Positions 1-51,514 of a stretch of 51,514 nucleotides of DNA are shown here, one piece after another. The stretch is from contig WGME01000036.1 in the NCBI GenBank assembly GCA_016125225.1, forward strand, positions 1 to 51,514, written 5' to 3'. The stretch's first letter is position 1; every line of letters begins with the position of its first letter. Made by a program: the position numbers and the translations under genes. The stretch comes from a bacterium. GTDB lineage: Bacteria > Planctomycetota > Planctomycetia > Planctomycetales > Planctomycetaceae. The notes under the pieces are model-generated. The model was not told the DNA's origin and searched no databases. It worked only from the letters and a program-made list of their open reading frames with translations.

Positions 1-73
1 GACCACGGACTGTCAACAACTCCACTGCTTCACGCTTAAACTCCTGAGTGTAAACCCGATTCTTCTTCGGCAT
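1..73 (-). CDS. IS3-family transposase OrfA, N-terminal fragment (runs off left edge)
   Basis: Read on the minus strand from the ATG at 73, the first 24 codons begin MPKKNRVYTQEFKREAVELL. This is the typical start of the helix-turn-helix OrfA of IS3-type elements (MPKK.R.Y..EFK.EAV.LL). A good ribosome-binding site, AAGGAG, sits about 9 bases upstream. The gene continues beyond the left edge, so intactness and the partner OrfB cannot be judged. On the minus strand the sequence TGGACTTACCCACATTTGG (about 121-139) begins with TG, as IS3 ends do, and may be the element's terminus. That boundary is inference. The start frame is also open backwards into the IS1595 region, which is probably chance. 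Confidence 0.7.
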   Translation of the reverse strand, partial: MPKKNRVYTQEFKREAVELLTVRG

Positions 74-217
74 CTCGCTGGGCTCCTTGAAAAGAAATCC
101 TACTCCTTTCCCAGCGCCCACCAAATGTGGGTAAGTCCAAACAGATGACCTGTCTGCAATGTGGAGCGCCGCGGATAAGTTTAATCCCACTGGGCTTCCC
201 GAGGTTGTGGTGATGCA

Positions 218-364
218 ATGAAAACTGATGCAGCATTCGACAAATTGCTGAATGCCCTCATTGCTGTCCCGAAGGATGAGGTTGCCGCGATAGAGCATTC
301 GGAGAAGAAAAAGAAGGTGGCGGCAATCAAGAAGAAAGAACCGAAGAAACCACGACGAGGTTAG
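218..364 (+). CDS. Small Lys-rich hypothetical protein beside the IS1595 transposase (48 aa)
   Basis: An ATG at 218 opens a 48-codon frame ending in TAG at 362-364. It begins MKTDAAFDKLLNALIAVPKD and ends in a strongly basic tail rich in KK, EKK and PKK. Short proteins with an amphipathic FDKLL.A..AVPK.E start and a charged tail are, to my memory, found next to IS1595-type transposases in planctomycetes, which is the main reason for listing it. It converges on the transposase and its codons are in exact antisense register with the frame downstream of the transposase C-terminus. That register could also create an open frame by chance. No convincing ribosome-binding site is seen. Confidence 0.35.
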   Translation: MKTDAAFDKLLNALIAVPKDEVAAIEHSEKKKKVAAIKKKEPKKPRRG

Positions 365-1297
365 TAGTCCGCCGATCAGTTCCTTGTACTGAAATCGCTT
401 TCCGCAGACAGATTCCATCACTGATGCGAAGCGATTTCCGTCCTTGGTCTTGCGAGCATTGAATCTAAACGCCTCCTCATCGAGATAGCGGAACAGGTGT
501 CATTCGCGGACGGAGATGTAAGTCCCGTTCAACATTCTCCTCAGCAGCGACCAGAGGTTCTCAATCCCGTTCGTATGAACCTTGCCCTCGACGTAAGCGA
601 CGGCGTGGTCGATCACCTGATGGATGCACTCGTCACCCAGCTTGTTGTATGACGGAATGGCATCAGTGTAGACAATTGACCCCGGCTCGACTTTTTGACG
701 GACGTTAGGATTAAGAGCCGACCGACGCCATGATTTCGCTACTTGGCAGCGGACCTCTCCGCCACGCTCCAGCAGGCCCTGCACGATGGTCTTATTCATC
801 ATGCCAGTGCCTTTGATTTTCTTGGCTCGAATATGCTTGTGCATGTTGCGAGCCTTGCCACCGACTCCAGTTTCATCGACCTCAACTTCGCCGGTGAGCT
901 TTCGGAACGTGCCTGTCTTCATTGCCAATCGAATACGATGGAGCATGAACCAGGCTGTTTTTTGCGTGACACCGAGCGCGCGACCAAGTTCGTGACTGCT
1001 GATTCCATTTTTCGCGTTGGCGATTAACCATACAGCCACGAACCACTTATCCAAGCCGAGCGGAGAATCTTCGAAGATCGTTCCGACCTTTGCGGAAAAC
1101 TGCTTACGACACTGCTTCGCTTAGCACTGAAACATACGTCGGCTACGAATTTCGCCGATGTGATCGCCACCACATTGCGGGCAGACAACCTTTCCGTCCG
1201 GCCATTTCACCTGCACCATGTGTGCGTGGCACACATCCTTATCCGAGAAGTGGCGAACGGCTTCGAGCAGGGTTTTTGGGAGGGCTGCGTTTTCCAT
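364..1297 (-). pseudogene. IS1595-family (ISXO2-like DDE) transposase, broken by two in-frame stops
   Basis: From the ATG at 1297 the frame starts MENAALPKTLLEAVRHFSDK and shows the zinc ribbon CPQC...FQC.AKQC typical of IS1595 transposases. The DDE domain follows: the FEDSPLGLDKWFVAVWL helix-turn-helix stretch, VEVDETGVGGK (first Asp), VYTDAIPSYNKL (second Asp) and HTNGIENLWSLLRRML (Asn/Glu region). A TAA at 1121-1123 interrupts the ribbon between FQC and AKQC. A TGA at 500-502 cuts off the family C-terminus, which remains readable downstream as HLFRYLDEEAFRFNARK. No frameshift is visible. A TTG at 1054 would allow only a truncated 184-aa product without the ribbon. The native stop is unclear because the frame stays open past 364. 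The element is almost certainly inactive by itself. Confidence 0.8.
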
Positions 1298-1342
1298 GCC
1301 CCGATTCTATCAATCAAGCCGTGATGAGTCAGGTATGTCATC

Positions 1343-2230
1343 GCCCTTGTTTGAACTCTGTTCACGGAGCACTTCCCGTCACGCCCCGGGACTGACCTTG
1401 TGTAACCTCCGTCTCCTGTAGTCAGAAACCCTGGCTCAACTCCACCAACACCTGAGTTTCGTCATCATTGCGATCCTTCTCGCTGGCCAGACATCCCATC
1501 CGGAACCGGCCTGCCGGGCACCAGCTGAAATTCACCCCGTTCAATACTATTAACTCTCCCGCATTCGTTCCTGCGAACCGGCTGATCAGTTTCAGGTCGA
1601 TCCAGCCCGTAGCGAGGGGGTTCATGGCCTGGATTTGTCGGCCGTTCGACACCGACGCGACCAGCGCATGCACTTGTGGTTCCAGGCGATCGACCAGCAC
1701 TCCGCCGGTCACCGTCCCCGTCCGCAATTCATGGAACAGGCAATTGTTGAACGCCCCATGCTGTCAGTCGGGGAGTTCCAGCGCCTGCTCGTTTTCGGAA
1801 CACGCAAAGAGCGCCAGCGTGCTCTTCTGCAGTTTAATGACGACCCGAACGCCAGGCCGCGGGCTGCCTTCGGATCGTTCCGGTAGCAATTGGCCAGTAA
1901 GACCCGGTTCCCCCGCGGGGCTGTTCCGGAAGACCTGGATAAATTCCGCCATCTTCACAACCGACTACGGATCGGGTTCGATCCGCGTCACCCCTTCCCG
2001 GTCGCGCGCCGGGCGGCCGTTCTTGTCCAAGGCGTCCCGCATCGTTGTGTCGTAGGGACAGAAACAAGCCTCGTTCGTTCCCAGATACTCGATCCCGTGG
2101 CCAAACAACCCGGCCTATACCGCAAAGCGGTGATGCCCATCGATCTCAATAACTCGAAGGAGCTGAACGCTGGACTCTTCAGCGAAAGATAAGCCTTGCA
2201 AGACACGCAAGCTAAAATGTCGTCAGCGGC
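1343..2230 (-). pseudogene. Caspase (peptidase C14)-FGE/SUMF1 fusion pseudogene with six in-frame stops
   Basis: A single minus-strand frame reads through the region with recognisable pieces in order. GHGIEYLGTNEACFCPYD carries the caspase His-Gly motif. LALFACSENEQALEL followed by QHGAF matches the caspase Cys region and the LxHGxF strand after it. FSWCPAGRFRMG, SEKDRNDDE and ETEVTQGQ are the start of a formylglycine-generating-enzyme (SUMF1) domain. The frame has stops at 2223-2225 (TGA), 2115-2117 (TAG), 1965-1967 (TAG), 1764-1766 (TGA), 1422-1424 (TGA) and 1362-1364 (TGA), yet no frameshift. The stop at 1422 falls where the family has Trp in GFW. The gene is then cut by the IS1595 element. 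Caspase-SUMF1 fusions are common in planctomycetes. The N-terminus upstream of about 2230 cannot be traced. Confidence 0.75.
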
Positions 2231-2299
2231 TCTTAGGTGGCATACGGACGTCAACTGCCGCACATGCAGCATCCTCGGCCACGGAACGACCAAGGTCGC

Positions 2300-2595
2300 T
2301 GGGCGGAAATAAGGTGGGAATTCAGGATACTCGTCTGCCGCCGAACTGATTAATCGATTGGTTCGTTGCCTATTCTTCTGGATGCTGCTTCTGTCTTATA
2401 GTCTTATCGTATGGGGCACACTTACTTGTGGCGGTGTTTTGATCACTCGTTCTCGTTAATAACGTTGTCCGAGCCTCCCGTAACCGCTACAGGTTTTTTG
2501 TTACGCCGCTAGGCGCTTTCTCGAGACGGCCGTTGTAACTTTAGTCAACGAGGCCAAGCTGCGGTGTAGCGGCTGATGACAAATTCGAACGATTG
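2300..2595. other. Intergenic, nothing recognised
   Basis: This stretch lies between the caspase-FGE remnant and the C-terminal end of the VCBS protein. It has no persuasive reading frame, no RNA gene and no strong hairpin followed by a T-run. It may hold the transcription end of the large minus-strand gene, but no site can be named. Confidence 0.5.
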
Positions 2596-5500
2596 TCACA
2601 GCTTGAAACTGGTGAGTGCGGGGGTGGTGGCAAAGAGGCCTGCATTCAGTTCCATCACATCCGTCAAGCTGATGGTCATGACGGCCTTTTTTGATGCTCC
2701 GTGGTTGTCTGTTACCTGAATGGTCAGGTTGAAGACGGGGGTGGTTTCGTAGTCGAGTGCCCGGTAGTTATTGACGGTGAGTTCGCCAGTGCTGGAATTG
2801 ATGGCGAAGCCTTGCCGCACATTGCCACCGGTGATGGCATAGCTGAGCGTGTCGGCCATATTCGGGTCGCTGGCGACCACGGTTCCCACTGAGGTGCCAT
2901 TAGGACTGTTCTCGGCAATCATAAAGGTCTGCGGAGAAATTGTCGGCGGCTCATTCACATTGAGCACATTCACCGTGACCGTGGCTTTGCGGATCTCACC
3001 ATGGCTGTCGGTGACCGAAACACGCAGGTCATACACTGCCCGTGTCTCAAAGTTGAGGCGGTCCGATTTGGCGACCGTAATCTCGCCTGTCGATGAGTTG
3101 ATCGCGAAAACATTCAAGATGTTTCCACCGGAAAAGCTGTAGGTCAGCGATTCCATCGCATCCTGATCACTGGCCAGGACGGTTCCCACGTTTGTGCCGT
3201 TCGGTGAGTGCTCGGCGATCGAGAACATTTGGTCGGCGATCACCGGTGGATCGTTCACATCGGTGACATTCACGGTGACATTGGCTTTACGTGTGATGCC
3301 GCCGCCATCGGTCACCGCGACTCGCAGGTTGAAGGTGGCCAGCGATTCGAAATCGAGTCCCGCCTTCTTATTGACCGTGATTGCTCCGGTCGAGGAATTG
3401 ATGGCGAAGGCCTGATTGACGTTTCCACCGCTAAAACTGTACGTCAGCGTGTCCATGGCATCCGGATCGCTGGCCAGCACCGTTCCTACCGCAGTGCCGT
3501 TCTCACTGTTCTCGGCGATGGAAAACATCTGGTCGTTGATTACCGGCGGTTCATTCACATTCGTAAGATTCAATGTAAAACTGGTCGACGCATCGGGATT
3601 GCCGCCGAGGGTGCTGTCGTCGACATTCACGGTCACACTGTAGCTTGGTTTGGTTTCAAAATTGAGAGCCACATTGGCTTTCAGCCGCAGGTCATTGCCG
3701 ACAATCTCGAACGAAGAGGCATCGGTACCAGTCAGACTCAGCGTGTTTGTTCCGAGCCCGTCATCGGTCACGCTGATGGTGCCGACACTGAGCCCCATAG
3801 ACGTATCGGTGTTCTCGGCGGACGACGCCGGATTCGGACTCACCGAGACGGCTGTCGGAGCGCCGTTTAGCGCCAGGGAATCTTCCGTAGCGAATGCACT
3901 CCCTGCGAAGGCCGTGTCGATCGCCTGCACACTCCAGTAGTACGTGGTGCCTGGAGCAAGATCGGTCAACGTGAAACTGTTTCCCTGGATCGGTCCACGG
4001 GCGGCGACACGGCGAAGTCCGGTGGAGGAGTTGGCCATCGTGGAATAGACATCGTTGCCGCCGGGTGTGGTGCCGACACGCAGGTTGTAGCTCAGCCCCG
4101 CTGTCGCGGTTTCGGTGTCGCTCGGTGCGGTCCACGAGAAGGTGATCGACGTCGTCGAACTCGCCGTTGCCATCAGATTCGTCGGGACTGCCGGGGCCGT
4201 GTTCGCGGTGCTGGTGTCGTTGCGATAGACCTTCGCCGTGGAAGTTCCACCGGTATCACGCCCCACGATCAACAGGTCGAGATCGCCATCGCCGTCGTAG
4301 TCGCCCATGGCCACGCTCGAAAAATCGAACCCTGTCAGTGCCGAGCCATCGTCGCTAAAGGTACCCGCGTTGTTGAGGTAGACATTCGTGATTCGTGCGC
4401 TAGCTGCATTTCGACCTGTGACGAGCGCATCGAGATCGCCATCGTTATCCACATCGCCCCAGGCGACCGAGCCGTATTGCACTCCGGTCAATCCGGCCGC
4501 GATATCAGTGAATGTGTCACTGCCGTCGTTCCGGTAAATCTGCGTATGCAGACCACCACCGCCATCAATACCCGTCAGCAGAAGGTCAAGGTCGCCGTCG
4601 TTGTCGTAGTCTCCCCACGCGACCGATGAGGCAGTCACCGGTGTGAGTCCCGCGGCAATATCGGTGAAGCTGCCATTGTCGTTGCGGTAGACCGCCGTCA
4701 CCCGCCCGGAAGGACCAGTACCAGACAAAAGGATGTCCAGGTCACCATCGGCGTCATAGTCTCCCCAGGCCACAGAGCCATTAGTGGCACCCGGCAGGCC
4801 GGCTGCGATGTCGGTGAAGGTGTCGTCTCCATTGTTGCGGTAGATCAGGGCCACATCGCTACCGCCGCTATTCCTGCCAGCCAGCAGCAGATCGAGATCA
4901 CCGTCGTTGTCGAAGTCGCCCCATGCAGCAGAACTGTAGCGGACACTCGTGAAACCTGCGGAGACTTCCGTGAAGCTGCCGCTATCATTGCGATATAGCT
5001 TGGATTGGGGAGCGTTGCTGCCATCACGGCCTGAAATGAAGAGATCGAGATCGCCATCCTGATCGTAGTCGCCCCAGCGTGCCACGCCAAAATCGACACC
5101 CGTCAGGCCTGCACCGATATCGGTAAACGAGCCAGAGTCATTACGGTAAATCGTTGATGATGTGGGCCGGCCAATGACCACCAGGTCGAGGTCGCCATCG
5201 TTATCGTAGTCACCCCAATCGACCGAAGTAATAAAGACACCAGCAATGCCCAGCGCCCCGACATCGGTGAAGCGCAGTGTGGTGGCTGAGGCTTCGGTCG
5301 CGAAAGCCCCTCCCGCGAACGCGGTGTCAATGGCCTGCACACTCCAGTAGTACGTGGTGCCTGGAGCCAGATCGGTCAACGTGAAACTGGTTCCCTGGAT
5401 CGGTCCACGGGCGGCCACACGGCGAAGTCCGGTGGAGGAGTTGGCCATCGTGGAATAGACATCGCTGCCGCCCGGTGTGGTGCCGACACGCAGGTTGTAG

Positions 5501-6855
5501 CTTAGCCCCGCTGTCGCAGTTTGCGTGTCGCTCGGTGCGGTCCACGAGAAAGTGATCGAGGTCGTAGAGTTTGCGGTCGCCATCAGATTGGTCGGGGCAG
5601 CCGGGGTCGTGTTCGCGGTGGACGCGTTGTTTTGATAAATCTTGGTTATCCGGGTACTCCCGGTGTCACCTGCTGCCAGAATGTCGAGGTCACCGTCTCC
5701 GTCATAATCTCCCCAGGCGACGGAGCCATCGTAGACCCCAGTCAACCCCGCGCCGAGATCGCTGAAGCTACCGCCACTATTCTGGTACACCTTGGTGATT
5801 TTGGCGTTGCCGCCATCGCGCCCGGAAAGCAGGATGTCGAGGTCGCCATCGTTATCGTAATCACCCCAACCCACGGCTGCGAAATCGACACCTGTTAAGC
5901 CGGCGGAGATATCACTGAAGGTTCCTGCCGTGTTCTGGTAGACGCTGGAAATTTTGCCACTGCCGGTGTTGCCGGCCACCAGCAAATCGAGATCGCCGTC
6001 GTTGTCATAGTCGCCCCACGCAGCCGAGCCCAGGCTGACACCTGTAATTCCCGCGCTGATGTCAGTGAAAGTTCCTGACGAATTCTGATAGACCCGAACG
6101 ATACGCGAACTGCCGCCCGACAATGTCCCGGTGATCACAAAATCCAGGTCGCCGTCGTTATCGTAGTCACCCCATTCGACTGTCCCACTGCCTACTCCTG
6201 GCAACCCAGCGGTAATGTCCGTAAACGAGCCATTCTCGTTGCGGTAAATGCGTGAGGTGTAGTTACCGAGGCTGACGGAACCTGTCAGCAGAATGTCCAG
6301 GTCGCCATCGTTGTCATAATCGCCCCACGCGACATTACGTCCTCCCGTCGATTTCACTCCCACGAGCCCCGCGCTGATATCCGTGAAAGTGCCACTATCG
6401 TTTCGATAAACCTGGCTCACATAGCCGCTGCTGGAACTGCCGACGAGGAGGATGTCGAGGTCACCATCGTTGTCGTAGTCGCCCCAAGCCACTGCACTAC
6501 GCTCCACCGCGGTCAGGCTGGCATTGATATCCGTGAACGAACCACTGTCATTACGGAAGATTTTAGAGACGCGGCCGCTCTCTTTGCCGGTGAGGAGAGC
6601 ATCGAGGTCGCCGTCACTGTCATAATCTCCCCAGGCGACCGAACTATAGGCCAAGTTTGATAGGCCGAGATTCCCTTGATCGGTGAATTCGCCCGCGAGC
6701 AAGATGCGGGCTTCCAGCGGTTGCGTGTCAACCGCCGCGGAACGCCGCCGTCGGAGTTGGGAACCGGTGGACCGCCAAGGCGACCAGCGGCGACTTAAAA
6801 TCGTTAAAACCTGTCGGATTTCCTGGACAAACGGCGACGAAGCATTCGGCATGAT
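2596..6855 (-). CDS. Secreted/surface FG-GAP (VCBS) - Fn3 - cadherin repeat protein with LEPR-type motif
   Basis: This is a very large protein of about 1419 residues from the ATG at 6855 (MPNASSPFVQ); a GTG at 6939 would add 28. Neither start has a clear ribosome-binding site. I prefer 6855 because LEPR-type proteins usually have a short basic N-terminus. Near residue 50 comes PLEARILLAG, a variant of the planctomycete LEPRxLL export/sorting motif. Then follow seven VCBS/FG-GAP repeats (core AWGDYDNDGDLDILL, a calcium-binding Asp loop), one Fn3 domain, seven more VCBS repeats, a second Fn3 and four cadherin-like repeats (IAENS..GT.VGTV.ASD). Seven-repeat blocks suggest two seven-bladed propellers. 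The likely role is surface adhesion or carbohydrate/protein binding; no catalytic domain is seen. The gene is divergent from the TIGR03032-type gene. Confidence 0.85.
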   Translation of the reverse strand: MMPNASSPFVQEIRQVLTILSRRWSPWRSTGSQLRRRRSAAVDTQPLEARILLAGEFTDQGNLGLSNLAYSSVAWGDYDSDGDLDALLTGKESGRVSKIFRNDSGSFTDINASLTAVERSAVAWGDYDNDGDLDILLVGSSSSGYVSQVYRNDSGTFTDISAGLVGVKSTGGRNVAWGDYDNDGDLDILLTGSVSLGNYTSRIYRNENGSFTDITAGLPGVGSGTVEWGDYDNDGDLDFVITGTLSGGSSRIVRVYQNSSGTFTDISAGITGVSLGSAAWGDYDNDGDLDLLVAGNTGSGKISSVYQNTAGTFSDISAGLTGVDFAAVGWGDYDNDGDLDILLSGRDGGNAKITKVYQNSGGSFSDLGAGLTGVYDGSVAWGDYDGDGDLDILAAGDTGSTRITKIYQNNASTANTTPAAPTNLMATANSTTSITFSWTAPSDTQTATAGLSYNLRVGTTPGGSDVYSTMANSSTGLRRVAARGPIQGTSFTLTDLAPGTTYYWSVQAIDTAFAGGAFATEASATTLRFTDVGALGIAGVFITSVDWGDYDNDGDLDLVVIGRPTSSTIYRNDSGSFTDIGAGLTGVDFGVARWGDYDQDGDLDLFISGRDGSNAPQSKLYRNDSGSFTEVSAGFTSVRYSSAAWGDFDNDGDLDLLLAGRNSGGSDVALIYRNNGDDTFTDIAAGLPGATNGSVAWGDYDADGDLDILLSGTGPSGRVTAVYRNDNGSFTDIAAGLTPVTASSVAWGDYDNDGDLDLLLTGIDGGGGLHTQIYRNDGSDTFTDIAAGLTGVQYGSVAWGDVDNDGDLDALVTGRNAASARITNVYLNNAGTFSDDGSALTGFDFSSVAMGDYDGDGDLDLLIVGRDTGGTSTAKVYRNDTSTANTAPAVPTNLMATASSTTSITFSWTAPSDTETATAGLSYNLRVGTTPGGNDVYSTMANSSTGLRRVAARGPIQGNSFTLTDLAPGTTYYWSVQAIDTAFAGSAFATEDSLALNGAPTAVSVSPNPASSAENTDTSMGLSVGTISVTDDGLGTNTLSLTGTDASSFEIVGNDLRLKANVALNFETKPSYSVTVNVDDSTLGGNPDASTSFTLNLTNVNEPPVINDQMFSIAENSENGTAVGTVLASDPDAMDTLTYSFSGGNVNQAFAINSSTGAITVNKKAGLDFESLATFNLRVAVTDGGGITRKANVTVNVTDVNDPPVIADQMFSIAEHSPNGTNVGTVLASDQDAMESLTYSFSGGNILNVFAINSSTGEITVAKSDRLNFETRAVYDLRVSVTDSHGEIRKATVTVNVLNVNEPPTISPQTFMIAENSPNGTSVGTVVASDPNMADTLSYAITGGNVRQGFAINSSTGELTVNNYRALDYETTPVFNLTIQVTDNHGASKKAVMTISLTDVMELNAGLFATTPALTSFKL
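3924..4210 (-). repeat. Fn3-encoding duplicated segment, copy B (C-terminal)
   Basis: About 287 bases are nearly identical to 5334-5620, with few mismatches and no length difference. The segment encodes the second Fn3 domain of the VCBS protein (NLMATA...TTSITFSWTAPSDT...). The flanking VCBS repeats are much more diverged at DNA level, so this piece was either duplicated recently or kept alike by gene conversion. Confidence 0.75.
5334..5620 (-). repeat. Fn3-encoding duplicated segment, copy A (N-terminal)
   Basis: This is the partner of 3924-4210. It encodes the first Fn3 domain, after VCBS repeats 1-7. The differences are single substitutions such as TQTA in copy A against TETA in copy B and GTSFTL against GNSFTL. 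Confidence 0.75.
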
Positions 6856-7040
6856 ACGCGCGGCACTTGTACTTAGGTTGGGGTATTTGATCCAATTGAT
6901 ATGCGTGAAAACGATAGCGTTCAGTGGAGCTGTTTGCACGCGATCGCACAGCTTGCCAACCAGAATTTCAGTTCACAACAACATTGCGTATAGGTTTCTT
7001 AACATAGGCGATAACTCGCCATCTCTGGAGAGCCTTTGAC

Positions 7041-8147
7041 GTGACCTTGCCCGATCACAATTCGGCCACACCCGCTGCGCCGGCCTCCCCCTTTCAGATT
7101 GTCACGTCAAGGGGCTTCACCGAATGGCTGGCCACGCAGCAGATCAGTTTGGCGATCTCGACATATCATCTCGGGGCGGTCTTGCTGCTCGGCCTGAAAC
7201 CGAATGGTGAACTCTCGATGTTCATCACGCCATTCGATCGGGCGATGGGGCTGTGTGCTCATGGGTCAGCGTTATGGGTCGCGACGAAACAGATGCTGTG
7301 GCGACTGGAAGACTCGCTCGCCGGTCAAACGTCTGATGGTTACGACCGGGTTTACGTGCCTCGGATGGGGCACAACACGGGCGACATCGACTGCCACGAT
7401 GTCGCCGTGGATGCCACCGGCCGCACGGTCTTCGTTGCCACGCGGTTTAATTGCCTGGCCACGCTCGATGAGCGTTTGAGCTTTGCGGCTGAGTGGCGAC
7501 CGCCGTTCATCAGCCAACTGGCTCCGGAAGACCGCTGCCATTTGAACGGACTGGCGTTGGATTCCGGCGCCGCGAAATATGTCACCCTGGTCGCTCGCAG
7601 TGATGTCGCCGATGGCTGGCGCGACCATCGCGATCAAGGGGGGCTGGTGATGGACATCACCACCAATACCGTCGTCGCTGAGGGATTGTCGATGCCTCAT
7701 TCCCCCAGGATGCACGACGGGAAACTCTGGTTATTAAACGCGGGCAGCGGGTATCTGGGATACATTGATCAAACGACGGGCCGGTTTGAGCCTGTCACCT
7801 TCCTGCCCGGCTATGCCCGTGGACTTACATTCCAAGGACGGTATGCCATCGTCGGACTGTCCAAACCCCGCCGGGAGCATGCGTTTCAAGGGTTGCCGCT
7901 CGACCAGAATCTGACTGACAAAGGAGCCGTCCCGCGGTGCGGGCTGCAGATCGTCGATCTTGAATCGGGCGCCGTCATTCATTGGGCTCGCATTGAACCA
8001 CCGATCGAAGAGTTGTACGACATCGCCGTGCTGCCCGGTGTGGTCCGTCCCAAAGCCCTCTCACTCACCGGCCCTTCTCTTGCCAACCAGATCACCCTCC
8101 GCGACGGCGAACGCATCGCGGCCTGGAACGCTGCACCGGCTCGATAG
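7041..8147 (+). CDS. TIGR03032 family protein (DUF4915-like, beta-propeller-like)
   Basis: A 368-residue protein starting at GTG 7041 (MTLPDHNSAT), with GGAGAG at a suitable distance upstream. The order of motifs matches my memory of the TIGR03032 family: FTEWLATQQISLAISTY near residue 27, GLCAHGSALWVATKQMLWRL, the conserved HNTGDIDCHDVAVD, HLNGLALDSGAAKYVTLVA, LSMPHSPRMHDGKLWLLN and ARGLTFQGRYAIVGLSKPR. The repeated short strand pattern suits a propeller fold. No signal peptide or membrane segment is seen, so it is probably cytoplasmic. The biochemical function of this family is not known to me. It is divergent from the VCBS gene across about 185 bases and convergent with the 2000-aa protein. 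Confidence 0.8.
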   Translation: MTLPDHNSATPAAPASPFQIVTSRGFTEWLATQQISLAISTYHLGAVLLLGLKPNGELSMFITPFDRAMGLCAHGSALWVATKQMLWRLEDSLAGQTSDGYDRVYVPRMGHNTGDIDCHDVAVDATGRTVFVATRFNCLATLDERLSFAAEWRPPFISQLAPEDRCHLNGLALDSGAAKYVTLVARSDVADGWRDHRDQGGLVMDITTNTVVAEGLSMPHSPRMHDGKLWLLNAGSGYLGYIDQTTGRFEPVTFLPGYARGLTFQGRYAIVGLSKPRREHAFQGLPLDQNLTDKGAVPRCGLQIVDLESGAVIHWARIEPPIEELYDIAVLPGVVRPKALSLTGPSLANQITLRDGERIAAWNAAPAR

Positions 8148-8573
8148 TTGGCACAGCGGTCATGATTCACGCTCGAACAGCATGCCATCGAGTCACAAAA
8201 TTATTTTCCATGCAAAAAGACGTTTTGATGCTCGCTGATTTGGTTGGCGGTGGTGGATCAGCACTCTTGCACAGGGCGGATTGCGAGTGATCGTTTTTCC
8301 AGTCAACCTGGTTTCGGTCATCAGAAACTCGTCGGTATGTCAAATCTTTCGGCGGATTTTGCGAGATCCTTTTCGACGCCGTGTGCTTGCTCCTAGCATC
8401 CCGATGCAGAATGTTCTGCACAATTCTGTTGCCGGACCCAACTACCTTTTGAATAAGTGCGGTCGCGGTGGCGATCAGGTTCAGGCCGAGCTTTCTCGGA
8501 ACTACACGCTCTGCATTCATGAGCCCATCACTATCCACTCGGTGTTTGTGCAACGGTGGGGGAGGGACAAATT
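8148..8573. other. Intergenic between convergent genes, nothing recognised
   Basis: This is a 426-base gap between two convergent genes. A 128-codon minus-strand frame (8167-8553) is open but has no recognisable motif or ribosome-binding site, and its composition looks like chance. No strong terminator hairpin was found. Confidence 0.4.
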
Positions 8574-11500
8574 TTATGGCGTAGGTGTAACAACCTTCCT
8601 CAGGGTAAAGGCGTACCGTGGAATCGGAACGGGAGCAGGGGCGATGCCATTGGTCGTCGCGGGTACCGCGCTGATATCGATGATGCCGGAAAGTGCTGAC
8701 CGGGCTCCGGGCAGTCCGGCTTCGAACGCTCGGCGGGTCAGCACTTTGCCGCGATCCTGAACTTGCGGATTGTCAGTGTTTTGGGTTGCGGCCCACGCGA
8801 GATTCCACAGCGACTGTTGGCGTGGCTCCGCGACCATCTGGACTCCAGTAAAGTCGTAGCGAAGTTGCAGCTGGCTCAGCAGGGCAGCCACGCCGCGGCT
8901 CGAATAGTACTGTTGATCAAGCCGGCTGATTTCGCTCTGCAGCTTCGGCCAGGCGGGGCTGATCCCCGGATAGGCTTCCGTTTCTGAACCGTCACTACGG
9001 ATGATCTTCACGAGGCCATCTGGCTGAGCGATGACCTCAGTGATGTAGGTGTCGGAGGGGTTATCGACCCCCGCGTCGAATTTCCAGTGCCTCTCACCAT
9101 CTGTCGCAGTCGGCGGAAAGATACTGCGAGGGGCAAACAGTTCCAGTCCGAGAAAGAGTGAAGACAGCCAATTGCGTTGACGGGCGTCGCTCAATTCGAA
9201 GGAATTGGATGGCCGTAGAGGCGTGACGTCCATCGCCCCCAACGTACGAATCAAGTGAGCACGATCCGGATAGCGGTCGCCGCTGTTCGCTTCCATCCAT
9301 TCTCCGTCCTGCAGTCGCTGGAACTGCAGCCGCTTTCCGTCAGCGAAACAGACCGTCAAGGTCCCTGCATCACGGTCATCAATCGTGAGATGTCCTTCCT
9401 GTGAGACGGCAAGCGCCCCCGAAGCGGTGCGAGGACTGCCGTCGGTGTTGATTTGGGGATGGCCACCGGCTCTGAGAAACTCCAGTCGCGTTGCAAATGG
9501 ACCCTGACGAATCGCCGTGCCATCGTCCAGGGTCACGCTGAGACCGAATTGTTGATGCGCGGTCACCTCCGCAACTTCATTGCCATTCGCATAACGAAAG
9601 GTCTTTTCCGATCGATCACAGGGGTGAATTTCGGTCGCTCCATCGAGCCTGGAAATTTCCAGAGTGCCATCCGGATGGATGACGCGCGTCATCCCCGGTC
9701 GGGCCGCTCCTAGAGGCCGCCCCAGCCATACCATCTTGCCTGAGAACTCAACTTGCGGCTCACAAAGCAGAGAGAGAGCCGGCGCGATCGCGGCACAAAA
9801 GCTGTCATCTTTTTTCTTAAAAAGTTCTTCATCTCCCTGGATGATCCGTGTCAGTTCGCCATCTGCATTCCGGACTAGATGCGTCCGGTTAAAGCGGGAA
9901 TCCTGTATGCGCAGCGGTCGGCCCAGCGGGTCTCGCCTCACGCTTGATAGCAGCGTTCCCCTGCCGTCATAGCGGACGTCGAACTCTTCTCCATCCACTA
10001 CGAGTACTCGCACCGTTCGGCCGTTGTCGGCAAACAACATGACGTCTCCCGAGGAGCGATTGAGACGCATGCCCTGATATTGCCGATCGCCGTCATCCTC
10101 CCATGTCCCATCGGCTTGACGCTGGAATTTGGCCGCGTATTTGTGACCATAAGCATCGCTGGCGGACTTCGAAATGCTGATTAACTCATCGTCCATCCAC
10201 TCGTAATTCATTTCGCCCGGGTCCGGCGCAGAAAGACCAAATTGCGGTCGACCGTTGATATCAAAGTGGAGGGTTGCGCCCGCTGGATTGATCATGAATG
10301 TGGCGCCGTCATCCCATTTGACATGAACCTCTGTTTGAGACTTGAGCGTGATCTCGGCGATACCGGGTCCGCGTTGGAAATGTTGACCATCAGGGCAGAT
10401 CACCTCGCTGATTTGGTCGGGTACGGCCGGATCAGGCATGACAATGACGGCGCCACTGGTGAGACGACGTAAGGAGCGACCGGAATCGAAAACCACGTTA
10501 ACCTGCCCCGTTCGATCAACGTGCAAGGCTTTCACGCCTTCCACGCCGACCTCGTAACGTGCGACGGTTTCGCCACCGAAAACATTCTTGACGGTGGCGA
10601 CAGTCGGCAGATCGCCCCCGGCATATTCGTAGGTCGTCTCACGATAAAGCGCATCGACCGCTCTCAGAGTGCGAGTTCCCCGACGGTTAACAGAGATCTG
10701 TGTGATGCGCGCGTGATACTCCTTGATGATGTCGCCATCGATACATGCGACAACCAGGCCACCGTTAGTGACCAAACCCGCTCCTGAGAGAGCTGTCTGG
10801 ACATCGCCGTCCCAGGAAACATGCTCCTTCGCGTTCGTCCAACGATAAACGGGAGGTACGGCAGGGTTCGAATTCTTCAATGGCTCCTGCGAACGTGCCC
10901 AGGTTCCCTTGTAGCCGGTAATTTGCACGGGGACATTCGAGCCAGCTTCATACTCGGCGAAGATCGTCACTCCATCAACGTCGCATCGCTTATCGAGACG
11001 TCCATCCGCGTCGAAGAAGCTCATGGCCCCCGAGCGGTCCAGTACCTGCCGCGTGCTGCTCGGGATGTCAAAGAGCTCCAGGGTGATATCGTCGTCGCGG
11101 CCATCGGCCAATTTGTCGGCATGTTCGACCACCCATTGAATGTCGTCATGGAGAGCATGGCGGGTGGCACCGGGCACTGTCGGCGGCCCATACATGCGAT
11201 CCCCCCGCTTGCCGATGTCCTCCGGCCTCTGGAGTGGCTCTGGCGGTAAATGGTAGTCCGTCGCCCGCCAGCGGCTGTTCAGTGACTCCTTGAGATCGCC
11301 TTTGAGATCAAACAATAGCCACGCCGTGCTATTGAAAATTCGCATCCGCTCGCCGGAGTCAAGGCGGTATTCGAATGAGCGTTTGGCCCGCTCGCCGGTC
11401 CAGGGACTTAATTCGGTGACGATTCTGTACGGCTTCTGCTCTCCGGCTTCTGCTTCGCCCGACGCGTAAATCTGACCAGACGCCGTGGTGATGCGGCGAA

Positions 11501-14500
11501 TGTTGCCCCCAGTCGCCAACTCGTACTCTTCACTCGAACGATTGGCCCAGATTCGCATCAAGCGTCCTTGGGAATTAACACAAACGATGTGCTTCTCCTC
11601 GCCCCAACCACTCAGCGCCAAGTTGGTCACACCGACAATCGCATCGGCCGGTAATGGATGATCGGCGGGGGCCTCGTATCCTGCAACAGCGACGACCAAG
11701 CCTGACGAGACGTCGATGCGCCTCGGACGGCAGTGCGCGATGTCATTGGGTGATTCGCAGTCGATGTCATAGCGGGTGCCAAGGTTATCGATGTAGTGGG
11801 TGAGAGTGCCATCCGCCGCGGTCTGTGAAACGACCGCAGCTTTCACTTCCACGATTTCCGTTGGACCGTCTGGTGCTGAGAGCCCAGCGGGCTGGTCCCC
11901 GCTGGCTCCCGTCGGGACTTCTGTAAGCGTGTTGATCACCTCGACTGGTAACGACTGTCCGACAGGTGGGCCGCGGTCGTTGACCGGAACTTCTGAACCC
12001 GAGTCGGCAGCACCAGGCGTCCTCGAGCACATCGGAAGACTGGCCGTTAATTCGATCGTGGTCTCGGGGCTGGCAGTTCGGGGGCTGGTGTTTGGGGCAG
12101 ACGGGAGAGTTGTCGTCGTCCGCTTGACGTAACTTCTGTGAAGGTTGGTAAACCGGGTTTGGCCATCCGGGAGCGACACACCGACGGAGCGTTTCCCATC
12201 CAAACCGGTGCTGAGGTCTGTGAAAATGACGGCCCCAGTCTGATTGTTGATCTTAATCTCCGCGACTGCATCACCGAAAGCCAATCCCTGGAAGGGACCG
12301 CCGCCCACATACGTGCCCGTTGAAGAATGAAACTTCCAGCGTCGTCCATTCTCCTCGAACTCGATGATCGTTTTCTGTGGCTTTTGATCTGGGCCTGTTT
12401 CCATGCCATACCGTACGTAGCAAGTTCGTCCGTCGGCCTTGCGCAGGGAGACAATATCGCCATCGCGATCTCGATAGATCTCTCGCCCGTCGTCAAAAGT
12501 CTGCCGGGACGTGCCATCGGTCAATGCGTAAATCGTGTGAGGAACAATGGGATTGGTATCGGTCCCGACGGTCGATTGGTCCGATGTCTGGTTTACTTCT
12601 GAAACATCTTGAGCGAACACAAAGACCTGTCTGCCCTCGGGAGCCGCATAAGTTCGCTTGATCAATGTCCCGGTGTCATCAATGGCAAAAAAACCTCGCC
12701 AGTTCAAATCAGGCATGGCAAGGTTCTTTGCGGACGGAGTGCCTTCCTGCCCGCCATCGAGACGTTCCCAGGGACCGGGGACACTGTTGGGGCCCTCATA
12801 GCGGCAGACGATATGTCCATCACCGGATGACATAAAATGCTGTTCTCGGAGCTGACCGTCTGCTCCTCGAACCGTTTTCACGACGTAAGCCGTCGTCGAT
12901 GTCTCAGTACCGGTCTCTCGGGCACCTACACGCGTCTCGGTTTCGGAACCACCATCCGCCGTGGGACGCTCGATTCGGACAATTTCCGTCTCGTTGAGTG
13001 TGCGAATGGTGCGGGTTCCCTTGCTGTCGGTCACCATCGCATTGTGCCGGTTCATCTGGATGGATTCGGCGTCGAGTTGCAAATTGGGCCCGCCGCGATC
13101 GTTCGTCTGAATCCACGCATGAGCCCGACTGATTGATAAACTGCGCTTCCACAAGCCGCTCGAATTCTTGAAAGCGGTTAATTCAAAATTGCCCGTGGTG
13201 GGATCTTCTGTGTAGAAGTAATCGGCAACAATCTTCCCCGCCGGATCCCGTTGCGTCGTCATGCGTCCGCCGGAATCGGTTTCGAGTCGATTGCCGCTGG
13301 CGTCCACAATCGAGCGTTCGCCACTGGTAGAAAGGGTGATCCGGCGACCATCGGGATCGACAAATGTCACGGAGCGTCGGGTGTCATCCACCGTCAGTAC
13401 AGCGCCGCCGAGGGGATCGACTTCGCGGTAGACATTTCCGCGGCGGTCAGTGAGCCGATAGAGTCCGTGCACATCAGATTCCAGGGTATACTCGGCGACC
13501 TCCACCGGCGTTAATTTCAACTCAGGCGACAGCTCAGAAGATTCTCCCAGGAACTCGATGATGGACGAACCATCCGTGCGAATTGTTTTGCGCAGGTGGC
13601 CTGAATCAAACTGCAAGCGAAAGGTCTGGCCGTCCAACCGCTCAAGCGCCAGCTTCCGCGGCTCCTGCAAGCCCTTGCCAGCCGGTCGGTAACCCCAGCG
13701 ATCGTCCGGCTCACGACTCCAGGTTCCTCCTGAAGGTTCAATCCACTGCTGCACCGTCGAACGTCCAGCGACAACGGTTTCGATCAGCCGAAAACGGACG
13801 TAGCCGTCCGGCTGGATCATGTTGACTTCTTCAATGCTCCCCCCTTCCGGAACCACGATGCCATCGCGACTGTAAAGTTGGGCAATCTCAGCGGCGGACA
13901 GAACCCGTCGATCCAACTCATTTCCTGCGGGAAAGGTTTCGATAGACCGACGCACCAATTCATTCGTGTGATTCAAATACTCGCGCTGGGATGTCCCGTC
14001 ACGATGGAACGTGCCGCGAAAATGGGCTCCATCGTCAGAAAAGCGCAGCGTGCCCTCAACAACATCGAGCAACTCAAATTCGCCAGCCAACAGCGTGGCA
14101 GGCGTGCCGGGAGTCGACGTGTTGGACACCCATGTTCGCCCATGCAGACTCGTGCGACGCCACCATCCTGCTAACAAGCGACCAGCGAACTCCGGGTTGG
14201 CCGGAATCGTGATGTTATCGACCACGGCACGATCACCATTCACCCATTCATGGAGCGAAACGCCGAGGGATTCGATGCCTGTCGACCGTCCTCCGTTGGC
14301 ATCAATCTGGACGTTATCCCCCTGTTCCGTCTTGTAGAACAATGTACCGTCCGGGAACTTCTCCAGCCGGTTGCGGCTGACAGCTGAGTCTGTGGAATAG
14401 AGCACACGTCGGGCTTGATCCAGCAGCGTCGTCCGCTGATCATCAATCGTGATGACAATCTGAAACGCTGGAATCTCATGGACGGTCGGTTCTTCACTCC

Positions 14501-14576
14501 GCAATTCACTCCCTGTCGATGAATTGCAGAGCCATCCGGAAGCGAGCAAGATCAATCCGAAAGAGCGACGCATCAC
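8574..14576 (-). CDS. Very large secreted YD/RHS-like repeat protein (2000 aa)
   Basis: The protein begins MMRRSFGLILLASGWLCNSS, a Sec-type signal peptide with a basic start and a hydrophobic core. The Cys is not in a proper lipobox. The remaining roughly 1970 residues consist of short, irregular beta-rich units resembling YD/RHS wrapping repeats: VDPDGRRITLSTSGER, DASGNRLETDSGGRMT, DRRGNVYREVDPLGGAVL and RYDGRGTLL..RRDPLGRP. Many units are of the type 'DG..I.....G...F' seen in RHS shells. No canonical RHS core (PxxxxDPxG) and no toxin domain is visible at the C-terminus, which ends IPRYAFTLRKVVTPTP. It is a single uninterrupted frame of 6 kb. A role as an exported shell or surface protein is inference; sequence-level family assignment is uncertain. 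Confidence 0.7.
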   Translation of the reverse strand: MMRRSFGLILLASGWLCNSSTGSELRSEEPTVHEIPAFQIVITIDDQRTTLLDQARRVLYSTDSAVSRNRLEKFPDGTLFYKTEQGDNVQIDANGGRSTGIESLGVSLHEWVNGDRAVVDNITIPANPEFAGRLLAGWWRRTSLHGRTWVSNTSTPGTPATLLAGEFELLDVVEGTLRFSDDGAHFRGTFHRDGTSQREYLNHTNELVRRSIETFPAGNELDRRVLSAAEIAQLYSRDGIVVPEGGSIEEVNMIQPDGYVRFRLIETVVAGRSTVQQWIEPSGGTWSREPDDRWGYRPAGKGLQEPRKLALERLDGQTFRLQFDSGHLRKTIRTDGSSIIEFLGESSELSPELKLTPVEVAEYTLESDVHGLYRLTDRRGNVYREVDPLGGAVLTVDDTRRSVTFVDPDGRRITLSTSGERSIVDASGNRLETDSGGRMTTQRDPAGKIVADYFYTEDPTTGNFELTAFKNSSGLWKRSLSISRAHAWIQTNDRGGPNLQLDAESIQMNRHNAMVTDSKGTRTIRTLNETEIVRIERPTADGGSETETRVGARETGTETSTTAYVVKTVRGADGQLREQHFMSSGDGHIVCRYEGPNSVPGPWERLDGGQEGTPSAKNLAMPDLNWRGFFAIDDTGTLIKRTYAAPEGRQVFVFAQDVSEVNQTSDQSTVGTDTNPIVPHTIYALTDGTSRQTFDDGREIYRDRDGDIVSLRKADGRTCYVRYGMETGPDQKPQKTIIEFEENGRRWKFHSSTGTYVGGGPFQGLAFGDAVAEIKINNQTGAVIFTDLSTGLDGKRSVGVSLPDGQTRFTNLHRSYVKRTTTTLPSAPNTSPRTASPETTIELTASLPMCSRTPGAADSGSEVPVNDRGPPVGQSLPVEVINTLTEVPTGASGDQPAGLSAPDGPTEIVEVKAAVVSQTAADGTLTHYIDNLGTRYDIDCESPNDIAHCRPRRIDVSSGLVVAVAGYEAPADHPLPADAIVGVTNLALSGWGEEKHIVCVNSQGRLMRIWANRSSEEYELATGGNIRRITTASGQIYASGEAEAGEQKPYRIVTELSPWTGERAKRSFEYRLDSGERMRIFNSTAWLLFDLKGDLKESLNSRWRATDYHLPPEPLQRPEDIGKRGDRMYGPPTVPGATRHALHDDIQWVVEHADKLADGRDDDITLELFDIPSSTRQVLDRSGAMSFFDADGRLDKRCDVDGVTIFAEYEAGSNVPVQITGYKGTWARSQEPLKNSNPAVPPVYRWTNAKEHVSWDGDVQTALSGAGLVTNGGLVVACIDGDIIKEYHARITQISVNRRGTRTLRAVDALYRETTYEYAGGDLPTVATVKNVFGGETVARYEVGVEGVKALHVDRTGQVNVVFDSGRSLRRLTSGAVIVMPDPAVPDQISEVICPDGQHFQRGPGIAEITLKSQTEVHVKWDDGATFMINPAGATLHFDINGRPQFGLSAPDPGEMNYEWMDDELISISKSASDAYGHKYAAKFQRQADGTWEDDGDRQYQGMRLNRSSGDVMLFADNGRTVRVLVVDGEEFDVRYDGRGTLLSSVRRDPLGRPLRIQDSRFNRTHLVRNADGELTRIIQGDEELFKKKDDSFCAAIAPALSLLCEPQVEFSGKMVWLGRPLGAARPGMTRVIHPDGTLEISRLDGATEIHPCDRSEKTFRYANGNEVAEVTAHQQFGLSVTLDDGTAIRQGPFATRLEFLRAGGHPQINTDGSPRTASGALAVSQEGHLTIDDRDAGTLTVCFADGKRLQFQRLQDGEWMEANSGDRYPDRAHLIRTLGAMDVTPLRPSNSFELSDARQRNWLSSLFLGLELFAPRSIFPPTATDGERHWKFDAGVDNPSDTYITEVIAQPDGLVKIIRSDGSETEAYPGISPAWPKLQSEISRLDQQYYSSRGVAALLSQLQLRYDFTGVQMVAEPRQQSLWNLAWAATQNTDNPQVQDRGKVLTRRAFEAGLPGARSALSGIIDISAVPATTNGIAPAPVPIPRYAFTLRKVVTPTP

Positions 14577-14986
14577 AAAACTCCCGAACGATGGTGGTGG
14601 CCTCTAATCTTGGAACGGGCCCTGAATCGTCCACTTTCGGCTACCAGCATCTTCTATCAGCACTTGCCTGAGATTAGCGAAGATGAGATCGATCCCCGAA
14701 GTCCCCGAAATACCGCGAGCCAGTCCGGCCGAATGTCAGCTCTTAAAGCTTCACAATTGAGGAATCAATCTTCAGTAAATCAGCGCGGTGTGAGAAATGC
14801 GACCGAATTTTGTACAAAGTCGTCTGTGGGCAATTTCAGCCACTGCGGAGTTGCTGTCAGTCGCAGCTCGGCCACCGCCAAACGCGAAAATCGCAGTTCA
14901 AACCAGGAAATCGATGGATCCGGCATTTCGTGCAAAGAGTCCGCGAACCTGGGACGAGCGAACGGCGTCCATGACAAATTGATTTC
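14577..14986. other. Intergenic/promoter region between divergent genes
   Basis: These 410 bases separate the 5' ends of the 2000-aa gene (minus) and the NADAR gene (plus). Short frames on both strands carry no recognisable motif. Promoters for both genes should lie here, but no clear -35/-10 or -24/-12 pair could be assigned by eye. Confidence 0.4.
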
Positions 14987-15691
14987 GTGCATAACCTGAT
15001 GTGGTCTTCTATACTTGGACCGAACACGCACAGTGTCGTATCAACCAGCACTCGTTTGAACAATTTCTATCATCAGGTCCTGAACGCAAGTTCTGGCGTG
15101 AGGCTTCTACGATCAACAAATGGAGTCGTCTCCGTGGCCTCGAACAGTCAAGCTGCAGAACTTCCTGATTCGGTGAGCGTACCGATTGACGGGCGAATCC
15201 TGTTCTTCAAACGGGACCGCAACCAGTTCTTTTTCCTGTCACACTTTCACGCCGCGGACTTTGAGATCGATGGAGAGGTCTGGCCGACCGTCGAACATTT
15301 TTTCCAGGCACAGAAGTCGTTCGATCACACCTACGGCAAAGCGATCCGGGCCTGCCACCATCCCGGCATGGCCAAGAGATTGGGAGCAGCTCCGGAGGGA
15401 TCGCGGAAACACTCGAAAGATTCGTGGTTCCGAGCCAACGGCCTCAAACATCGCACAGATTGGAGGGATGTTCGTCTCGACATCATGCGTCGAGCCGATC
15501 TAGCAAAGTTCTCGCAACATCCGCGTTTGGCGGCTTTGCTCCTATCCACAGGTTCCGCAGAAATCGTTGAGGACACTGCTCTTGATGACTTCTGGGGAAT
15601 TGGTCCTGATGGCGCCGGCGGCAACTGGGCTGGCAGGATTTTAACTGAGATACGCGAACAACTCAGGGAGTCTCTTCAGACCATTTCATGA
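14987..15691 (+). CDS. NADAR family protein (YbiA/DUF1768-like N-glycosidase)
   Basis: The conserved part spans about residues 65-225 of the longest frame: ILFFKRDRNQFFFLSHF, VWPTVEHFFQAQKSF, AIRACHHPGMAKRLG, DWRDVRLDIMRRADLAKF and WGIGPDGAGGNWAG. These are the hallmarks of the NADAR superfamily (YbiA type), which hydrolyses N-glycosidic bonds in riboflavin-pathway intermediates or removes ADP-ribose from nucleobases. The catalytic Glu (VEHFFQ) and the C-terminal DGxGxNxxG loop are present. Family proteins are usually 150-190 aa, so the first 49 residues may not be translated. A GTG at 15134 would give a 185-aa product of normal size. The stop overlaps the ATG of the PQQ-propeller remnant (ATGA). 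Confidence 0.85.
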   Translation: MHNLMWSSILGPNTHSVVSTSTRLNNFYHQVLNASSGVRLLRSTNGVVSVASNSQAAELPDSVSVPIDGRILFFKRDRNQFFFLSHFHAADFEIDGEVWPTVEHFFQAQKSFDHTYGKAIRACHHPGMAKRLGAAPEGSRKHSKDSWFRANGLKHRTDWRDVRLDIMRRADLAKFSQHPRLAALLLSTGSAEIVEDTALDDFWGIGPDGAGGNWAGRILTEIREQLRESLQTIS

Positions 15692-16518
15692 CGCAGGACC
15701 AGTTGGTTCCGGAATACATAAGGCGACGGTTACATTCACGGCTGCGTCCAGTTCCACAGCGCGTGACTGAGCGGCCATCATCACCGGCGCTCATCCCTTT
15801 CGGCGAGACGGTACAACTCGTCGTGAGTTCCGCAGGAAGCGTCGCTGGGTATGAACCCCAATCCGGGATGCGACTCTGGGAATTCGGTGAAGTTGGCGGG
15901 AACACTAGCACGACCCCGGTGGCGGCTGGAGATGGTCTTTTCCTGATCTCAGCTTCCGCTGGTTCTGAAGGAGGAAATGCCGAAGAAGCCAAGAAGTCGA
16001 ATGGTCTGATGGCAGTCCCGAGGCTGGGCGAGGAGTGAGTTCCACGTTTGATCTGGGCAAACCCGGCTCCCACGCCGTCCTGGGGTTCGCCGATTGTCCA
16101 TCGTGGATTGGCTTACTGGGTGAATCGTGTCAGAGCCGTCTACTGCCTGGAAGCGGCGACAGGACAGATTGGCTATAAGGAACGAGTGAAACAAGGTTGC
16201 TGGGCCACACCAGTCGGACTCGGCGACCGTCTCAACATCTTCGGCAAGGACGGGCTGACGACAGTGCTGGCCAGCGGCGAAGAATACCGCGTGCAGGCAG
16301 AAAACTCACTCTGGCCCCCCGATCAACCTCCGACGAATCACTTCCCTACTCCCGAGGACGAGACCGAAGAACGTCGTCGATCGGCGGAAATGTTCTCACG
16401 GACAACTGTCTATGGCGTCGCTCTCGTCGATCATTCGATTATTCTTCGGACCGGGAGCCAACTCTATTGCATTCGGCAATCAGCGACCAACTCGAAGCCC
16501 AAGGACGAAGCTCGATGA
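15688..16518 (+). pseudogene. PQQ-like beta-propeller (BamB-type) protein, truncated and interrupted by TGA
   Basis: One plus-strand frame carries propeller strands of the PQQ-repeat type: LVVSSAGSVAGYEPQSGMRLW, then WANPAPTPSWGSPIVHRGLAYW, then VYCLEAATGQIGYKERV and LGDRLNIFGKDGLTTVL. A TGA at 16036-16038 interrupts it with no change of frame. The second half could restart only at a TTG (16048). Planctomycete members of this group are exported and much longer, with an N-terminal signal. Here the first residues (MTQDQLVPEYIRRRLHS) do not look like a signal peptide, so the 5' part is lost. The remnant starts inside the stop of the NADAR gene, which suggests a deletion joined the two. Confidence 0.65.
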
Positions 16519-16861
16519 GTCGCTCCAGAAAGTCGGAACCGTCGCGTCAATGCAGCGAAGCTGAGAAGATTTGTTCTTCAACAGTCTTGCGAAGAACTGT
16601 CAGAATTTTGGAGTCGCAAGTCTTGCATCAAAGAATACAGCACGATGTTAGTGGCAATCTGGACTGCTGATTCGAAGGAATAGACCGAGCAACGATTAGA
16701 AGTATGCCGATCATCAACTTCATTTCGGACGACACAGTGTCGCCCGGCCATCAACCTGAACCGGAGGTGCCGCGAGAAAGCCTGGAGGGATAAGAGCAGA
16801 TAACCCGCTGCTGAGATGAAGATGCTGGCGATTTGCCTCAGATTCTGTCCCAGTGACTAAG
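16519..16861. other. Intergenic, nothing recognised
   Basis: This gap lies between the PQQ-propeller remnant and the tRNA-Ser terminator. Only short frames are present and none shows a motif. Given the decayed neighbours it may be eroded coding sequence, but no family can be named. Confidence 0.4.
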
Positions 16862-16917
16862 ACAAAAACAAACCGCCTTCTGCAACTACCTGATAATCAA
16901 GAGGTTGCGGAAGGCGG
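16862..16917 (-). terminator. Rho-independent terminator of tRNA-Ser
   Basis: On the minus strand, 13 bases after the tRNA, a stem pairs 16910-16917 (CCGCCTTC) with 16873-16880 (GAAGGCGG). It extends past one mismatch by GCAAC/GTTGC and closes a loop of about 18 bases. The following minus-strand bases are TTTGTTTTTGTC, a clear T-rich tract. The position right behind the tRNA 3' end and the orientation make this a convincing intrinsic terminator. Confidence 0.8.
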
Positions 16918-16929
16918 AGCTTGTTCAAG

Positions 16930-17016
<87 letters not shown>

Positions 17017-17072
17017 AAGTTGTTTCTGAGTAGGGCTTTGCGTCGTTTTCTCAGGTGCCTGCCGGTGTGCTG

Positions 17073-17166
17073 TTGACACGCCGTCGACACCTACACTCCG
17101 CCGGACTAGCCTGAATCTCAGACGTTGACACCCGCACGGCGGCAACCGCCGGGTGTCATTGACACC
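17073..17166. repeat. GACACC iterons and a nested palindrome before the integrase remnant
   Basis: The octamer TTGACACC or a one-base variant occurs at 17073-17080, 17084-17091, 17125-17132 and 17159-17166. Between the last two lies a nested palindrome, 17127-17157: outer arms GACACCC/GGGTGTC and inner arms GGCGG/CCGCC with loop CAA. The cluster sits between tRNA-Ser and the integrase start. Such clustered sites are typical of arm-type binding sites for a tyrosine integrase or its directionality factor. The sites are seen; the role is inferred. Confidence 0.6.
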
Positions 17167-17191
17167 ACCAAGCTGTTACCGAGGTGATGCC

Positions 17192-18185
17192 GTGGCGAAG
17201 TCTACCATTTCCGGCGCAAGTATCAAACCAGCCAAGCCTTCCCCCGATTTCCCCATGCCTCCGGGCAGTGGGTAAAGAAGATCGGCGGCAGACTGCCCTA
17301 TTTCGGCCGGTGGGCGTGATGTCCGGCAATCAGGTTATTCCCGTGGATGATTTGGAAGAATCTACCCGCGAAGCTAAGGCAGCGTATGAGTCGCGATGGG
17401 AATTCACCTCGAAAGGTACGCCGAAAGCTGTGAAGCCTGCCCCTGAGCCGATCGATGGTCTCCCCTTGCACGATCTGTGCAACCATTTCCTGTCTCACCG
17501 ATCGAACCGGATGGATTCCGGCGAACCGTCGCCGTTCACCTTCGCGGAGTATCAGCGGACCTGTCAGACAATCGTGAGCTACTTTGAAACGAGCTAACTG
17601 GTGATGATTCCGGCATCGAAGCCAGTGCAGGCACTGGTGTTGCTGGAGTTGAATGGTGGTCTCGGGAATACCGATCGGCCTGCCTGACTAAATCCGCAAT
17701 CGAGTGGAAAACGGGATGGTTCAAATACCCTCGACTGAAAGCGGGTGTTCGCCGAGAGATCCCGTTGTGGCCAGAGACCATCGAGGCCATGCGTCTGGCG
17801 ATAGCGCACTGTCCTGCCCCGTTGGACTCGGCAGACGAAAAGCTGTGTTTTATCACAGAACGCGGAACGCGGTTTCTCAGGATTCAGCCGAGCCAAACCA
17901 ATGGGGGCACTTTGTCACCATCAATCCGCTGTCCCAGCGGTTTGAGAAAATCCTCAGTGCGATCGGCATCAAATGCCCCGGCATCGGTTTTTACACGTTC
18001 CGGCATGTGGTCGAGACTATCGGCGGAGAATGCTGCGATCAGCCCCTGCAGTTGTTTTTACCCAGGCTTCGGCTACGGCAAACGTCGGAGATATTCACTT
18101 CTCGCCGATCATCCACAACCATATGGCAATGGAAATTCCGCAGCAGGTCTTGCCGGCGGCAACGTCAGAAGCGACGCCGAGTGAA
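17192..18185 (+). pseudogene. Tyrosine site-specific recombinase (phage-type integrase), frameshifted remnant
   Basis: The pieces of a planctomycete-type integrase are spread over three frames. From GTG 17192 it reads AKSTISGASIKPAKPSPDFP. After a shift near 17252 come FPHASGQWVKKIGGRLPYFGRW, then in a third frame the core-binding segment LPLHDLCNHFLSHRSNRM and PFTFAEYQRTCQTIV (17310-17597). Further shifts lead to LVLLELNGGLGNTD, AIEWKTGWFKYPRLKAGVR, IPLWPETIEAMRLAI and the catalytic-box stretch GIGFYTFRHVVETIGGE (about 17985-18030), which holds the His-x-x-Arg-like FRH. The region with the catalytic Tyr is not recognisable after 18040. At least three frameshifts make it non-functional. Its place beside tRNA-Ser suggests a lost integrated element. 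Confidence 0.75.
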
Positions 18186-18363
18186 TTGTGCCGGCAAGCT
18201 ACAGCCGTTGAGCTGCTTCACAGTTGTGCTCTCTGCGCGCGGTGACAAGACCGCGGCGGCGGAACTCACCCAGGTTCATCAAGGTGTGCTGACACTCACG
18301 ACGGAACTGACCGAACTTCCATCGCCGGCTGACATCGATCTCGCTCAGAACTGAGGCACGCCG

Positions 18364-18435
18364 ATGGCTGAACCGGTCTACCTGCCGTCACCCGAGATAA
18401 TCCGGCAAATGTGCGAGCAAATACAAATTGAGTAG
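18364..18435 (+). pseudogene. Small hypothetical protein of integrase islands, cut by TAG
   Basis: ATG 18364 starts MAEPVYLPSPEIIRQMCEQI and stops at TAG 18433-18435. The frame then continues TKEERERRLVVKNPEV. Small planctomycete proteins following integrases typically show YLP...EI...C..IQ..WT..E...R, so the TAG sits where Trp is expected. This points to a nonsense mutation in a small cargo gene. Family recognition is from memory of the pattern and is weak. Confidence 0.4.
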
Positions 18436-18867
18436 ACAAAGGAAGAACGTGAACGGCGACTTGTGGTCAAGAATCCTGAAGTGATTATGCGGCGGGGGCG
18501 GCTCTGGCGGCGATGGGGTAATAGACCAAGACGGGCGTTATGCCCGACTGGTGGCTGCCAACCGGGGCTGTGACCGCGCGTCGATGCTGAGGACAAGCAG
18601 GTCAGTCGTTGGCGTGCAATTATTGAAGTCGCCCACTGCCTCGGACTCCCTGACGCAAAGTATGTACGACTGCTGAATCGCCTGAAAACACTGCCACCTC
18701 TATTGCGAAGGGTGAGGGCTGATTGTGGTGGTGTCCGCGTTCAATTTCCCCCAGACTGCGGTTCCAAACCGTCTATGACTTTTGTTCAGATAACTCAGAG
18801 TGTATACAAGCATTTACGGCCACGCGCACGGTCACGTGAACGAGACAAGATCGTTCGGGAGTGTGAA
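18436..18867. other. Decayed intergenic stretch before the propeller-protease gene
   Basis: These 430 bases contain short open pieces that look like eroded continuation of the integrase-associated cargo, but no family is readable. The frame of the following protein is open back to 18703; that extension (MRRVRADCGG...) lacks family features and a ribosome-binding site, so I treat it as untranslated. Confidence 0.4.
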
Positions 18868-21800
18868 ATGTCCATTCCGACTCAATGCGGGGCGTGCGGG
18901 CATACGTTCCAGGTCAAACACGACAAGGCCGGAAGACTGGTGGCCTGCAAAGCCTGTCGTGAACCGGTCCGTGTACCAAACGGAGAAGATTCGCTCGACT
19001 CTGAACTCAGCGAGACCGGCCTTCTTCCAGAACTGGTCACTCCACCACGGCGGCGCAAGAAGAACTCGTCAACAATCTCGGCCGGAGCTCCGCCTACCAC
19101 TGCAACTCCTCTGCCATATCTTCAGCTGATCTGGGGGAGTTGTGCGTTGCTGATGCTCTTCGTAGTGGTCGTGTTCGCTGCTTTTCAGTTGGGCCGTCAA
19201 TCAGTGGTTCCCAACGAGGCGCTGGTCCGCAACCCGCCCGCGGCTTTGCCAGCTCCTCAACCGCAGCCCAAGGTGGCACCACGTCCATCGCCCCCAAGCC
19301 CTGTCCGTCAAGGGCCGGTGGTTAAAGCGACTCCCAAACGCATTCCCTCAACAGTACCAGCCAAGAAACCACCCCGAGAAACAGCATCGACACCACCTCG
19401 GAAACCCACGCCAGCACAAGGAGCAAATCCGCCTGCCACTGCGGCTGCGGTGGTTGAACCAGCGACACCACCTTCCCGCTTTGACATTGTGTTTGAACCT
19501 TTACCCCTCGAAGAACCTGCAACCAGTTTCGCCATGACGGAAGAAGGGACATTTCTCGTCATCACTCATCAGTCGGCGAATCTTGTCTCCATCTACGATA
19601 TTCTTCAGCAGCGCATTGCGCAGACGATCACGGTGGATGCTCCGCGCGCGGTGATCTGTCGCGACGGACGGGCCTTCCTGACTAACTATCCGCTTGGCAC
19701 CATCACGGTTCTGTCAGAGTCAAAAGACTGGGCGCGCTCGAATGAGCTTCAGGTCGATCATCCTCATGTGAAGTACCTGTCCGCCGCCGGTGGCCGGCTC
19801 TTCCAGGATGAACTGCTGGTGACCTGCCATCCCGAAGGTCCGAAAGGTTCTTATGAAGGACCAAAGGTCTTTCTGCTCGATGTCAAACAAGACAAATGCC
19901 GCCTGATCGGTGCACCGGCGATGGCCACGGTCAGTTACGATGGCAAGCTGGTCTTAACGCAGGGGTCTTTCAACTTAAGCCCGTCAGGGGGGCTCAGCGC
20001 CTATCCTTACTCACAATTTATCAGCACCAAAGGCCAGCCCATTTTTCGTGGCGGAATTCAGCAAACCCCCTATGTCTATCAGGTGCATGCCGGTGGATAC
20101 TGGCTGGCAACCAACATGGTCTTCGGGGGGGCACCGATCAATCAAGTACAGAAAGATGTCGGCGGCATTCTGATCCCGGATTACGCTCAAAAAACGGTTT
20201 ATGCCCTCAGCGCGAATACATTATCGGCCTACGCGCTGAATGTCAGCTTTTCGGAACTTGGCAAGCGCAAGGTTCAACTGCCCGAGTTACCGAAAAAAGA
20301 TTTCAGCCGGATCGGTCATCTGATCTATCGCCATCGCGACTATCTGCTTGATCATCCCACGGCCTACACGCATGACGAGACGTTATCACTCTTTGTTCTG
20401 GATATGAAAGATGGCGCGATCCTTGCCGCCCGCACCCCCGCATTCACCACATCACCCTCTGACAAAACCAGAACCGAAGAGGTCACAACCGTTCCCGCGG
20501 AGGAAATGAAACCCCCTGCCCCGTCACCAAGCCCTGCGGGACCATCTCCCACCGAGCCCGCGCGTTCAACCGAACTGACTGCCAGCTTGCCTCCCTACAT
20601 CGTTGATGGTCAGCGGTTCGTCTATCAATTGCCCGATTCACCAGCGGTCAAATACGAATTGATGTCTGGTCCACCGGGGCTCACGATTTCACCGCAAGGC
20701 GCCATGATATGGACACCGACTGCCGAACACGTTGGTCGTCATGAACTGAAAATCCGTGTCACACAACAGGGCCGTGAAGACTTTGAACGACCTTCCCTCG
20801 AAGTCGTCGATCGAGAACTGTTAGCCGCCGCCGATGGTGATCTTGCCAGAATCAACCAGTTGGATCACCTGGATCTGGATGTCGACACATTGGCCATTTC
20901 CCGGAGTTCCGATGGCAAATCTCTGCTCGTCTTGCAGGGAGACAAATTACGCGTACTGGGTGCCAATGGCATCACCGTCGCGCACGAACAGGCATTGCCT
21001 CTGCGCTATCATGACATCAAAGATCGTGGCAACGTCTATGTGGCACTCTCGCACGCTCCCCCCGCGCTGGATGTCTTCGACAAACAAACGGGAAAGCGGT
21101 TAGAGCATCATCTGCTTGAACCCAAAGACTTGCGCATCCTCGAAATTACCGATTTCGCGATTCATCCGACCCGACCCGAAAGCTATATCGCGATCAAGTT
21201 CGGGATCGAATTGCCTCGCTATATGGTCATCTGCGTCAATGAGCGCACCGGTCACATCGATGTCCCGGGGATTCTGGGAACGTATGTCGAAATCGATCCG
21301 CAAGGCCAATACCTCTACACTGGCTACAAAGACCTTTATCAACAGGGCAGCCGTTTCCACATCAATCCCAACTGGCAATTGCTTGAGATTCCTCAGTACG
21401 GCAATGTCGATATGCTGATCTCCTGGAAACTCGACCGTGGTTCACCACGCATCCGGGAAGTGATCCGCCAGGCCGGAGGGAATGGCTCGGGCATTCGTCT
21501 CTCACCTGATGGCACGCGGCTCACCTATCTGTCTCATGTTGGATATCCGCTCCACTCCGGGAATCTGGCGGGCTTCCAATCCCATAATTTTTCAAAGACA
21601 CCGGTTGCCTATGCCACTAAAGACCGTGGTGTCACCTCGGAACTGGCTTACCACCCGACATTACCGTGGGCTGCCTCGCCGGGCAGCGGTTCGGCTGTCC
21701 TTTTTCAGCGAGAGACCGGGGAAATCCTGGAACGCAGACTGCTGGTCACCAGCCAGGGTATCGGTCGTGACAAGGTTGAACGTCTGGAATTTTCCCCCGA

Positions 21801-22611
21801 TGGTCAGTCCCTCATTTTCTGCTGCCAGGGGGGACAAACAGGTCGCTATTTGTGCCGCGTCGGTATTAAGCTGAACCCTCAGGAGCGGGAACAGACCCAG
21901 CGACCGATCAAGCTGCCTGCTCCTACCCCGAATGTTCCCAAACCCAAGATCGCTGCCAACGAACTCGAAGCCCTGAGTGTCAAGTCGGCAAAAGAAACCT
22001 TGACTCCTAAAGACATTGGCAAACGCTATCTGGATGCTGTTGTCGTGGTGCAGGGAGAAGACTCTTCAGGCACCGGGTTCGTGATCGGCAAACAGGGCTA
22101 TATCCTCACCTGTGCCCATGTGGTCCCCGAATTTGGCGAGACGGAAGTCCTCTACAACATCTCCAAGGCCGGCCAGACAGAAACGGTGAAAACCAAAGCC
22201 ACGGTTCTATATTCCGATGAAGATCGGGATATAGCGTTGCTCAAAATCCAACCGCGTCAACCTTTAACCACGGTCGTTCTGCATGACGGCAAACCCGTCG
22301 AGACCGGTGAGGAAATCACCGTCATCGGCAACCCCGGTTTGGGGGCCACGCTATTGACGCATACCATGACCACCGGCATTGTCAGCAACCCTCGCCGTGA
22401 ATTAGACGGGCAGCAGTACCTGCAAACTTCTGCAGCGGTCAATCCCGGTAACAGTGGCGGCCCGATGTTCGATAGCCACGGGGCAGTCGTGGGGATTGTT
22501 TCGCTCAAGGGAAATATCGAAGGAGCGGGGTTCGCCATTCCCGCAACTACCATCCGTCAGTGGCTGAAAGATCTGGAGTCTCCCTCTGCGAAAAGCGGGG
22601 CTTCCCACTGA
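18868..22611 (+). CDS. Zinc ribbon - TM - beta-propeller/Ig - trypsin-like protease fusion
   Basis: The start is ATG 18868 (MSIPTQCGACGHTFQVKHDK), with GGGAGTG just upstream; the 1247-aa product begins with a four-Cys ribbon (CGAC...CKAC). A membrane helix lies near residues 90-112 (LIWGSCALLMLFVVVVFAAF). A Pro-rich linker follows (about 115-205), then a WD40/YVTN-like propeller, an Ig-like domain near 580-635 (GPPGLTISPQGAMIWTPT) and a second propeller. The C-terminal serine protease (about 1055-1240) has His1084 in TCAHVV, Asp1121 in DRDIALLKI and Ser1196 in PGNSGGP, so the triad is complete. There is no PDZ domain. The ribbon should face the cytoplasm and the protease the periplasm/exoplasm. 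The sensor-plus-protease role is inference. The gene is intact within a decayed neighbourhood. Confidence 0.85.
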   Translation: MSIPTQCGACGHTFQVKHDKAGRLVACKACREPVRVPNGEDSLDSELSETGLLPELVTPPRRRKKNSSTISAGAPPTTATPLPYLQLIWGSCALLMLFVVVVFAAFQLGRQSVVPNEALVRNPPAALPAPQPQPKVAPRPSPPSPVRQGPVVKATPKRIPSTVPAKKPPRETASTPPRKPTPAQGANPPATAAAVVEPATPPSRFDIVFEPLPLEEPATSFAMTEEGTFLVITHQSANLVSIYDILQQRIAQTITVDAPRAVICRDGRAFLTNYPLGTITVLSESKDWARSNELQVDHPHVKYLSAAGGRLFQDELLVTCHPEGPKGSYEGPKVFLLDVKQDKCRLIGAPAMATVSYDGKLVLTQGSFNLSPSGGLSAYPYSQFISTKGQPIFRGGIQQTPYVYQVHAGGYWLATNMVFGGAPINQVQKDVGGILIPDYAQKTVYALSANTLSAYALNVSFSELGKRKVQLPELPKKDFSRIGHLIYRHRDYLLDHPTAYTHDETLSLFVLDMKDGAILAARTPAFTTSPSDKTRTEEVTTVPAEEMKPPAPSPSPAGPSPTEPARSTELTASLPPYIVDGQRFVYQLPDSPAVKYELMSGPPGLTISPQGAMIWTPTAEHVGRHELKIRVTQQGREDFERPSLEVVDRELLAAADGDLARINQLDHLDLDVDTLAISRSSDGKSLLVLQGDKLRVLGANGITVAHEQALPLRYHDIKDRGNVYVALSHAPPALDVFDKQTGKRLEHHLLEPKDLRILEITDFAIHPTRPESYIAIKFGIELPRYMVICVNERTGHIDVPGILGTYVEIDPQGQYLYTGYKDLYQQGSRFHINPNWQLLEIPQYGNVDMLISWKLDRGSPRIREVIRQAGGNGSGIRLSPDGTRLTYLSHVGYPLHSGNLAGFQSHNFSKTPVAYATKDRGVTSELAYHPTLPWAASPGSGSAVLFQRETGEILERRLLVTSQGIGRDKVERLEFSPDGQSLIFCCQGGQTGRYLCRVGIKLNPQEREQTQRPIKLPAPTPNVPKPKIAANELEALSVKSAKETLTPKDIGKRYLDAVVVVQGEDSSGTGFVIGKQGYILTCAHVVPEFGETEVLYNISKAGQTETVKTKATVLYSDEDRDIALLKIQPRQPLTTVVLHDGKPVETGEEITVIGNPGLGATLLTHTMTTGIVSNPRRELDGQQYLQTSAAVNPGNSGGPMFDSHGAVVGIVSLKGNIEGAGFAIPATTIRQWLKDLESPSAKSGASH

Positions 22612-22619
22612 TAGGGACC

Positions 22620-23140
22620 ATAGGTCGATTTGGACTTCGAGCGTGGGGGCCAATGGTGGGCAACTGGTCCCGCAGCGGGAATTCCCGCCGATCGCAAGGC
22701 AAACCGTCCGATCATCTGATTGATCTGCCGTTTCACGTCGGCCACCCGGGAAGTGGCTCCCCACTCGAATAGTCGTAGTTGCCGGGAGGCGTTGGGTTCC
22801 AGTTGTTTGGCTTCCAAGTGAATGTAGCTCACGGCCGACGACTGGTCCCAGGCACTATGAGGAGTGCCACGCCATAGGTAGAAATGGCATCGTAATCGTT
22901 CGTGGGGGCCGGAATTGTCACACGGCGGGCTGATCCCGCTCCCTCCCGAAGGCGAGCGAGAGAATCAAGCGGGACGTGCGGACCTGGTGAAAGTCGAGTT
23001 TCTCAATCAACCGTTCCGTGTTCCGGATCACCCAGGCATTCAGTTTGGCGGCATCAGCAATACTTCCCCCGAGACTGCCACCGCGGCTGATCTGCTGGCC
23101 GGGCCATTAGGATCGGGAGAACAGACTCACCGTTGAGTTC
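22620..23140 (-). pseudogene. Y-family DNA polymerase (UmuC/DinB-like) C-terminal remnant
   Basis: Minus-strand pieces match the little-finger and tail region of Y-family polymerases carried by mobile elements. The frame from about 23085 reads NAWVIRNTERLIEKLDF, then RTSRLILSLAF, and meets a TGA near 22920. In another frame come SAVSYIHLEAKQLEP, RQLRLFEWG and TSRVADVKRQINQMIGRFALRSA (22640-22835). The catalytic palm is absent, so the gene is truncated and frameshifted. Translesion polymerases of this kind are often cargo of integrated elements, consistent with the integrase remnant nearby. Assignment rests on the ordered motifs IHL...L and ADVKR.IN...GRFALRSA. Confidence 0.6.
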
Positions 23141-23422
23141 CCACCAGATGCCTTTGCGCGCTATCACAGATCCGACATCCCACCTCTGATCTGAGCTCTG
23201 ACAACGAAGTTCGGGACTTTTGCTATTCAACTCTGTGGGCTTGGGATTCGACTATTCCGATTGTGTCGGCTGCGCAGCGGAATTCTTGTCCAAGAAACAC
23301 TGAAAATCAGGTGTTCAACCTACTGGTGAGGTAAATAATAATCACCTGATGTGTGTTGCGGCTCCACTTCCTTCTGTCGTTTCAGAGGCCGATTTTGACG
23401 ATTAACCTGAAAGGTAAGTTCG
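23141..23422. promoter_or_regulatory. Intergenic upstream of the receiver gene
   Basis: This non-coding stretch precedes the receiver protein; its promoter should be here but no consensus could be assigned. A ribosome-binding-like AAAGGTAAG lies just before the ATG at 23423. Confidence 0.35.
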
Positions 23423-23914
23423 ATGTTACGCCGACGACCACGGCTGTTATTAGTTGATGACGATGCACTATACAGAGCCTTGGTCCGGCACTCTCTGCGA
23501 CTCCGTTTTATTGTTTCTGAAGCAACGAACGGACTGGAAGCACTGCATCGTATTGCAGACAACATACCAGAGGTTGTGTTGCTCGATATGGAAATGCCGG
23601 GGCTGTCGGGGCTCGACACGCTTATGCGTATCCGGCTGCTGCGTCGATTGCGTGATTTGCCAATCGTCATGCTGACCGCTGTAACCGATCGTGACACGAT
23701 CGTTGAGACACTTAAAGCCGGGGCTTCGGATTACATTCTGAAGAACTCATACACCACTACAGAACTGGTTGAACGAATCTTGAGTCACGTGCCGGGGTTT
23801 GGCCTGCCCAGTCTGTCACCAACCGGGATCGACGAACAACACGATGCTGTTGCTTCCCCCCCTGCCCTCTGGTCGCAGCTTAAAAAACCGTCATCGTCTT
23901 CACCGAGTCGATAG
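23423..23914 (+). CDS. Single-domain response regulator (receiver) protein
   Basis: A 163-aa protein with a complete receiver domain at residues 7-125: acidic cluster DDD 12-14, phospho-acceptor Asp55 in VVLLDMEMPG, Thr85 in IVMLTA and Lys107 in YILK. After residue 125 comes a short Ser/Pro-rich tail without an output domain. It therefore acts as a CheY-like relay or protein-interaction module. The gene ends 20 bases from the 3' end of the convergent hybrid kinase. That kinase carries its own receiver, so partnership is plausible but unproven. Confidence 0.9.
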   Translation: MLRRRPRLLLVDDDALYRALVRHSLRLRFIVSEATNGLEALHRIADNIPEVVLLDMEMPGLSGLDTLMRIRLLRRLRDLPIVMLTAVTDRDTIVETLKAGASDYILKNSYTTTELVERILSHVPGFGLPSLSPTGIDEQHDAVASPPALWSQLKKPSSSSPSR

Positions 23915-23934
23915 AGTCCATAGTGACCCGCATT

Positions 23935-26664
23935 TCATGGGGTCTCTGCATTCCCGGAACGACATGCGGTCGATGGAAGGACGTGAGCGTATTTTGCAAT
24001 CAGAGCGATGAGTTCCGTTCGATTGACGGGTTTCGAGCAATAGTCGTTGCAGCCGATGGCCAGGCACTCTTCCCGGTCACCCACCATGGAATGGGCGGTC
24101 AAGGCGATAATCGGCGAGAGATAGCCTTGGTCTCGCAGTGTCCTGGTTGCCAGATAGCCATCCATCACAGGCATCTGCATATCCATCAGCACGACATCAT
24201 AGGGGCACTGATTGGCAGAAGCTTCCGTGACCGCCTCGATTGCCAGTTTGCCGTTGTCGACGACAGTCACGCTGGCACCGACTTTCTGTAAGACGAAGCG
24301 GATGAGTTTCTGGTTATCCTGGCCATCCTCGGCCAACAGAATGCGGGCGCCGGAGAGTGCTCCCTGTGGCTTACTGGCCTCGTCTGCTGATGGCGACGTC
24401 TGCGAATCTTTCGTTTGATCACCTGCATCGACGAGAGAATGGGATTCTCCCGAATCGGCAAGATTGTGCAGCACCAACCGAAACCGGGAGCCTTGCCCCG
24501 GCTGTGATTCGACAATGAAGACCTCTCCGTGCATCATTTCGGCAAGTCGCCGGCAAATGGTCAGGCCAAGTCCGGTGCCGCCATACTGCCGAGTCGTGGA
24601 GGCGTCGGCCTGCGTGAAGGGGTGAAACAATCGCTCCTGTTGCTCGGTGGTCATTCCGATCCCGGTATCGACCACGTCAATTTCGATCTGGTCGTTTTCT
24701 TGCTGTACCTGCCGAACGAGAATCTGGACGCTGCCGATTTCGGTGAACTTCAACGCATTGCCAATGAGGTTGATCAGAATCTGCCGCAAGCGTAAGGGGT
24801 CAGTGGAAACGGAATCACAAATGGCCGTTTCATATTCCACCCGCAGTTCCAGTCGTTTGCCCTGGGCACGGACCTGCATCAGGGTGACGACGTCCGAGAG
24901 AATTTCTGAAAGGGATTGAATCGAGAGTTGCACTTCCATCTTTCCGGATTCGATCTTAGACAAATCCAGAACGTCATTGATGATTTCCAGCAGGTTCTGT
25001 CCGTTGCGATAGATGGCCTCCGCGGCTTCTGTCACAAGCTGTTGTTCAATTGCTGCGGTATCGTCTGCAAGTAGTTCCGCATAGCCCAGGATGGCCGTCA
25101 TGGGTGTGCGGATTTCGTGACTCATGTTGGCGAGGAACTCGCTCTTGCTGCGATTGGCCGTTTCTGCAGCCTCTTTGGCTTTCCGCAATTCCTGCTTCCG
25201 GCGATGAAGCTCGGAGATATCGTGGCCTTCGGGCACGATCCAGATGACGCGGCCGTTATCATCAAAGACGGGTTTCATCAGGAAGTCGACCGTCACGATT
25301 TTCCCGTCAGGACTGGGATGATCGGTCACGTAGCGAACGGTTTCACCTTGTGCCACCTGTTGGACGGCCTCGCGAAGCTGGATCTGCATCTCCTTGGAAT
25401 GCGACCACCAGGGCGTATCCCAAAAGTACTTCCCCGCAACATCTGCCAGCGAGACGCCCGCAAAGTTCAACGCTGTTCTGTTGGCATCGATGACTCGCCC
25501 GTCGCGTTCGAGTAATCCCACGAACTGATAGGCTTGATCGAACATCACTCGAGCCCGGCTCGCCTGCAGTCGCTGTTCCGATTCCAGATTTTTGCGATCC
25601 GTAATATCGAATCGGATGGCGACAAACTCCTGGATGTTATCGTGCAAATCGCGGATGGGAACGATCGTGGTATAGACCCAGTAGGGACGTCCCGATTTGG
25701 TGCGATTACAGATCTCCGCTTCCCAGACTTCCCCACGTTGGATGGTCTTCCACATCTTGATCCAGAACTCTCGCGGGTGATAGCCCGAATTGATGATGCG
25801 ATGATCGGCACCAATCAGTTCTTGTCGGTTGTAGCCACTGATCGTGATGAATTGATCGTTGGCATGCAGGATCTTCCCTTTCCGATCCGTGATGGCAATG
25901 ATCGCGGATGCATCGAGTGCCGCGCGATATTCCTCGGCAATCTTCATGGCGGCCAGGCGGGCTTCTGCCATCTGCCGCGCGGTCTTTTGGGCCTGCCCCA
26001 CAGCTAGAATCGTGGAACGGAAGAGCACAGTAACAATCGTGACCACCAGAAGTCCGACAAAGGCCGCTAGTCCGACGATGTAACTCAGGGTCAAATCGTG
26101 CCGGGCGGCCCTTTCCACCTGGGCAATCTGCTGCCGAGTGACCTGCACCAGTTCATCAATGGCAGCATGATGAATCTCATATTCAGTGCGGAGATCGTTC
26201 TGCAGCAGATGCTGAGCGGCGTCATAATCTTGATGCTGAACCGCAGGGATCAGCTTGTCGTTCAATACCGCAAAGAACTGTTCTGCAGAATCACCGGAAC
26301 GATGCCAGGCGTTGTATTGCGGCGTACGGGGTTTCAGCGTCAGCCGCCAGACATTCATGCGGGCCTCGAAGGCCCGTTCGTGGTCCCGGAGGCGAGTGAC
26401 GAGCCTTTCGACATCGGGTTGATGATTGGCGTCGGTCAATTCCCAGGCCGTGGCATAACTCTCCACGAGGAACATGGGAGGGGGCAGGATATCAGCGATC
26501 AGGTCTTTATCACTGACGATCTGACGGTACAAAACGCCATCAATGCGGATGCGGTCGAAGATGTGGTACGCAACGGAACCCAGAATGAGACAGAGACCGC
26601 CGATCGCTGTCAGGACTCCTGGATGCCGAAGGTAACGCAGTGGTTGCACGAACGAACCCATCAA
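23935..26664 (-). CDS. Membrane hybrid histidine kinase with two PAS domains and C-terminal receiver
   Basis: A 909-aa kinase. The N-terminus (MMGSFVQPLRYLRHPGVLTA) leads into a first membrane helix at about 12-32. An extracytoplasmic helical sensor of about 155 residues follows, then a second helix near 190-212 (YIVGLAAFVGLLVVTIVTVL). Two PAS domains follow (about 240-360 and 370-490). The HisKA box is FLANMSHEIRTPMTAILGYAEL, and the ATPase shows N (LINLIGNALKFT), G1 (DTGIGMTTEQQERLF) and G2 (GGTGLGLTICRRLAEMM) boxes. The C-terminal receiver has AEDGQDN, LMDMQMPVMDG and a Lys in YCSKPV. All catalytic residues are present. The ligand is unknown. Either of the two first Met codons may start translation. 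Confidence 0.92.
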   Translation of the reverse strand: MMGSFVQPLRYLRHPGVLTAIGGLCLILGSVAYHIFDRIRIDGVLYRQIVSDKDLIADILPPPMFLVESYATAWELTDANHQPDVERLVTRLRDHERAFEARMNVWRLTLKPRTPQYNAWHRSGDSAEQFFAVLNDKLIPAVQHQDYDAAQHLLQNDLRTEYEIHHAAIDELVQVTRQQIAQVERAARHDLTLSYIVGLAAFVGLLVVTIVTVLFRSTILAVGQAQKTARQMAEARLAAMKIAEEYRAALDASAIIAITDRKGKILHANDQFITISGYNRQELIGADHRIINSGYHPREFWIKMWKTIQRGEVWEAEICNRTKSGRPYWVYTTIVPIRDLHDNIQEFVAIRFDITDRKNLESEQRLQASRARVMFDQAYQFVGLLERDGRVIDANRTALNFAGVSLADVAGKYFWDTPWWSHSKEMQIQLREAVQQVAQGETVRYVTDHPSPDGKIVTVDFLMKPVFDDNGRVIWIVPEGHDISELHRRKQELRKAKEAAETANRSKSEFLANMSHEIRTPMTAILGYAELLADDTAAIEQQLVTEAAEAIYRNGQNLLEIINDVLDLSKIESGKMEVQLSIQSLSEILSDVVTLMQVRAQGKRLELRVEYETAICDSVSTDPLRLRQILINLIGNALKFTEIGSVQILVRQVQQENDQIEIDVVDTGIGMTTEQQERLFHPFTQADASTTRQYGGTGLGLTICRRLAEMMHGEVFIVESQPGQGSRFRLVLHNLADSGESHSLVDAGDQTKDSQTSPSADEASKPQGALSGARILLAEDGQDNQKLIRFVLQKVGASVTVVDNGKLAIEAVTEASANQCPYDVVLMDMQMPVMDGYLATRTLRDQGYLSPIIALTAHSMVGDREECLAIGCNDYCSKPVNRTELIALIAKYAHVLPSTACRSGNAETP

Positions 26665-27134
26665 CTGAAAACAGATGTGAACAAAGGCGTGGCAATTAGC
26701 GGTACGAAATTTTTGCTGACATGGCCGAAAGGAATATCGACCTTATCGAAACGTAGCTTGTGAATACCGTCGGAAGCCGGGGAGAAATGTCACGACTGGT
26801 CTTCGGATTTCCGTATCGCAATCGTGCTGATCTGTCGAGTTTTCGAATTGTGCCGCGATTGTGGTCCCCTTTGAGGGTTTGTCCGCAGATGAACCTACGA
26901 AACTGAGGACTCTCCCTCCGGAACTGGCAGCAATCTCTGTGAGTTGAAATACCCCCGCGCATCACCATGAGAAACGAACCGTACCGGGTCTTTCCGATCC
27001 ATCAGCTCGACTGATAGAGGCTTGCGTATTTGGCGTATTAGCCGTGAAGTGGCACCATCGACCTGTCCCCTGCCCCGCGGTACGATGCCGGCTGGTTTCG
27101 TGATTGGCAGAGACATCGACAGGAACACGCAGGC
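26665..27134. other. Intergenic between divergent hybrid kinase and pyrE
   Basis: This is a 470-base gap with only shadow frames. It should hold the promoters of both divergent genes. Nothing else (RNA gene, repeat, operator) was recognised. Confidence 0.4.
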
Positions 27135-27689
27135 ATGTACGATCGGGCACGGCTCATTCAGTTGTTTCACGAGCGGGCACTCAAGTTTGGCGACTTCACG
27201 CTCGCTTCGGGCAAGAAGTCGACGTATTACCTCGATGGCAAGCAGATCAGCCTGCATTCGGAAGGCTTGCGTCTGGTCAGCTTCGGTCTGCTCGAACTCT
27301 TGAAGGATGTGACCTACGACGGCATCGGCGGTATGTCGATCGGAGCCGACCCGATTGTGGGTGGCGTGCTGACGGCAGCCGCGGAATCGCAGCGGTCGCT
27401 GGCGGGGTTCCTGGTCCGCAAGGAAGCCAAAGGCCATGGCACCAACAAGTACGTCGAAGGCCCTGTGCTGCCGGGCTCCAAGGTGATCGTGATTGACGAC
27501 GTGGTGACAACCGGGGGGAGTGCTTTGCAGGCGGTGGATCGCGTGACCGAATTTGGTTGCGAAGTGGTGGGCGTCGTGGGGATTGTCGACCGCATGGAGG
27601 GCGGGGCTAAGAACTTCGCCGATCGCGGGCTGCCCTTCTGGGCGTTGCTCAAGATCACCGACTTCGGAATCGAACCACCCCAGGCGTGA
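27135..27689 (+). CDS. pyrE: Orotate phosphoribosyltransferase
   Basis: A 184-aa cytoplasmic enzyme joining orotate to PRPP to give OMP in pyrimidine synthesis. The sequence has FTLASGKKSTYYLDGKQ near residue 20 (orotate site), the flexible-loop RKEAKGHGT near 95, and the PRPP-binding motif VIVIDDVVTTGGSALQAV near 115-132. Length fits the family (180-215 aa). The ATG at 27135 follows GCAGGC and is preceded by no better start. It stands alone, with no pyrimidine genes nearby, and a strong palindrome follows its stop. Confidence 0.95.
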   Translation: MYDRARLIQLFHERALKFGDFTLASGKKSTYYLDGKQISLHSEGLRLVSFGLLELLKDVTYDGIGGMSIGADPIVGGVLTAAAESQRSLAGFLVRKEAKGHGTNKYVEGPVLPGSKVIVIDDVVTTGGSALQAVDRVTEFGCEVVGVVGIVDRMEGGAKNFADRGLPFWALLKITDFGIEPPQA

Positions 27690-27715
27690 TTTGATTCGGC
27701 AACGGACACAAGATG

Positions 27716-27736
27716 CCCAGGGATGCTATCCCTGGG
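27716..27736. terminator. Perfect 9-bp hairpin between convergent pyrE and receiver gene
   Basis: CCCAGGGAT (27716-27724) and ATCCCTGGG (27728-27736) pair perfectly around a three-base loop, followed by TTT on the plus strand. It lies 26 bases after the pyrE stop and 14 bases before the stop of the convergent receiver gene. It could end transcription from both sides, although the T-run is short. Confidence 0.65.
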
Positions 27737-27749
27737 TTTCCACCACAGT

Positions 27750-28139
27750 TCAATCCGCATCCGCTGCGGCATCCGCGGCAAGTTTTTGAAGCAGTGGTTC
27801 CAGGTCGGCCTTTTTAATGGGTTTAACAAGGACCGATATCAACGGCGATTGAGCCACCGCACTGCCGGCGAGTTCCTGCGGATAGGCCGAGATAAAAATG
27901 ACAGGGACGGTCCGCTGCCGCCAGATTTCTTCGACCGCCGATAACCCGTCGCGCTGAGGCATCTTGAGATCGGTAATGATCAGGTCGGGTTGCGTGCGCT
28001 GGCACTCGGCGATCAGTTGATTGCCATCGGCCGCCACGGCGACCACCAGATGCCCCAGCCGTGGCAGCATCTTGGTCAGATAGTCGCGCATGTCGACTTC
28101 GTCATCGGCGATCGCGATTCTTAAGGGTGGTGAGGACAT
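27750..28139 (-). CDS. Single-domain response regulator, last gene of the cbb3 operon
   Basis: A 129-aa protein from the ATG at 28139 (MSSPPLRIAIADDEVDMRDY). The acidic pair is at 12-13, phospho-acceptor Asp57 is in LIITDLKMPQRDG, a Ser/Thr switch is in VIFISAY and Lys is in VLVKPIKK. There is no output domain; the tail is Ala/Asp-rich. The frame is open upstream for 35 more codons, but that part overlaps the kinase gene and does not look like a protein. It follows the PAS kinase by 22 bases on the same strand, so the two form a cotranscribed pair. Confidence 0.88.
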   Translation of the reverse strand: MSSPPLRIAIADDEVDMRDYLTKMLPRLGHLVVAVAADGNQLIAECQRTQPDLIITDLKMPQRDGLSAVEEIWRQRTVPVIFISAYPQELAGSAVAQSPLISVLVKPIKKADLEPLLQKLAADAAADAD

Positions 28140-28161
28140 GCGGCAACTCTCGACAGACGGT

Positions 28162-29640
28162 TCAAGCCGGCGTGGGAACAGAGGGATTGACGGTGGGTAA
28201 CCGCAAGACAATTTCGGTCCCGGCCAATAGCGGTCCAAGTTCAATCTCTCCGTGATGAGCTTCCATGATGCGGCGGGCGATCGGCATCCCCAGGCCGGTG
28301 CCTCGCGCTTTCGTCGTGAAAAACGGTTCGAACAAACGAGCCCGTTGTTCGGGGCTCATGCCGGAACCGTTGTCTCGCAAGGTGATCTGCAGGCCCGGCA
28401 GGTTTTGCCAGGAGATGGTTTCACTGGTGAGCGAGATCATGCCACCGGTGGCTGGCAGCGCCGCGATGGAGTTCTCAAAAATGTTCCGTAGGACCTGACA
28501 AAATCGATGACGATCGACATCGGCCACCGGAACCAGCGGGCAGTCATCTTGAAAGGTGATGGACTTGGTGCCCATTGACGGTGTCAGGTTCGCCCAGACT
28601 TGCCTCCAGAGTTCACGCAAGTTGGAAGACTGCAGTTCAAGCCGCAATGGAGCCGCGTATTCCCGAACCTCTTCGTAAAGCCGCTGCAATTCATCGACGG
28701 CACGTTGCGCGCGCTGGACAAGATCAAGTTCTTCCGGCTGCTGCTCAAGATCGACTTCGAGCATCTCCAGACAGGCTTGTGACCGTTGCAGGGCATTGCG
28801 GCTTTCGTGGGCGAGCGCGGTCATCATTTCGCCAATGGCCGCAAGCCGTTCGCTCTGCACCACCTGATCCTGCGCTCGAATTCGTTCGGTCACATCGTAC
28901 AGCAGCCAGACTTCATGCTGGTCGTCGCCATAGGCGGCTAGTTCAATCCATCGCCGTTGCTTATCTTTGCGGATGATTTCCAGGGTGCGGGTTTTCGGGA
29001 AGTGGAGGATGCGGTCGGCTTCGTACTGAGCCTGGACTTCTGCAGCCCGTTCACCGAAAAGCTGACCGAACCAGCTTTCCAAAGTGTGCAATTCCTGACG
29101 GGTATAGCCCGTGATCGCTTCGGTGGCTCGATTGGCGGCGATGACCGGGCCAGAGACATACACCGCCCCCGCAGGCAGATTGTCGATCATGAAACGCAAG
29201 CGGCGGTGCGATTCCTGCTGCCGTCGTTCGGCTTCCAGGCGACGGCGTTCGGTGATATCGACGATATGGACCATCACCTGCAGTTCATCGGGAAGTGGCA
29301 AGGGGTGCAGGCTGATGTCGCAGGGGAATTCGCTGCCATCCTTGCGCCGGGCCGTCAAATCTCGATTGGAACCAATCGGGCGGACGGTCGGAGCCCGCAG
29401 GTAACCATCGCGTAAAGGAATGTGATGCGGCCGCACCGAATCGGGCACCAGCACTTCGATGAATTGCCCGACGAGTTCTTCACGCGAGTAGCCAAACCAG
29501 CTTTCAATGCGTTCGTTGATCAATAAAATACGGGCCTTGGCATCCACCAGAATGATCCCCGCCGGCGAGGCTTCCAGCAGCAGCCGGAAACGCTCGTCCC
29601 ATTGTGGCACAGGTTTCATCGCGGAGGGTGGTTGAGTCAT
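28162..29640 (-). CDS. Soluble PAS-PAS sensor histidine kinase
   Basis: A 492-aa kinase without membrane segments. PAS 1 (about 15-135) contains ESWFGYSREELVGQ, VPDSVRPHHIPLRDGYL and RRKDGSEFPCDISLHPL. PAS 2 covers about 140-260. The HisKA box is MMTALAHESRNALQRSQ. The ATPase has N box LRNIFENSIAALP, G1 RDNGSGMSPEQRARLFEPFF and G2 GTGLGMPIARRIM. It lies at the end of the cbb3 oxidase gene series and upstream of a lone receiver, so a redox or oxygen input is a reasonable inference. The His residues in PAS 1 do not prove heme binding, since this sequence type is widespread in non-heme PAS domains. Confidence 0.9.
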   Translation of the reverse strand: MTQPPSAMKPVPQWDERFRLLLEASPAGIILVDAKARILLINERIESWFGYSREELVGQFIEVLVPDSVRPHHIPLRDGYLRAPTVRPIGSNRDLTARRKDGSEFPCDISLHPLPLPDELQVMVHIVDITERRRLEAERRQQESHRRLRFMIDNLPAGAVYVSGPVIAANRATEAITGYTRQELHTLESWFGQLFGERAAEVQAQYEADRILHFPKTRTLEIIRKDKQRRWIELAAYGDDQHEVWLLYDVTERIRAQDQVVQSERLAAIGEMMTALAHESRNALQRSQACLEMLEVDLEQQPEELDLVQRAQRAVDELQRLYEEVREYAAPLRLELQSSNLRELWRQVWANLTPSMGTKSITFQDDCPLVPVADVDRHRFCQVLRNIFENSIAALPATGGMISLTSETISWQNLPGLQITLRDNGSGMSPEQRARLFEPFFTTKARGTGLGMPIARRIMEAHHGEIELGPLLAGTEIVLRLPTVNPSVPTPA

Positions 29641-29680
29641 CGTATGCGGACCGTCTCACGGAAGCGGATATTCCCTAAGG

Positions 29681-30169
29681 TTACTGGGCCAGTACCAGGG
29701 AAACTTTGGCCGCCAGAATGGCCGCTCCCAGACCGTGCAGCAGCAAGATCAGAAAGCCGACGCCGATGAGCGTTTGCGTGCCGTCGTCTTTCCCGGCTTT
29801 GCGTCCCAGCAGGCGCGTGGAGATTGTCCCACAAATCCACGACCAATGCAGCATCACGTGCAGCGTCGCGGCCACGCCGAAAACACAGAAGACGGCGAAC
29901 AGTGTGTCGAGCCAGTCCGCCGCCGTGCCCCCCCAGATCGTGCTATGCAGATCGTTCCGAGGAAAGACGAGAGCCACGATGGTCAAGCACCAGGCTTGAA
30001 TCAGAAGCAGGATCAACAGGCCGACATCCAGCCAGAAATTGATCAGGGTTTTGTGTTTCGACCAGAACGAGTAACGGCTGGCTGTTCCAGCCGGAGTTGA
30101 AACGGCGGTCGCTTCGACAGGCTGGTTGGCCTTCGACTCATGAAGGCTATTGGATGTGGAATTTCCCAT
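29681..30169 (-). CDS. Four-helix membrane protein (DUF4405/cytochrome b561-like) in cbb3 cluster
   Basis: A 162-aa protein starting at ATG 30169 (MGNSTSNSLHESKANQ). After a polar N-terminus of about 35 residues come hydrophobic segments: FWLDVGLLILLLIQAWCLTI, a TM around LDTLFAVFCVFGVAATLHVML ending in HWSWI, and LIGVGFLILLLHGLGAAILA. The paired His residues (HVMLHW) resemble DUF4405 or b561-type membrane proteins, which may bind heme. Identification is tentative. The open frame continues upstream into the SafE-type gene, but that part is out of register with it. It lies 8 bases after the stop of the SafE-type gene. Confidence 0.6.
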   Translation of the reverse strand: MGNSTSNSLHESKANQPVEATAVSTPAGTASRYSFWSKHKTLINFWLDVGLLILLLIQAWCLTIVALVFPRNDLHSTIWGGTAADWLDTLFAVFCVFGVAATLHVMLHWSWICGTISTRLLGRKAGKDDGTQTLIGVGFLILLLHGLGAAILAAKVSLVLAQ

Positions 30170-30177
30170 GTCGACAC

Positions 30178-30939
30178 CTATGGCCGAGTGGCGATCGCCG
30201 GACGCAGAACCGCGTCGTGATCGGCAGATTGTGATGTGGAACAGAACGGGCAGCGCTCGGCTGGGGGAGCGGATGATGGTTTTATGAACGCGACTCCGCG
30301 TCCGACGGTCAGGCACCCGGTGAGGACCACAGACCAGGCAGCGGCTTTCCATAAACGCTGTCGCATGGTCAGTGACAGCAGCGAGCCTCCCACTCCTGTC
30401 AAAACCATTAATGGAACGGTGCCCGCCCCAAAGGCCAGCATGGTCAACAGGCCGTGCAGCATGTCTCCCGAACTCGCGGCCAGCGAAACAAAGGCGTAAA
30501 CCAGTCCGCAAGGCAACCACCCGGTGAAGACCCCCGCGGCAAAGGCGTGTCGCAAAGCGGGGTATTTCAGCAGCGTGGCAAAGAGCGAACCGAACAGGCA
30601 GCCGGTATTGGCCGTGGCGGATGAGCGATGACGGAACCAGCCCGCCGCATGCAATCCTTGCCAGATCAGGAAGACTCCGGCCAGCAGGCACAACAGTGCT
30701 GGCACATTGATCATCGCCGGGACACGTTTGGCCAGTGAATGGCCAGCGAAACCAGCCATCGCTCCCAATGTGGCATAACTCGCCAGACGACCGGCGCTGT
30801 AGGCGAGTTGCCCGCGCAGGTTCTGCCAGAACGAGGGCCGCCCCATTCCCAGCATCAGGGCAAAGCCACCGCACATTCCCAGGCAGTGCGATGACCCCAG
30901 CAGACCACCCAACGCGATCAGTCCATAGGACCAATTCAT
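30178..30939 (-). CDS. Sulfite exporter TauE/SafE family protein of the cbb3 assembly cluster
   Basis: A 253-aa integral membrane protein starting at ATG 30939 (MNWSYGLIALGGLLGSSHCL). It carries the diagnostic HCLGMCGGFALMLG motif, six to seven hydrophobic segments and a second helix bundle starting FAAGVFTGWLPCGLVY. The short C-terminal tail has CPFC, a possible metal ligand. In many bacteria this family sits next to ccoI and ccoS and is thought to help copper delivery or maturation of cbb3 oxidase; its name as a sulfite exporter is historical. The start overlaps the ccoI stop by ATGA, showing translational coupling. Confidence 0.85.
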   Translation of the reverse strand: MNWSYGLIALGGLLGSSHCLGMCGGFALMLGMGRPSFWQNLRGQLAYSAGRLASYATLGAMAGFAGHSLAKRVPAMINVPALLCLLAGVFLIWQGLHAAGWFRHRSSATANTGCLFGSLFATLLKYPALRHAFAAGVFTGWLPCGLVYAFVSLAASSGDMLHGLLTMLAFGAGTVPLMVLTGVGGSLLSLTMRQRLWKAAAWSVVLTGCLTVGRGVAFIKPSSAPPAERCPFCSTSQSADHDAVLRPAIATRP

Positions 30940-33095
30940 GGTGTGGCCTCCATCGTCACCGCAGGCCATGTGGACTCCGCGGGAGTGGCTTGAGCGAGAG
31001 GCTCGGAAACGTGACTGGTCGCCGGTTTCAATCGCAATGAATTTCCAAGCACCATCAGGCTGCTGACCACCATCAGGATCGCCGCGATCGCCGGATGTAA
31101 CATCCCGCTGGCTGCCAGGATCACGCCCAGGCTGTTGTAGCCAAACGACCAGGCCAGGTTCTGGCGGATGATCTGGACGGTCGTGCGGGCATGGCCGATC
31201 GACCAAGGGACCAATCGCAGATCATTCGGCAGCAAGCAAAGATCGGCCGAATCCCGTGTGACATCGGCCCCGCATCCCAGTGCGATGCCGATATCGGCCG
31301 CCGCCAGCGCGGGAGCATCATTCAGCCCATCACCCACCATCGCCACACTGCCGCACTTCACGTGAGCCTCGCGGATCGCCTGCAGCTTTTCTTCCGGGAG
31401 CAATTCGGCTTCGACGGGGATGCCCAACTGCTGTTGCCAGTAGGCTCCGCGCTCGCGGCGATCTCCCGTCAACACGGCAAGATCAAGGCCGAGTGACCGG
31501 CACTCTTCCATGGCAGTGCGAGTCTCTGGCCGCAAGACTTCATCTAGAAGAAACACTCCGCGAATCTTCTGGCCCCAACCGACACAGACGTTGGCGGTTT
31601 CGAGTTGACCGGAATCAGACAACAAAGCAGAGAACCTCGGCCCCGCCTGCAGTCCCCGTTCCTGCATGAAGGTGCAGGAGCCCAGCGCAACTTCGCCCAG
31701 TGCAGGCACCGTGAGACATAAGCCCCGGCCTGCGACGGTTTCGACTTCGGCTGTTGTGGTCTCTGCCGGTGTCAGTTCGAGGTGACGTCGGATGGCTTCG
31801 GAGTAGATGTGTGTGGAACCGCCGACCAGTGCGCTCGCCAGTTCCATGACCAGTGGTGCTTCCTCGGCCGTTTCACAGATCAGTGTCCGAACACTCGGAG
31901 TTCCGGTGGTGAGAGTTCCGGTCTTGTCCCAACGGATCGCGCGAACTTTTGCCAGCCGTTCCAGAGCCGCTCCGCTGCGGAAGAGGACACCTCGTTGAGC
32001 GGCATGAGCCAGCGAGGCCCAGATAGCGACGGGGGTGGCCAATGCCAGGGCACAGGGGCAGGCAATCAACACGACCGAGAGGGCTGTCATCAGGCCGGTA
32101 TCCCACCCGGTCACACTACCGTGATACAGACCGGTCGCCAGAGACACCACGGCAATGATGGGAAAGAACCGGGCCGACCATTGATCGGCGAGCAACTGGA
32201 ACTCTCCCTTCTGCAGTCGCGCTGTTCGCACCGATTCGATCAATCGACCCAAGGCCCCCGCCGTCGCCGGTGCCTGCACATCGATCAGCAGATCGCCATC
32301 GAGGTTCAAACTGCCGCCGAGCACCTGGCCGCCGACTGCTTTCTCGACGGGTTGGCTTTCTCCGGTGAAGAAGTGTTCGTCGACCACAGCCCGACCACGG
32401 ATGATCTCGCCATCGACGGGAATCCGCTCACCGGGCAGGACGCGAACCTGCTGACCGATGGCCACCTCATCGCGGGGCAACATATATGTGAAGCCGTCTT
32501 TGCACACGCAACGAATCGTCGCGGGAATCAGTTGTTCGAGTTCGTCGAGCGCGGACGAGGCTTGCAGTCGACCGGTTGCTTCCAGCCACCGTCCCAGCGT
32601 CACCAGTACAAGAATCACGCAACTGACTTCGAAGTACACATGACTCTGGGCTCGCACGGTCGCCACCACCGACACGATAAAGGCGGCAATGACTCCGGTC
32701 AGTAGCAGTAGATCGGTAGAAAGTTGACCGCGCCGTAACTGCTCGACCGCATTGATCGCAAGGGCTTGACCTAAAAGCAGGACGACCGGGGCGGAAAAGA
32801 GCAACCCGCCATAACGCAGAAAGTCGGCCAGGCCCGCTTCAAAGGGTGTCTGAGCCTGGTCGGCGTAGCTCCATAACGCCATGGTCATCATCACGACGTT
32901 CATCGTGCAGAAGACCGAAAGGCCCAGCGTGGTGGCCATCCACCGGGCTTCCCCCTGCTCTCCTGTGGCCCCCGTCATCTGGGCTGCGAAGCGGCAACCG
33001 AAGCAGCAATACGCAGGGCCATCATCGCTCGCCGTGCCGACAACCGGCAGGCTGCAATAGTGGCACAACTGCGAATCGTGATCGGGCGACTTCAT
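30936..33095 (-). CDS. ccoI: Copper-translocating P1B-type ATPase, CcoI type
   Basis: A 719-aa pump from ATG 33095 (MKSPDHDSQLCHYCSLPVVG). The N-terminus has no HMA domain; it carries the Cys-rich binding domain CHYC...CCFGC known from cbb3-associated ATPases (PF12156 type). The helix motif is CPCALALATPVAIW (CPC copper site). The actuator domain has FFTGESQPVEK, the phosphorylation site is DKTGTLTTGTP and the hinge is GDGLNDAPALAAADIG. Known role of the family: export of Cu(I) to the periplasm for the CuB centre of cbb3 oxidase. The frame is open for 28 codons further upstream, overlapping the small gene before it. The start chosen overlaps that gene's stop (ATGA). Confidence 0.93.
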   Translation of the reverse strand: MKSPDHDSQLCHYCSLPVVGTASDDGPAYCCFGCRFAAQMTGATGEQGEARWMATTLGLSVFCTMNVVMMTMALWSYADQAQTPFEAGLADFLRYGGLLFSAPVVLLLGQALAINAVEQLRRGQLSTDLLLLTGVIAAFIVSVVATVRAQSHVYFEVSCVILVLVTLGRWLEATGRLQASSALDELEQLIPATIRCVCKDGFTYMLPRDEVAIGQQVRVLPGERIPVDGEIIRGRAVVDEHFFTGESQPVEKAVGGQVLGGSLNLDGDLLIDVQAPATAGALGRLIESVRTARLQKGEFQLLADQWSARFFPIIAVVSLATGLYHGSVTGWDTGLMTALSVVLIACPCALALATPVAIWASLAHAAQRGVLFRSGAALERLAKVRAIRWDKTGTLTTGTPSVRTLICETAEEAPLVMELASALVGGSTHIYSEAIRRHLELTPAETTTAEVETVAGRGLCLTVPALGEVALGSCTFMQERGLQAGPRFSALLSDSGQLETANVCVGWGQKIRGVFLLDEVLRPETRTAMEECRSLGLDLAVLTGDRRERGAYWQQQLGIPVEAELLPEEKLQAIREAHVKCGSVAMVGDGLNDAPALAAADIGIALGCGADVTRDSADLCLLPNDLRLVPWSIGHARTTVQIIRQNLAWSFGYNSLGVILAASGMLHPAIAAILMVVSSLMVLGNSLRLKPATSHVSEPLAQATPAESTWPAVTMEATP

Positions 33096-33268
33096 GGAGG
33101 CGTCAGCAGTTCCGATTGAATGGCCGGTAAAAAGTTGCGGATGACATAGGCTGCCGCAAAGATCCAGAACACCACCCACATCAGACGGACATACCAGGGA
33201 ATCACGCTGCTGAAGTAAGTGTGGTACTGCAGATCGTTTTCGGGTGCGCCAGAGTTAGGGCTGGTCAT
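33092..33268 (-). CDS. 58-aa single-helix membrane protein, possible stand-alone CcoP N-terminal (FixP_N-like) anchor
   Basis: A short frame from ATG 33268 reads MTSPNSGAPENDLQYHTYF, then a helix with VIPWYVRLMWVVFWIFAAAY, and ends in SELLTPP. Its stop overlaps the ccoI ATG (ATGA), so it is surely translated with ccoI. The W-rich helix preceded by a short polar arm resembles the membrane anchor of CcoP/FixP or a CcoQ-type peptide. The cytochrome c of this cluster lacks such an anchor. The peptide may therefore be the separated anchor subunit; this is inference from position and shape. It is below the size limit of most gene-finding. Confidence 0.65.
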   Translation of the reverse strand: MTSPNSGAPENDLQYHTYFSSVIPWYVRLMWVVFWIFAAAYVIRNFLPAIQSELLTPP

Positions 33269-33320
33269 GGTCGAGTCTTTGCAAAAGCCGGATCAGTCGA
33301 ACACAGATACGTCGAACGCA

Positions 33321-33617
33321 TCATCGCAACGGCGTGGCAGAACGCCGGTCAAGTTCCTGTTCGTTCTCGAACATCACGCGGCTGGGTTCATCGAGGTTGT
33401 GAAACGCCCCTTGTGTGGCGGTCCATAACAGCAGGCAGACAAATCCCGCTGTGGCGAACAGGTAATTCACGATGGGGGTCGCGGCGAAGGCCCCCTCTTC
33501 ATCTCCCTGAATCACGAGAATCAGGTCGAGAAACTTGTTGGCGAAACCCAGAACCGTGGGAATCAGCACAATTGCCGAGAAGAGCCAGAACCACCAGTTA
33601 TGACGGTGCGATTTCAT
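33321..33617 (-). CDS. CcoS-like cbb3 oxidase assembly protein with extra N-terminal helix
   Basis: A 98-aa protein from ATG 33617 (MKSHRHNWWFWLFSAIVLIP). It has two membrane helices: about 9-28 and about 53-72 (VNYLFATAGFVCLLLWTA). Right after helix two comes TQGAFHNLDEPSRVMFENE, matching the signature following the single helix of CcoS/FixS (SGQFDDLDTPAHRILF type). Canonical CcoS is 45-70 aa with one helix; here an extra helix and a loop precede it. Known CcoS is needed for cofactor insertion into the oxidase. The place between ccoO and ccoI agrees. The N-terminal extension is unusual. Confidence 0.65.
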   Translation of the reverse strand: MKSHRHNWWFWLFSAIVLIPTVLGFANKFLDLILVIQGDEEGAFAATPIVNYLFATAGFVCLLLWTATQGAFHNLDEPSRVMFENEQELDRRSATPLR

Positions 33618-33667
33618 GAGAACCTGCCTGTACGTCAAGTGCGATCAGAGCGACAAGAACAAATCGA

Positions 33668-34357
33668 CTACTCTTCGGTTGCCGCGATGGTTTTGATCGG
33701 CGTCGGTTGGAAGTCTTCGTAGTACGGATAGCTTTCGAGCCAAGAACCCAGCCATTGCACATAAGTCATCAAGGCCAGGCCGCGAGCGTTTGGCTTGTCG
33801 GGAGCACCGTCGAACAACCACGGGTACTTCGGCATGGGCGATTTCGGCGACAGCATGTCGGGTTGATAGAAATGGACCGCATGCCAATCGTTGGAGCGTC
33901 GGCCCCCTTCCCGGCTGAGATCGGGGCCCACCCGTCGTGTCCCGAACATCACCGGCCGTTGCAGACGGTTCTGGTATTCCCACGACTTGGAGACCGGTCC
34001 CCAGCGGCGATCTTCATTTGAGACCGGCCGCACGAACTGGCTGTGGCAGTGCCAGCAGCCTTCGCCGATGTAAACCTTGCGGCCCAGTTCCAAGGCCTCG
34101 GCACACTTCGCGTTGTACCATTCGGCTGCCTGTTCAGGATCGCTGGGCGGTTCCCCATAAGCGGCGGTGAATGAATCGGGATAACGCTGGGCCAGGTCTT
34201 CGAACTGATACCGCACGTTTCCGTTGACCACTTCCAACACCGTTTTTTCGGGCAGATGCCGGTACATCAGAATGGGAATCACCGCGTTCGACAGAAACGC
34301 AAAGGCGAAGAACCCAACGCCGGCGATCAGCAATATGCCGGACTTCTTTTCGAACAT
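33668..34357 (-). CDS. ccoO: cbb3-type cytochrome c oxidase subunit II (monoheme cytochrome c)
   Basis: A 229-aa subunit from ATG 34357 (MFEKKSGILLIAGVGFFAFA). One N-terminal membrane anchor (about 8-30) is followed by a periplasmic cytochrome domain: the heme-binding CWHCH near residue 101 in YIGEGCWHCHSQFVRPV, then GTRRVGPDLSREGGR and the axial-Met region SPMPKYPWLFD. These are the classic CcoO signatures. It passes electrons to the heme b/CuB site of CcoN. It is 159 bases downstream of ccoN in the same direction. Confidence 0.95.
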   Translation of the reverse strand: MFEKKSGILLIAGVGFFAFAFLSNAVIPILMYRHLPEKTVLEVVNGNVRYQFEDLAQRYPDSFTAAYGEPPSDPEQAAEWYNAKCAEALELGRKVYIGEGCWHCHSQFVRPVSNEDRRWGPVSKSWEYQNRLQRPVMFGTRRVGPDLSREGGRRSNDWHAVHFYQPDMLSPKSPMPKYPWLFDGAPDKPNARGLALMTYVQWLGSWLESYPYYEDFQPTPIKTIAATEE

Positions 34358-34516
34358 AGTGACTCACTCCACAGGAACTCAGAGCCAGCGTGGTTGCCGC
34401 CACTGAGGGATGAAACATGTTCTGTATTCAGTGCTGAGTGATCAGCGACCCTTCGTGCCATCAGGAAGGCATGGCCTTGGTCACTCAGCTCTTGGCTCTC
34501 AACACTTCGTTCACTT

Positions 34517-35917
34517 CTAAGCGGCTGCGACGGCCAGCGTTCGTGATTTCCGCCAGGTCATGTAGAAGTTCACCATGAACAGCACCTGAGCAAAGAACAT
34601 CACCAGACCGGCGACGATACGGACCGACCAGAACGGGATCGAAACATTTACCGACGATTCCCACGGTTGCAACGCAGCCCACGACCAACCCTGGAACAAA
34701 CCACCGAGAATCAGGTCACCCGCCATCACCATCAAACCACCAGCCGAAGCCCAGTAGTGCACTTCACACCAGTCGGGCCGATACCAGTCGGTTTTCAGGA
34801 TGCGGGGGATGAGATAGGTCATCGCTCCCAGTTGCCACATGCTGAAGACACCGAACATCACCATGTGAGCATGGCCCACCACCCAGTCGGTAAAGTGGAT
34901 CAACGCCTGGAAGGTCAGTGTGGTTTGCAGGGCACATTGCAGGCAGGTCAGGAAGTAGAACGCGATGCCGGTGTAGAAGTATCGTAACGGCAGATTCCGC
35001 AGCACAGCCCCGCCGGTGCCCCACAGCGTTCCCACAAAGTTGATGATGACCGTAACCACCACCATTTCGAGGGCAATTGTCGACAGCACCGCCCCATATT
35101 GCAGGAACATGGGAATTGGCGTGTACAGGAAGTGATGGATGCCCTGCAGCGGATAGAAGAAGGCCAGACCCCAGAAGCCGACAAGCGAGAGCCCGTGGCT
35201 CCACATCGGTCGCTTGAGCAGAATCGGCACGAAATAGTACATCATGCCCCAGCCCAAGGGGGTGACGAACAACCCCACAAGATCGTGAATGAACAACCCG
35301 CCCACGGCACCGGCGCTTGATCCACACACGAAGTATTCCGGGACGAAGTTGCCCATCGCATAGGTCAGGAAAGTCCAGACCAGACCGGCGAGGTAATACC
35401 ACAAGGTGACGTACAACGGCCCCTTCACCTGAATGATTGGTGTGCCGAAGTTGATCGCGACGAGCAGCAGTCCCGCTTGAGCCAGCGGATCGATCCAGAC
35501 CGGCGTTTCGCCCCACTCCAACCCTTGGGCTTCCCCCATCAGCAGACCGACGGCCGTGGAGAGAACCACGAACTGCCAGGCACAGAAAATGAAATAAGAC
35601 AGCGAACGGCTCAGCACCGGCCGCAAGGTCAAGCGGGGCACAATCCAGTGCATCAAACCGAGAAAGGCATTCGCGATGAAGCCATAGGCGATGGCGTTCG
35701 TATGCACCATCCGCCATCGACCCGGTGAGAAGAGTTCGATGGTGGGGAGTGGGTTGTGCCGCAGCAACTGCAAGCCCATCAGAATACCGGCCAGCATCGC
35801 CACGAACATGAAGGTCAACGCGGCGACGAAGTACCATAAGACGAGGCGTTCCTCGACCAGGTCTTCATGCCGGGGCAAGTCGCTATCAGCCGCAATGGGA
35901 GTCTCTGTTGTCATCAT
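34517..35917 (-). CDS. ccoN: cbb3-type cytochrome c oxidase subunit I
   Basis: A 466-aa catalytic subunit with about twelve membrane helices. The low-spin heme and CuB ligands are recognisable: VHTNAIAYGFIANAFLGLMHW, LFIHDLVGLFVTPLGWGMMYY, GIHHFLYTPIPMF and DWVVGHAHMVMFGVF with the paired heme His (HAH). It reduces oxygen to water with high affinity and contributes to proton pumping. The N-terminus MMTTETPIAADSDLPRHEDL is cytoplasmic; either of the first two Met codons may be used. The usual length is about 470-490 aa, so it is complete. ccoN follows the membrane-protein gene by 54 bases. Confidence 0.96.
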   Translation of the reverse strand: MMTTETPIAADSDLPRHEDLVEERLVLWYFVAALTFMFVAMLAGILMGLQLLRHNPLPTIELFSPGRWRMVHTNAIAYGFIANAFLGLMHWIVPRLTLRPVLSRSLSYFIFCAWQFVVLSTAVGLLMGEAQGLEWGETPVWIDPLAQAGLLLVAINFGTPIIQVKGPLYVTLWYYLAGLVWTFLTYAMGNFVPEYFVCGSSAGAVGGLFIHDLVGLFVTPLGWGMMYYFVPILLKRPMWSHGLSLVGFWGLAFFYPLQGIHHFLYTPIPMFLQYGAVLSTIALEMVVVTVIINFVGTLWGTGGAVLRNLPLRYFYTGIAFYFLTCLQCALQTTLTFQALIHFTDWVVGHAHMVMFGVFSMWQLGAMTYLIPRILKTDWYRPDWCEVHYWASAGGLMVMAGDLILGGLFQGWSWAALQPWESSVNVSIPFWSVRIVAGLVMFFAQVLFMVNFYMTWRKSRTLAVAAA

Positions 35918-35971
35918 TCCCTGGAATCCGTGGTAACCAGAACCGTGCGAAATCGAGCGTTGTCGACTCTC

Positions 35972-36631
35972 TCAGTGCGACGGTGTGGAAGTCGGTTGTT
36001 GATAGACCTGAAAACGTCCTAACGGATACGTCAACGCGAGCGTCCAGCCAAAGACCAGATGGGTCACGGCGGCCACCCAGGTCGGGAGGATCGCCGGATC
36101 TGTGATCCAGTTCCCTCCGATCAAAGCGGGTTGCAGCCACGACAGCACGCCATAGAAATTGATCACCCACAACACCAGCGACAGCACGGTGGCGACACCG
36201 AGCCGGTAGCCCAGCGACTTTCCATCCGTAAACCGCGCGAGAATGACATAGAACGGAACGCCGAGGACCATGCCCGTGGCGAGATACAGGCAACAGCCAA
36301 TCGCCAGCATCACCCCGTCACCGATGGCATAGACGTCGGTCTGTTCGGCCGCGATCCGCAACGCCTGTTCGCCAAGCGGAAACGTGAGATAGACCCGAAT
36401 CAGTTCAAGCGGACTTTTTCCCGCGATCGGGGCACCGATCACGTTGACCATCAAGCTGGCCATGGCACCGAAGATCCCGAGCAGGAAACCGGTGGTGGCA
36501 TAGTATTCCCAGTAGAAGCCTTTCGGTGGCCACTGCTGGGGTGTGGTCTTGGCAGCGAGTTCTTCCTCCAGACGCTCAATGCGATCACGGAGTTCTGCCA
36601 GTTCGTTTTGTTTGCGATCGTCGAGCATCAT
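35972..36631 (-). CDS. Membrane protein of the cbb3 operon, unknown function
   Basis: A 219-aa protein from the paired ATG codons at 36631/36628 (MMLDDRKQNELAELRDRIER); a TTG at 36661 would add ten residues. An N-terminal coiled-coil-like stretch (LAELRDRIERLEEELAAK) is followed by about five hydrophobic segments: GFLLGIFGAMASLMVNVIGA, GVMLAIGCCLYLATGMVLGV, YRLGVATVLSLVLWVINFYG and WVAAVTHLVFGWTLALTYPL. No heme motif is seen, though His residues lie in the last helix. It lies between the diheme cytochrome and ccoN and is presumably an accessory or structural oxidase component. I know similar genes in this place in planctomycetes, but no function. Confidence 0.8.
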   Translation of the reverse strand: MMLDDRKQNELAELRDRIERLEEELAAKTTPQQWPPKGFYWEYYATTGFLLGIFGAMASLMVNVIGAPIAGKSPLELIRVYLTFPLGEQALRIAAEQTDVYAIGDGVMLAIGCCLYLATGMVLGVPFYVILARFTDGKSLGYRLGVATVLSLVLWVINFYGVLSWLQPALIGGNWITDPAILPTWVAAVTHLVFGWTLALTYPLGRFQVYQQPTSTPSH

Positions 36632-36718
36632 CGCCGGGGTTTCCGCAAAGGCCGCGAACAATATTTCTGAAGCCTGTCCACCAGACAGACCGGGTGCGTT
36701 GATGGGCAGTCACGAGAG

Positions 36719-37783
36719 CTAAGGCGTATCGTCCGCGTCAGTCGCCGCCGAAGTTTCCGTGCTCTCTTCCTTGGGGAGATATGGCCGCGTCAAACCTGGC
36801 AATGGCATCTGCCCTTCACGTCGATGATTCGAGACACTCAACACATAAGCCACCAGATCCCAGATGGTGTCGGGTTCATTCTGCAAAGCACTGGCGAAAC
36901 CGGGCATGGGGGTGCCATTGATGCCGGAGTAAATGCGGCGATAGATGTCAATCGGCCTGGTGCCCCCATGCAACATGCCGGAAGAGAGGTCGGCCGCACG
37001 GGTCGGTTGCCCCCAGGCATCGTTGCCACGGTTTTCCGCCGTCTGTCCACGACCATCTTCACCGTGACACTTGGAGCAGCCTTTGGTCAGGAATGCGGCT
37101 TTGCCCCGCTCGACATTCTCCGAAGTGAATTTCGGGGGCGGTGTCAGCGGGCGAACTTCTCCTTCATCGCCATCCTGCCAGCGTTGCAGTACTGTCGGCA
37201 CCAGATCTTCCTCGACCATCTCCGGATCGATTTCTTCTTCTGATTCCGCAGTCAACGCCAGCAACTCTTCCAGCTCACCGCGACGTGATAAGTAGAGCAC
37301 ATAATCGACCACCGATTGCAGGTCGTGCTCGGGCAACAAGGCAAAGCCCGGCATCGAGGTTCCACGGATACCCAGTCGTACCGTGCGCACCAGGTCATCA
37401 CGTTGCGGCCGTGCTCCATAGGGTGTCGAGGTGAATTTGAACAATCCGCGGCGGTAATCGCGGGGCTTGGGGTACATGTACTTGGCCGCCTCGCCTTGAC
37501 CATCGCCCGTCACACCGTGGCATTGCACGCAGCGTTCCTGATAGACCGCCTGGCCGCGTGCCAGATCGGGTTTCGGTAGATCACTCTCGGCGATCAGCAG
37601 CGGGTGTTGGTACGTCCCCGCATACTTGACGAGTTCGGTTTTCGCCGCCGTTTGCAACTCGTCCGGCAACTCCGTCATTTGAGTGCTGGACACATATTGC
37701 GGCGGATCGGCCCGATGGCATCCGGCCGCTCCGATCACCAGGCAGGTCAGCCATGCGGACCCACTCATCCAGCGCCTATTCAC
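36719..37783 (-). CDS. Diheme cytochrome c lipoprotein, CcoP-equivalent, first gene of the cbb3 operon
   Basis: From the GTG at 37783 (NRRWMSGSAWLTCLVIGAAGC), with GGGAG a few bases upstream, the product is 354 aa; ATG 37768 is the alternative. The lipobox GAAGC predicts lipid anchoring at Cys22. Two cytochrome c domains follow: heme 1 in YQERCVQCHGVTGDGQG with Met in RGTSMPGFALL, and heme 2 in LTKGCSKCHGEDGRGQT with Met in NGTPMPGFASAL. An acidic linker (EESEEEIDPEMVEED-like) separates them. It should be the electron-entry subunit, playing the part of CcoP, but without the CcoP N-terminal membrane helix. A sigma-54 promoter candidate lies about 75 bases upstream. Confidence 0.88.
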   Translation of the reverse strand: MNRRWMSGSAWLTCLVIGAAGCHRADPPQYVSSTQMTELPDELQTAAKTELVKYAGTYQHPLLIAESDLPKPDLARGQAVYQERCVQCHGVTGDGQGEAAKYMYPKPRDYRRGLFKFTSTPYGARPQRDDLVRTVRLGIRGTSMPGFALLPEHDLQSVVDYVLYLSRRGELEELLALTAESEEEIDPEMVEEDLVPTVLQRWQDGDEGEVRPLTPPPKFTSENVERGKAAFLTKGCSKCHGEDGRGQTAENRGNDAWGQPTRAADLSSGMLHGGTRPIDIYRRIYSGINGTPMPGFASALQNEPDTIWDLVAYVLSVSNHRREGQMPLPGLTRPYLPKEESTETSAATDADDTP

Positions 37784-37857
37784 ACGCAAGCTCCCGACAG
37801 AAATCACGTTGTTCCACGCCTGCACATCGGGCGGAATCACGTCTGCCCACCCTCTCT

Positions 37858-37873
37858 TGCAACCGCGATGCCA
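37858..37873 (-). promoter_or_regulatory. Sigma-54 (-24/-12) promoter candidate of the cbb3 operon
   Basis: The minus-strand sequence TGGCATCGCGGTTGCA matches the RpoN consensus TGGCAY-R-N4-TTGCW at all invariant positions (GG and GC with the correct ten-base spacing); only the R position differs. The transcription start would be near 37847, leaving a leader of about 64 bases before GTG 37783. A divergent sigma-54 activator gene begins 190 bases away, which makes the match much more likely to be real. Confidence 0.7.
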
Positions 37874-37967
37874 GACCGAACATTCCCGCTGCAAAATGAT
37901 CAATGTGCTGTTTCTATGGGAAAATCGGACGCTGTCGAACCCTCTCGGCAGACCACGCGAAAATTGA

Positions 37968-38007
37968 AGTGTGCGGCGGCGTCACATGAGATGCGTGCAG
38001 TGTGCGG
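37968..38007. promoter_or_regulatory. Two AGTGTGCGG direct repeats, possible activator-binding (enhancer) sites
   Basis: AGTGTGCGG occurs at 37968-37976 and again at 37999-38007, exactly 31 bases apart, or three helical turns. They lie about 110-150 bases upstream of the sigma-54 promoter candidate and directly in front of the sigma-54 activator gene at 38062. This is the usual distance and phasing for NtrC-type activator sites. They could serve both operon activation and control of the activator gene. Binding is inferred. Confidence 0.5.
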
Positions 38008-38061
38008 ATTTGGCACAATTGGGTTTGAGAACCTGCCCTCGCCGATCATGAGCACTGCCGG

Positions 38062-39402
38062 ATGGACATTCTGATAGTTGAAGACGATGACGATTTTCGC
38101 CTGACGGTCCGGCAATGGATGATCCGTCGCGGACATCATGTCGTCGATGTGTCTCGCGGAGGTTTAGCGCTCGAACAGCTGGCTCAACACTGCTTCGATG
38201 TCGCCATCGTCGATCTGCATCTGCCTGACATGACCGGCCTGACTTTGCTGCAGCAGTGTGACGTTTCGGTCTGTGAAACCGAGATGATCATGCTGACGGG
38301 GGCCGCGACTGTCGAAACCGCCGTCGAGGCGATGAAGTGCGGTGCCCATGATTATCTGACCAAACCGTTTCCGCTATCCGCGTTGGAAGAACGCTGCCGC
38401 CGAGCTGCCGAACATGGCCGCCTGAAGAAGGAAGCCCGGCAGTGGAAGACGCTGGCCCGTCGTCAACAGGTCCCGCGAGAAATCGTGGGCAACTCCCCTG
38501 CTTTACGCGCGGCCCTGCAATTACTGGAACGCGTGGGACCTTCCGATAAGCCAGTGCTGGTTCTCGGTGAAACGGGAGTGGGGAAAGAACTGGCAGCCCG
38601 GGCCGTGCAACGCTTCAGTCAGCGAGCCGATCGCCCGTTTGTCGTCGTGAACTGTGCAGCCCTGCCGGAACAGTTGGTCGAGAGCGAACTCTTCGGCCAT
38701 GAGAAAGGGGCATTCACCGGAGCGATGGAAGCCCGCCCCGGACTCTTCGAAGTCGCGGACGGGGGCACGTTGTTCATCGATGAAATCGGCGAACTCCCCC
38801 TCGCCATCCAGCCGAAGCTACTGCGAGTGCTGGAATACGGGGCCCTTCGTCGCGTCGGGTCGACACAAGAACGGCGGGTTGATGTGCGCATCATTGCGGC
38901 GACGAATCGTGCTCTCGAACAGGAAGTCTGTGAGCATCGATTCCGCGAGGATCTGTACTACCGCATCAATGTTTTGCCGATCACGTTGCCTCCCTTGCGC
39001 GACCGGGCCGATGATGTCCCGTTGCTCGTCGCCCATTTTCTGCCCACGGGATGGACCATCGATGACGAAGCCCTGGCTGCCCTGCAGCGGTATCCGTGGC
39101 CGGGCAATGTCCGCCAGTTGCGGAATGTGATCGATCGTGCCAGTGTCCTCGCTACCTCGAACGTGGTGCAGATGGATGATCTGCCCACAGAGATCGTCAA
39201 TGGATGCGACGCCGCTCTCACCGTTAACGCCACTGAAGAGGGGGCACCGGCGGGTGAGCAACTGGTGGAGATGGAACGCCAGCATGTTCAGGAAATCCTG
39301 CAGAAGTACGCCGGCAACAAGTCGCTCGCGGCGCGGGCGCTGGGCGTTCATCGCCGCAAACTCTACCGCATCTTGGACCGCCTCGGTTTGAAGGACGTTT
39401 AA
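38062..39402 (+). CDS. Sigma-54-dependent response regulator (NtrC family)
   Basis: A 446-aa three-domain activator. The receiver (1-115) has acidic residues EDDDD at 7-11, Asp51 in AIVDLHLPD and Lys in YLTKPF. The AAA+ domain (about 140-370) has Walker A GETGVGKEL, the sigma-54 contact loop GAFTGA, Walker B LFIDEIGELP, the sensor stretch VRIIAATNRAL and the arginine-finger region FREDLYYRINVLPI. The Fis-type DNA-binding helix-turn-helix is at 405-446 (GNKSLAARALGVHRRKLYRI). All parts are intact. It is divergent from the cbb3 operon, whose first gene has a -24/-12 promoter. No kinase gene is adjacent, so the PAS kinase at the end of that operon is the best candidate partner. Confidence 0.93.
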   Translation: MDILIVEDDDDFRLTVRQWMIRRGHHVVDVSRGGLALEQLAQHCFDVAIVDLHLPDMTGLTLLQQCDVSVCETEMIMLTGAATVETAVEAMKCGAHDYLTKPFPLSALEERCRRAAEHGRLKKEARQWKTLARRQQVPREIVGNSPALRAALQLLERVGPSDKPVLVLGETGVGKELAARAVQRFSQRADRPFVVVNCAALPEQLVESELFGHEKGAFTGAMEARPGLFEVADGGTLFIDEIGELPLAIQPKLLRVLEYGALRRVGSTQERRVDVRIIAATNRALEQEVCEHRFREDLYYRINVLPITLPPLRDRADDVPLLVAHFLPTGWTIDDEALAALQRYPWPGNVRQLRNVIDRASVLATSNVVQMDDLPTEIVNGCDAALTVNATEEGAPAGEQLVEMERQHVQEILQKYAGNKSLAARALGVHRRKLYRILDRLGLKDV

Positions 39403-39574
39403 CGTAACGGTGCCCGAATGCCTTGCGACTTTACCACGGTCGCTCGTTCCGCCATGATGCCAGTTCATCCGATGACGACTTCCACTGACGGCTGGCACAA
39501 CGTCTTCATGCGACTTCATCTGCTGTAGAGCATGGTCTGGCACCGTCAGTGCACAGAGAGAAACAGGTTCGGTG

Positions 39575-41119
39575 ATGCGACATGGTCTCTTATTGGCTTT
39601 GATAGGCAGTCTGGTGGTGGCATCCGGCAGCTCCATCGCCAGTGCCAAAGCTCCCAACATTCTGTTCATTGTGGTGGATGATCAATCGCCGCTGGATCTG
39701 CGGGTTTATAATCCGCAGACCACATTGGAGACCCCGCAGATTGATCGGCTGGGGGCTTCCGGCATGGTGCTTGATGCCGCCTATCATATGGGCTCGTTCA
39801 GCGGGGCGGTCTGTACCCCGTCGCGGCACATGATCATGACCGGACGGACCGTCTGGCATCTGCCAATTGGTGTCGGGTCGGCCCGGCATTGCCCGGCTGA
39901 TATCGAACAATCGACGTTGCCTGCGGTCTTCAATCAGGCGGGTTACAAGACGATGCGGACCTGCAAGCAGGGGAACAGTTATCCCGGAGCCAACAAGCAG
40001 TTTCAGGTGGTGCATGATGCCACCAAGCGGGGACCGACCGCGGAGTCGGGCAGTGCCTGGCATGCCGAGCAGGTGCTGAACTTTCTCAAGGATCGCGCGG
40101 CAGCGAAAGAAGAAGCCCCGTTCCTCATTTACTATGGCTTCTCGCATCCGCACGACGAACGCGACGGCACGCCTGAGTTGCTGGAGAAATATGGGGCGAT
40201 TAACTACACCAACCGCAGCCAGCCGCCGCCGCTCGATGCGCATCAACCACCGCTGCCTGCCGAATATCTCCCCGCTCATCCCTTCCCGCATGGGCATCCG
40301 CAACTGCGCGATGAAGTCGATGTCAGCGGGGTGTGGGAACGCCGTGATCCCGCGACGATTCATAATGAAATTGGCCGCCATCATGCGTGCAGCGAGAACA
40401 TCGACATCCAGATTGGCCGCGTGCTCGATCAACTTCGTGAGATGGGCGAACTCGACAACACTTACATCGTTTACACATCCGATCATGGGATCGCCATCGG
40501 TCGGCATGGCCTGCAGGGGAAGCAGAACCTGTATGAACACACCTGGCGGGTGCCGATGATCGTGTCGGGGCCGGGCATTCAGCCGGGTAGCCGTGCGGCG
40601 GGGAATGTCTACCTGCTCGATGTGCTGGCGACTTTATGTGATCTCGCCGAGATCGCGGCTCCGGAATCGAATGAAGGACTCAGCTTCAAGCCTGTTCTGA
40701 TGGGGCAGACTCCGGTCGTCCGAGACGTGATGTATGGAGTCTATTGCGGTGGCACCAAGCCCGGAATGCGGTCGGTTCGCCGCGGAGATTGGAAGCTCAT
40801 CGAATATGATGTCCTCGATGGCCAGGTCCGACAAACGCAACTCTTCAATCTGGCGGAGAACCCGCATGAGTTCCTGCCGCAACATCATGATCCGGAACTG
40901 CAGAAGCTGGTTGGTACTTCACCACTGCCCCAACAGACGAACCTTGCCGATGATCCGCGTTATGCCAGCGAGTTGAAGTTGATGCGTGATCTGTTGCTGG
41001 CGGAAATGCGGCGCGTGGATGATCCCTTCCGTTTGTGGAATCAACCCGATGATGGCCTCCCGGCCGTGGCACCGCCGGTGAAACCCCGCCCGAACAAACC
41101 GGCGGCCGCGAAGAAATAG
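39575..41119 (+). CDS. Exported sulfatase (Cys-type)
   Basis: A 514-aa protein from ATG 39575 (MRHGLLLALIGSLVVASGSS), with a Sec signal peptide cleaved near ASA-KA. The mature part starts APNILFIVVDDQSPLD, with the metal-binding DD. The formylglycine motif is Cys80 in VCTPSRHMIMTGR (CxPSR). The second metal site is YTSDHGIAIGRHGLQGK. The C-terminus is Pro/Lys-rich. Family knowledge: such enzymes remove sulfate esters from polysaccharides after FGE converts the Cys to formylglycine. The substrate cannot be read from the sequence. A GTG directly before (39572) is less likely. The second sulfatase follows 56 bases later in the same direction. Confidence 0.93.
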   Translation: MRHGLLLALIGSLVVASGSSIASAKAPNILFIVVDDQSPLDLRVYNPQTTLETPQIDRLGASGMVLDAAYHMGSFSGAVCTPSRHMIMTGRTVWHLPIGVGSARHCPADIEQSTLPAVFNQAGYKTMRTCKQGNSYPGANKQFQVVHDATKRGPTAESGSAWHAEQVLNFLKDRAAAKEEAPFLIYYGFSHPHDERDGTPELLEKYGAINYTNRSQPPPLDAHQPPLPAEYLPAHPFPHGHPQLRDEVDVSGVWERRDPATIHNEIGRHHACSENIDIQIGRVLDQLREMGELDNTYIVYTSDHGIAIGRHGLQGKQNLYEHTWRVPMIVSGPGIQPGSRAAGNVYLLDVLATLCDLAEIAAPESNEGLSFKPVLMGQTPVVRDVMYGVYCGGTKPGMRSVRRGDWKLIEYDVLDGQVRQTQLFNLAENPHEFLPQHHDPELQKLVGTSPLPQQTNLADDPRYASELKLMRDLLLAEMRRVDDPFRLWNQPDDGLPAVAPPVKPRPNKPAAAKK

Positions 41120-41175
41120 AACTGCGGTGATTGTCCGAATTCCCGTCTTCTTCCCTGTCTGGGAGATCCGTCCCC

Positions 41176-42675
41176 ATGTTCCGTATGTGCGCTCGCTGGA
41201 TCGCGGCCTTGGTCTGTGCTTTGTCGTCGGTGAGCAGTCCGGCGATGGCGGCGGGCGTGCCCCGTCCGAATATCCTCTGGATCATCGTCGATGACATGTC
41301 GGCGAACTTTTCCTGCTATGGCGAAACGGTCATCGAGACGCCCTATGTCGATCGGCTGGCCCGTGAAGGGACACGATTCACGAAGGCTTTTGTGACGGCT
41401 CCCGTTTGTTCGCCCTGCCGGTCCGCCCTCATCACCGGCATGTATCAGACGTCGATCGGTGCCCACCAGCATCGCAGTGGCCGTGGGACTTTGAAGATCA
41501 CCCTGCCCGACGATGTGCGGCCCATTCCCGAACTCTTTCAGGCAGCGGGTTACTACACCTGCATTGGCGACGGGCTGTTGAATCCCGCGGCGACGGCGAA
41601 AAAGAAAGCCGGTAAGGGTCTCGGCAAGACCGACTACAACTTCGAATGGAACGCGAAGATCTACGACAGTGCCGACTGGTCGGGCCGCGCCGCCGGGCAA
41701 CCCTTCTTCATGCAGGTGCAACTCGCCGGGGGCAAACTGCGTGGCGGTACCGAGGCCAGTGCTCAAAAACTGTCCGAGCGGGCAGCGCGTGAATTCGGCA
41801 AAGCGGTCTCGCCAGAGGACGTCACGCTGGCTCCGTATTATCCCCGCGATCCCGTATTGCTGCGCGATTGGGCGGCCTATCTCGATACCGTGCGATTGAC
41901 CGACCAGCATGTCGGTCAGGTGGTGGAGCGTCTGCGAAGCGAAGGCTTGCTCGATTCCACGTTGGTCATCTTCATGACCGATCATGGCATCAGTCATGCC
42001 CGGGGCAAACAGTTTCTATATGACGAAGGGACCCATGTCCCGTTGGTCATTCGCGGTCCTGGAATTCCTGCGGGACAGGTGCGTGACGATCTGGTCGAGC
42101 ACATCAATCTGGCGGCCATTTCACTCGCGGCGGCAGGCATCCCGATTCCGAAGTCGATGCAGGCCCGGAATGTCTTCGCTGCAGATTATCAACCGCGTGA
42201 AGCCATTTTCGCCGCGCGAGACCGCTGTGATGAAACGGTGGAACGCATCCGCAGTGTGCGTACGCCGGAGTATCTTTACATTCGCAACTTCTACCCCGAA
42301 CGGCCGCTGCTACAGCCGAATGCCTACAAAGATGGCAAGGCCATTTTGCAGGCGTTGCGGCGGTTGCATGCCGCCCATGAGTTGCCGCCGCTCTCCGAAC
42401 AGCTGCTCTTTGCACCGACCCGCCCAGCCGAGGAACTTTATGCCTGGCAGACCGATCGCTGGCAGATCACCAACCTGGCTGCTGACCCGGCCTATCACGA
42501 AGCGTTGCTGTCACTCCGTCAACGGCTCGACCAATGGATTGTCGAAACCCACGATCATGGCCCCGAGAGCGATACCATGTACGACAGCGATATGGCAGTC
42601 TACGTCGGCCGTGGCAATCCGGAAGTCGAACGGAATATCGAGCAGATGAAACGCTGGGCCAAAGAGGGACGTTAA
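41176..42675 (+). CDS. Exported sulfatase (Cys-type, CxPCR variant)
   Basis: The start is ATG 41176 (MFRMCARWIAALVCALSSVS), with GGGAGA about ten bases upstream; a signal peptide ends near AMA-AG. The 499-aa enzyme has PRPNILWIIVDDMSANFSCYG (metal ligands), the formylglycine Cys78 in VCSPCRSALITGMYQ, and FMTDHGISHARGKQF. The motif is C-S-P-C-R, so the usual Ser after Pro is replaced by Cys; the CxPxR core needed by FGE is kept. It probably shares a transcript with the first sulfatase and may act on the same polysaccharide. The two proteins are clearly of different subfamilies, as only the motif regions resemble each other. Confidence 0.92.
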   Translation: MFRMCARWIAALVCALSSVSSPAMAAGVPRPNILWIIVDDMSANFSCYGETVIETPYVDRLAREGTRFTKAFVTAPVCSPCRSALITGMYQTSIGAHQHRSGRGTLKITLPDDVRPIPELFQAAGYYTCIGDGLLNPAATAKKKAGKGLGKTDYNFEWNAKIYDSADWSGRAAGQPFFMQVQLAGGKLRGGTEASAQKLSERAAREFGKAVSPEDVTLAPYYPRDPVLLRDWAAYLDTVRLTDQHVGQVVERLRSEGLLDSTLVIFMTDHGISHARGKQFLYDEGTHVPLVIRGPGIPAGQVRDDLVEHINLAAISLAAAGIPIPKSMQARNVFAADYQPREAIFAARDRCDETVERIRSVRTPEYLYIRNFYPERPLLQPNAYKDGKAILQALRRLHAAHELPPLSEQLLFAPTRPAEELYAWQTDRWQITNLAADPAYHEALLSLRQRLDQWIVETHDHGPESDTMYDSDMAVYVGRGNPEVERNIEQMKRWAKEGR

Positions 42676-42963
42676 TCGCGACGATCACTGCGTTCTATAC
42701 CTCTTGAAGACCGCCAATCCGTCTATCACAACCGAGGCATCTACCTGAGCCGTACCAACATCAGTTGTCCCCAGCTACTGCTGGATGAAGTGACGCACTT
42801 TTCAGAATTGATCTGATGACTGAATGAAGGTTGGTGGGTGATATTGTGCCCGCGAGGCTTACGCTGTCACACAACGATTGAAGGTGTGATCCGACTCTCG
42901 GCGTCCACCTGCAACTTGTTGAGAGAGACTGAGTCTGGGATAGAATTCTCTCTCGTTGGCAAG

Positions 42964-44430
42964 TCATTCGATGACGATCAACTCGTTCGGCCTTTTCGGA
43001 AGAGAATGGAACTGACGTCCCAAAATCTGAATCCTGGGGGGGGCGGGGATCGCTTCCGGGATGATTGCATGCAGATTCGCTTGGGAGACAAGCCATGTCG
43101 TTCCTGGCTGCTTGTCGGCGAGAGATAAGGGATAAGCACTCGGCGGAGACTGGATGAAAAACCAGTCTTGGATGCTGTCAGGAATATCGAAATCGAATAC
43201 ATATCGTGCTGCGGTAGAATCGATGGCGAGATCGGTCTTCAGTTGCTCATCTGTTACGGCCACCGCGATCTTCTGAACTGAATCCGGAAGATCATAGGAG
43301 CGATCTGTCGCCAGCAACACGACTAGTGTGAGCAAGTGGCTTGTCATGAAGATCACTGAGTAACAGCCAATCCATCCGTAGCGAACACGGCCGCCCAATT
43401 TCAATGAACATAAAGCGATAACAATGCCGGTTTGCACGAAGAAGGTCGCATAACTAATCGCGGAACTATAGAGGACAATATTGAGAATCAGTCCTGAAAA
43501 GATTGCCACGTAAACCCACAGGCGTTGGTATGGTATCCATTTGCGCTGCACGAAGACGGCAATTGTTGCTACGACGAACATCGCAAAGGTCGGAATGCAG
43601 AGTAACCACCCCCAACCGTAAGTCAGCAACTCGAGAAAATGAGGTATCGCTTGAAGTGTAGGTGTACGTCGCCAGGAAGCATGCCGGAGAAATGCCGCGA
43701 GAAAGCCAGGCAAATCTCCGTGAATCATCTGGCAGAAGATGAATAGATTCAGGGCGGATGCACCAATGACTGCTGCGACACGGGATGTCCAATACCAGGA
43801 AGGCCGGTCGGGGCTTCGTTTGCGGGCATTCATCGCAATCAAAGCTGCCGCTAAGGGAGCCCCATATGCAGCCGTCACGATGTAAGTCAATACTGACGCA
43901 CCGAGAAACGAAAATCCCCAGAAAAATGACCAGGCCGTATCGTAAGTCAACAAGTACAAGCCGAGGAACAGAAACGCCAGTGCCAGGGAGTCCGCACGAA
44001 GGCCCAGATTAATGATCCAGAGGGCGAAAGAAGCGGAAACTGCAACCGATACGATTGTTGGAAGGCCGAGTTTGTCGCACAACAGCGTGATTAGGGTCGT
44101 CACAGCGATATAGCAGAGGCACTGAAACAGAAGCAGGCTTTGGGTGCTCACTCCCGTCAGTTTCAGCCAACCCGCCAGAACGTACGAATAGTAAGGCGGC
44201 TGATAGTAGAATTTGCCGGTCTCCAGCGCAGCATTCCAAGATGCCAAGTGGGGATTAGAGAACTCGCCGTGTTTCGAAATGTTGACTGCTGTCCCGACAA
44301 AAAAGAGATCATCTCGATTAGGGTAAGGAATTCCAATCGAGTATGAAGCCAGCCAAACCAATGCCCACGCAAGACATCGCTTCCACGAACTCCAGTTTTG
44401 ATTTTCTGATCCGCCGAGGATTTCCGCCAT
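42964..44430 (-). CDS. Polytopic GT-C membrane glycosyltransferase (GT39/ArnT-like)
   Basis: A 488-aa protein with about ten to eleven membrane helices. The first extracytoplasmic loop has YPNRDDLFFVGTAVNIS, with the acidic pair expected in GT-C enzymes (PMT/ArnT type), then FYYQPPYYSYVLAGWLKL. Hydrophobic segments follow up to about residue 385. A soluble C-terminal domain of about 100 residues has no known motif. Such enzymes use polyprenyl-phosphate sugars to modify lipids, proteins or glycans at the outer membrane face. The GT2 enzyme of the DPM1 type at 47321 could supply such a donor. GC content drops in this gene relative to the cbb3 region. Exact family is uncertain. Confidence 0.75.
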   Translation of the reverse strand: MAEILGGSENQNWSSWKRCLAWALVWLASYSIGIPYPNRDDLFFVGTAVNISKHGEFSNPHLASWNAALETGKFYYQPPYYSYVLAGWLKLTGVSTQSLLLFQCLCYIAVTTLITLLCDKLGLPTIVSVAVSASFALWIINLGLRADSLALAFLFLGLYLLTYDTAWSFFWGFSFLGASVLTYIVTAAYGAPLAAALIAMNARKRSPDRPSWYWTSRVAAVIGASALNLFIFCQMIHGDLPGFLAAFLRHASWRRTPTLQAIPHFLELLTYGWGWLLCIPTFAMFVVATIAVFVQRKWIPYQRLWVYVAIFSGLILNIVLYSSAISYATFFVQTGIVIALCSLKLGGRVRYGWIGCYSVIFMTSHLLTLVVLLATDRSYDLPDSVQKIAVAVTDEQLKTDLAIDSTAARYVFDFDIPDSIQDWFFIQSPPSAYPLSLADKQPGTTWLVSQANLHAIIPEAIPAPPRIQILGRQFHSLPKRPNELIVIE

Positions 44431-44931
44431 TCAGATTGGCCTGAATTGAAAGTCTAGTGCCTCAACAAACGACCTGGCGTGTAAAAAAATCTACCAAGTA
44501 CCGGATAGCCTTACACCACAGCCCAAGTTATTCGCAAAGTTGCCCATTTCGATCGCTACGGAGATGACATGCCTCATCCTCCCGTGGAGCTAGGGCAAAT
44601 GCAATGAGAATTTCCAGCGACCACAATCGATTTTGCATTCATTGAGATCGACACCTGAGTTATTTGTGAAAGCGCTCTTAGTCGCGAGTTGCGGCGTTGG
44701 ATCTGAGCCTCGTGATTGGAATGGGAATTGCTCTTCCAGTGGATTTCAGTCTGGTCGAATTTCTTCAGAGAAAAGATGTCGGAGAGCTTTTGGCAAGTTG
44801 CACACGCTCAGTGGTTCGCTCACAATCGCATTGCCAGTTGCCATAGTAGTATCGGTTGAATTGCTAGAGCACCTGACATCTGCTCACCGAACAAGTTTCT
44901 GCTGCATGGTGATTCTGGAAATCAAGTAGTA
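44431..44931. other. Intergenic between divergent glycan genes
   Basis: These 500 bases lie between the 5' ends of the GT-C gene and the first epimerase gene. A 98-codon frame at 44633 lacks any recognisable motif. The stretch is AT-richer than the surroundings and probably carries both promoters. No repeat or RNA gene was recognised. Confidence 0.4.
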
Positions 44932-45984
44932 ATGAAATCTCTTCTGGTCACTGGTTCCTCGGGTCTTATCGGGTCAGAGGTCTGTGCGTTCTTTGACGCG
45001 CGCGGCTGGAAGATCCATGGCATCGATAATAATCAGAGGGCGGTGTTCTTTGGTGACGCCGGCGACACGCGATGGAACCAGCAAAGGCTACAGCAAGATC
45101 TCAGGACATTTGAGCACCATGAGTTGGATATTCGTAACCGGGCGGAGATCCTGCGCTTGATTGCCAGGATCAAGCCGAACGCTATTGTCCATGCAGCGGC
45201 TCAGCCGAGCCATGACCGAGCGGCCGCCATTCCGTTTGATGATTTCGATACCAACGCAGTTGGCACATTGAACCTGCTCGAAGCAGCTCGTCAAGCCTGC
45301 CCGGAGTCGCCGTTTGTCTTTATGTCAACGAACAAAGTCTATGGTGATCGACCTAACACTATCCCTCTCGCGGAGCTGGAGTCGCGCTGGGACTACAGTG
45401 ACCCGGCTTATGCGAGAGGGATAGACGAATCGCTCAGCATAGACCAGTCTAGGCACTCCTTGTTCGGGGCGTCGAAGGTCGCAGCTGACGTCATGGTGCA
45501 AGAATACGGCCGCTACTTCAACATGCCAACCTGCTGCCTTCGGGGTGGATGTTTGACAGGACCGAACCACACTGGCGTCGAACTACATGGTTTTTTGAGC
45601 TTTCTTGTCAAATGTAATCTTGAAGGGCGGGAATACCGTGTCTTTGGATACAAGGGAAAGCAGGTCCGCGACAATATTCACTCCGAGGATGTGGCCCGTT
45701 TCATTCACGCTTTCATAGAAAATCCACGCAGCGGCGAACCGTACAATATCGGTGGCGGTAAGGCGAACAGTTGTTCCATACTAGAGGCCTTCGAACTCGC
45801 CTCGCAGTTCAGTGGCAAACCGATGAAATTCATATACTTGGATGAGAACCGCATCGGAGACCACATCTGTTACTACAGCGATCTGACAAAAATCCGCGAG
45901 CACTATCCGTCTTGGGATATCACCATTTCCCTTGAAGAAACCGTGCGGCAGATTGTGGAAGCTTGGTCCCAAAGAGCGCAGTGA
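44932..45984 (+). CDS. NAD-dependent epimerase/dehydratase (extended SDR, CDP-paratose 2-epimerase-like)
   Basis: A 350-aa cytoplasmic enzyme. The N-terminal Rossmann motif is [12 protein letters not shown] (GxxGxxG), then DIDNN-like [27 protein letters not shown] and [12 protein letters not shown]. The active-site stretch is STNKVYGD followed by [14 protein letters not shown]: the YxxxK Tyr is replaced by Phe. The substrate part has [19 protein letters not shown] and [16 protein letters not shown]. This sequence type resembles CDP-tyvelose/paratose 2-epimerases, where the motif is normally Y-G-x-S-K. As I recall, a SLFGxSK version recurs in related proteins, so it may be a subfamily trait rather than a mutation. 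It is probably part of nucleotide-sugar synthesis for the neighbouring glycosyltransferases. Confidence 0.85.
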
Positions 45985-45994
45985 TCTGCAAACA

Positions 45995-46015
45995 CCAACC
46001 CGAAGCACAAGCGAG
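45995..46015. repeat. Copy of a dispersed planctomycete repeat (QPEAQAR-type)
   Basis: The stretch around CAACCCGAAGCACAAGCGAG lies between the two epimerase genes. Its plus-strand translation includes HQPEAQAR, a peptide that I remember recurring at the edges of many short planctomycete hypothetical ORFs. That indicates a dispersed intergenic repeat rather than a gene. Only this one copy was found in the window. Confidence 0.4.
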
Positions 46016-46231
46016 ATCAGCAGGACCAAAGTTTGCTGACGTTGCGTGTCACGCCTTGCGCCTACTGTATTATGACTTCGAAAAGACCACGTTGATGGGA
46101 ACTCTTGGCTACATCTGCAAAATTCAATGGAGTTATCGTTATACTTCGCTGGAAACCGTGGAACAGATTGTGTCGGCGTTGACCGACCGCTGTCACACGG
46201 CCTGACAGGCAATGCGGACCCACTCGTCACC

Positions 46232-47299
46232 ATGATCAGTTCAGCAGTCATCACCGGCGGTGCGGGATTCATCGGATCGACCATCGCGTTGTGGTTGCGA
46301 CAACAGTATCCTGGTTGGCGTGTGCTGGCGTTCGATAATCTGCGTCGTCGCGGCAGTGAATGGAATTTGCCACGCCTCAAAGACGCCGGTATCGAGTTCG
46401 TGCATGGTGATATCCGACAGCCGGAAGAACTGCGACGGCTGGGGGCCACCGATCTGATCATCGACTGTGCGGCGGAACCATCGGTCTATGCCAGTGAAGG
46501 CGGTTCCCCGCGTGAAGTGCTCGACATCAATCTGATCGGGACCATCAACACGTTGGAGTGGGCGCGGACGTGTGGCGCGAAGCTGCTGTTCCTCAGTACC
46601 AGCCGCGTTTATCCGATCGCCGGTTTGAATGCCTTACCGTATGAGACCACGGCGACTCGCTTTCAATGGACCAACGCGGCACTGCAACCGGGAGTGACAC
46701 CCGCTGGCTTGACGAGCGACTTTCCTCTTGCCGGTGCACGGTCGTTCTACGGAGCCGCCAAGCTCGCTTCCGAAATGCTGATTCAGGAATATGTGCTGTC
46801 GTATGGTTTGCGGGCGATGATCAATCGGTGTGGCATCGTCGCGGGACCGTGGCAGTTCGGCAAAGTCGATCAGGGCGTGATCACGCTTTGGATGTCCCGG
46901 CATCTCTTTGCGGATTCGCTCAAGTACATCGGTTTTGGCGGGACGGGTCTGCAGGTGCGCGATGTGCTCCATGTCGCCGACCTATGCGACCTGATTGCCC
47001 GGCAACTGGCCCTGCACGACGACTGGGATGGCTCGGTGTACAACGTTGGCGGCGGACTCGGCAACTCAGTCTCATTGGCCGAATTGACCACGTTGTGTCA
47101 GGCACGGACCGGTCGGCAACTGACGATCGTCGCCCAACCCGAAACGCATCCGCTGGACGTACGGATCTATATCACCGACAATCAACGCGTGTCCCAGCAG
47201 TTTGATTGGCGGCCGCTACGTTCCATCGAAGAGACGCTGGCCGAGATTCAGCAATGGTTGCTGGATCATGCCAGTCGCTTTCAAAGTCTGATGGGCTAA
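46232..47299 (+). CDS. NAD-dependent epimerase/dehydratase (extended SDR)
   Basis: A 355-aa enzyme from ATG 46232 (MISSAVITGGAGFIGSTIAL). The Rossmann motif is GGAGFIGS; AFDNLRRRGSEWNLPRL and HGDIRQPEEL follow. The catalytic stretch is FLSTSRVYP and then SFYGAAKLASEM, an intact YxxxK. The C-terminal part has NRCGIVAGPWQFGKVDQGV and GGTGLQVRDVLHVADLCDL, then NVGGGLGNSVSLAELT. It is similar in overall plan to the preceding epimerase (CDP-paratose 2-epimerase-like group) but diverged. An upstream extension of 35 codons has no family features. It is followed 21 bases later by the GT2 gene, forming a likely operon. Confidence 0.88.
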   Translation: MISSAVITGGAGFIGSTIALWLRQQYPGWRVLAFDNLRRRGSEWNLPRLKDAGIEFVHGDIRQPEELRRLGATDLIIDCAAEPSVYASEGGSPREVLDINLIGTINTLEWARTCGAKLLFLSTSRVYPIAGLNALPYETTATRFQWTNAALQPGVTPAGLTSDFPLAGARSFYGAAKLASEMLIQEYVLSYGLRAMINRCGIVAGPWQFGKVDQGVITLWMSRHLFADSLKYIGFGGTGLQVRDVLHVADLCDLIARQLALHDDWDGSVYNVGGGLGNSVSLAELTTLCQARTGRQLTIVAQPETHPLDVRIYITDNQRVSQQFDWRPLRSIEETLAEIQQWLLDHASRFQSLMG

Positions 47300-47320
47300 C
47301 CGGTCGCAGCGGCAATTTCG

Positions 47321-48151
47321 ATGACTTCGATGAAACTTTCTCTCGTCATTCCCGCCCATAACGAGCAGGAAAACATTGGTCCCTGCCTGACCGAACTGAC
47401 GCGCGTGCTGGGGACCGAGCATGGCATTCCCCATGAAATCATCGTCGTTGACGATAACAGTTCCGACCGCACTGCCGATGTGGTGCGCGAGTTCCAGGCG
47501 ACCTTTCCGCAGATTCGGCTGGTCCGCCGCCAACCTCCAGGGGGATTCGGCCGGGCGATTCGCTCGGGTCTTTCCGCCGTGCAGGGCGATGTGGTGGTCA
47601 TCTATATGGCCGACCTGTCGGATGATCCGCAAGACGTCGTCATGTATTACCGCAAGATTATGGACGGTTACGACTGCGTCTATGGTTCCCGCTTCATTCG
47701 TGGCAGCCATGTGGAGCAGTATCCGAAGGTAAAGTTGATTGTGAATCGTCTCGTGAACACCGCGATCCGTTGGCTGTTCTGGACGAAGTTCAATGATCTG
47801 ACGAATGCCTTCAAAGCCTATCGCACGGAGGTCATCCGGGCCTGTGGTCCGTTCACGGCCTGTCATTTCAATATCACGTTGGAGATGTCTCTGGGGGCCT
47901 TGAATCGCGACTACCGCATCGTGCAGGTACCGATTTCCTGGTACGGCCGGAAATGGGGGGCATCGAAGTTGCGGCTGAAGGAAATGGGCCGCCGGTATCT
48001 CGCGACCTTGCTGATGACCTATGGCCAGCGCTTGCTGATTCGGGACGATCTGGTGGCCGAGCAGCATGGCTCCCGGGAATTGAGTTATGAACCCCCGCTG
48101 GAACTGGTCACCTCACCCGTGGAGAGAAGTGACAGCGAGCAGGCCGTTTGA
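47321..48151 (+). CDS. Family 2 glycosyltransferase, polyprenol-phosphate (DPM1-like) type
   Basis: A 276-aa protein starting at ATG 47321 (MTSMKLSLVIPAHNEQENIG); ATG 47330 is an alternative. GT-A features: LSLVIPAHNEQENI, EIIVVDDNSSDRTADVV, GFGRAIRSGL, then the metal-binding region VVVIYMADLSDDPQDV, and YGSRFIRGS with the acceptor loop. FNDLTNAFKAYRTEVI corresponds to the 'D.T.GF..' box of DPM1-like enzymes. No C-terminal membrane helices are present. It probably transfers a sugar to polyprenyl phosphate or directly to a lipid-linked glycan. The stop overlaps the start region of the next glycosyltransferase. Confidence 0.88.
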   Translation: MTSMKLSLVIPAHNEQENIGPCLTELTRVLGTEHGIPHEIIVVDDNSSDRTADVVREFQATFPQIRLVRRQPPGGFGRAIRSGLSAVQGDVVVIYMADLSDDPQDVVMYYRKIMDGYDCVYGSRFIRGSHVEQYPKVKLIVNRLVNTAIRWLFWTKFNDLTNAFKAYRTEVIRACGPFTACHFNITLEMSLGALNRDYRIVQVPISWYGRKWGASKLRLKEMGRRYLATLLMTYGQRLLIRDDLVAEQHGSRELSYEPPLELVTSPVERSDSEQAV

Positions 48152-48195
48152 TTGACACTCACGCGACCCTCTGGGCGGCCGCGTTGGGATGCTGG

Positions 48196-49161
48196 ATGAT
48201 GACCACGTTTTCCGTCGTGCTGTGTACCTACAATGGGGCTCGCTATCTCCGCGAGCAACTCGACAGCATCGCCACGCAAACGGTTCTTCCTTCAGAACTG
48301 ATTGCCTGTGATGATGTCTCAACCGATGCCTCTGTCGAAATGCTGACAGACTTCGCCACACACGCCAGCTTCCCGGTCAGGATAGTCCGCAATCCGGTCA
48401 ATCTTCGTTCGACAGCCAACTTTGCTCAGGGCATGGCTTTGGCAACGGGTGACGTGATCGTGCTCGCCGATCAGGATGATCGCTGGCAGCCGCACAAGCT
48501 CGAACGGTTCCAACAGGAGTGGCAACAGTTTCCCGAAACCGATCTGATTTTCACCGATGCGGAATTGATCGATGGCAAGGGCCAGCGACTCGGCCGCAGA
48601 TTGTGGGACAGCATCGGCTTTTCGTGCGGCTTTCGGCAATGGGTTCAATGCGGCCGGACTTTTGAGGTGCTACTCAAGCGGTACATCATGACCGGAGCAA
48701 CGATGGCGTTTCGCTCAGAGTTGCGGGAACAGCTGCTGCCGATTCCCACCACCTGGGTCCATGATGCCTGGATCGCAATCCTGGTGGCGGCCATGCGGGG
48801 CCGGATCGTCATGCTCCCGGAACCGTTGATCGATTATCGGTTACACGCCAGTCAGCAAATCGGGGCGCAGCAACGCAATTACTGGGAGCAGTATCAGTTT
48901 GCCCGCACGATCACCGCAGCCGATCTGGAGCAGCAGGCGTTGCAGTTTCAGCAAGCCGCCGAGCATCTGGAGCCGCATCTCGGAACCGATGATGTACACG
49001 TCCGAGCTTTACTAGCAAAGACCACTCACCTGCGGTCACGCGCCTGCATGAAGACCCACCGCTGGCGACGCTATCCGCAGGCGTTACTGGAGTTCGCCAG
49101 CGGTCACTACAACCGCTATTCACTCGGTTGGAAAGCCCTGCTGGTCGACCTGCTGACGTGA
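48196..49161 (+). CDS. Family 2 glycosyltransferase (rhamnosyl/glycosyltransferase type)
   Basis: The product is 321 aa from ATG 48196 (MMTTFSVVLCTYNGARYLRE); a TTG at 48148 inside the stop of the previous gene would add 16 residues that do not look conserved. The GT-A core shows VVLCTYNGARYLREQLDSI, PSELIACDDVSTDAS, ANFAQGMALATGDVIVLADQDD with the DxDD metal site, and a C-terminal helical part with HDAWIAILVAAM and DYRLHASQQIGA. These match the WcaA/rhamnosyltransferase-like group. The substrate is unknown. It is the last gene of the glycan group and is convergent with the small membrane protein. Confidence 0.88.
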   Translation: MMTTFSVVLCTYNGARYLREQLDSIATQTVLPSELIACDDVSTDASVEMLTDFATHASFPVRIVRNPVNLRSTANFAQGMALATGDVIVLADQDDRWQPHKLERFQQEWQQFPETDLIFTDAELIDGKGQRLGRRLWDSIGFSCGFRQWVQCGRTFEVLLKRYIMTGATMAFRSELREQLLPIPTTWVHDAWIAILVAAMRGRIVMLPEPLIDYRLHASQQIGAQQRNYWEQYQFARTITAADLEQQALQFQQAAEHLEPHLGTDDVHVRALLAKTTHLRSRACMKTHRWRRYPQALLEFASGHYNRYSLGWKALLVDLLT

Positions 49162-49175
49162 TGCTTTCGTGCTCA

Positions 49176-49409
49176 TCAGGCGGCCGGTGCGGCTTCCGTG
49201 GTCGCTGGTTTGCTGGCCGACAGTTTCTTGAGCAGACCGAACGTCACACCGCCAATGAGGCCACCGATCTGCAGCACGTTCCAGACCACCGGCGAGACGC
49301 TCACGCTTGGCAACGCCAGTCCGAGGGCGATGGGCAAGACCAATCCCACGGCCAGCATGGACAGGGAAATCGTCTGAAAACGCTGACATTGACTATGAAA
49401 GCTCGACAT
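49176..49409 (-). CDS. Small two-helix membrane protein, unknown function
   Basis: A 77-aa protein from ATG 49409 (MSSFHSQCQRFQTISLSMLA). Hydrophobic segments lie at about 14-36 (ISLSMLAVGLVLPIALGLAL) and 40-60 (VVWNVLQIGGLIGGVTFGLL), followed by a short Lys/Ala-rich tail. The frame is open 46 codons further upstream, but that part overlaps the intergenic region and lacks sense. It follows the 170-aa protein by 61 bases on the same strand, so the two may be cotranscribed. No family recognised. Confidence 0.6.
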   Translation of the reverse strand: MSSFHSQCQRFQTISLSMLAVGLVLPIALGLALPSVSVSPVVWNVLQIGGLIGGVTFGLLKKLSASKPATTEAAPAA

Positions 49410-49470
49410 CGTCTGGCCCTGAAAAATGGAGAGTGAACGTTTCGATATGAGATCGTCGCAGAGTGACTGA

Positions 49471-49983
49471 CTACTCGTTAGCCCGGCGGAAATAATCGGT
49501 GAGTGCTTCATCACTGACATTGAGGGTCTGTACGTCACCGGATGCACTGGCCACCTGCACGGTTACACGTTGGCCATCGAAAGTCCGGGCACCAATCATC
49601 TGGCCAAACGCGGCCATCGTCAGTTCGGTTTCCCCGTGGACCTTTGTCAGATCGATTTGCTCAAATCGCACGAGAGGCTGCGATTGGCCTTTGTGCAGCC
49701 GAACGCGAAACTGTTTTTCGCCCAAGGTCGAGTTGTCGCTCGCATAGACTTCGCGAATCACGGCGAGCGCCTGTTCGGCTTCCTTGGCCGTGATGGAGTC
49801 GTCATAGGTCACCACATACTGACCATGACGGACCGATGGCAGCGACTTGGGCGAAATCTCGATCGCAAACATCCATGAGCCGAGCATGATGAACGTAAAC
49901 AGAACTCCGGGAATGCACCGCAACATGGATTGTTCCAGCTCATAAGGCCTGCCGATGAACCCGCCGGGTGAGATTCCCCACAT
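49471..49983 (-). CDS. Hypothetical membrane-anchored protein (170 aa)
   Basis: From ATG 49983 (MWGISPGGFIGRPYELEQSM), with AGGAAG seven bases upstream, the protein has one membrane segment near 23-42 (CIPGVLFTFIMLGSWMFAI). A predicted extracytoplasmic domain of about 125 residues follows, with mixed alpha/beta composition (QYVVTYDDSITAKEAEQALA, FRVRLHKGQSQPLVRFEQ, LNVSDEALTDYFRRANE). No known family is recognised. Longer starts back to 50076 exist but are not supported by a ribosome-binding site. It could belong with the small membrane protein downstream. Confidence 0.65.
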   Translation of the reverse strand: MWGISPGGFIGRPYELEQSMLRCIPGVLFTFIMLGSWMFAIEISPKSLPSVRHGQYVVTYDDSITAKEAEQALAVIREVYASDNSTLGEKQFRVRLHKGQSQPLVRFEQIDLTKVHGETELTMAAFGQMIGARTFDGQRVTVQVASASGDVQTLNVSDEALTDYFRRANE

Positions 49984-50143
49984 CGGGTGACTTCCTGAAC
50001 CGTAGCTCACACCGGTGCAGAGATGAGATGCCGCCCCGAGATTTTGCATCGCCGAGGTAGCGATTGTGCGGGGCATACGGTTGGCGATTCATGGACCGAT
50101 TGGTCCGCAGATTCCAGGGCGACGTCATCAATCATTTCGCCCT

Positions 50144-50214
50144 CGGTTGCTCGCAACCGGGGGGCATTTCTCGTTACCAACGACGATGATCCCCCTGTTG
50201 GCGAGCAACGGGGG
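50144..50214. repeat. Cluster of three adjacent palindromes
   Basis: Hairpin 1 is CGGTTGCTCGCAACCG (50144-50159). Hairpin 2 is TCGTTACCAACGA (50171-50183). Hairpin 3 spans 50191-50214 with CCCCC/GGGGG and GTTG/CAAC arms around GCGAG. Hairpins 1 and 3 share GTTGCTCGC or its complement. None is followed by a convincing T-run, so a repeat or REP-like element is more likely than a plain terminator. Confidence 0.5.
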
Positions 50215-50714
50215 TTAAATGGAGTGATCGAAAAAACATTCGGCGGGGAGGGGTTTCCGTCATCGTGAGAGAGCCGGCAGCGGTCGTCGGTCTCTCGGCA
50301 GCACACGCGCGGATCGAGGGTGATCGGGTCAACAGGACTGACAAGTCAAGGGTGCGATCACCGACTCCGGCTTCCAAGGGTGCGGTTGGGTTTCTTCAGC
50401 GGACGAATCCGAAGCACAGGTCGAGCAGGCACCGCACGGTGTGAATCGGTCACGCGGCTTCAGGGGATGCACCCCCCCCCCGCTCACCCTGACGCAGCCG
50501 CTCCCCGCCGAACAGGATCGACAACTCGTTCCGAATCGCAGACCGCGTGCTGATTCCCCGGATGAATCTCGCACGGCCTTCACTGCTACGCGGAACTGTT
50601 GCGCCCTTTTCACAAACACGGTGCATCGGCCTGGCGTTTGATCGGGAGTGAATGCCCCCTAAGCCGCCACCGCCGAGTGGCGGGCCTTTCCTGATTGTGT
50701 CCTCGAAGAAATTC

Positions 50715-50746
50715 GGCCACAAAGAGGCACAAAAGACGCATAAAGG
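50715..50746. repeat. Imperfect tandem CACAAAG-type repeat
   Basis: Three units (CCACAAAGAGG, CACAAAAGACG, CATAAAGG) follow each other at about 11-base intervals. Such CACAAAGGCACAAAG-like strings are, to my memory, dispersed intergenic repeats in several bacterial phyla. No function is assigned. Confidence 0.35.
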
Positions 50747-50833
50747 GTCGTGCGGACAATTGGTGGCCATTGGGTTGTTGGCTGTATCGAAACGGTTAGG
50801 TCTGTAAGCCATGACACCAATGCAGTAATCCGC

Positions 50834-51391
50834 CTACTTTTCTGATTTCGGTTCTGATGCCGAGAAACGAACTGAATTAGTATGTCCCAATAGTACGCTA
50901 ACCATTGCAGCTATTTGTTCGATCGCCTTCAGCTTATCGAAAAGCATAGAAACAACCAGAAATTTGAGAAGTTCACCTGGAGTCGAATCAATGAGCAGGC
51001 CTATTTTCTTCTGTTTTTCCTCGTCCCGATGATATTCAAATGCATTGAGCCAGTCTGACAAAATCCTTTCGCAATTCAGAAAATCATTGCCTGAGGAGAT
51101 TCGAACTTGAGACTGAAATTCACGGCCGTTATAGAGTTCACGCTTGCCTCGAAGAAAATCACGAAATATCTGGTTGTCAATATTTCTGCCAAGACAAGCC
51201 GCGACTTTAAGAAAGCTGGCAGGTTCCCTTTCAAGTATGAATGGCCTCATCTTGTGCAAAAGAATACTCAGGTCATCTCCACTAGGCACTGAAATATCGA
51301 CCCTTATTGGCTGTCCAACTATGCTATGCACTTTGAGATTGCAAGGCAGGCCTGTTCGTAGTGGTTGTGACATTACTAGAGGCAGTTTCAT
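50834..51391 (-). CDS. Hypothetical protein, AT-richer, possibly 5'-incomplete at the window edge
   Basis: The frame from ATG 51391 gives 185 aa (MKLPLVMSQPLRTGLPCNLK). It is helical and charged, with PFILEREPASFLKVAACLG, DFLRGKRELYNGREFQ, CERILSDWLNAFEYHRDEEK and ELLKFLVVSMLFDKLKAIE. No family is recognised. The same frame has no stop up to the right edge (51514), and the extension reads plausibly (HVKVSFQKTSARNWLAIQSD), so the real start may lie outside the window. Base composition is clearly lower in GC than the cbb3 and sulfatase genes, suggesting acquired DNA. A defence or phage-related role cannot be supported from the sequence. Confidence 0.6.
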   Translation of the reverse strand: MKLPLVMSQPLRTGLPCNLKVHSIVGQPIRVDISVPSGDDLSILLHKMRPFILEREPASFLKVAACLGRNIDNQIFRDFLRGKRELYNGREFQSQVRISSGNDFLNCERILSDWLNAFEYHRDEEKQKKIGLLIDSTPGELLKFLVVSMLFDKLKAIEQIAAMVSVLLGHTNSVRFSASEPKSEK

Positions 51392-51514
51392 AAGCCGTAA
51401 AATATCGGATTGAATGGCAAGCCAATTGCGTGCCGAGGTCTTCTGAAAGGAGACTTTGACATGACGATTTCCCTGGAGTGGTGGCCGCAGCGTGGCCGCA
51501 ACACGACAGGGGCC

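Follow-up and report, generated by a model that had tools for sequence, protein, structure and literature searches.

A predicted sigma-54 promoter with putative paired enhancer sites faces a cbb3-type oxidase operon in a member of the Planctomycetaceae

Results

Gene content of the locus

The window, a stretch of 51,514 nucleotides, contains a cbb3-type oxidase operon on the minus strand, a divergent regulator gene and, between them, a promoter-like element and two dyads:

27716–27736, minus: terminator-like hairpin directly after the receiver gene (longest stem of 14 matches)
27750–28139, minus: stand-alone receiver protein, last gene of the operon (probable start at an inner ATG)
28162–29640, minus: PAS-PAS-HisKA-HATPase kinase with a FixL-like PAS1 and an HESRNAL box (domains, PDB match)
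30178–30939, minus: DsbD_2-family transmembrane protein (probable start at an inner ATG)
30936–33179, minus: heavy-metal (copper) P-type ATPase, CcoI-like (domain match; the true start may be internal)
33321–33638, minus: small membrane-like protein (conserved in relatives)
33668–34357, minus: CcoO/FixO-like cytochrome c subunit (domain match)
34517–35917, minus: CcoN-like catalytic subunit of a cbb3-type oxidase (domain match, Tyr/His pattern)
35972–36661, minus: conserved membrane protein without a Pfam match (first TTG as listed start)
36719–37768, minus: diheme cytochrome c, ccoP-like, encoded by the first operon gene (start codon ATG at 37768; domain match)
37858–37873, minus: predicted sigma-54 promoter element −24/−12, TGGCATCGCGGTTGCA (pattern match, family conservation)
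37970–37986, no strand: promoter-proximal putative enhancer dyad, TGTGCGGCGGCGTCACA, centre at about −131 (sequence, conservation)
38001–38017, no strand: distal putative enhancer dyad, TGTGCGGATTTGGCACA, centre at about −162, 14 bp after the proximal one (sequence, conservation)
38062–39402, plus: NtrC-type response regulator with receiver, AAA+ (GAFTGA) and Fis HTH domains (domains, motifs, tree)

Both CcoN and CcoO are recognised by homology, and the Y...GxHH pattern known from cbb3 structures is retained in CcoN, its residues presumably playing their customary roles. Since the two proteins score below the NCBIfam equivalog cut-offs (178 of 583 bits for ccoN, 104 of 201 bits for ccoO), the oxidase is best described as a divergent cbb3-type enzyme. 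The hairpin at 27716–27736 probably marks the end of the operon; terminator-like hairpins gave 14 matches, against 9.2 expected in shuffles.

The original prediction had placed a complete, divergently oriented sigma-54 activator with GAFTGA at 38062, and the reading frame found there indeed encodes 446 residues with receiver, sigma-54-interaction and Fis-type HTH domains. The protein belongs to the NtrC family by its motifs: it reads GAFTGA, a Walker A sequence GETGVGKE and an aspartate where the phosphorylation site normally lies, all of which I take to function as they generally do. L133 and L124, whose genes are those already represented by L204 and L221, were left out of this motif comparison, and L145, L154 and L173 were left out of the activator tree. 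On that tree the label "linked" changes 8 times (shuffle mean 12.1; one of 500 shuffles as low), which counts against the interpretation developed below.

The −24/−12 element and the paired dyads

The predicted element TGGCATCGCGGTTGCA is present on the minus strand at 37858–37873, with GG at −24 and GC at −12 correctly spaced and a sequence near the sigma-54 consensus. Arithmetic from this element puts the predicted transcription start at 37847 and gives a 5' leader of about 79 nt; rpoN is present as a single copy in the genome. Two direct repeats, AGTGTGCGG, had also been pointed out at 37968 and 37999. They are there, 31 bp apart, but each makes up only the left half of a 17-bp dyad of the form TGTGC-N7-(T/G)CACA.

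Judged from the window alone, these motifs are weak, and it is conservation that carries the case. TGGCAYN6TGCA at up to one mismatch has 15 matches in the window versus 8.5 in shuffles, 4 of 100 of which reach 15, and TGGCAYNNNNNTTGCW occurs 16 times genome-wide versus 12 for the reversed pattern. Likewise, AGTGTGCGG occurs twice in the window, while 16 of 100 window shuffles hold two or more copies. A single dyad at up to one mismatch is found 11 times in the genome (2 of them in the window) versus 4 times for its reversed pattern; the two dyads searched together as a pair have no second match in the 6.35-Mb genome, even with three mismatches allowed (control matches, 0).

Conservation in the family

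Stretches centred on the regulator rarely showed a cbb3 ccoN (6 of 60 in the family, many stretches being short), which counts against a tight association, and I therefore turned to loci centred on ccoN. Loci L001–L080 gave no ccoN, ccoO or cytochrome match in any of the 80 and two P-type ATPase matches. The ccoN-centred set comprises 67 of 68 family matches (G026 was left out), and a search at the level of the order returned the same result as that at the level of the family. From the separate regulator search, matches in G016, G019 and G024 with scores like those used were left out. Removal of 8 loci with no cytochrome match and 2 with less than 200 bp upstream left 57 usable loci. By a hand-made score, a −24/−12 match lies ahead of the operon in 28 of these 57 loci, from 13 of 29 genera, versus a shuffle mean of 0.4 (maximum 2 in 60 shuffles) and 0 on the other strand. 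The remaining 29 loci have no recognisable element, which counts against the sigma-54 reading. So do the loci beyond the family, where the element was found in 3 of 20 (28 minus 7 with no cytochrome match and 1 with too little upstream) and, in family f2, in 0 of 9, both being raw counts.

An activator match of at least 49% occurs in 14 of the 67 ccoN stretches, the window included. In nine loci, the window again among them, the operon has a divergently oriented activator of this group no more than 1 kb away. The original prediction, which saw the operon as sigma-54-controlled and looked to relatives with the same divergent pair for conservation of both motifs, is supported by these loci: eight of the nine retain the −24/−12 element (score 5.7 or more), and seven have the site pair with its 31-bp spacing. 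The exceptions count against it: L146 has a divergent activator and no dyad pair, and L163, though divergent, has neither motif. L170 (genome G153) also counts against it, a locus which keeps the −24/−12 element and in which no dyads or activator were found in the 427 bp upstream on the contig. Within two genera, g1 and g34, activator and site pair co-occur in 7 of 14 genomes, and neither was found alone; for four of the seven genomes scored as activator-less (G155, G159, G161 and G095), the activator search scored 100 of the first-look candidates.

The pair spacing is exactly 31 bp in every one of the seven activator-bearing g1/g34 loci, and a pattern search recovers the same seven. Their distance from pair to −24 stays nearly constant at 86–97 bp (a second count gives one base less) while that from −24 to the gene ranges from 102 to 318 bp. 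In an unseeded count of 8-mers across 29 genera, the seed genera included, dyad and −24/−12 motifs rank first by excess: GTGCGGAT occurs in 9 genera (0.9 expected), TGGCACAC in 8 (0.9), CTGTGCGG in 8 (1.1) and AGTGTGCG in 7 (1.0), and no 8-mer reached a count above 8 in 30 shuffles, where 8 was the highest value. In the same count no 6- or 7-mer exceeded the largest shuffle count, which counts against the signal. Beyond the seven seed loci, TGTGCG or CGCACA lies 30–230 bp upstream of −24 in 13 of 21 loci (shuffles 4.5, maximum 11 in 200). Half-sites are also found in 7 of 28 loci lacking the −24/−12 element (3.9 expected, maximum 9), an observation on the opposite side. On the evidence of sequence and conservation, a predicted sigma-54 promoter is directed at the cbb3-type operon, and the dyads are putative upstream enhancer sites.

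A putative oxygen-sensing circuit and its alternatives

The layout points to a circuit that I consider probable, in which a low-oxygen two-component switch drives the cbb3 operon via the sigma-54 promoter. At low oxygen the operon-end PAS kinase would phosphorylate the NtrC-type regulator, which would then bind both dyads as an oligomer; its GAFTGA motif would contact sigma-54 polymerase held at 37858–37873, and ATP hydrolysis by the regulator would open the promoter. Expression of the operon would supply the oxidase, its copper pump, assembly factors, extra kinase and the receiver protein and, because kinase and receiver are among these products, the circuit may feed back on itself. A fuller proposal is put forward tentatively, its parts taken jointly and at somewhat less than even chances: a one-step hypoxia switch leading from a FixL-type oxygen-sensing kinase through an NtrC-type activator to the sigma-54 promoter of a cbb3 operon that encodes kinase and receiver, with the link recurring in several rearranged layouts of the family and lost together with the sites in some members. 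No description of such a one-step switch was found in the literature searched.

The kinase is the likely partner of the divergent activator and a putative oxygen sensor resembling FixL. The best PDB match of its PAS1 domain is FixL (2cmn, E 4e-12), FixL heme PAS chains leading and DosP following lower, and H73 aligns with the His column of FixL, which I take to be the heme ligand. This His is present in all six kinases examined from the g1/g34 genera. A His in this column is common among PAS domains, however, so that H73 is not diagnostic of heme. Among 27 kinases within 2 kb of related activators, the HESRNAL box (counted by eye) is found in 22 and the FixL-type His in 12, and their PAS stretches vary widely. 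This variation, together with the copper pump in the operon, would suit a reading in which promoter and activator are right and the kinase responds to redox state, copper or some cue other than oxygen, or in which the regulator takes its signal from another kinase. I regard that as less likely, given the FixL heme chains that head the PAS1 matches and the six of six g1/g34 kinases with the His.

The dyads might instead serve chiefly to regulate the activator gene, through autoregulation or repression, the operon using another promoter. The distal dyad does lie 25–65 bp ahead of the activator start codon in the seven loci (the start in L173 being extrapolated), a proximity that leaves room for autoregulation of the regulator. 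As a full account this is improbable: the dyads keep their 86–97 bp from −24, none of the seven loci has a −24/−12 match directed towards the activator with a score above 4.0, and half-sites recur upstream of −24/−12 elements in other loci, for the most part without an activator beside them.

Classic control of cbb3 operons relies on FNR/FixK-type factors, and on such general grounds the −24/−12 match could be mere decoration on an operon under FNR, FixK or CRP control. CRP-like boxes at up to two mismatches, in 15 of 57 loci, do slightly exceed 20 shuffles (mean 10.8, maximum 14), perhaps because the dyads themselves contain TGTG and CACA. Strict CRP boxes (up to one mismatch), however, occur in 1 of 57 loci versus 0.7 in shuffles, and the FNR/FixK box TTGAT-N4-ATCAA shows no clear excess, with 3 of 57 loci at up to one mismatch (shuffles 1.1, maximum 3) and 12 of 57 at up to two (11.0). 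The best FNR/FixK and CRP boxes of the window have 3 and 4 mismatches, and classic control is thus very improbable here. No sigma-70-like site was found in 37600–38200, which says little since only 0.2 were expected, and no sigma-70 promoter in 27400–38100 (3.1 expected). That chance motifs merely sit beside ordinary neighbours, as strings near background in window and genome alone might suggest, is scarcely credible given the conservation of element and dyad pair across relatives and, above all, the exact 31-bp spacing in seven of seven loci.

Discussion

cbb3 oxidases serve respiration at trace oxygen. A predicted sigma-54 promoter lies on the operon in about half of the family's cbb3 loci examined, and within the group to which the window belongs it is accompanied by an NtrC-type activator and a FixL-like sensor; exact bases, a putative binding site and a sensor domain are now defined. 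If the one-step hypoxia switch proposed here is true, the dependence of sigma-54 on an activator, combined with kinase feedback, would make a sharp respiration switch.

In rhizobia, the FixL-FixJ-FixK cascade controls fixNOQP. The locus described here resembles it in pairing a putative oxygen sensor, a PAS kinase of the FixL type, with a cbb3 operon as target, and differs in its output, an NtrC-type regulator and a sigma-54 promoter rather than FixJ and the CRP/FNR-type FixK, whose boxes are not enriched in the 57 loci. At NtrC/glnAp2-type promoters, a pair of dyads spaced by roughly three helical turns lies more than 100 bp upstream of −24/−12; dyad spacing and upstream placement are alike here, whereas target and site sequence differ.

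A survey of sigma-54 regulons that includes Planctomycetia predicts sigma-54 promoters for many gene groups of this class, and the terms cytochrome, oxidase, cbb3 and respirat are absent from its main text (PMC12316311). The original prediction had called sigma-54 control of such an operon an unusual wiring. It does depart from FNR/FixK control, but a precedent exists in the NmpRSTU system of Myxococcus xanthus, so that the arrangement is a variant rather than a first case (McAllister et al. 2025, PMC11841059). As described in the portion of that report considered here, NmpR is an NtrC-like response regulator whose targets include a P-type ATPase and cbb3 oxidase operon; a sigma-54 site is required at the tested mxan_4236 promoter, which is hypoxia-induced, and the upstream kinase is heme-dependent (PMC11841059). 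The present locus and NmpR together suggest that the usual models do not cover the full reach of sigma-54 in controlling high-affinity respiration.

Several differences separate the two systems (PMC11841059). The sites read GCGCA-N5-TGCGC in Myxococcus and TGTGC-N7-(T/G)CACA here; a protoglobin kinase acts there through a hybrid kinase, whereas here a FixL-like PAS kinase is found; and here the activator is divergent from the oxidase operon, with the kinase gene at the operon end. The operon kinase has no globin domain match, and no conserved hybrid kinase was seen among the relatives compared; the hybrid kinase at 23935–26664, considered as a counterpart of NmpS, was dropped, its matches in those relatives being just 22–31%. 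In layout, which alone was compared, an NtrC-like regulator, paired sites and a cbb3 target are common to both, and the gap between dyads, 14–15 nt in 5 of 7 NmpR-bound promoters (PMC11841059), is 14 bp here.

Organization of the operon and its regulatory region

The module upstream of the cbb3-type operon is most plausibly a sigma-54 switch that responds to low oxygen; the layout of promoter and enhancer is well supported by sequence comparison, and I infer the oxygen signal and the feedback. The original prediction of a -24/-12 element, a divergent activator and direct repeats was right about both the module and its wiring, and all three elements were found where it had placed them. The repeats, AGTGTGCGG, are indeed present, but each is only the left-hand portion of an inverted repeat 17 bp long. 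The features are as follows (predicted transcription start near 37847).

Features of the operon and its control region
38001-38017: distal dyad TGTGCGGATTTGGCACA, 17-bp inverted repeat, centre 162 bp upstream of the predicted start
37970-37986: proximal dyad TGTGCGGCGGCGTCACA, 17-bp inverted repeat, centre 131 bp upstream of the predicted start
37858-37873, minus: -24/-12 element TGGCATCGCGGTTGCA, directed toward the minus-strand operon
37768, minus: ATG at the operon start, diheme cytochrome c gene first
28162-29640, minus: PAS-PAS histidine kinase, operon gene
27750-28139, minus: stand-alone receiver protein, after the kinase gene
27736-27716, minus: terminator-like hairpin, directly 3' of the receiver gene

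The diheme cytochrome c gene is followed by genes for a membrane protein, CcoN, CcoO, a small membrane-like protein, a CcoI-like copper P-type ATPase, a DsbD_2 protein, a membrane-like ORF, the kinase and the receiver protein. Their common strand, the small gaps between them and the terminator-like hairpin at 27736-27716, which has the longest stem of the 14 terminator-like matches in the region (9.2 expected in shuffles), suggest a single transcript. Residues 26-460 of CcoN align with the solved cbb3-type chain 9g6b (6.5e-41) and residues 29-458 with 3mk7 (1.1e-38), and the Y...GxHH pattern is kept; since the protein scores 178 of the 583 bits of the NCBIfam equivalog cut-off, the enzyme is a divergent cbb3-type oxidase.

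A second exact TGGCAY-N6-TGCA match in the window, TGGCACCGTCAGTGCA (39538-39553, plus strand), lies 18 bp before the GTG (39572) of a sulfatase gene. It has G at the consensus first T of TTGC, its predicted start would nearly touch the start codon, and it is probably a chance match.

Conservation of the dyads and the promoter element

The two dyads are separated by 14 bp, which gives a copy-to-copy spacing of 31 bp. The 6.35-Mb genome holds no second such pair at up to three mismatches, and the reversed pattern gives no match. Taken by themselves, without relatives, the single strings are weak: TGGCAYNNNNNTTGCW occurs 16 times in the genome against 12 for its reversed pattern, and AGTGTGCGG occurs at least twice in 16 of 100 window shuffles. 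Relatives were therefore examined; the set comprised the window and 66 of the family's 67 other ccoN loci (n = 67).

Nine loci have an activator that is divergent from the operon and no more than 1 kb away, and seven of them keep both motifs; locus L146 lacks the site pair and L163 lacks both motifs. In all seven (the window, L111, L112 and L173-L176, from genera g1 and g34) the dyad spacing is exactly 31 bp and the first dyad begins 86-97 bp from the -24 element, while the distance from that element to the first gene ranges from 102 to 318 bp. An enhancer requires such coupling of dyads to promoter.

Across the family, a -24/-12 element within 350 bp was detected in 28 of 57 usable loci, from 13 of 29 genera, by a hand-made score in which GG and GC are obligatory (shuffle mean 0.4, largest 2 of 60; none on the opposite strand), and by the same score 29 loci have no clear element. 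An unseeded 8-mer count placed GTGCGGAT first by excess (9 genera, 0.9 expected), with TGGCACAC (8, 0.9 expected), CTGTGCGG (8, 1.1) and AGTGTGCG (7, 1.0) also at the top; in 30 shuffles the highest 8-mer count reached was 8, and no 6- or 7-base word exceeded the shuffle maximum. A TGTGCG/CGCACA half-site lies 30-230 bp upstream in 13 of 21 further -24/-12 loci (shuffles 4.5, largest 11 of 200) and, with the search window set from the gene start, in 7 of 28 loci lacking the element (shuffles 3.9, largest 9). Outside the family the element was found in only 3 of 20 usable loci, and in none of nine from family f2. No clear enrichment of FNR/FixK boxes over shuffles was seen in the 57 family loci; CRP-like boxes were marginally enriched at two mismatches (15 of 57 loci versus 10.8, maximum 14).

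By eye, the region before the cytochrome c gene in L134 and L163 shows a related yet distinct inverted arrangement, ACGTGCG-NN-TGTGCACG, followed in L163 by TTGTATAAT. Four loci of genera g53 and g5 (L202, L203, L225 and L204) have GCACA half-sites at steps of about 20-22 bp upstream of -24, unlike the 31-bp pair.

Distribution and apparent loss of the activator

An activator ortholog is present in 7 of the 14 g1 and g34 genomes, and the site pair in exactly those seven; the other seven have neither, and one of them, G025, has no ccoN match either. Because of common descent, genome incompleteness and the short distance between the sites and the activator gene, the 14 genomes are not independent events. 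Of those lacking the activator, G153, whose contig ends 427 bp upstream, retains a good -24/-12 element; the matches in G155 and G161 are poor, and there is none in G095. In G154 (locus L173) the activator gene looks broken, with in-frame stops, an altered receiver and GAFTRA for GAFTGA; its site pair carries more mismatches than any of the other six and has a worn first dyad, as if the circuit were being lost.

The activators of g1 and g34 group together in a single clade (100/97). On the tree, cbb3 linkage needs 8 changes against a shuffle mean of 12.1, a value as low being reached in 1 of 500 shuffles. A cbb3 ccoN occurs in only 6 of 60 regulator-centred stretches, many of them short; conversely, 14 of 67 ccoN stretches contain an activator match of at least 49%, one being a contig-end fragment and two lying 3-5 kb away. 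L001, on a contig labelled Planctomycetota, is the top regulator match among named contigs, and the tree places it with family members; the genomes probably belong to that phylum.

Near the cbb3 operon of L172, L177 and L178 (g34 genomes G155, G095 and G161, without the activator) lie a different NtrC-type regulator, 35-40% identical, and a kinase match; one regulator may have replaced the other here, or the proximity may be fortuitous. In G078, a 200-aa receiver protein (L134:2473-3075, minus strand) with a tail that is ANTAR-like by eye directly precedes an NtrC-type regulator.

The kinase as candidate sensor

PAS1 of the operon kinase best matches FixL heme PAS chains (2cmn, 4e-12; 1dp6, 7e-12), DosP chains ranking lower. 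Its H73 aligns with the heme-ligand His of FixL, and all six g1 and g34 kinases examined retain it. A kinase match lies within 2 kb in 27 of 60 activator stretches, and the HESRNAL box of the window's kinase is, by eye, common to 22 of these 27 (two comparison chains read HEIRN), which is good evidence that kinase and activator would be paired. Heme binding and oxygen sensing by the kinase are only suggested, because the FixL-type His column is kept in 12 of the 27.

By eye, the PAS stretches of kinases at L117, L118, L123, L124, L126, L131, L133, L135 and L139 are more FixL-like than that of the window's kinase; they adjoin other activators of the group, and two of these loci, L124 and L133, are also cbb3-linked.

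Relation to known systems

The main text of a 2025 sigma-54 regulon survey that includes Planctomycetia (PMC12316311) mentions no cytochrome, oxidase or cbb3; it cites earlier sigma-54 work on Pirellula, which could hold a prior mention. One close parallel in the open literature searched is NmpRSTU of Myxococcus xanthus. According to PMC11841059, its NtrC-like regulator recognizes dyads that come in pairs, with a gap of 14-15 nt at five of the seven promoters it binds; the sigma-54 site is required at the mxan_4236 promoter, and the targets include a P-type ATPase plus cbb3 operon. The switch would be a variant of this recently described kind, differing in its site sequence and its sensor. The stand-alone receiver protein (27750-28139), kept in five relatives (56-84%), may serve as a phosphate sink, the role suggested for NmpT.
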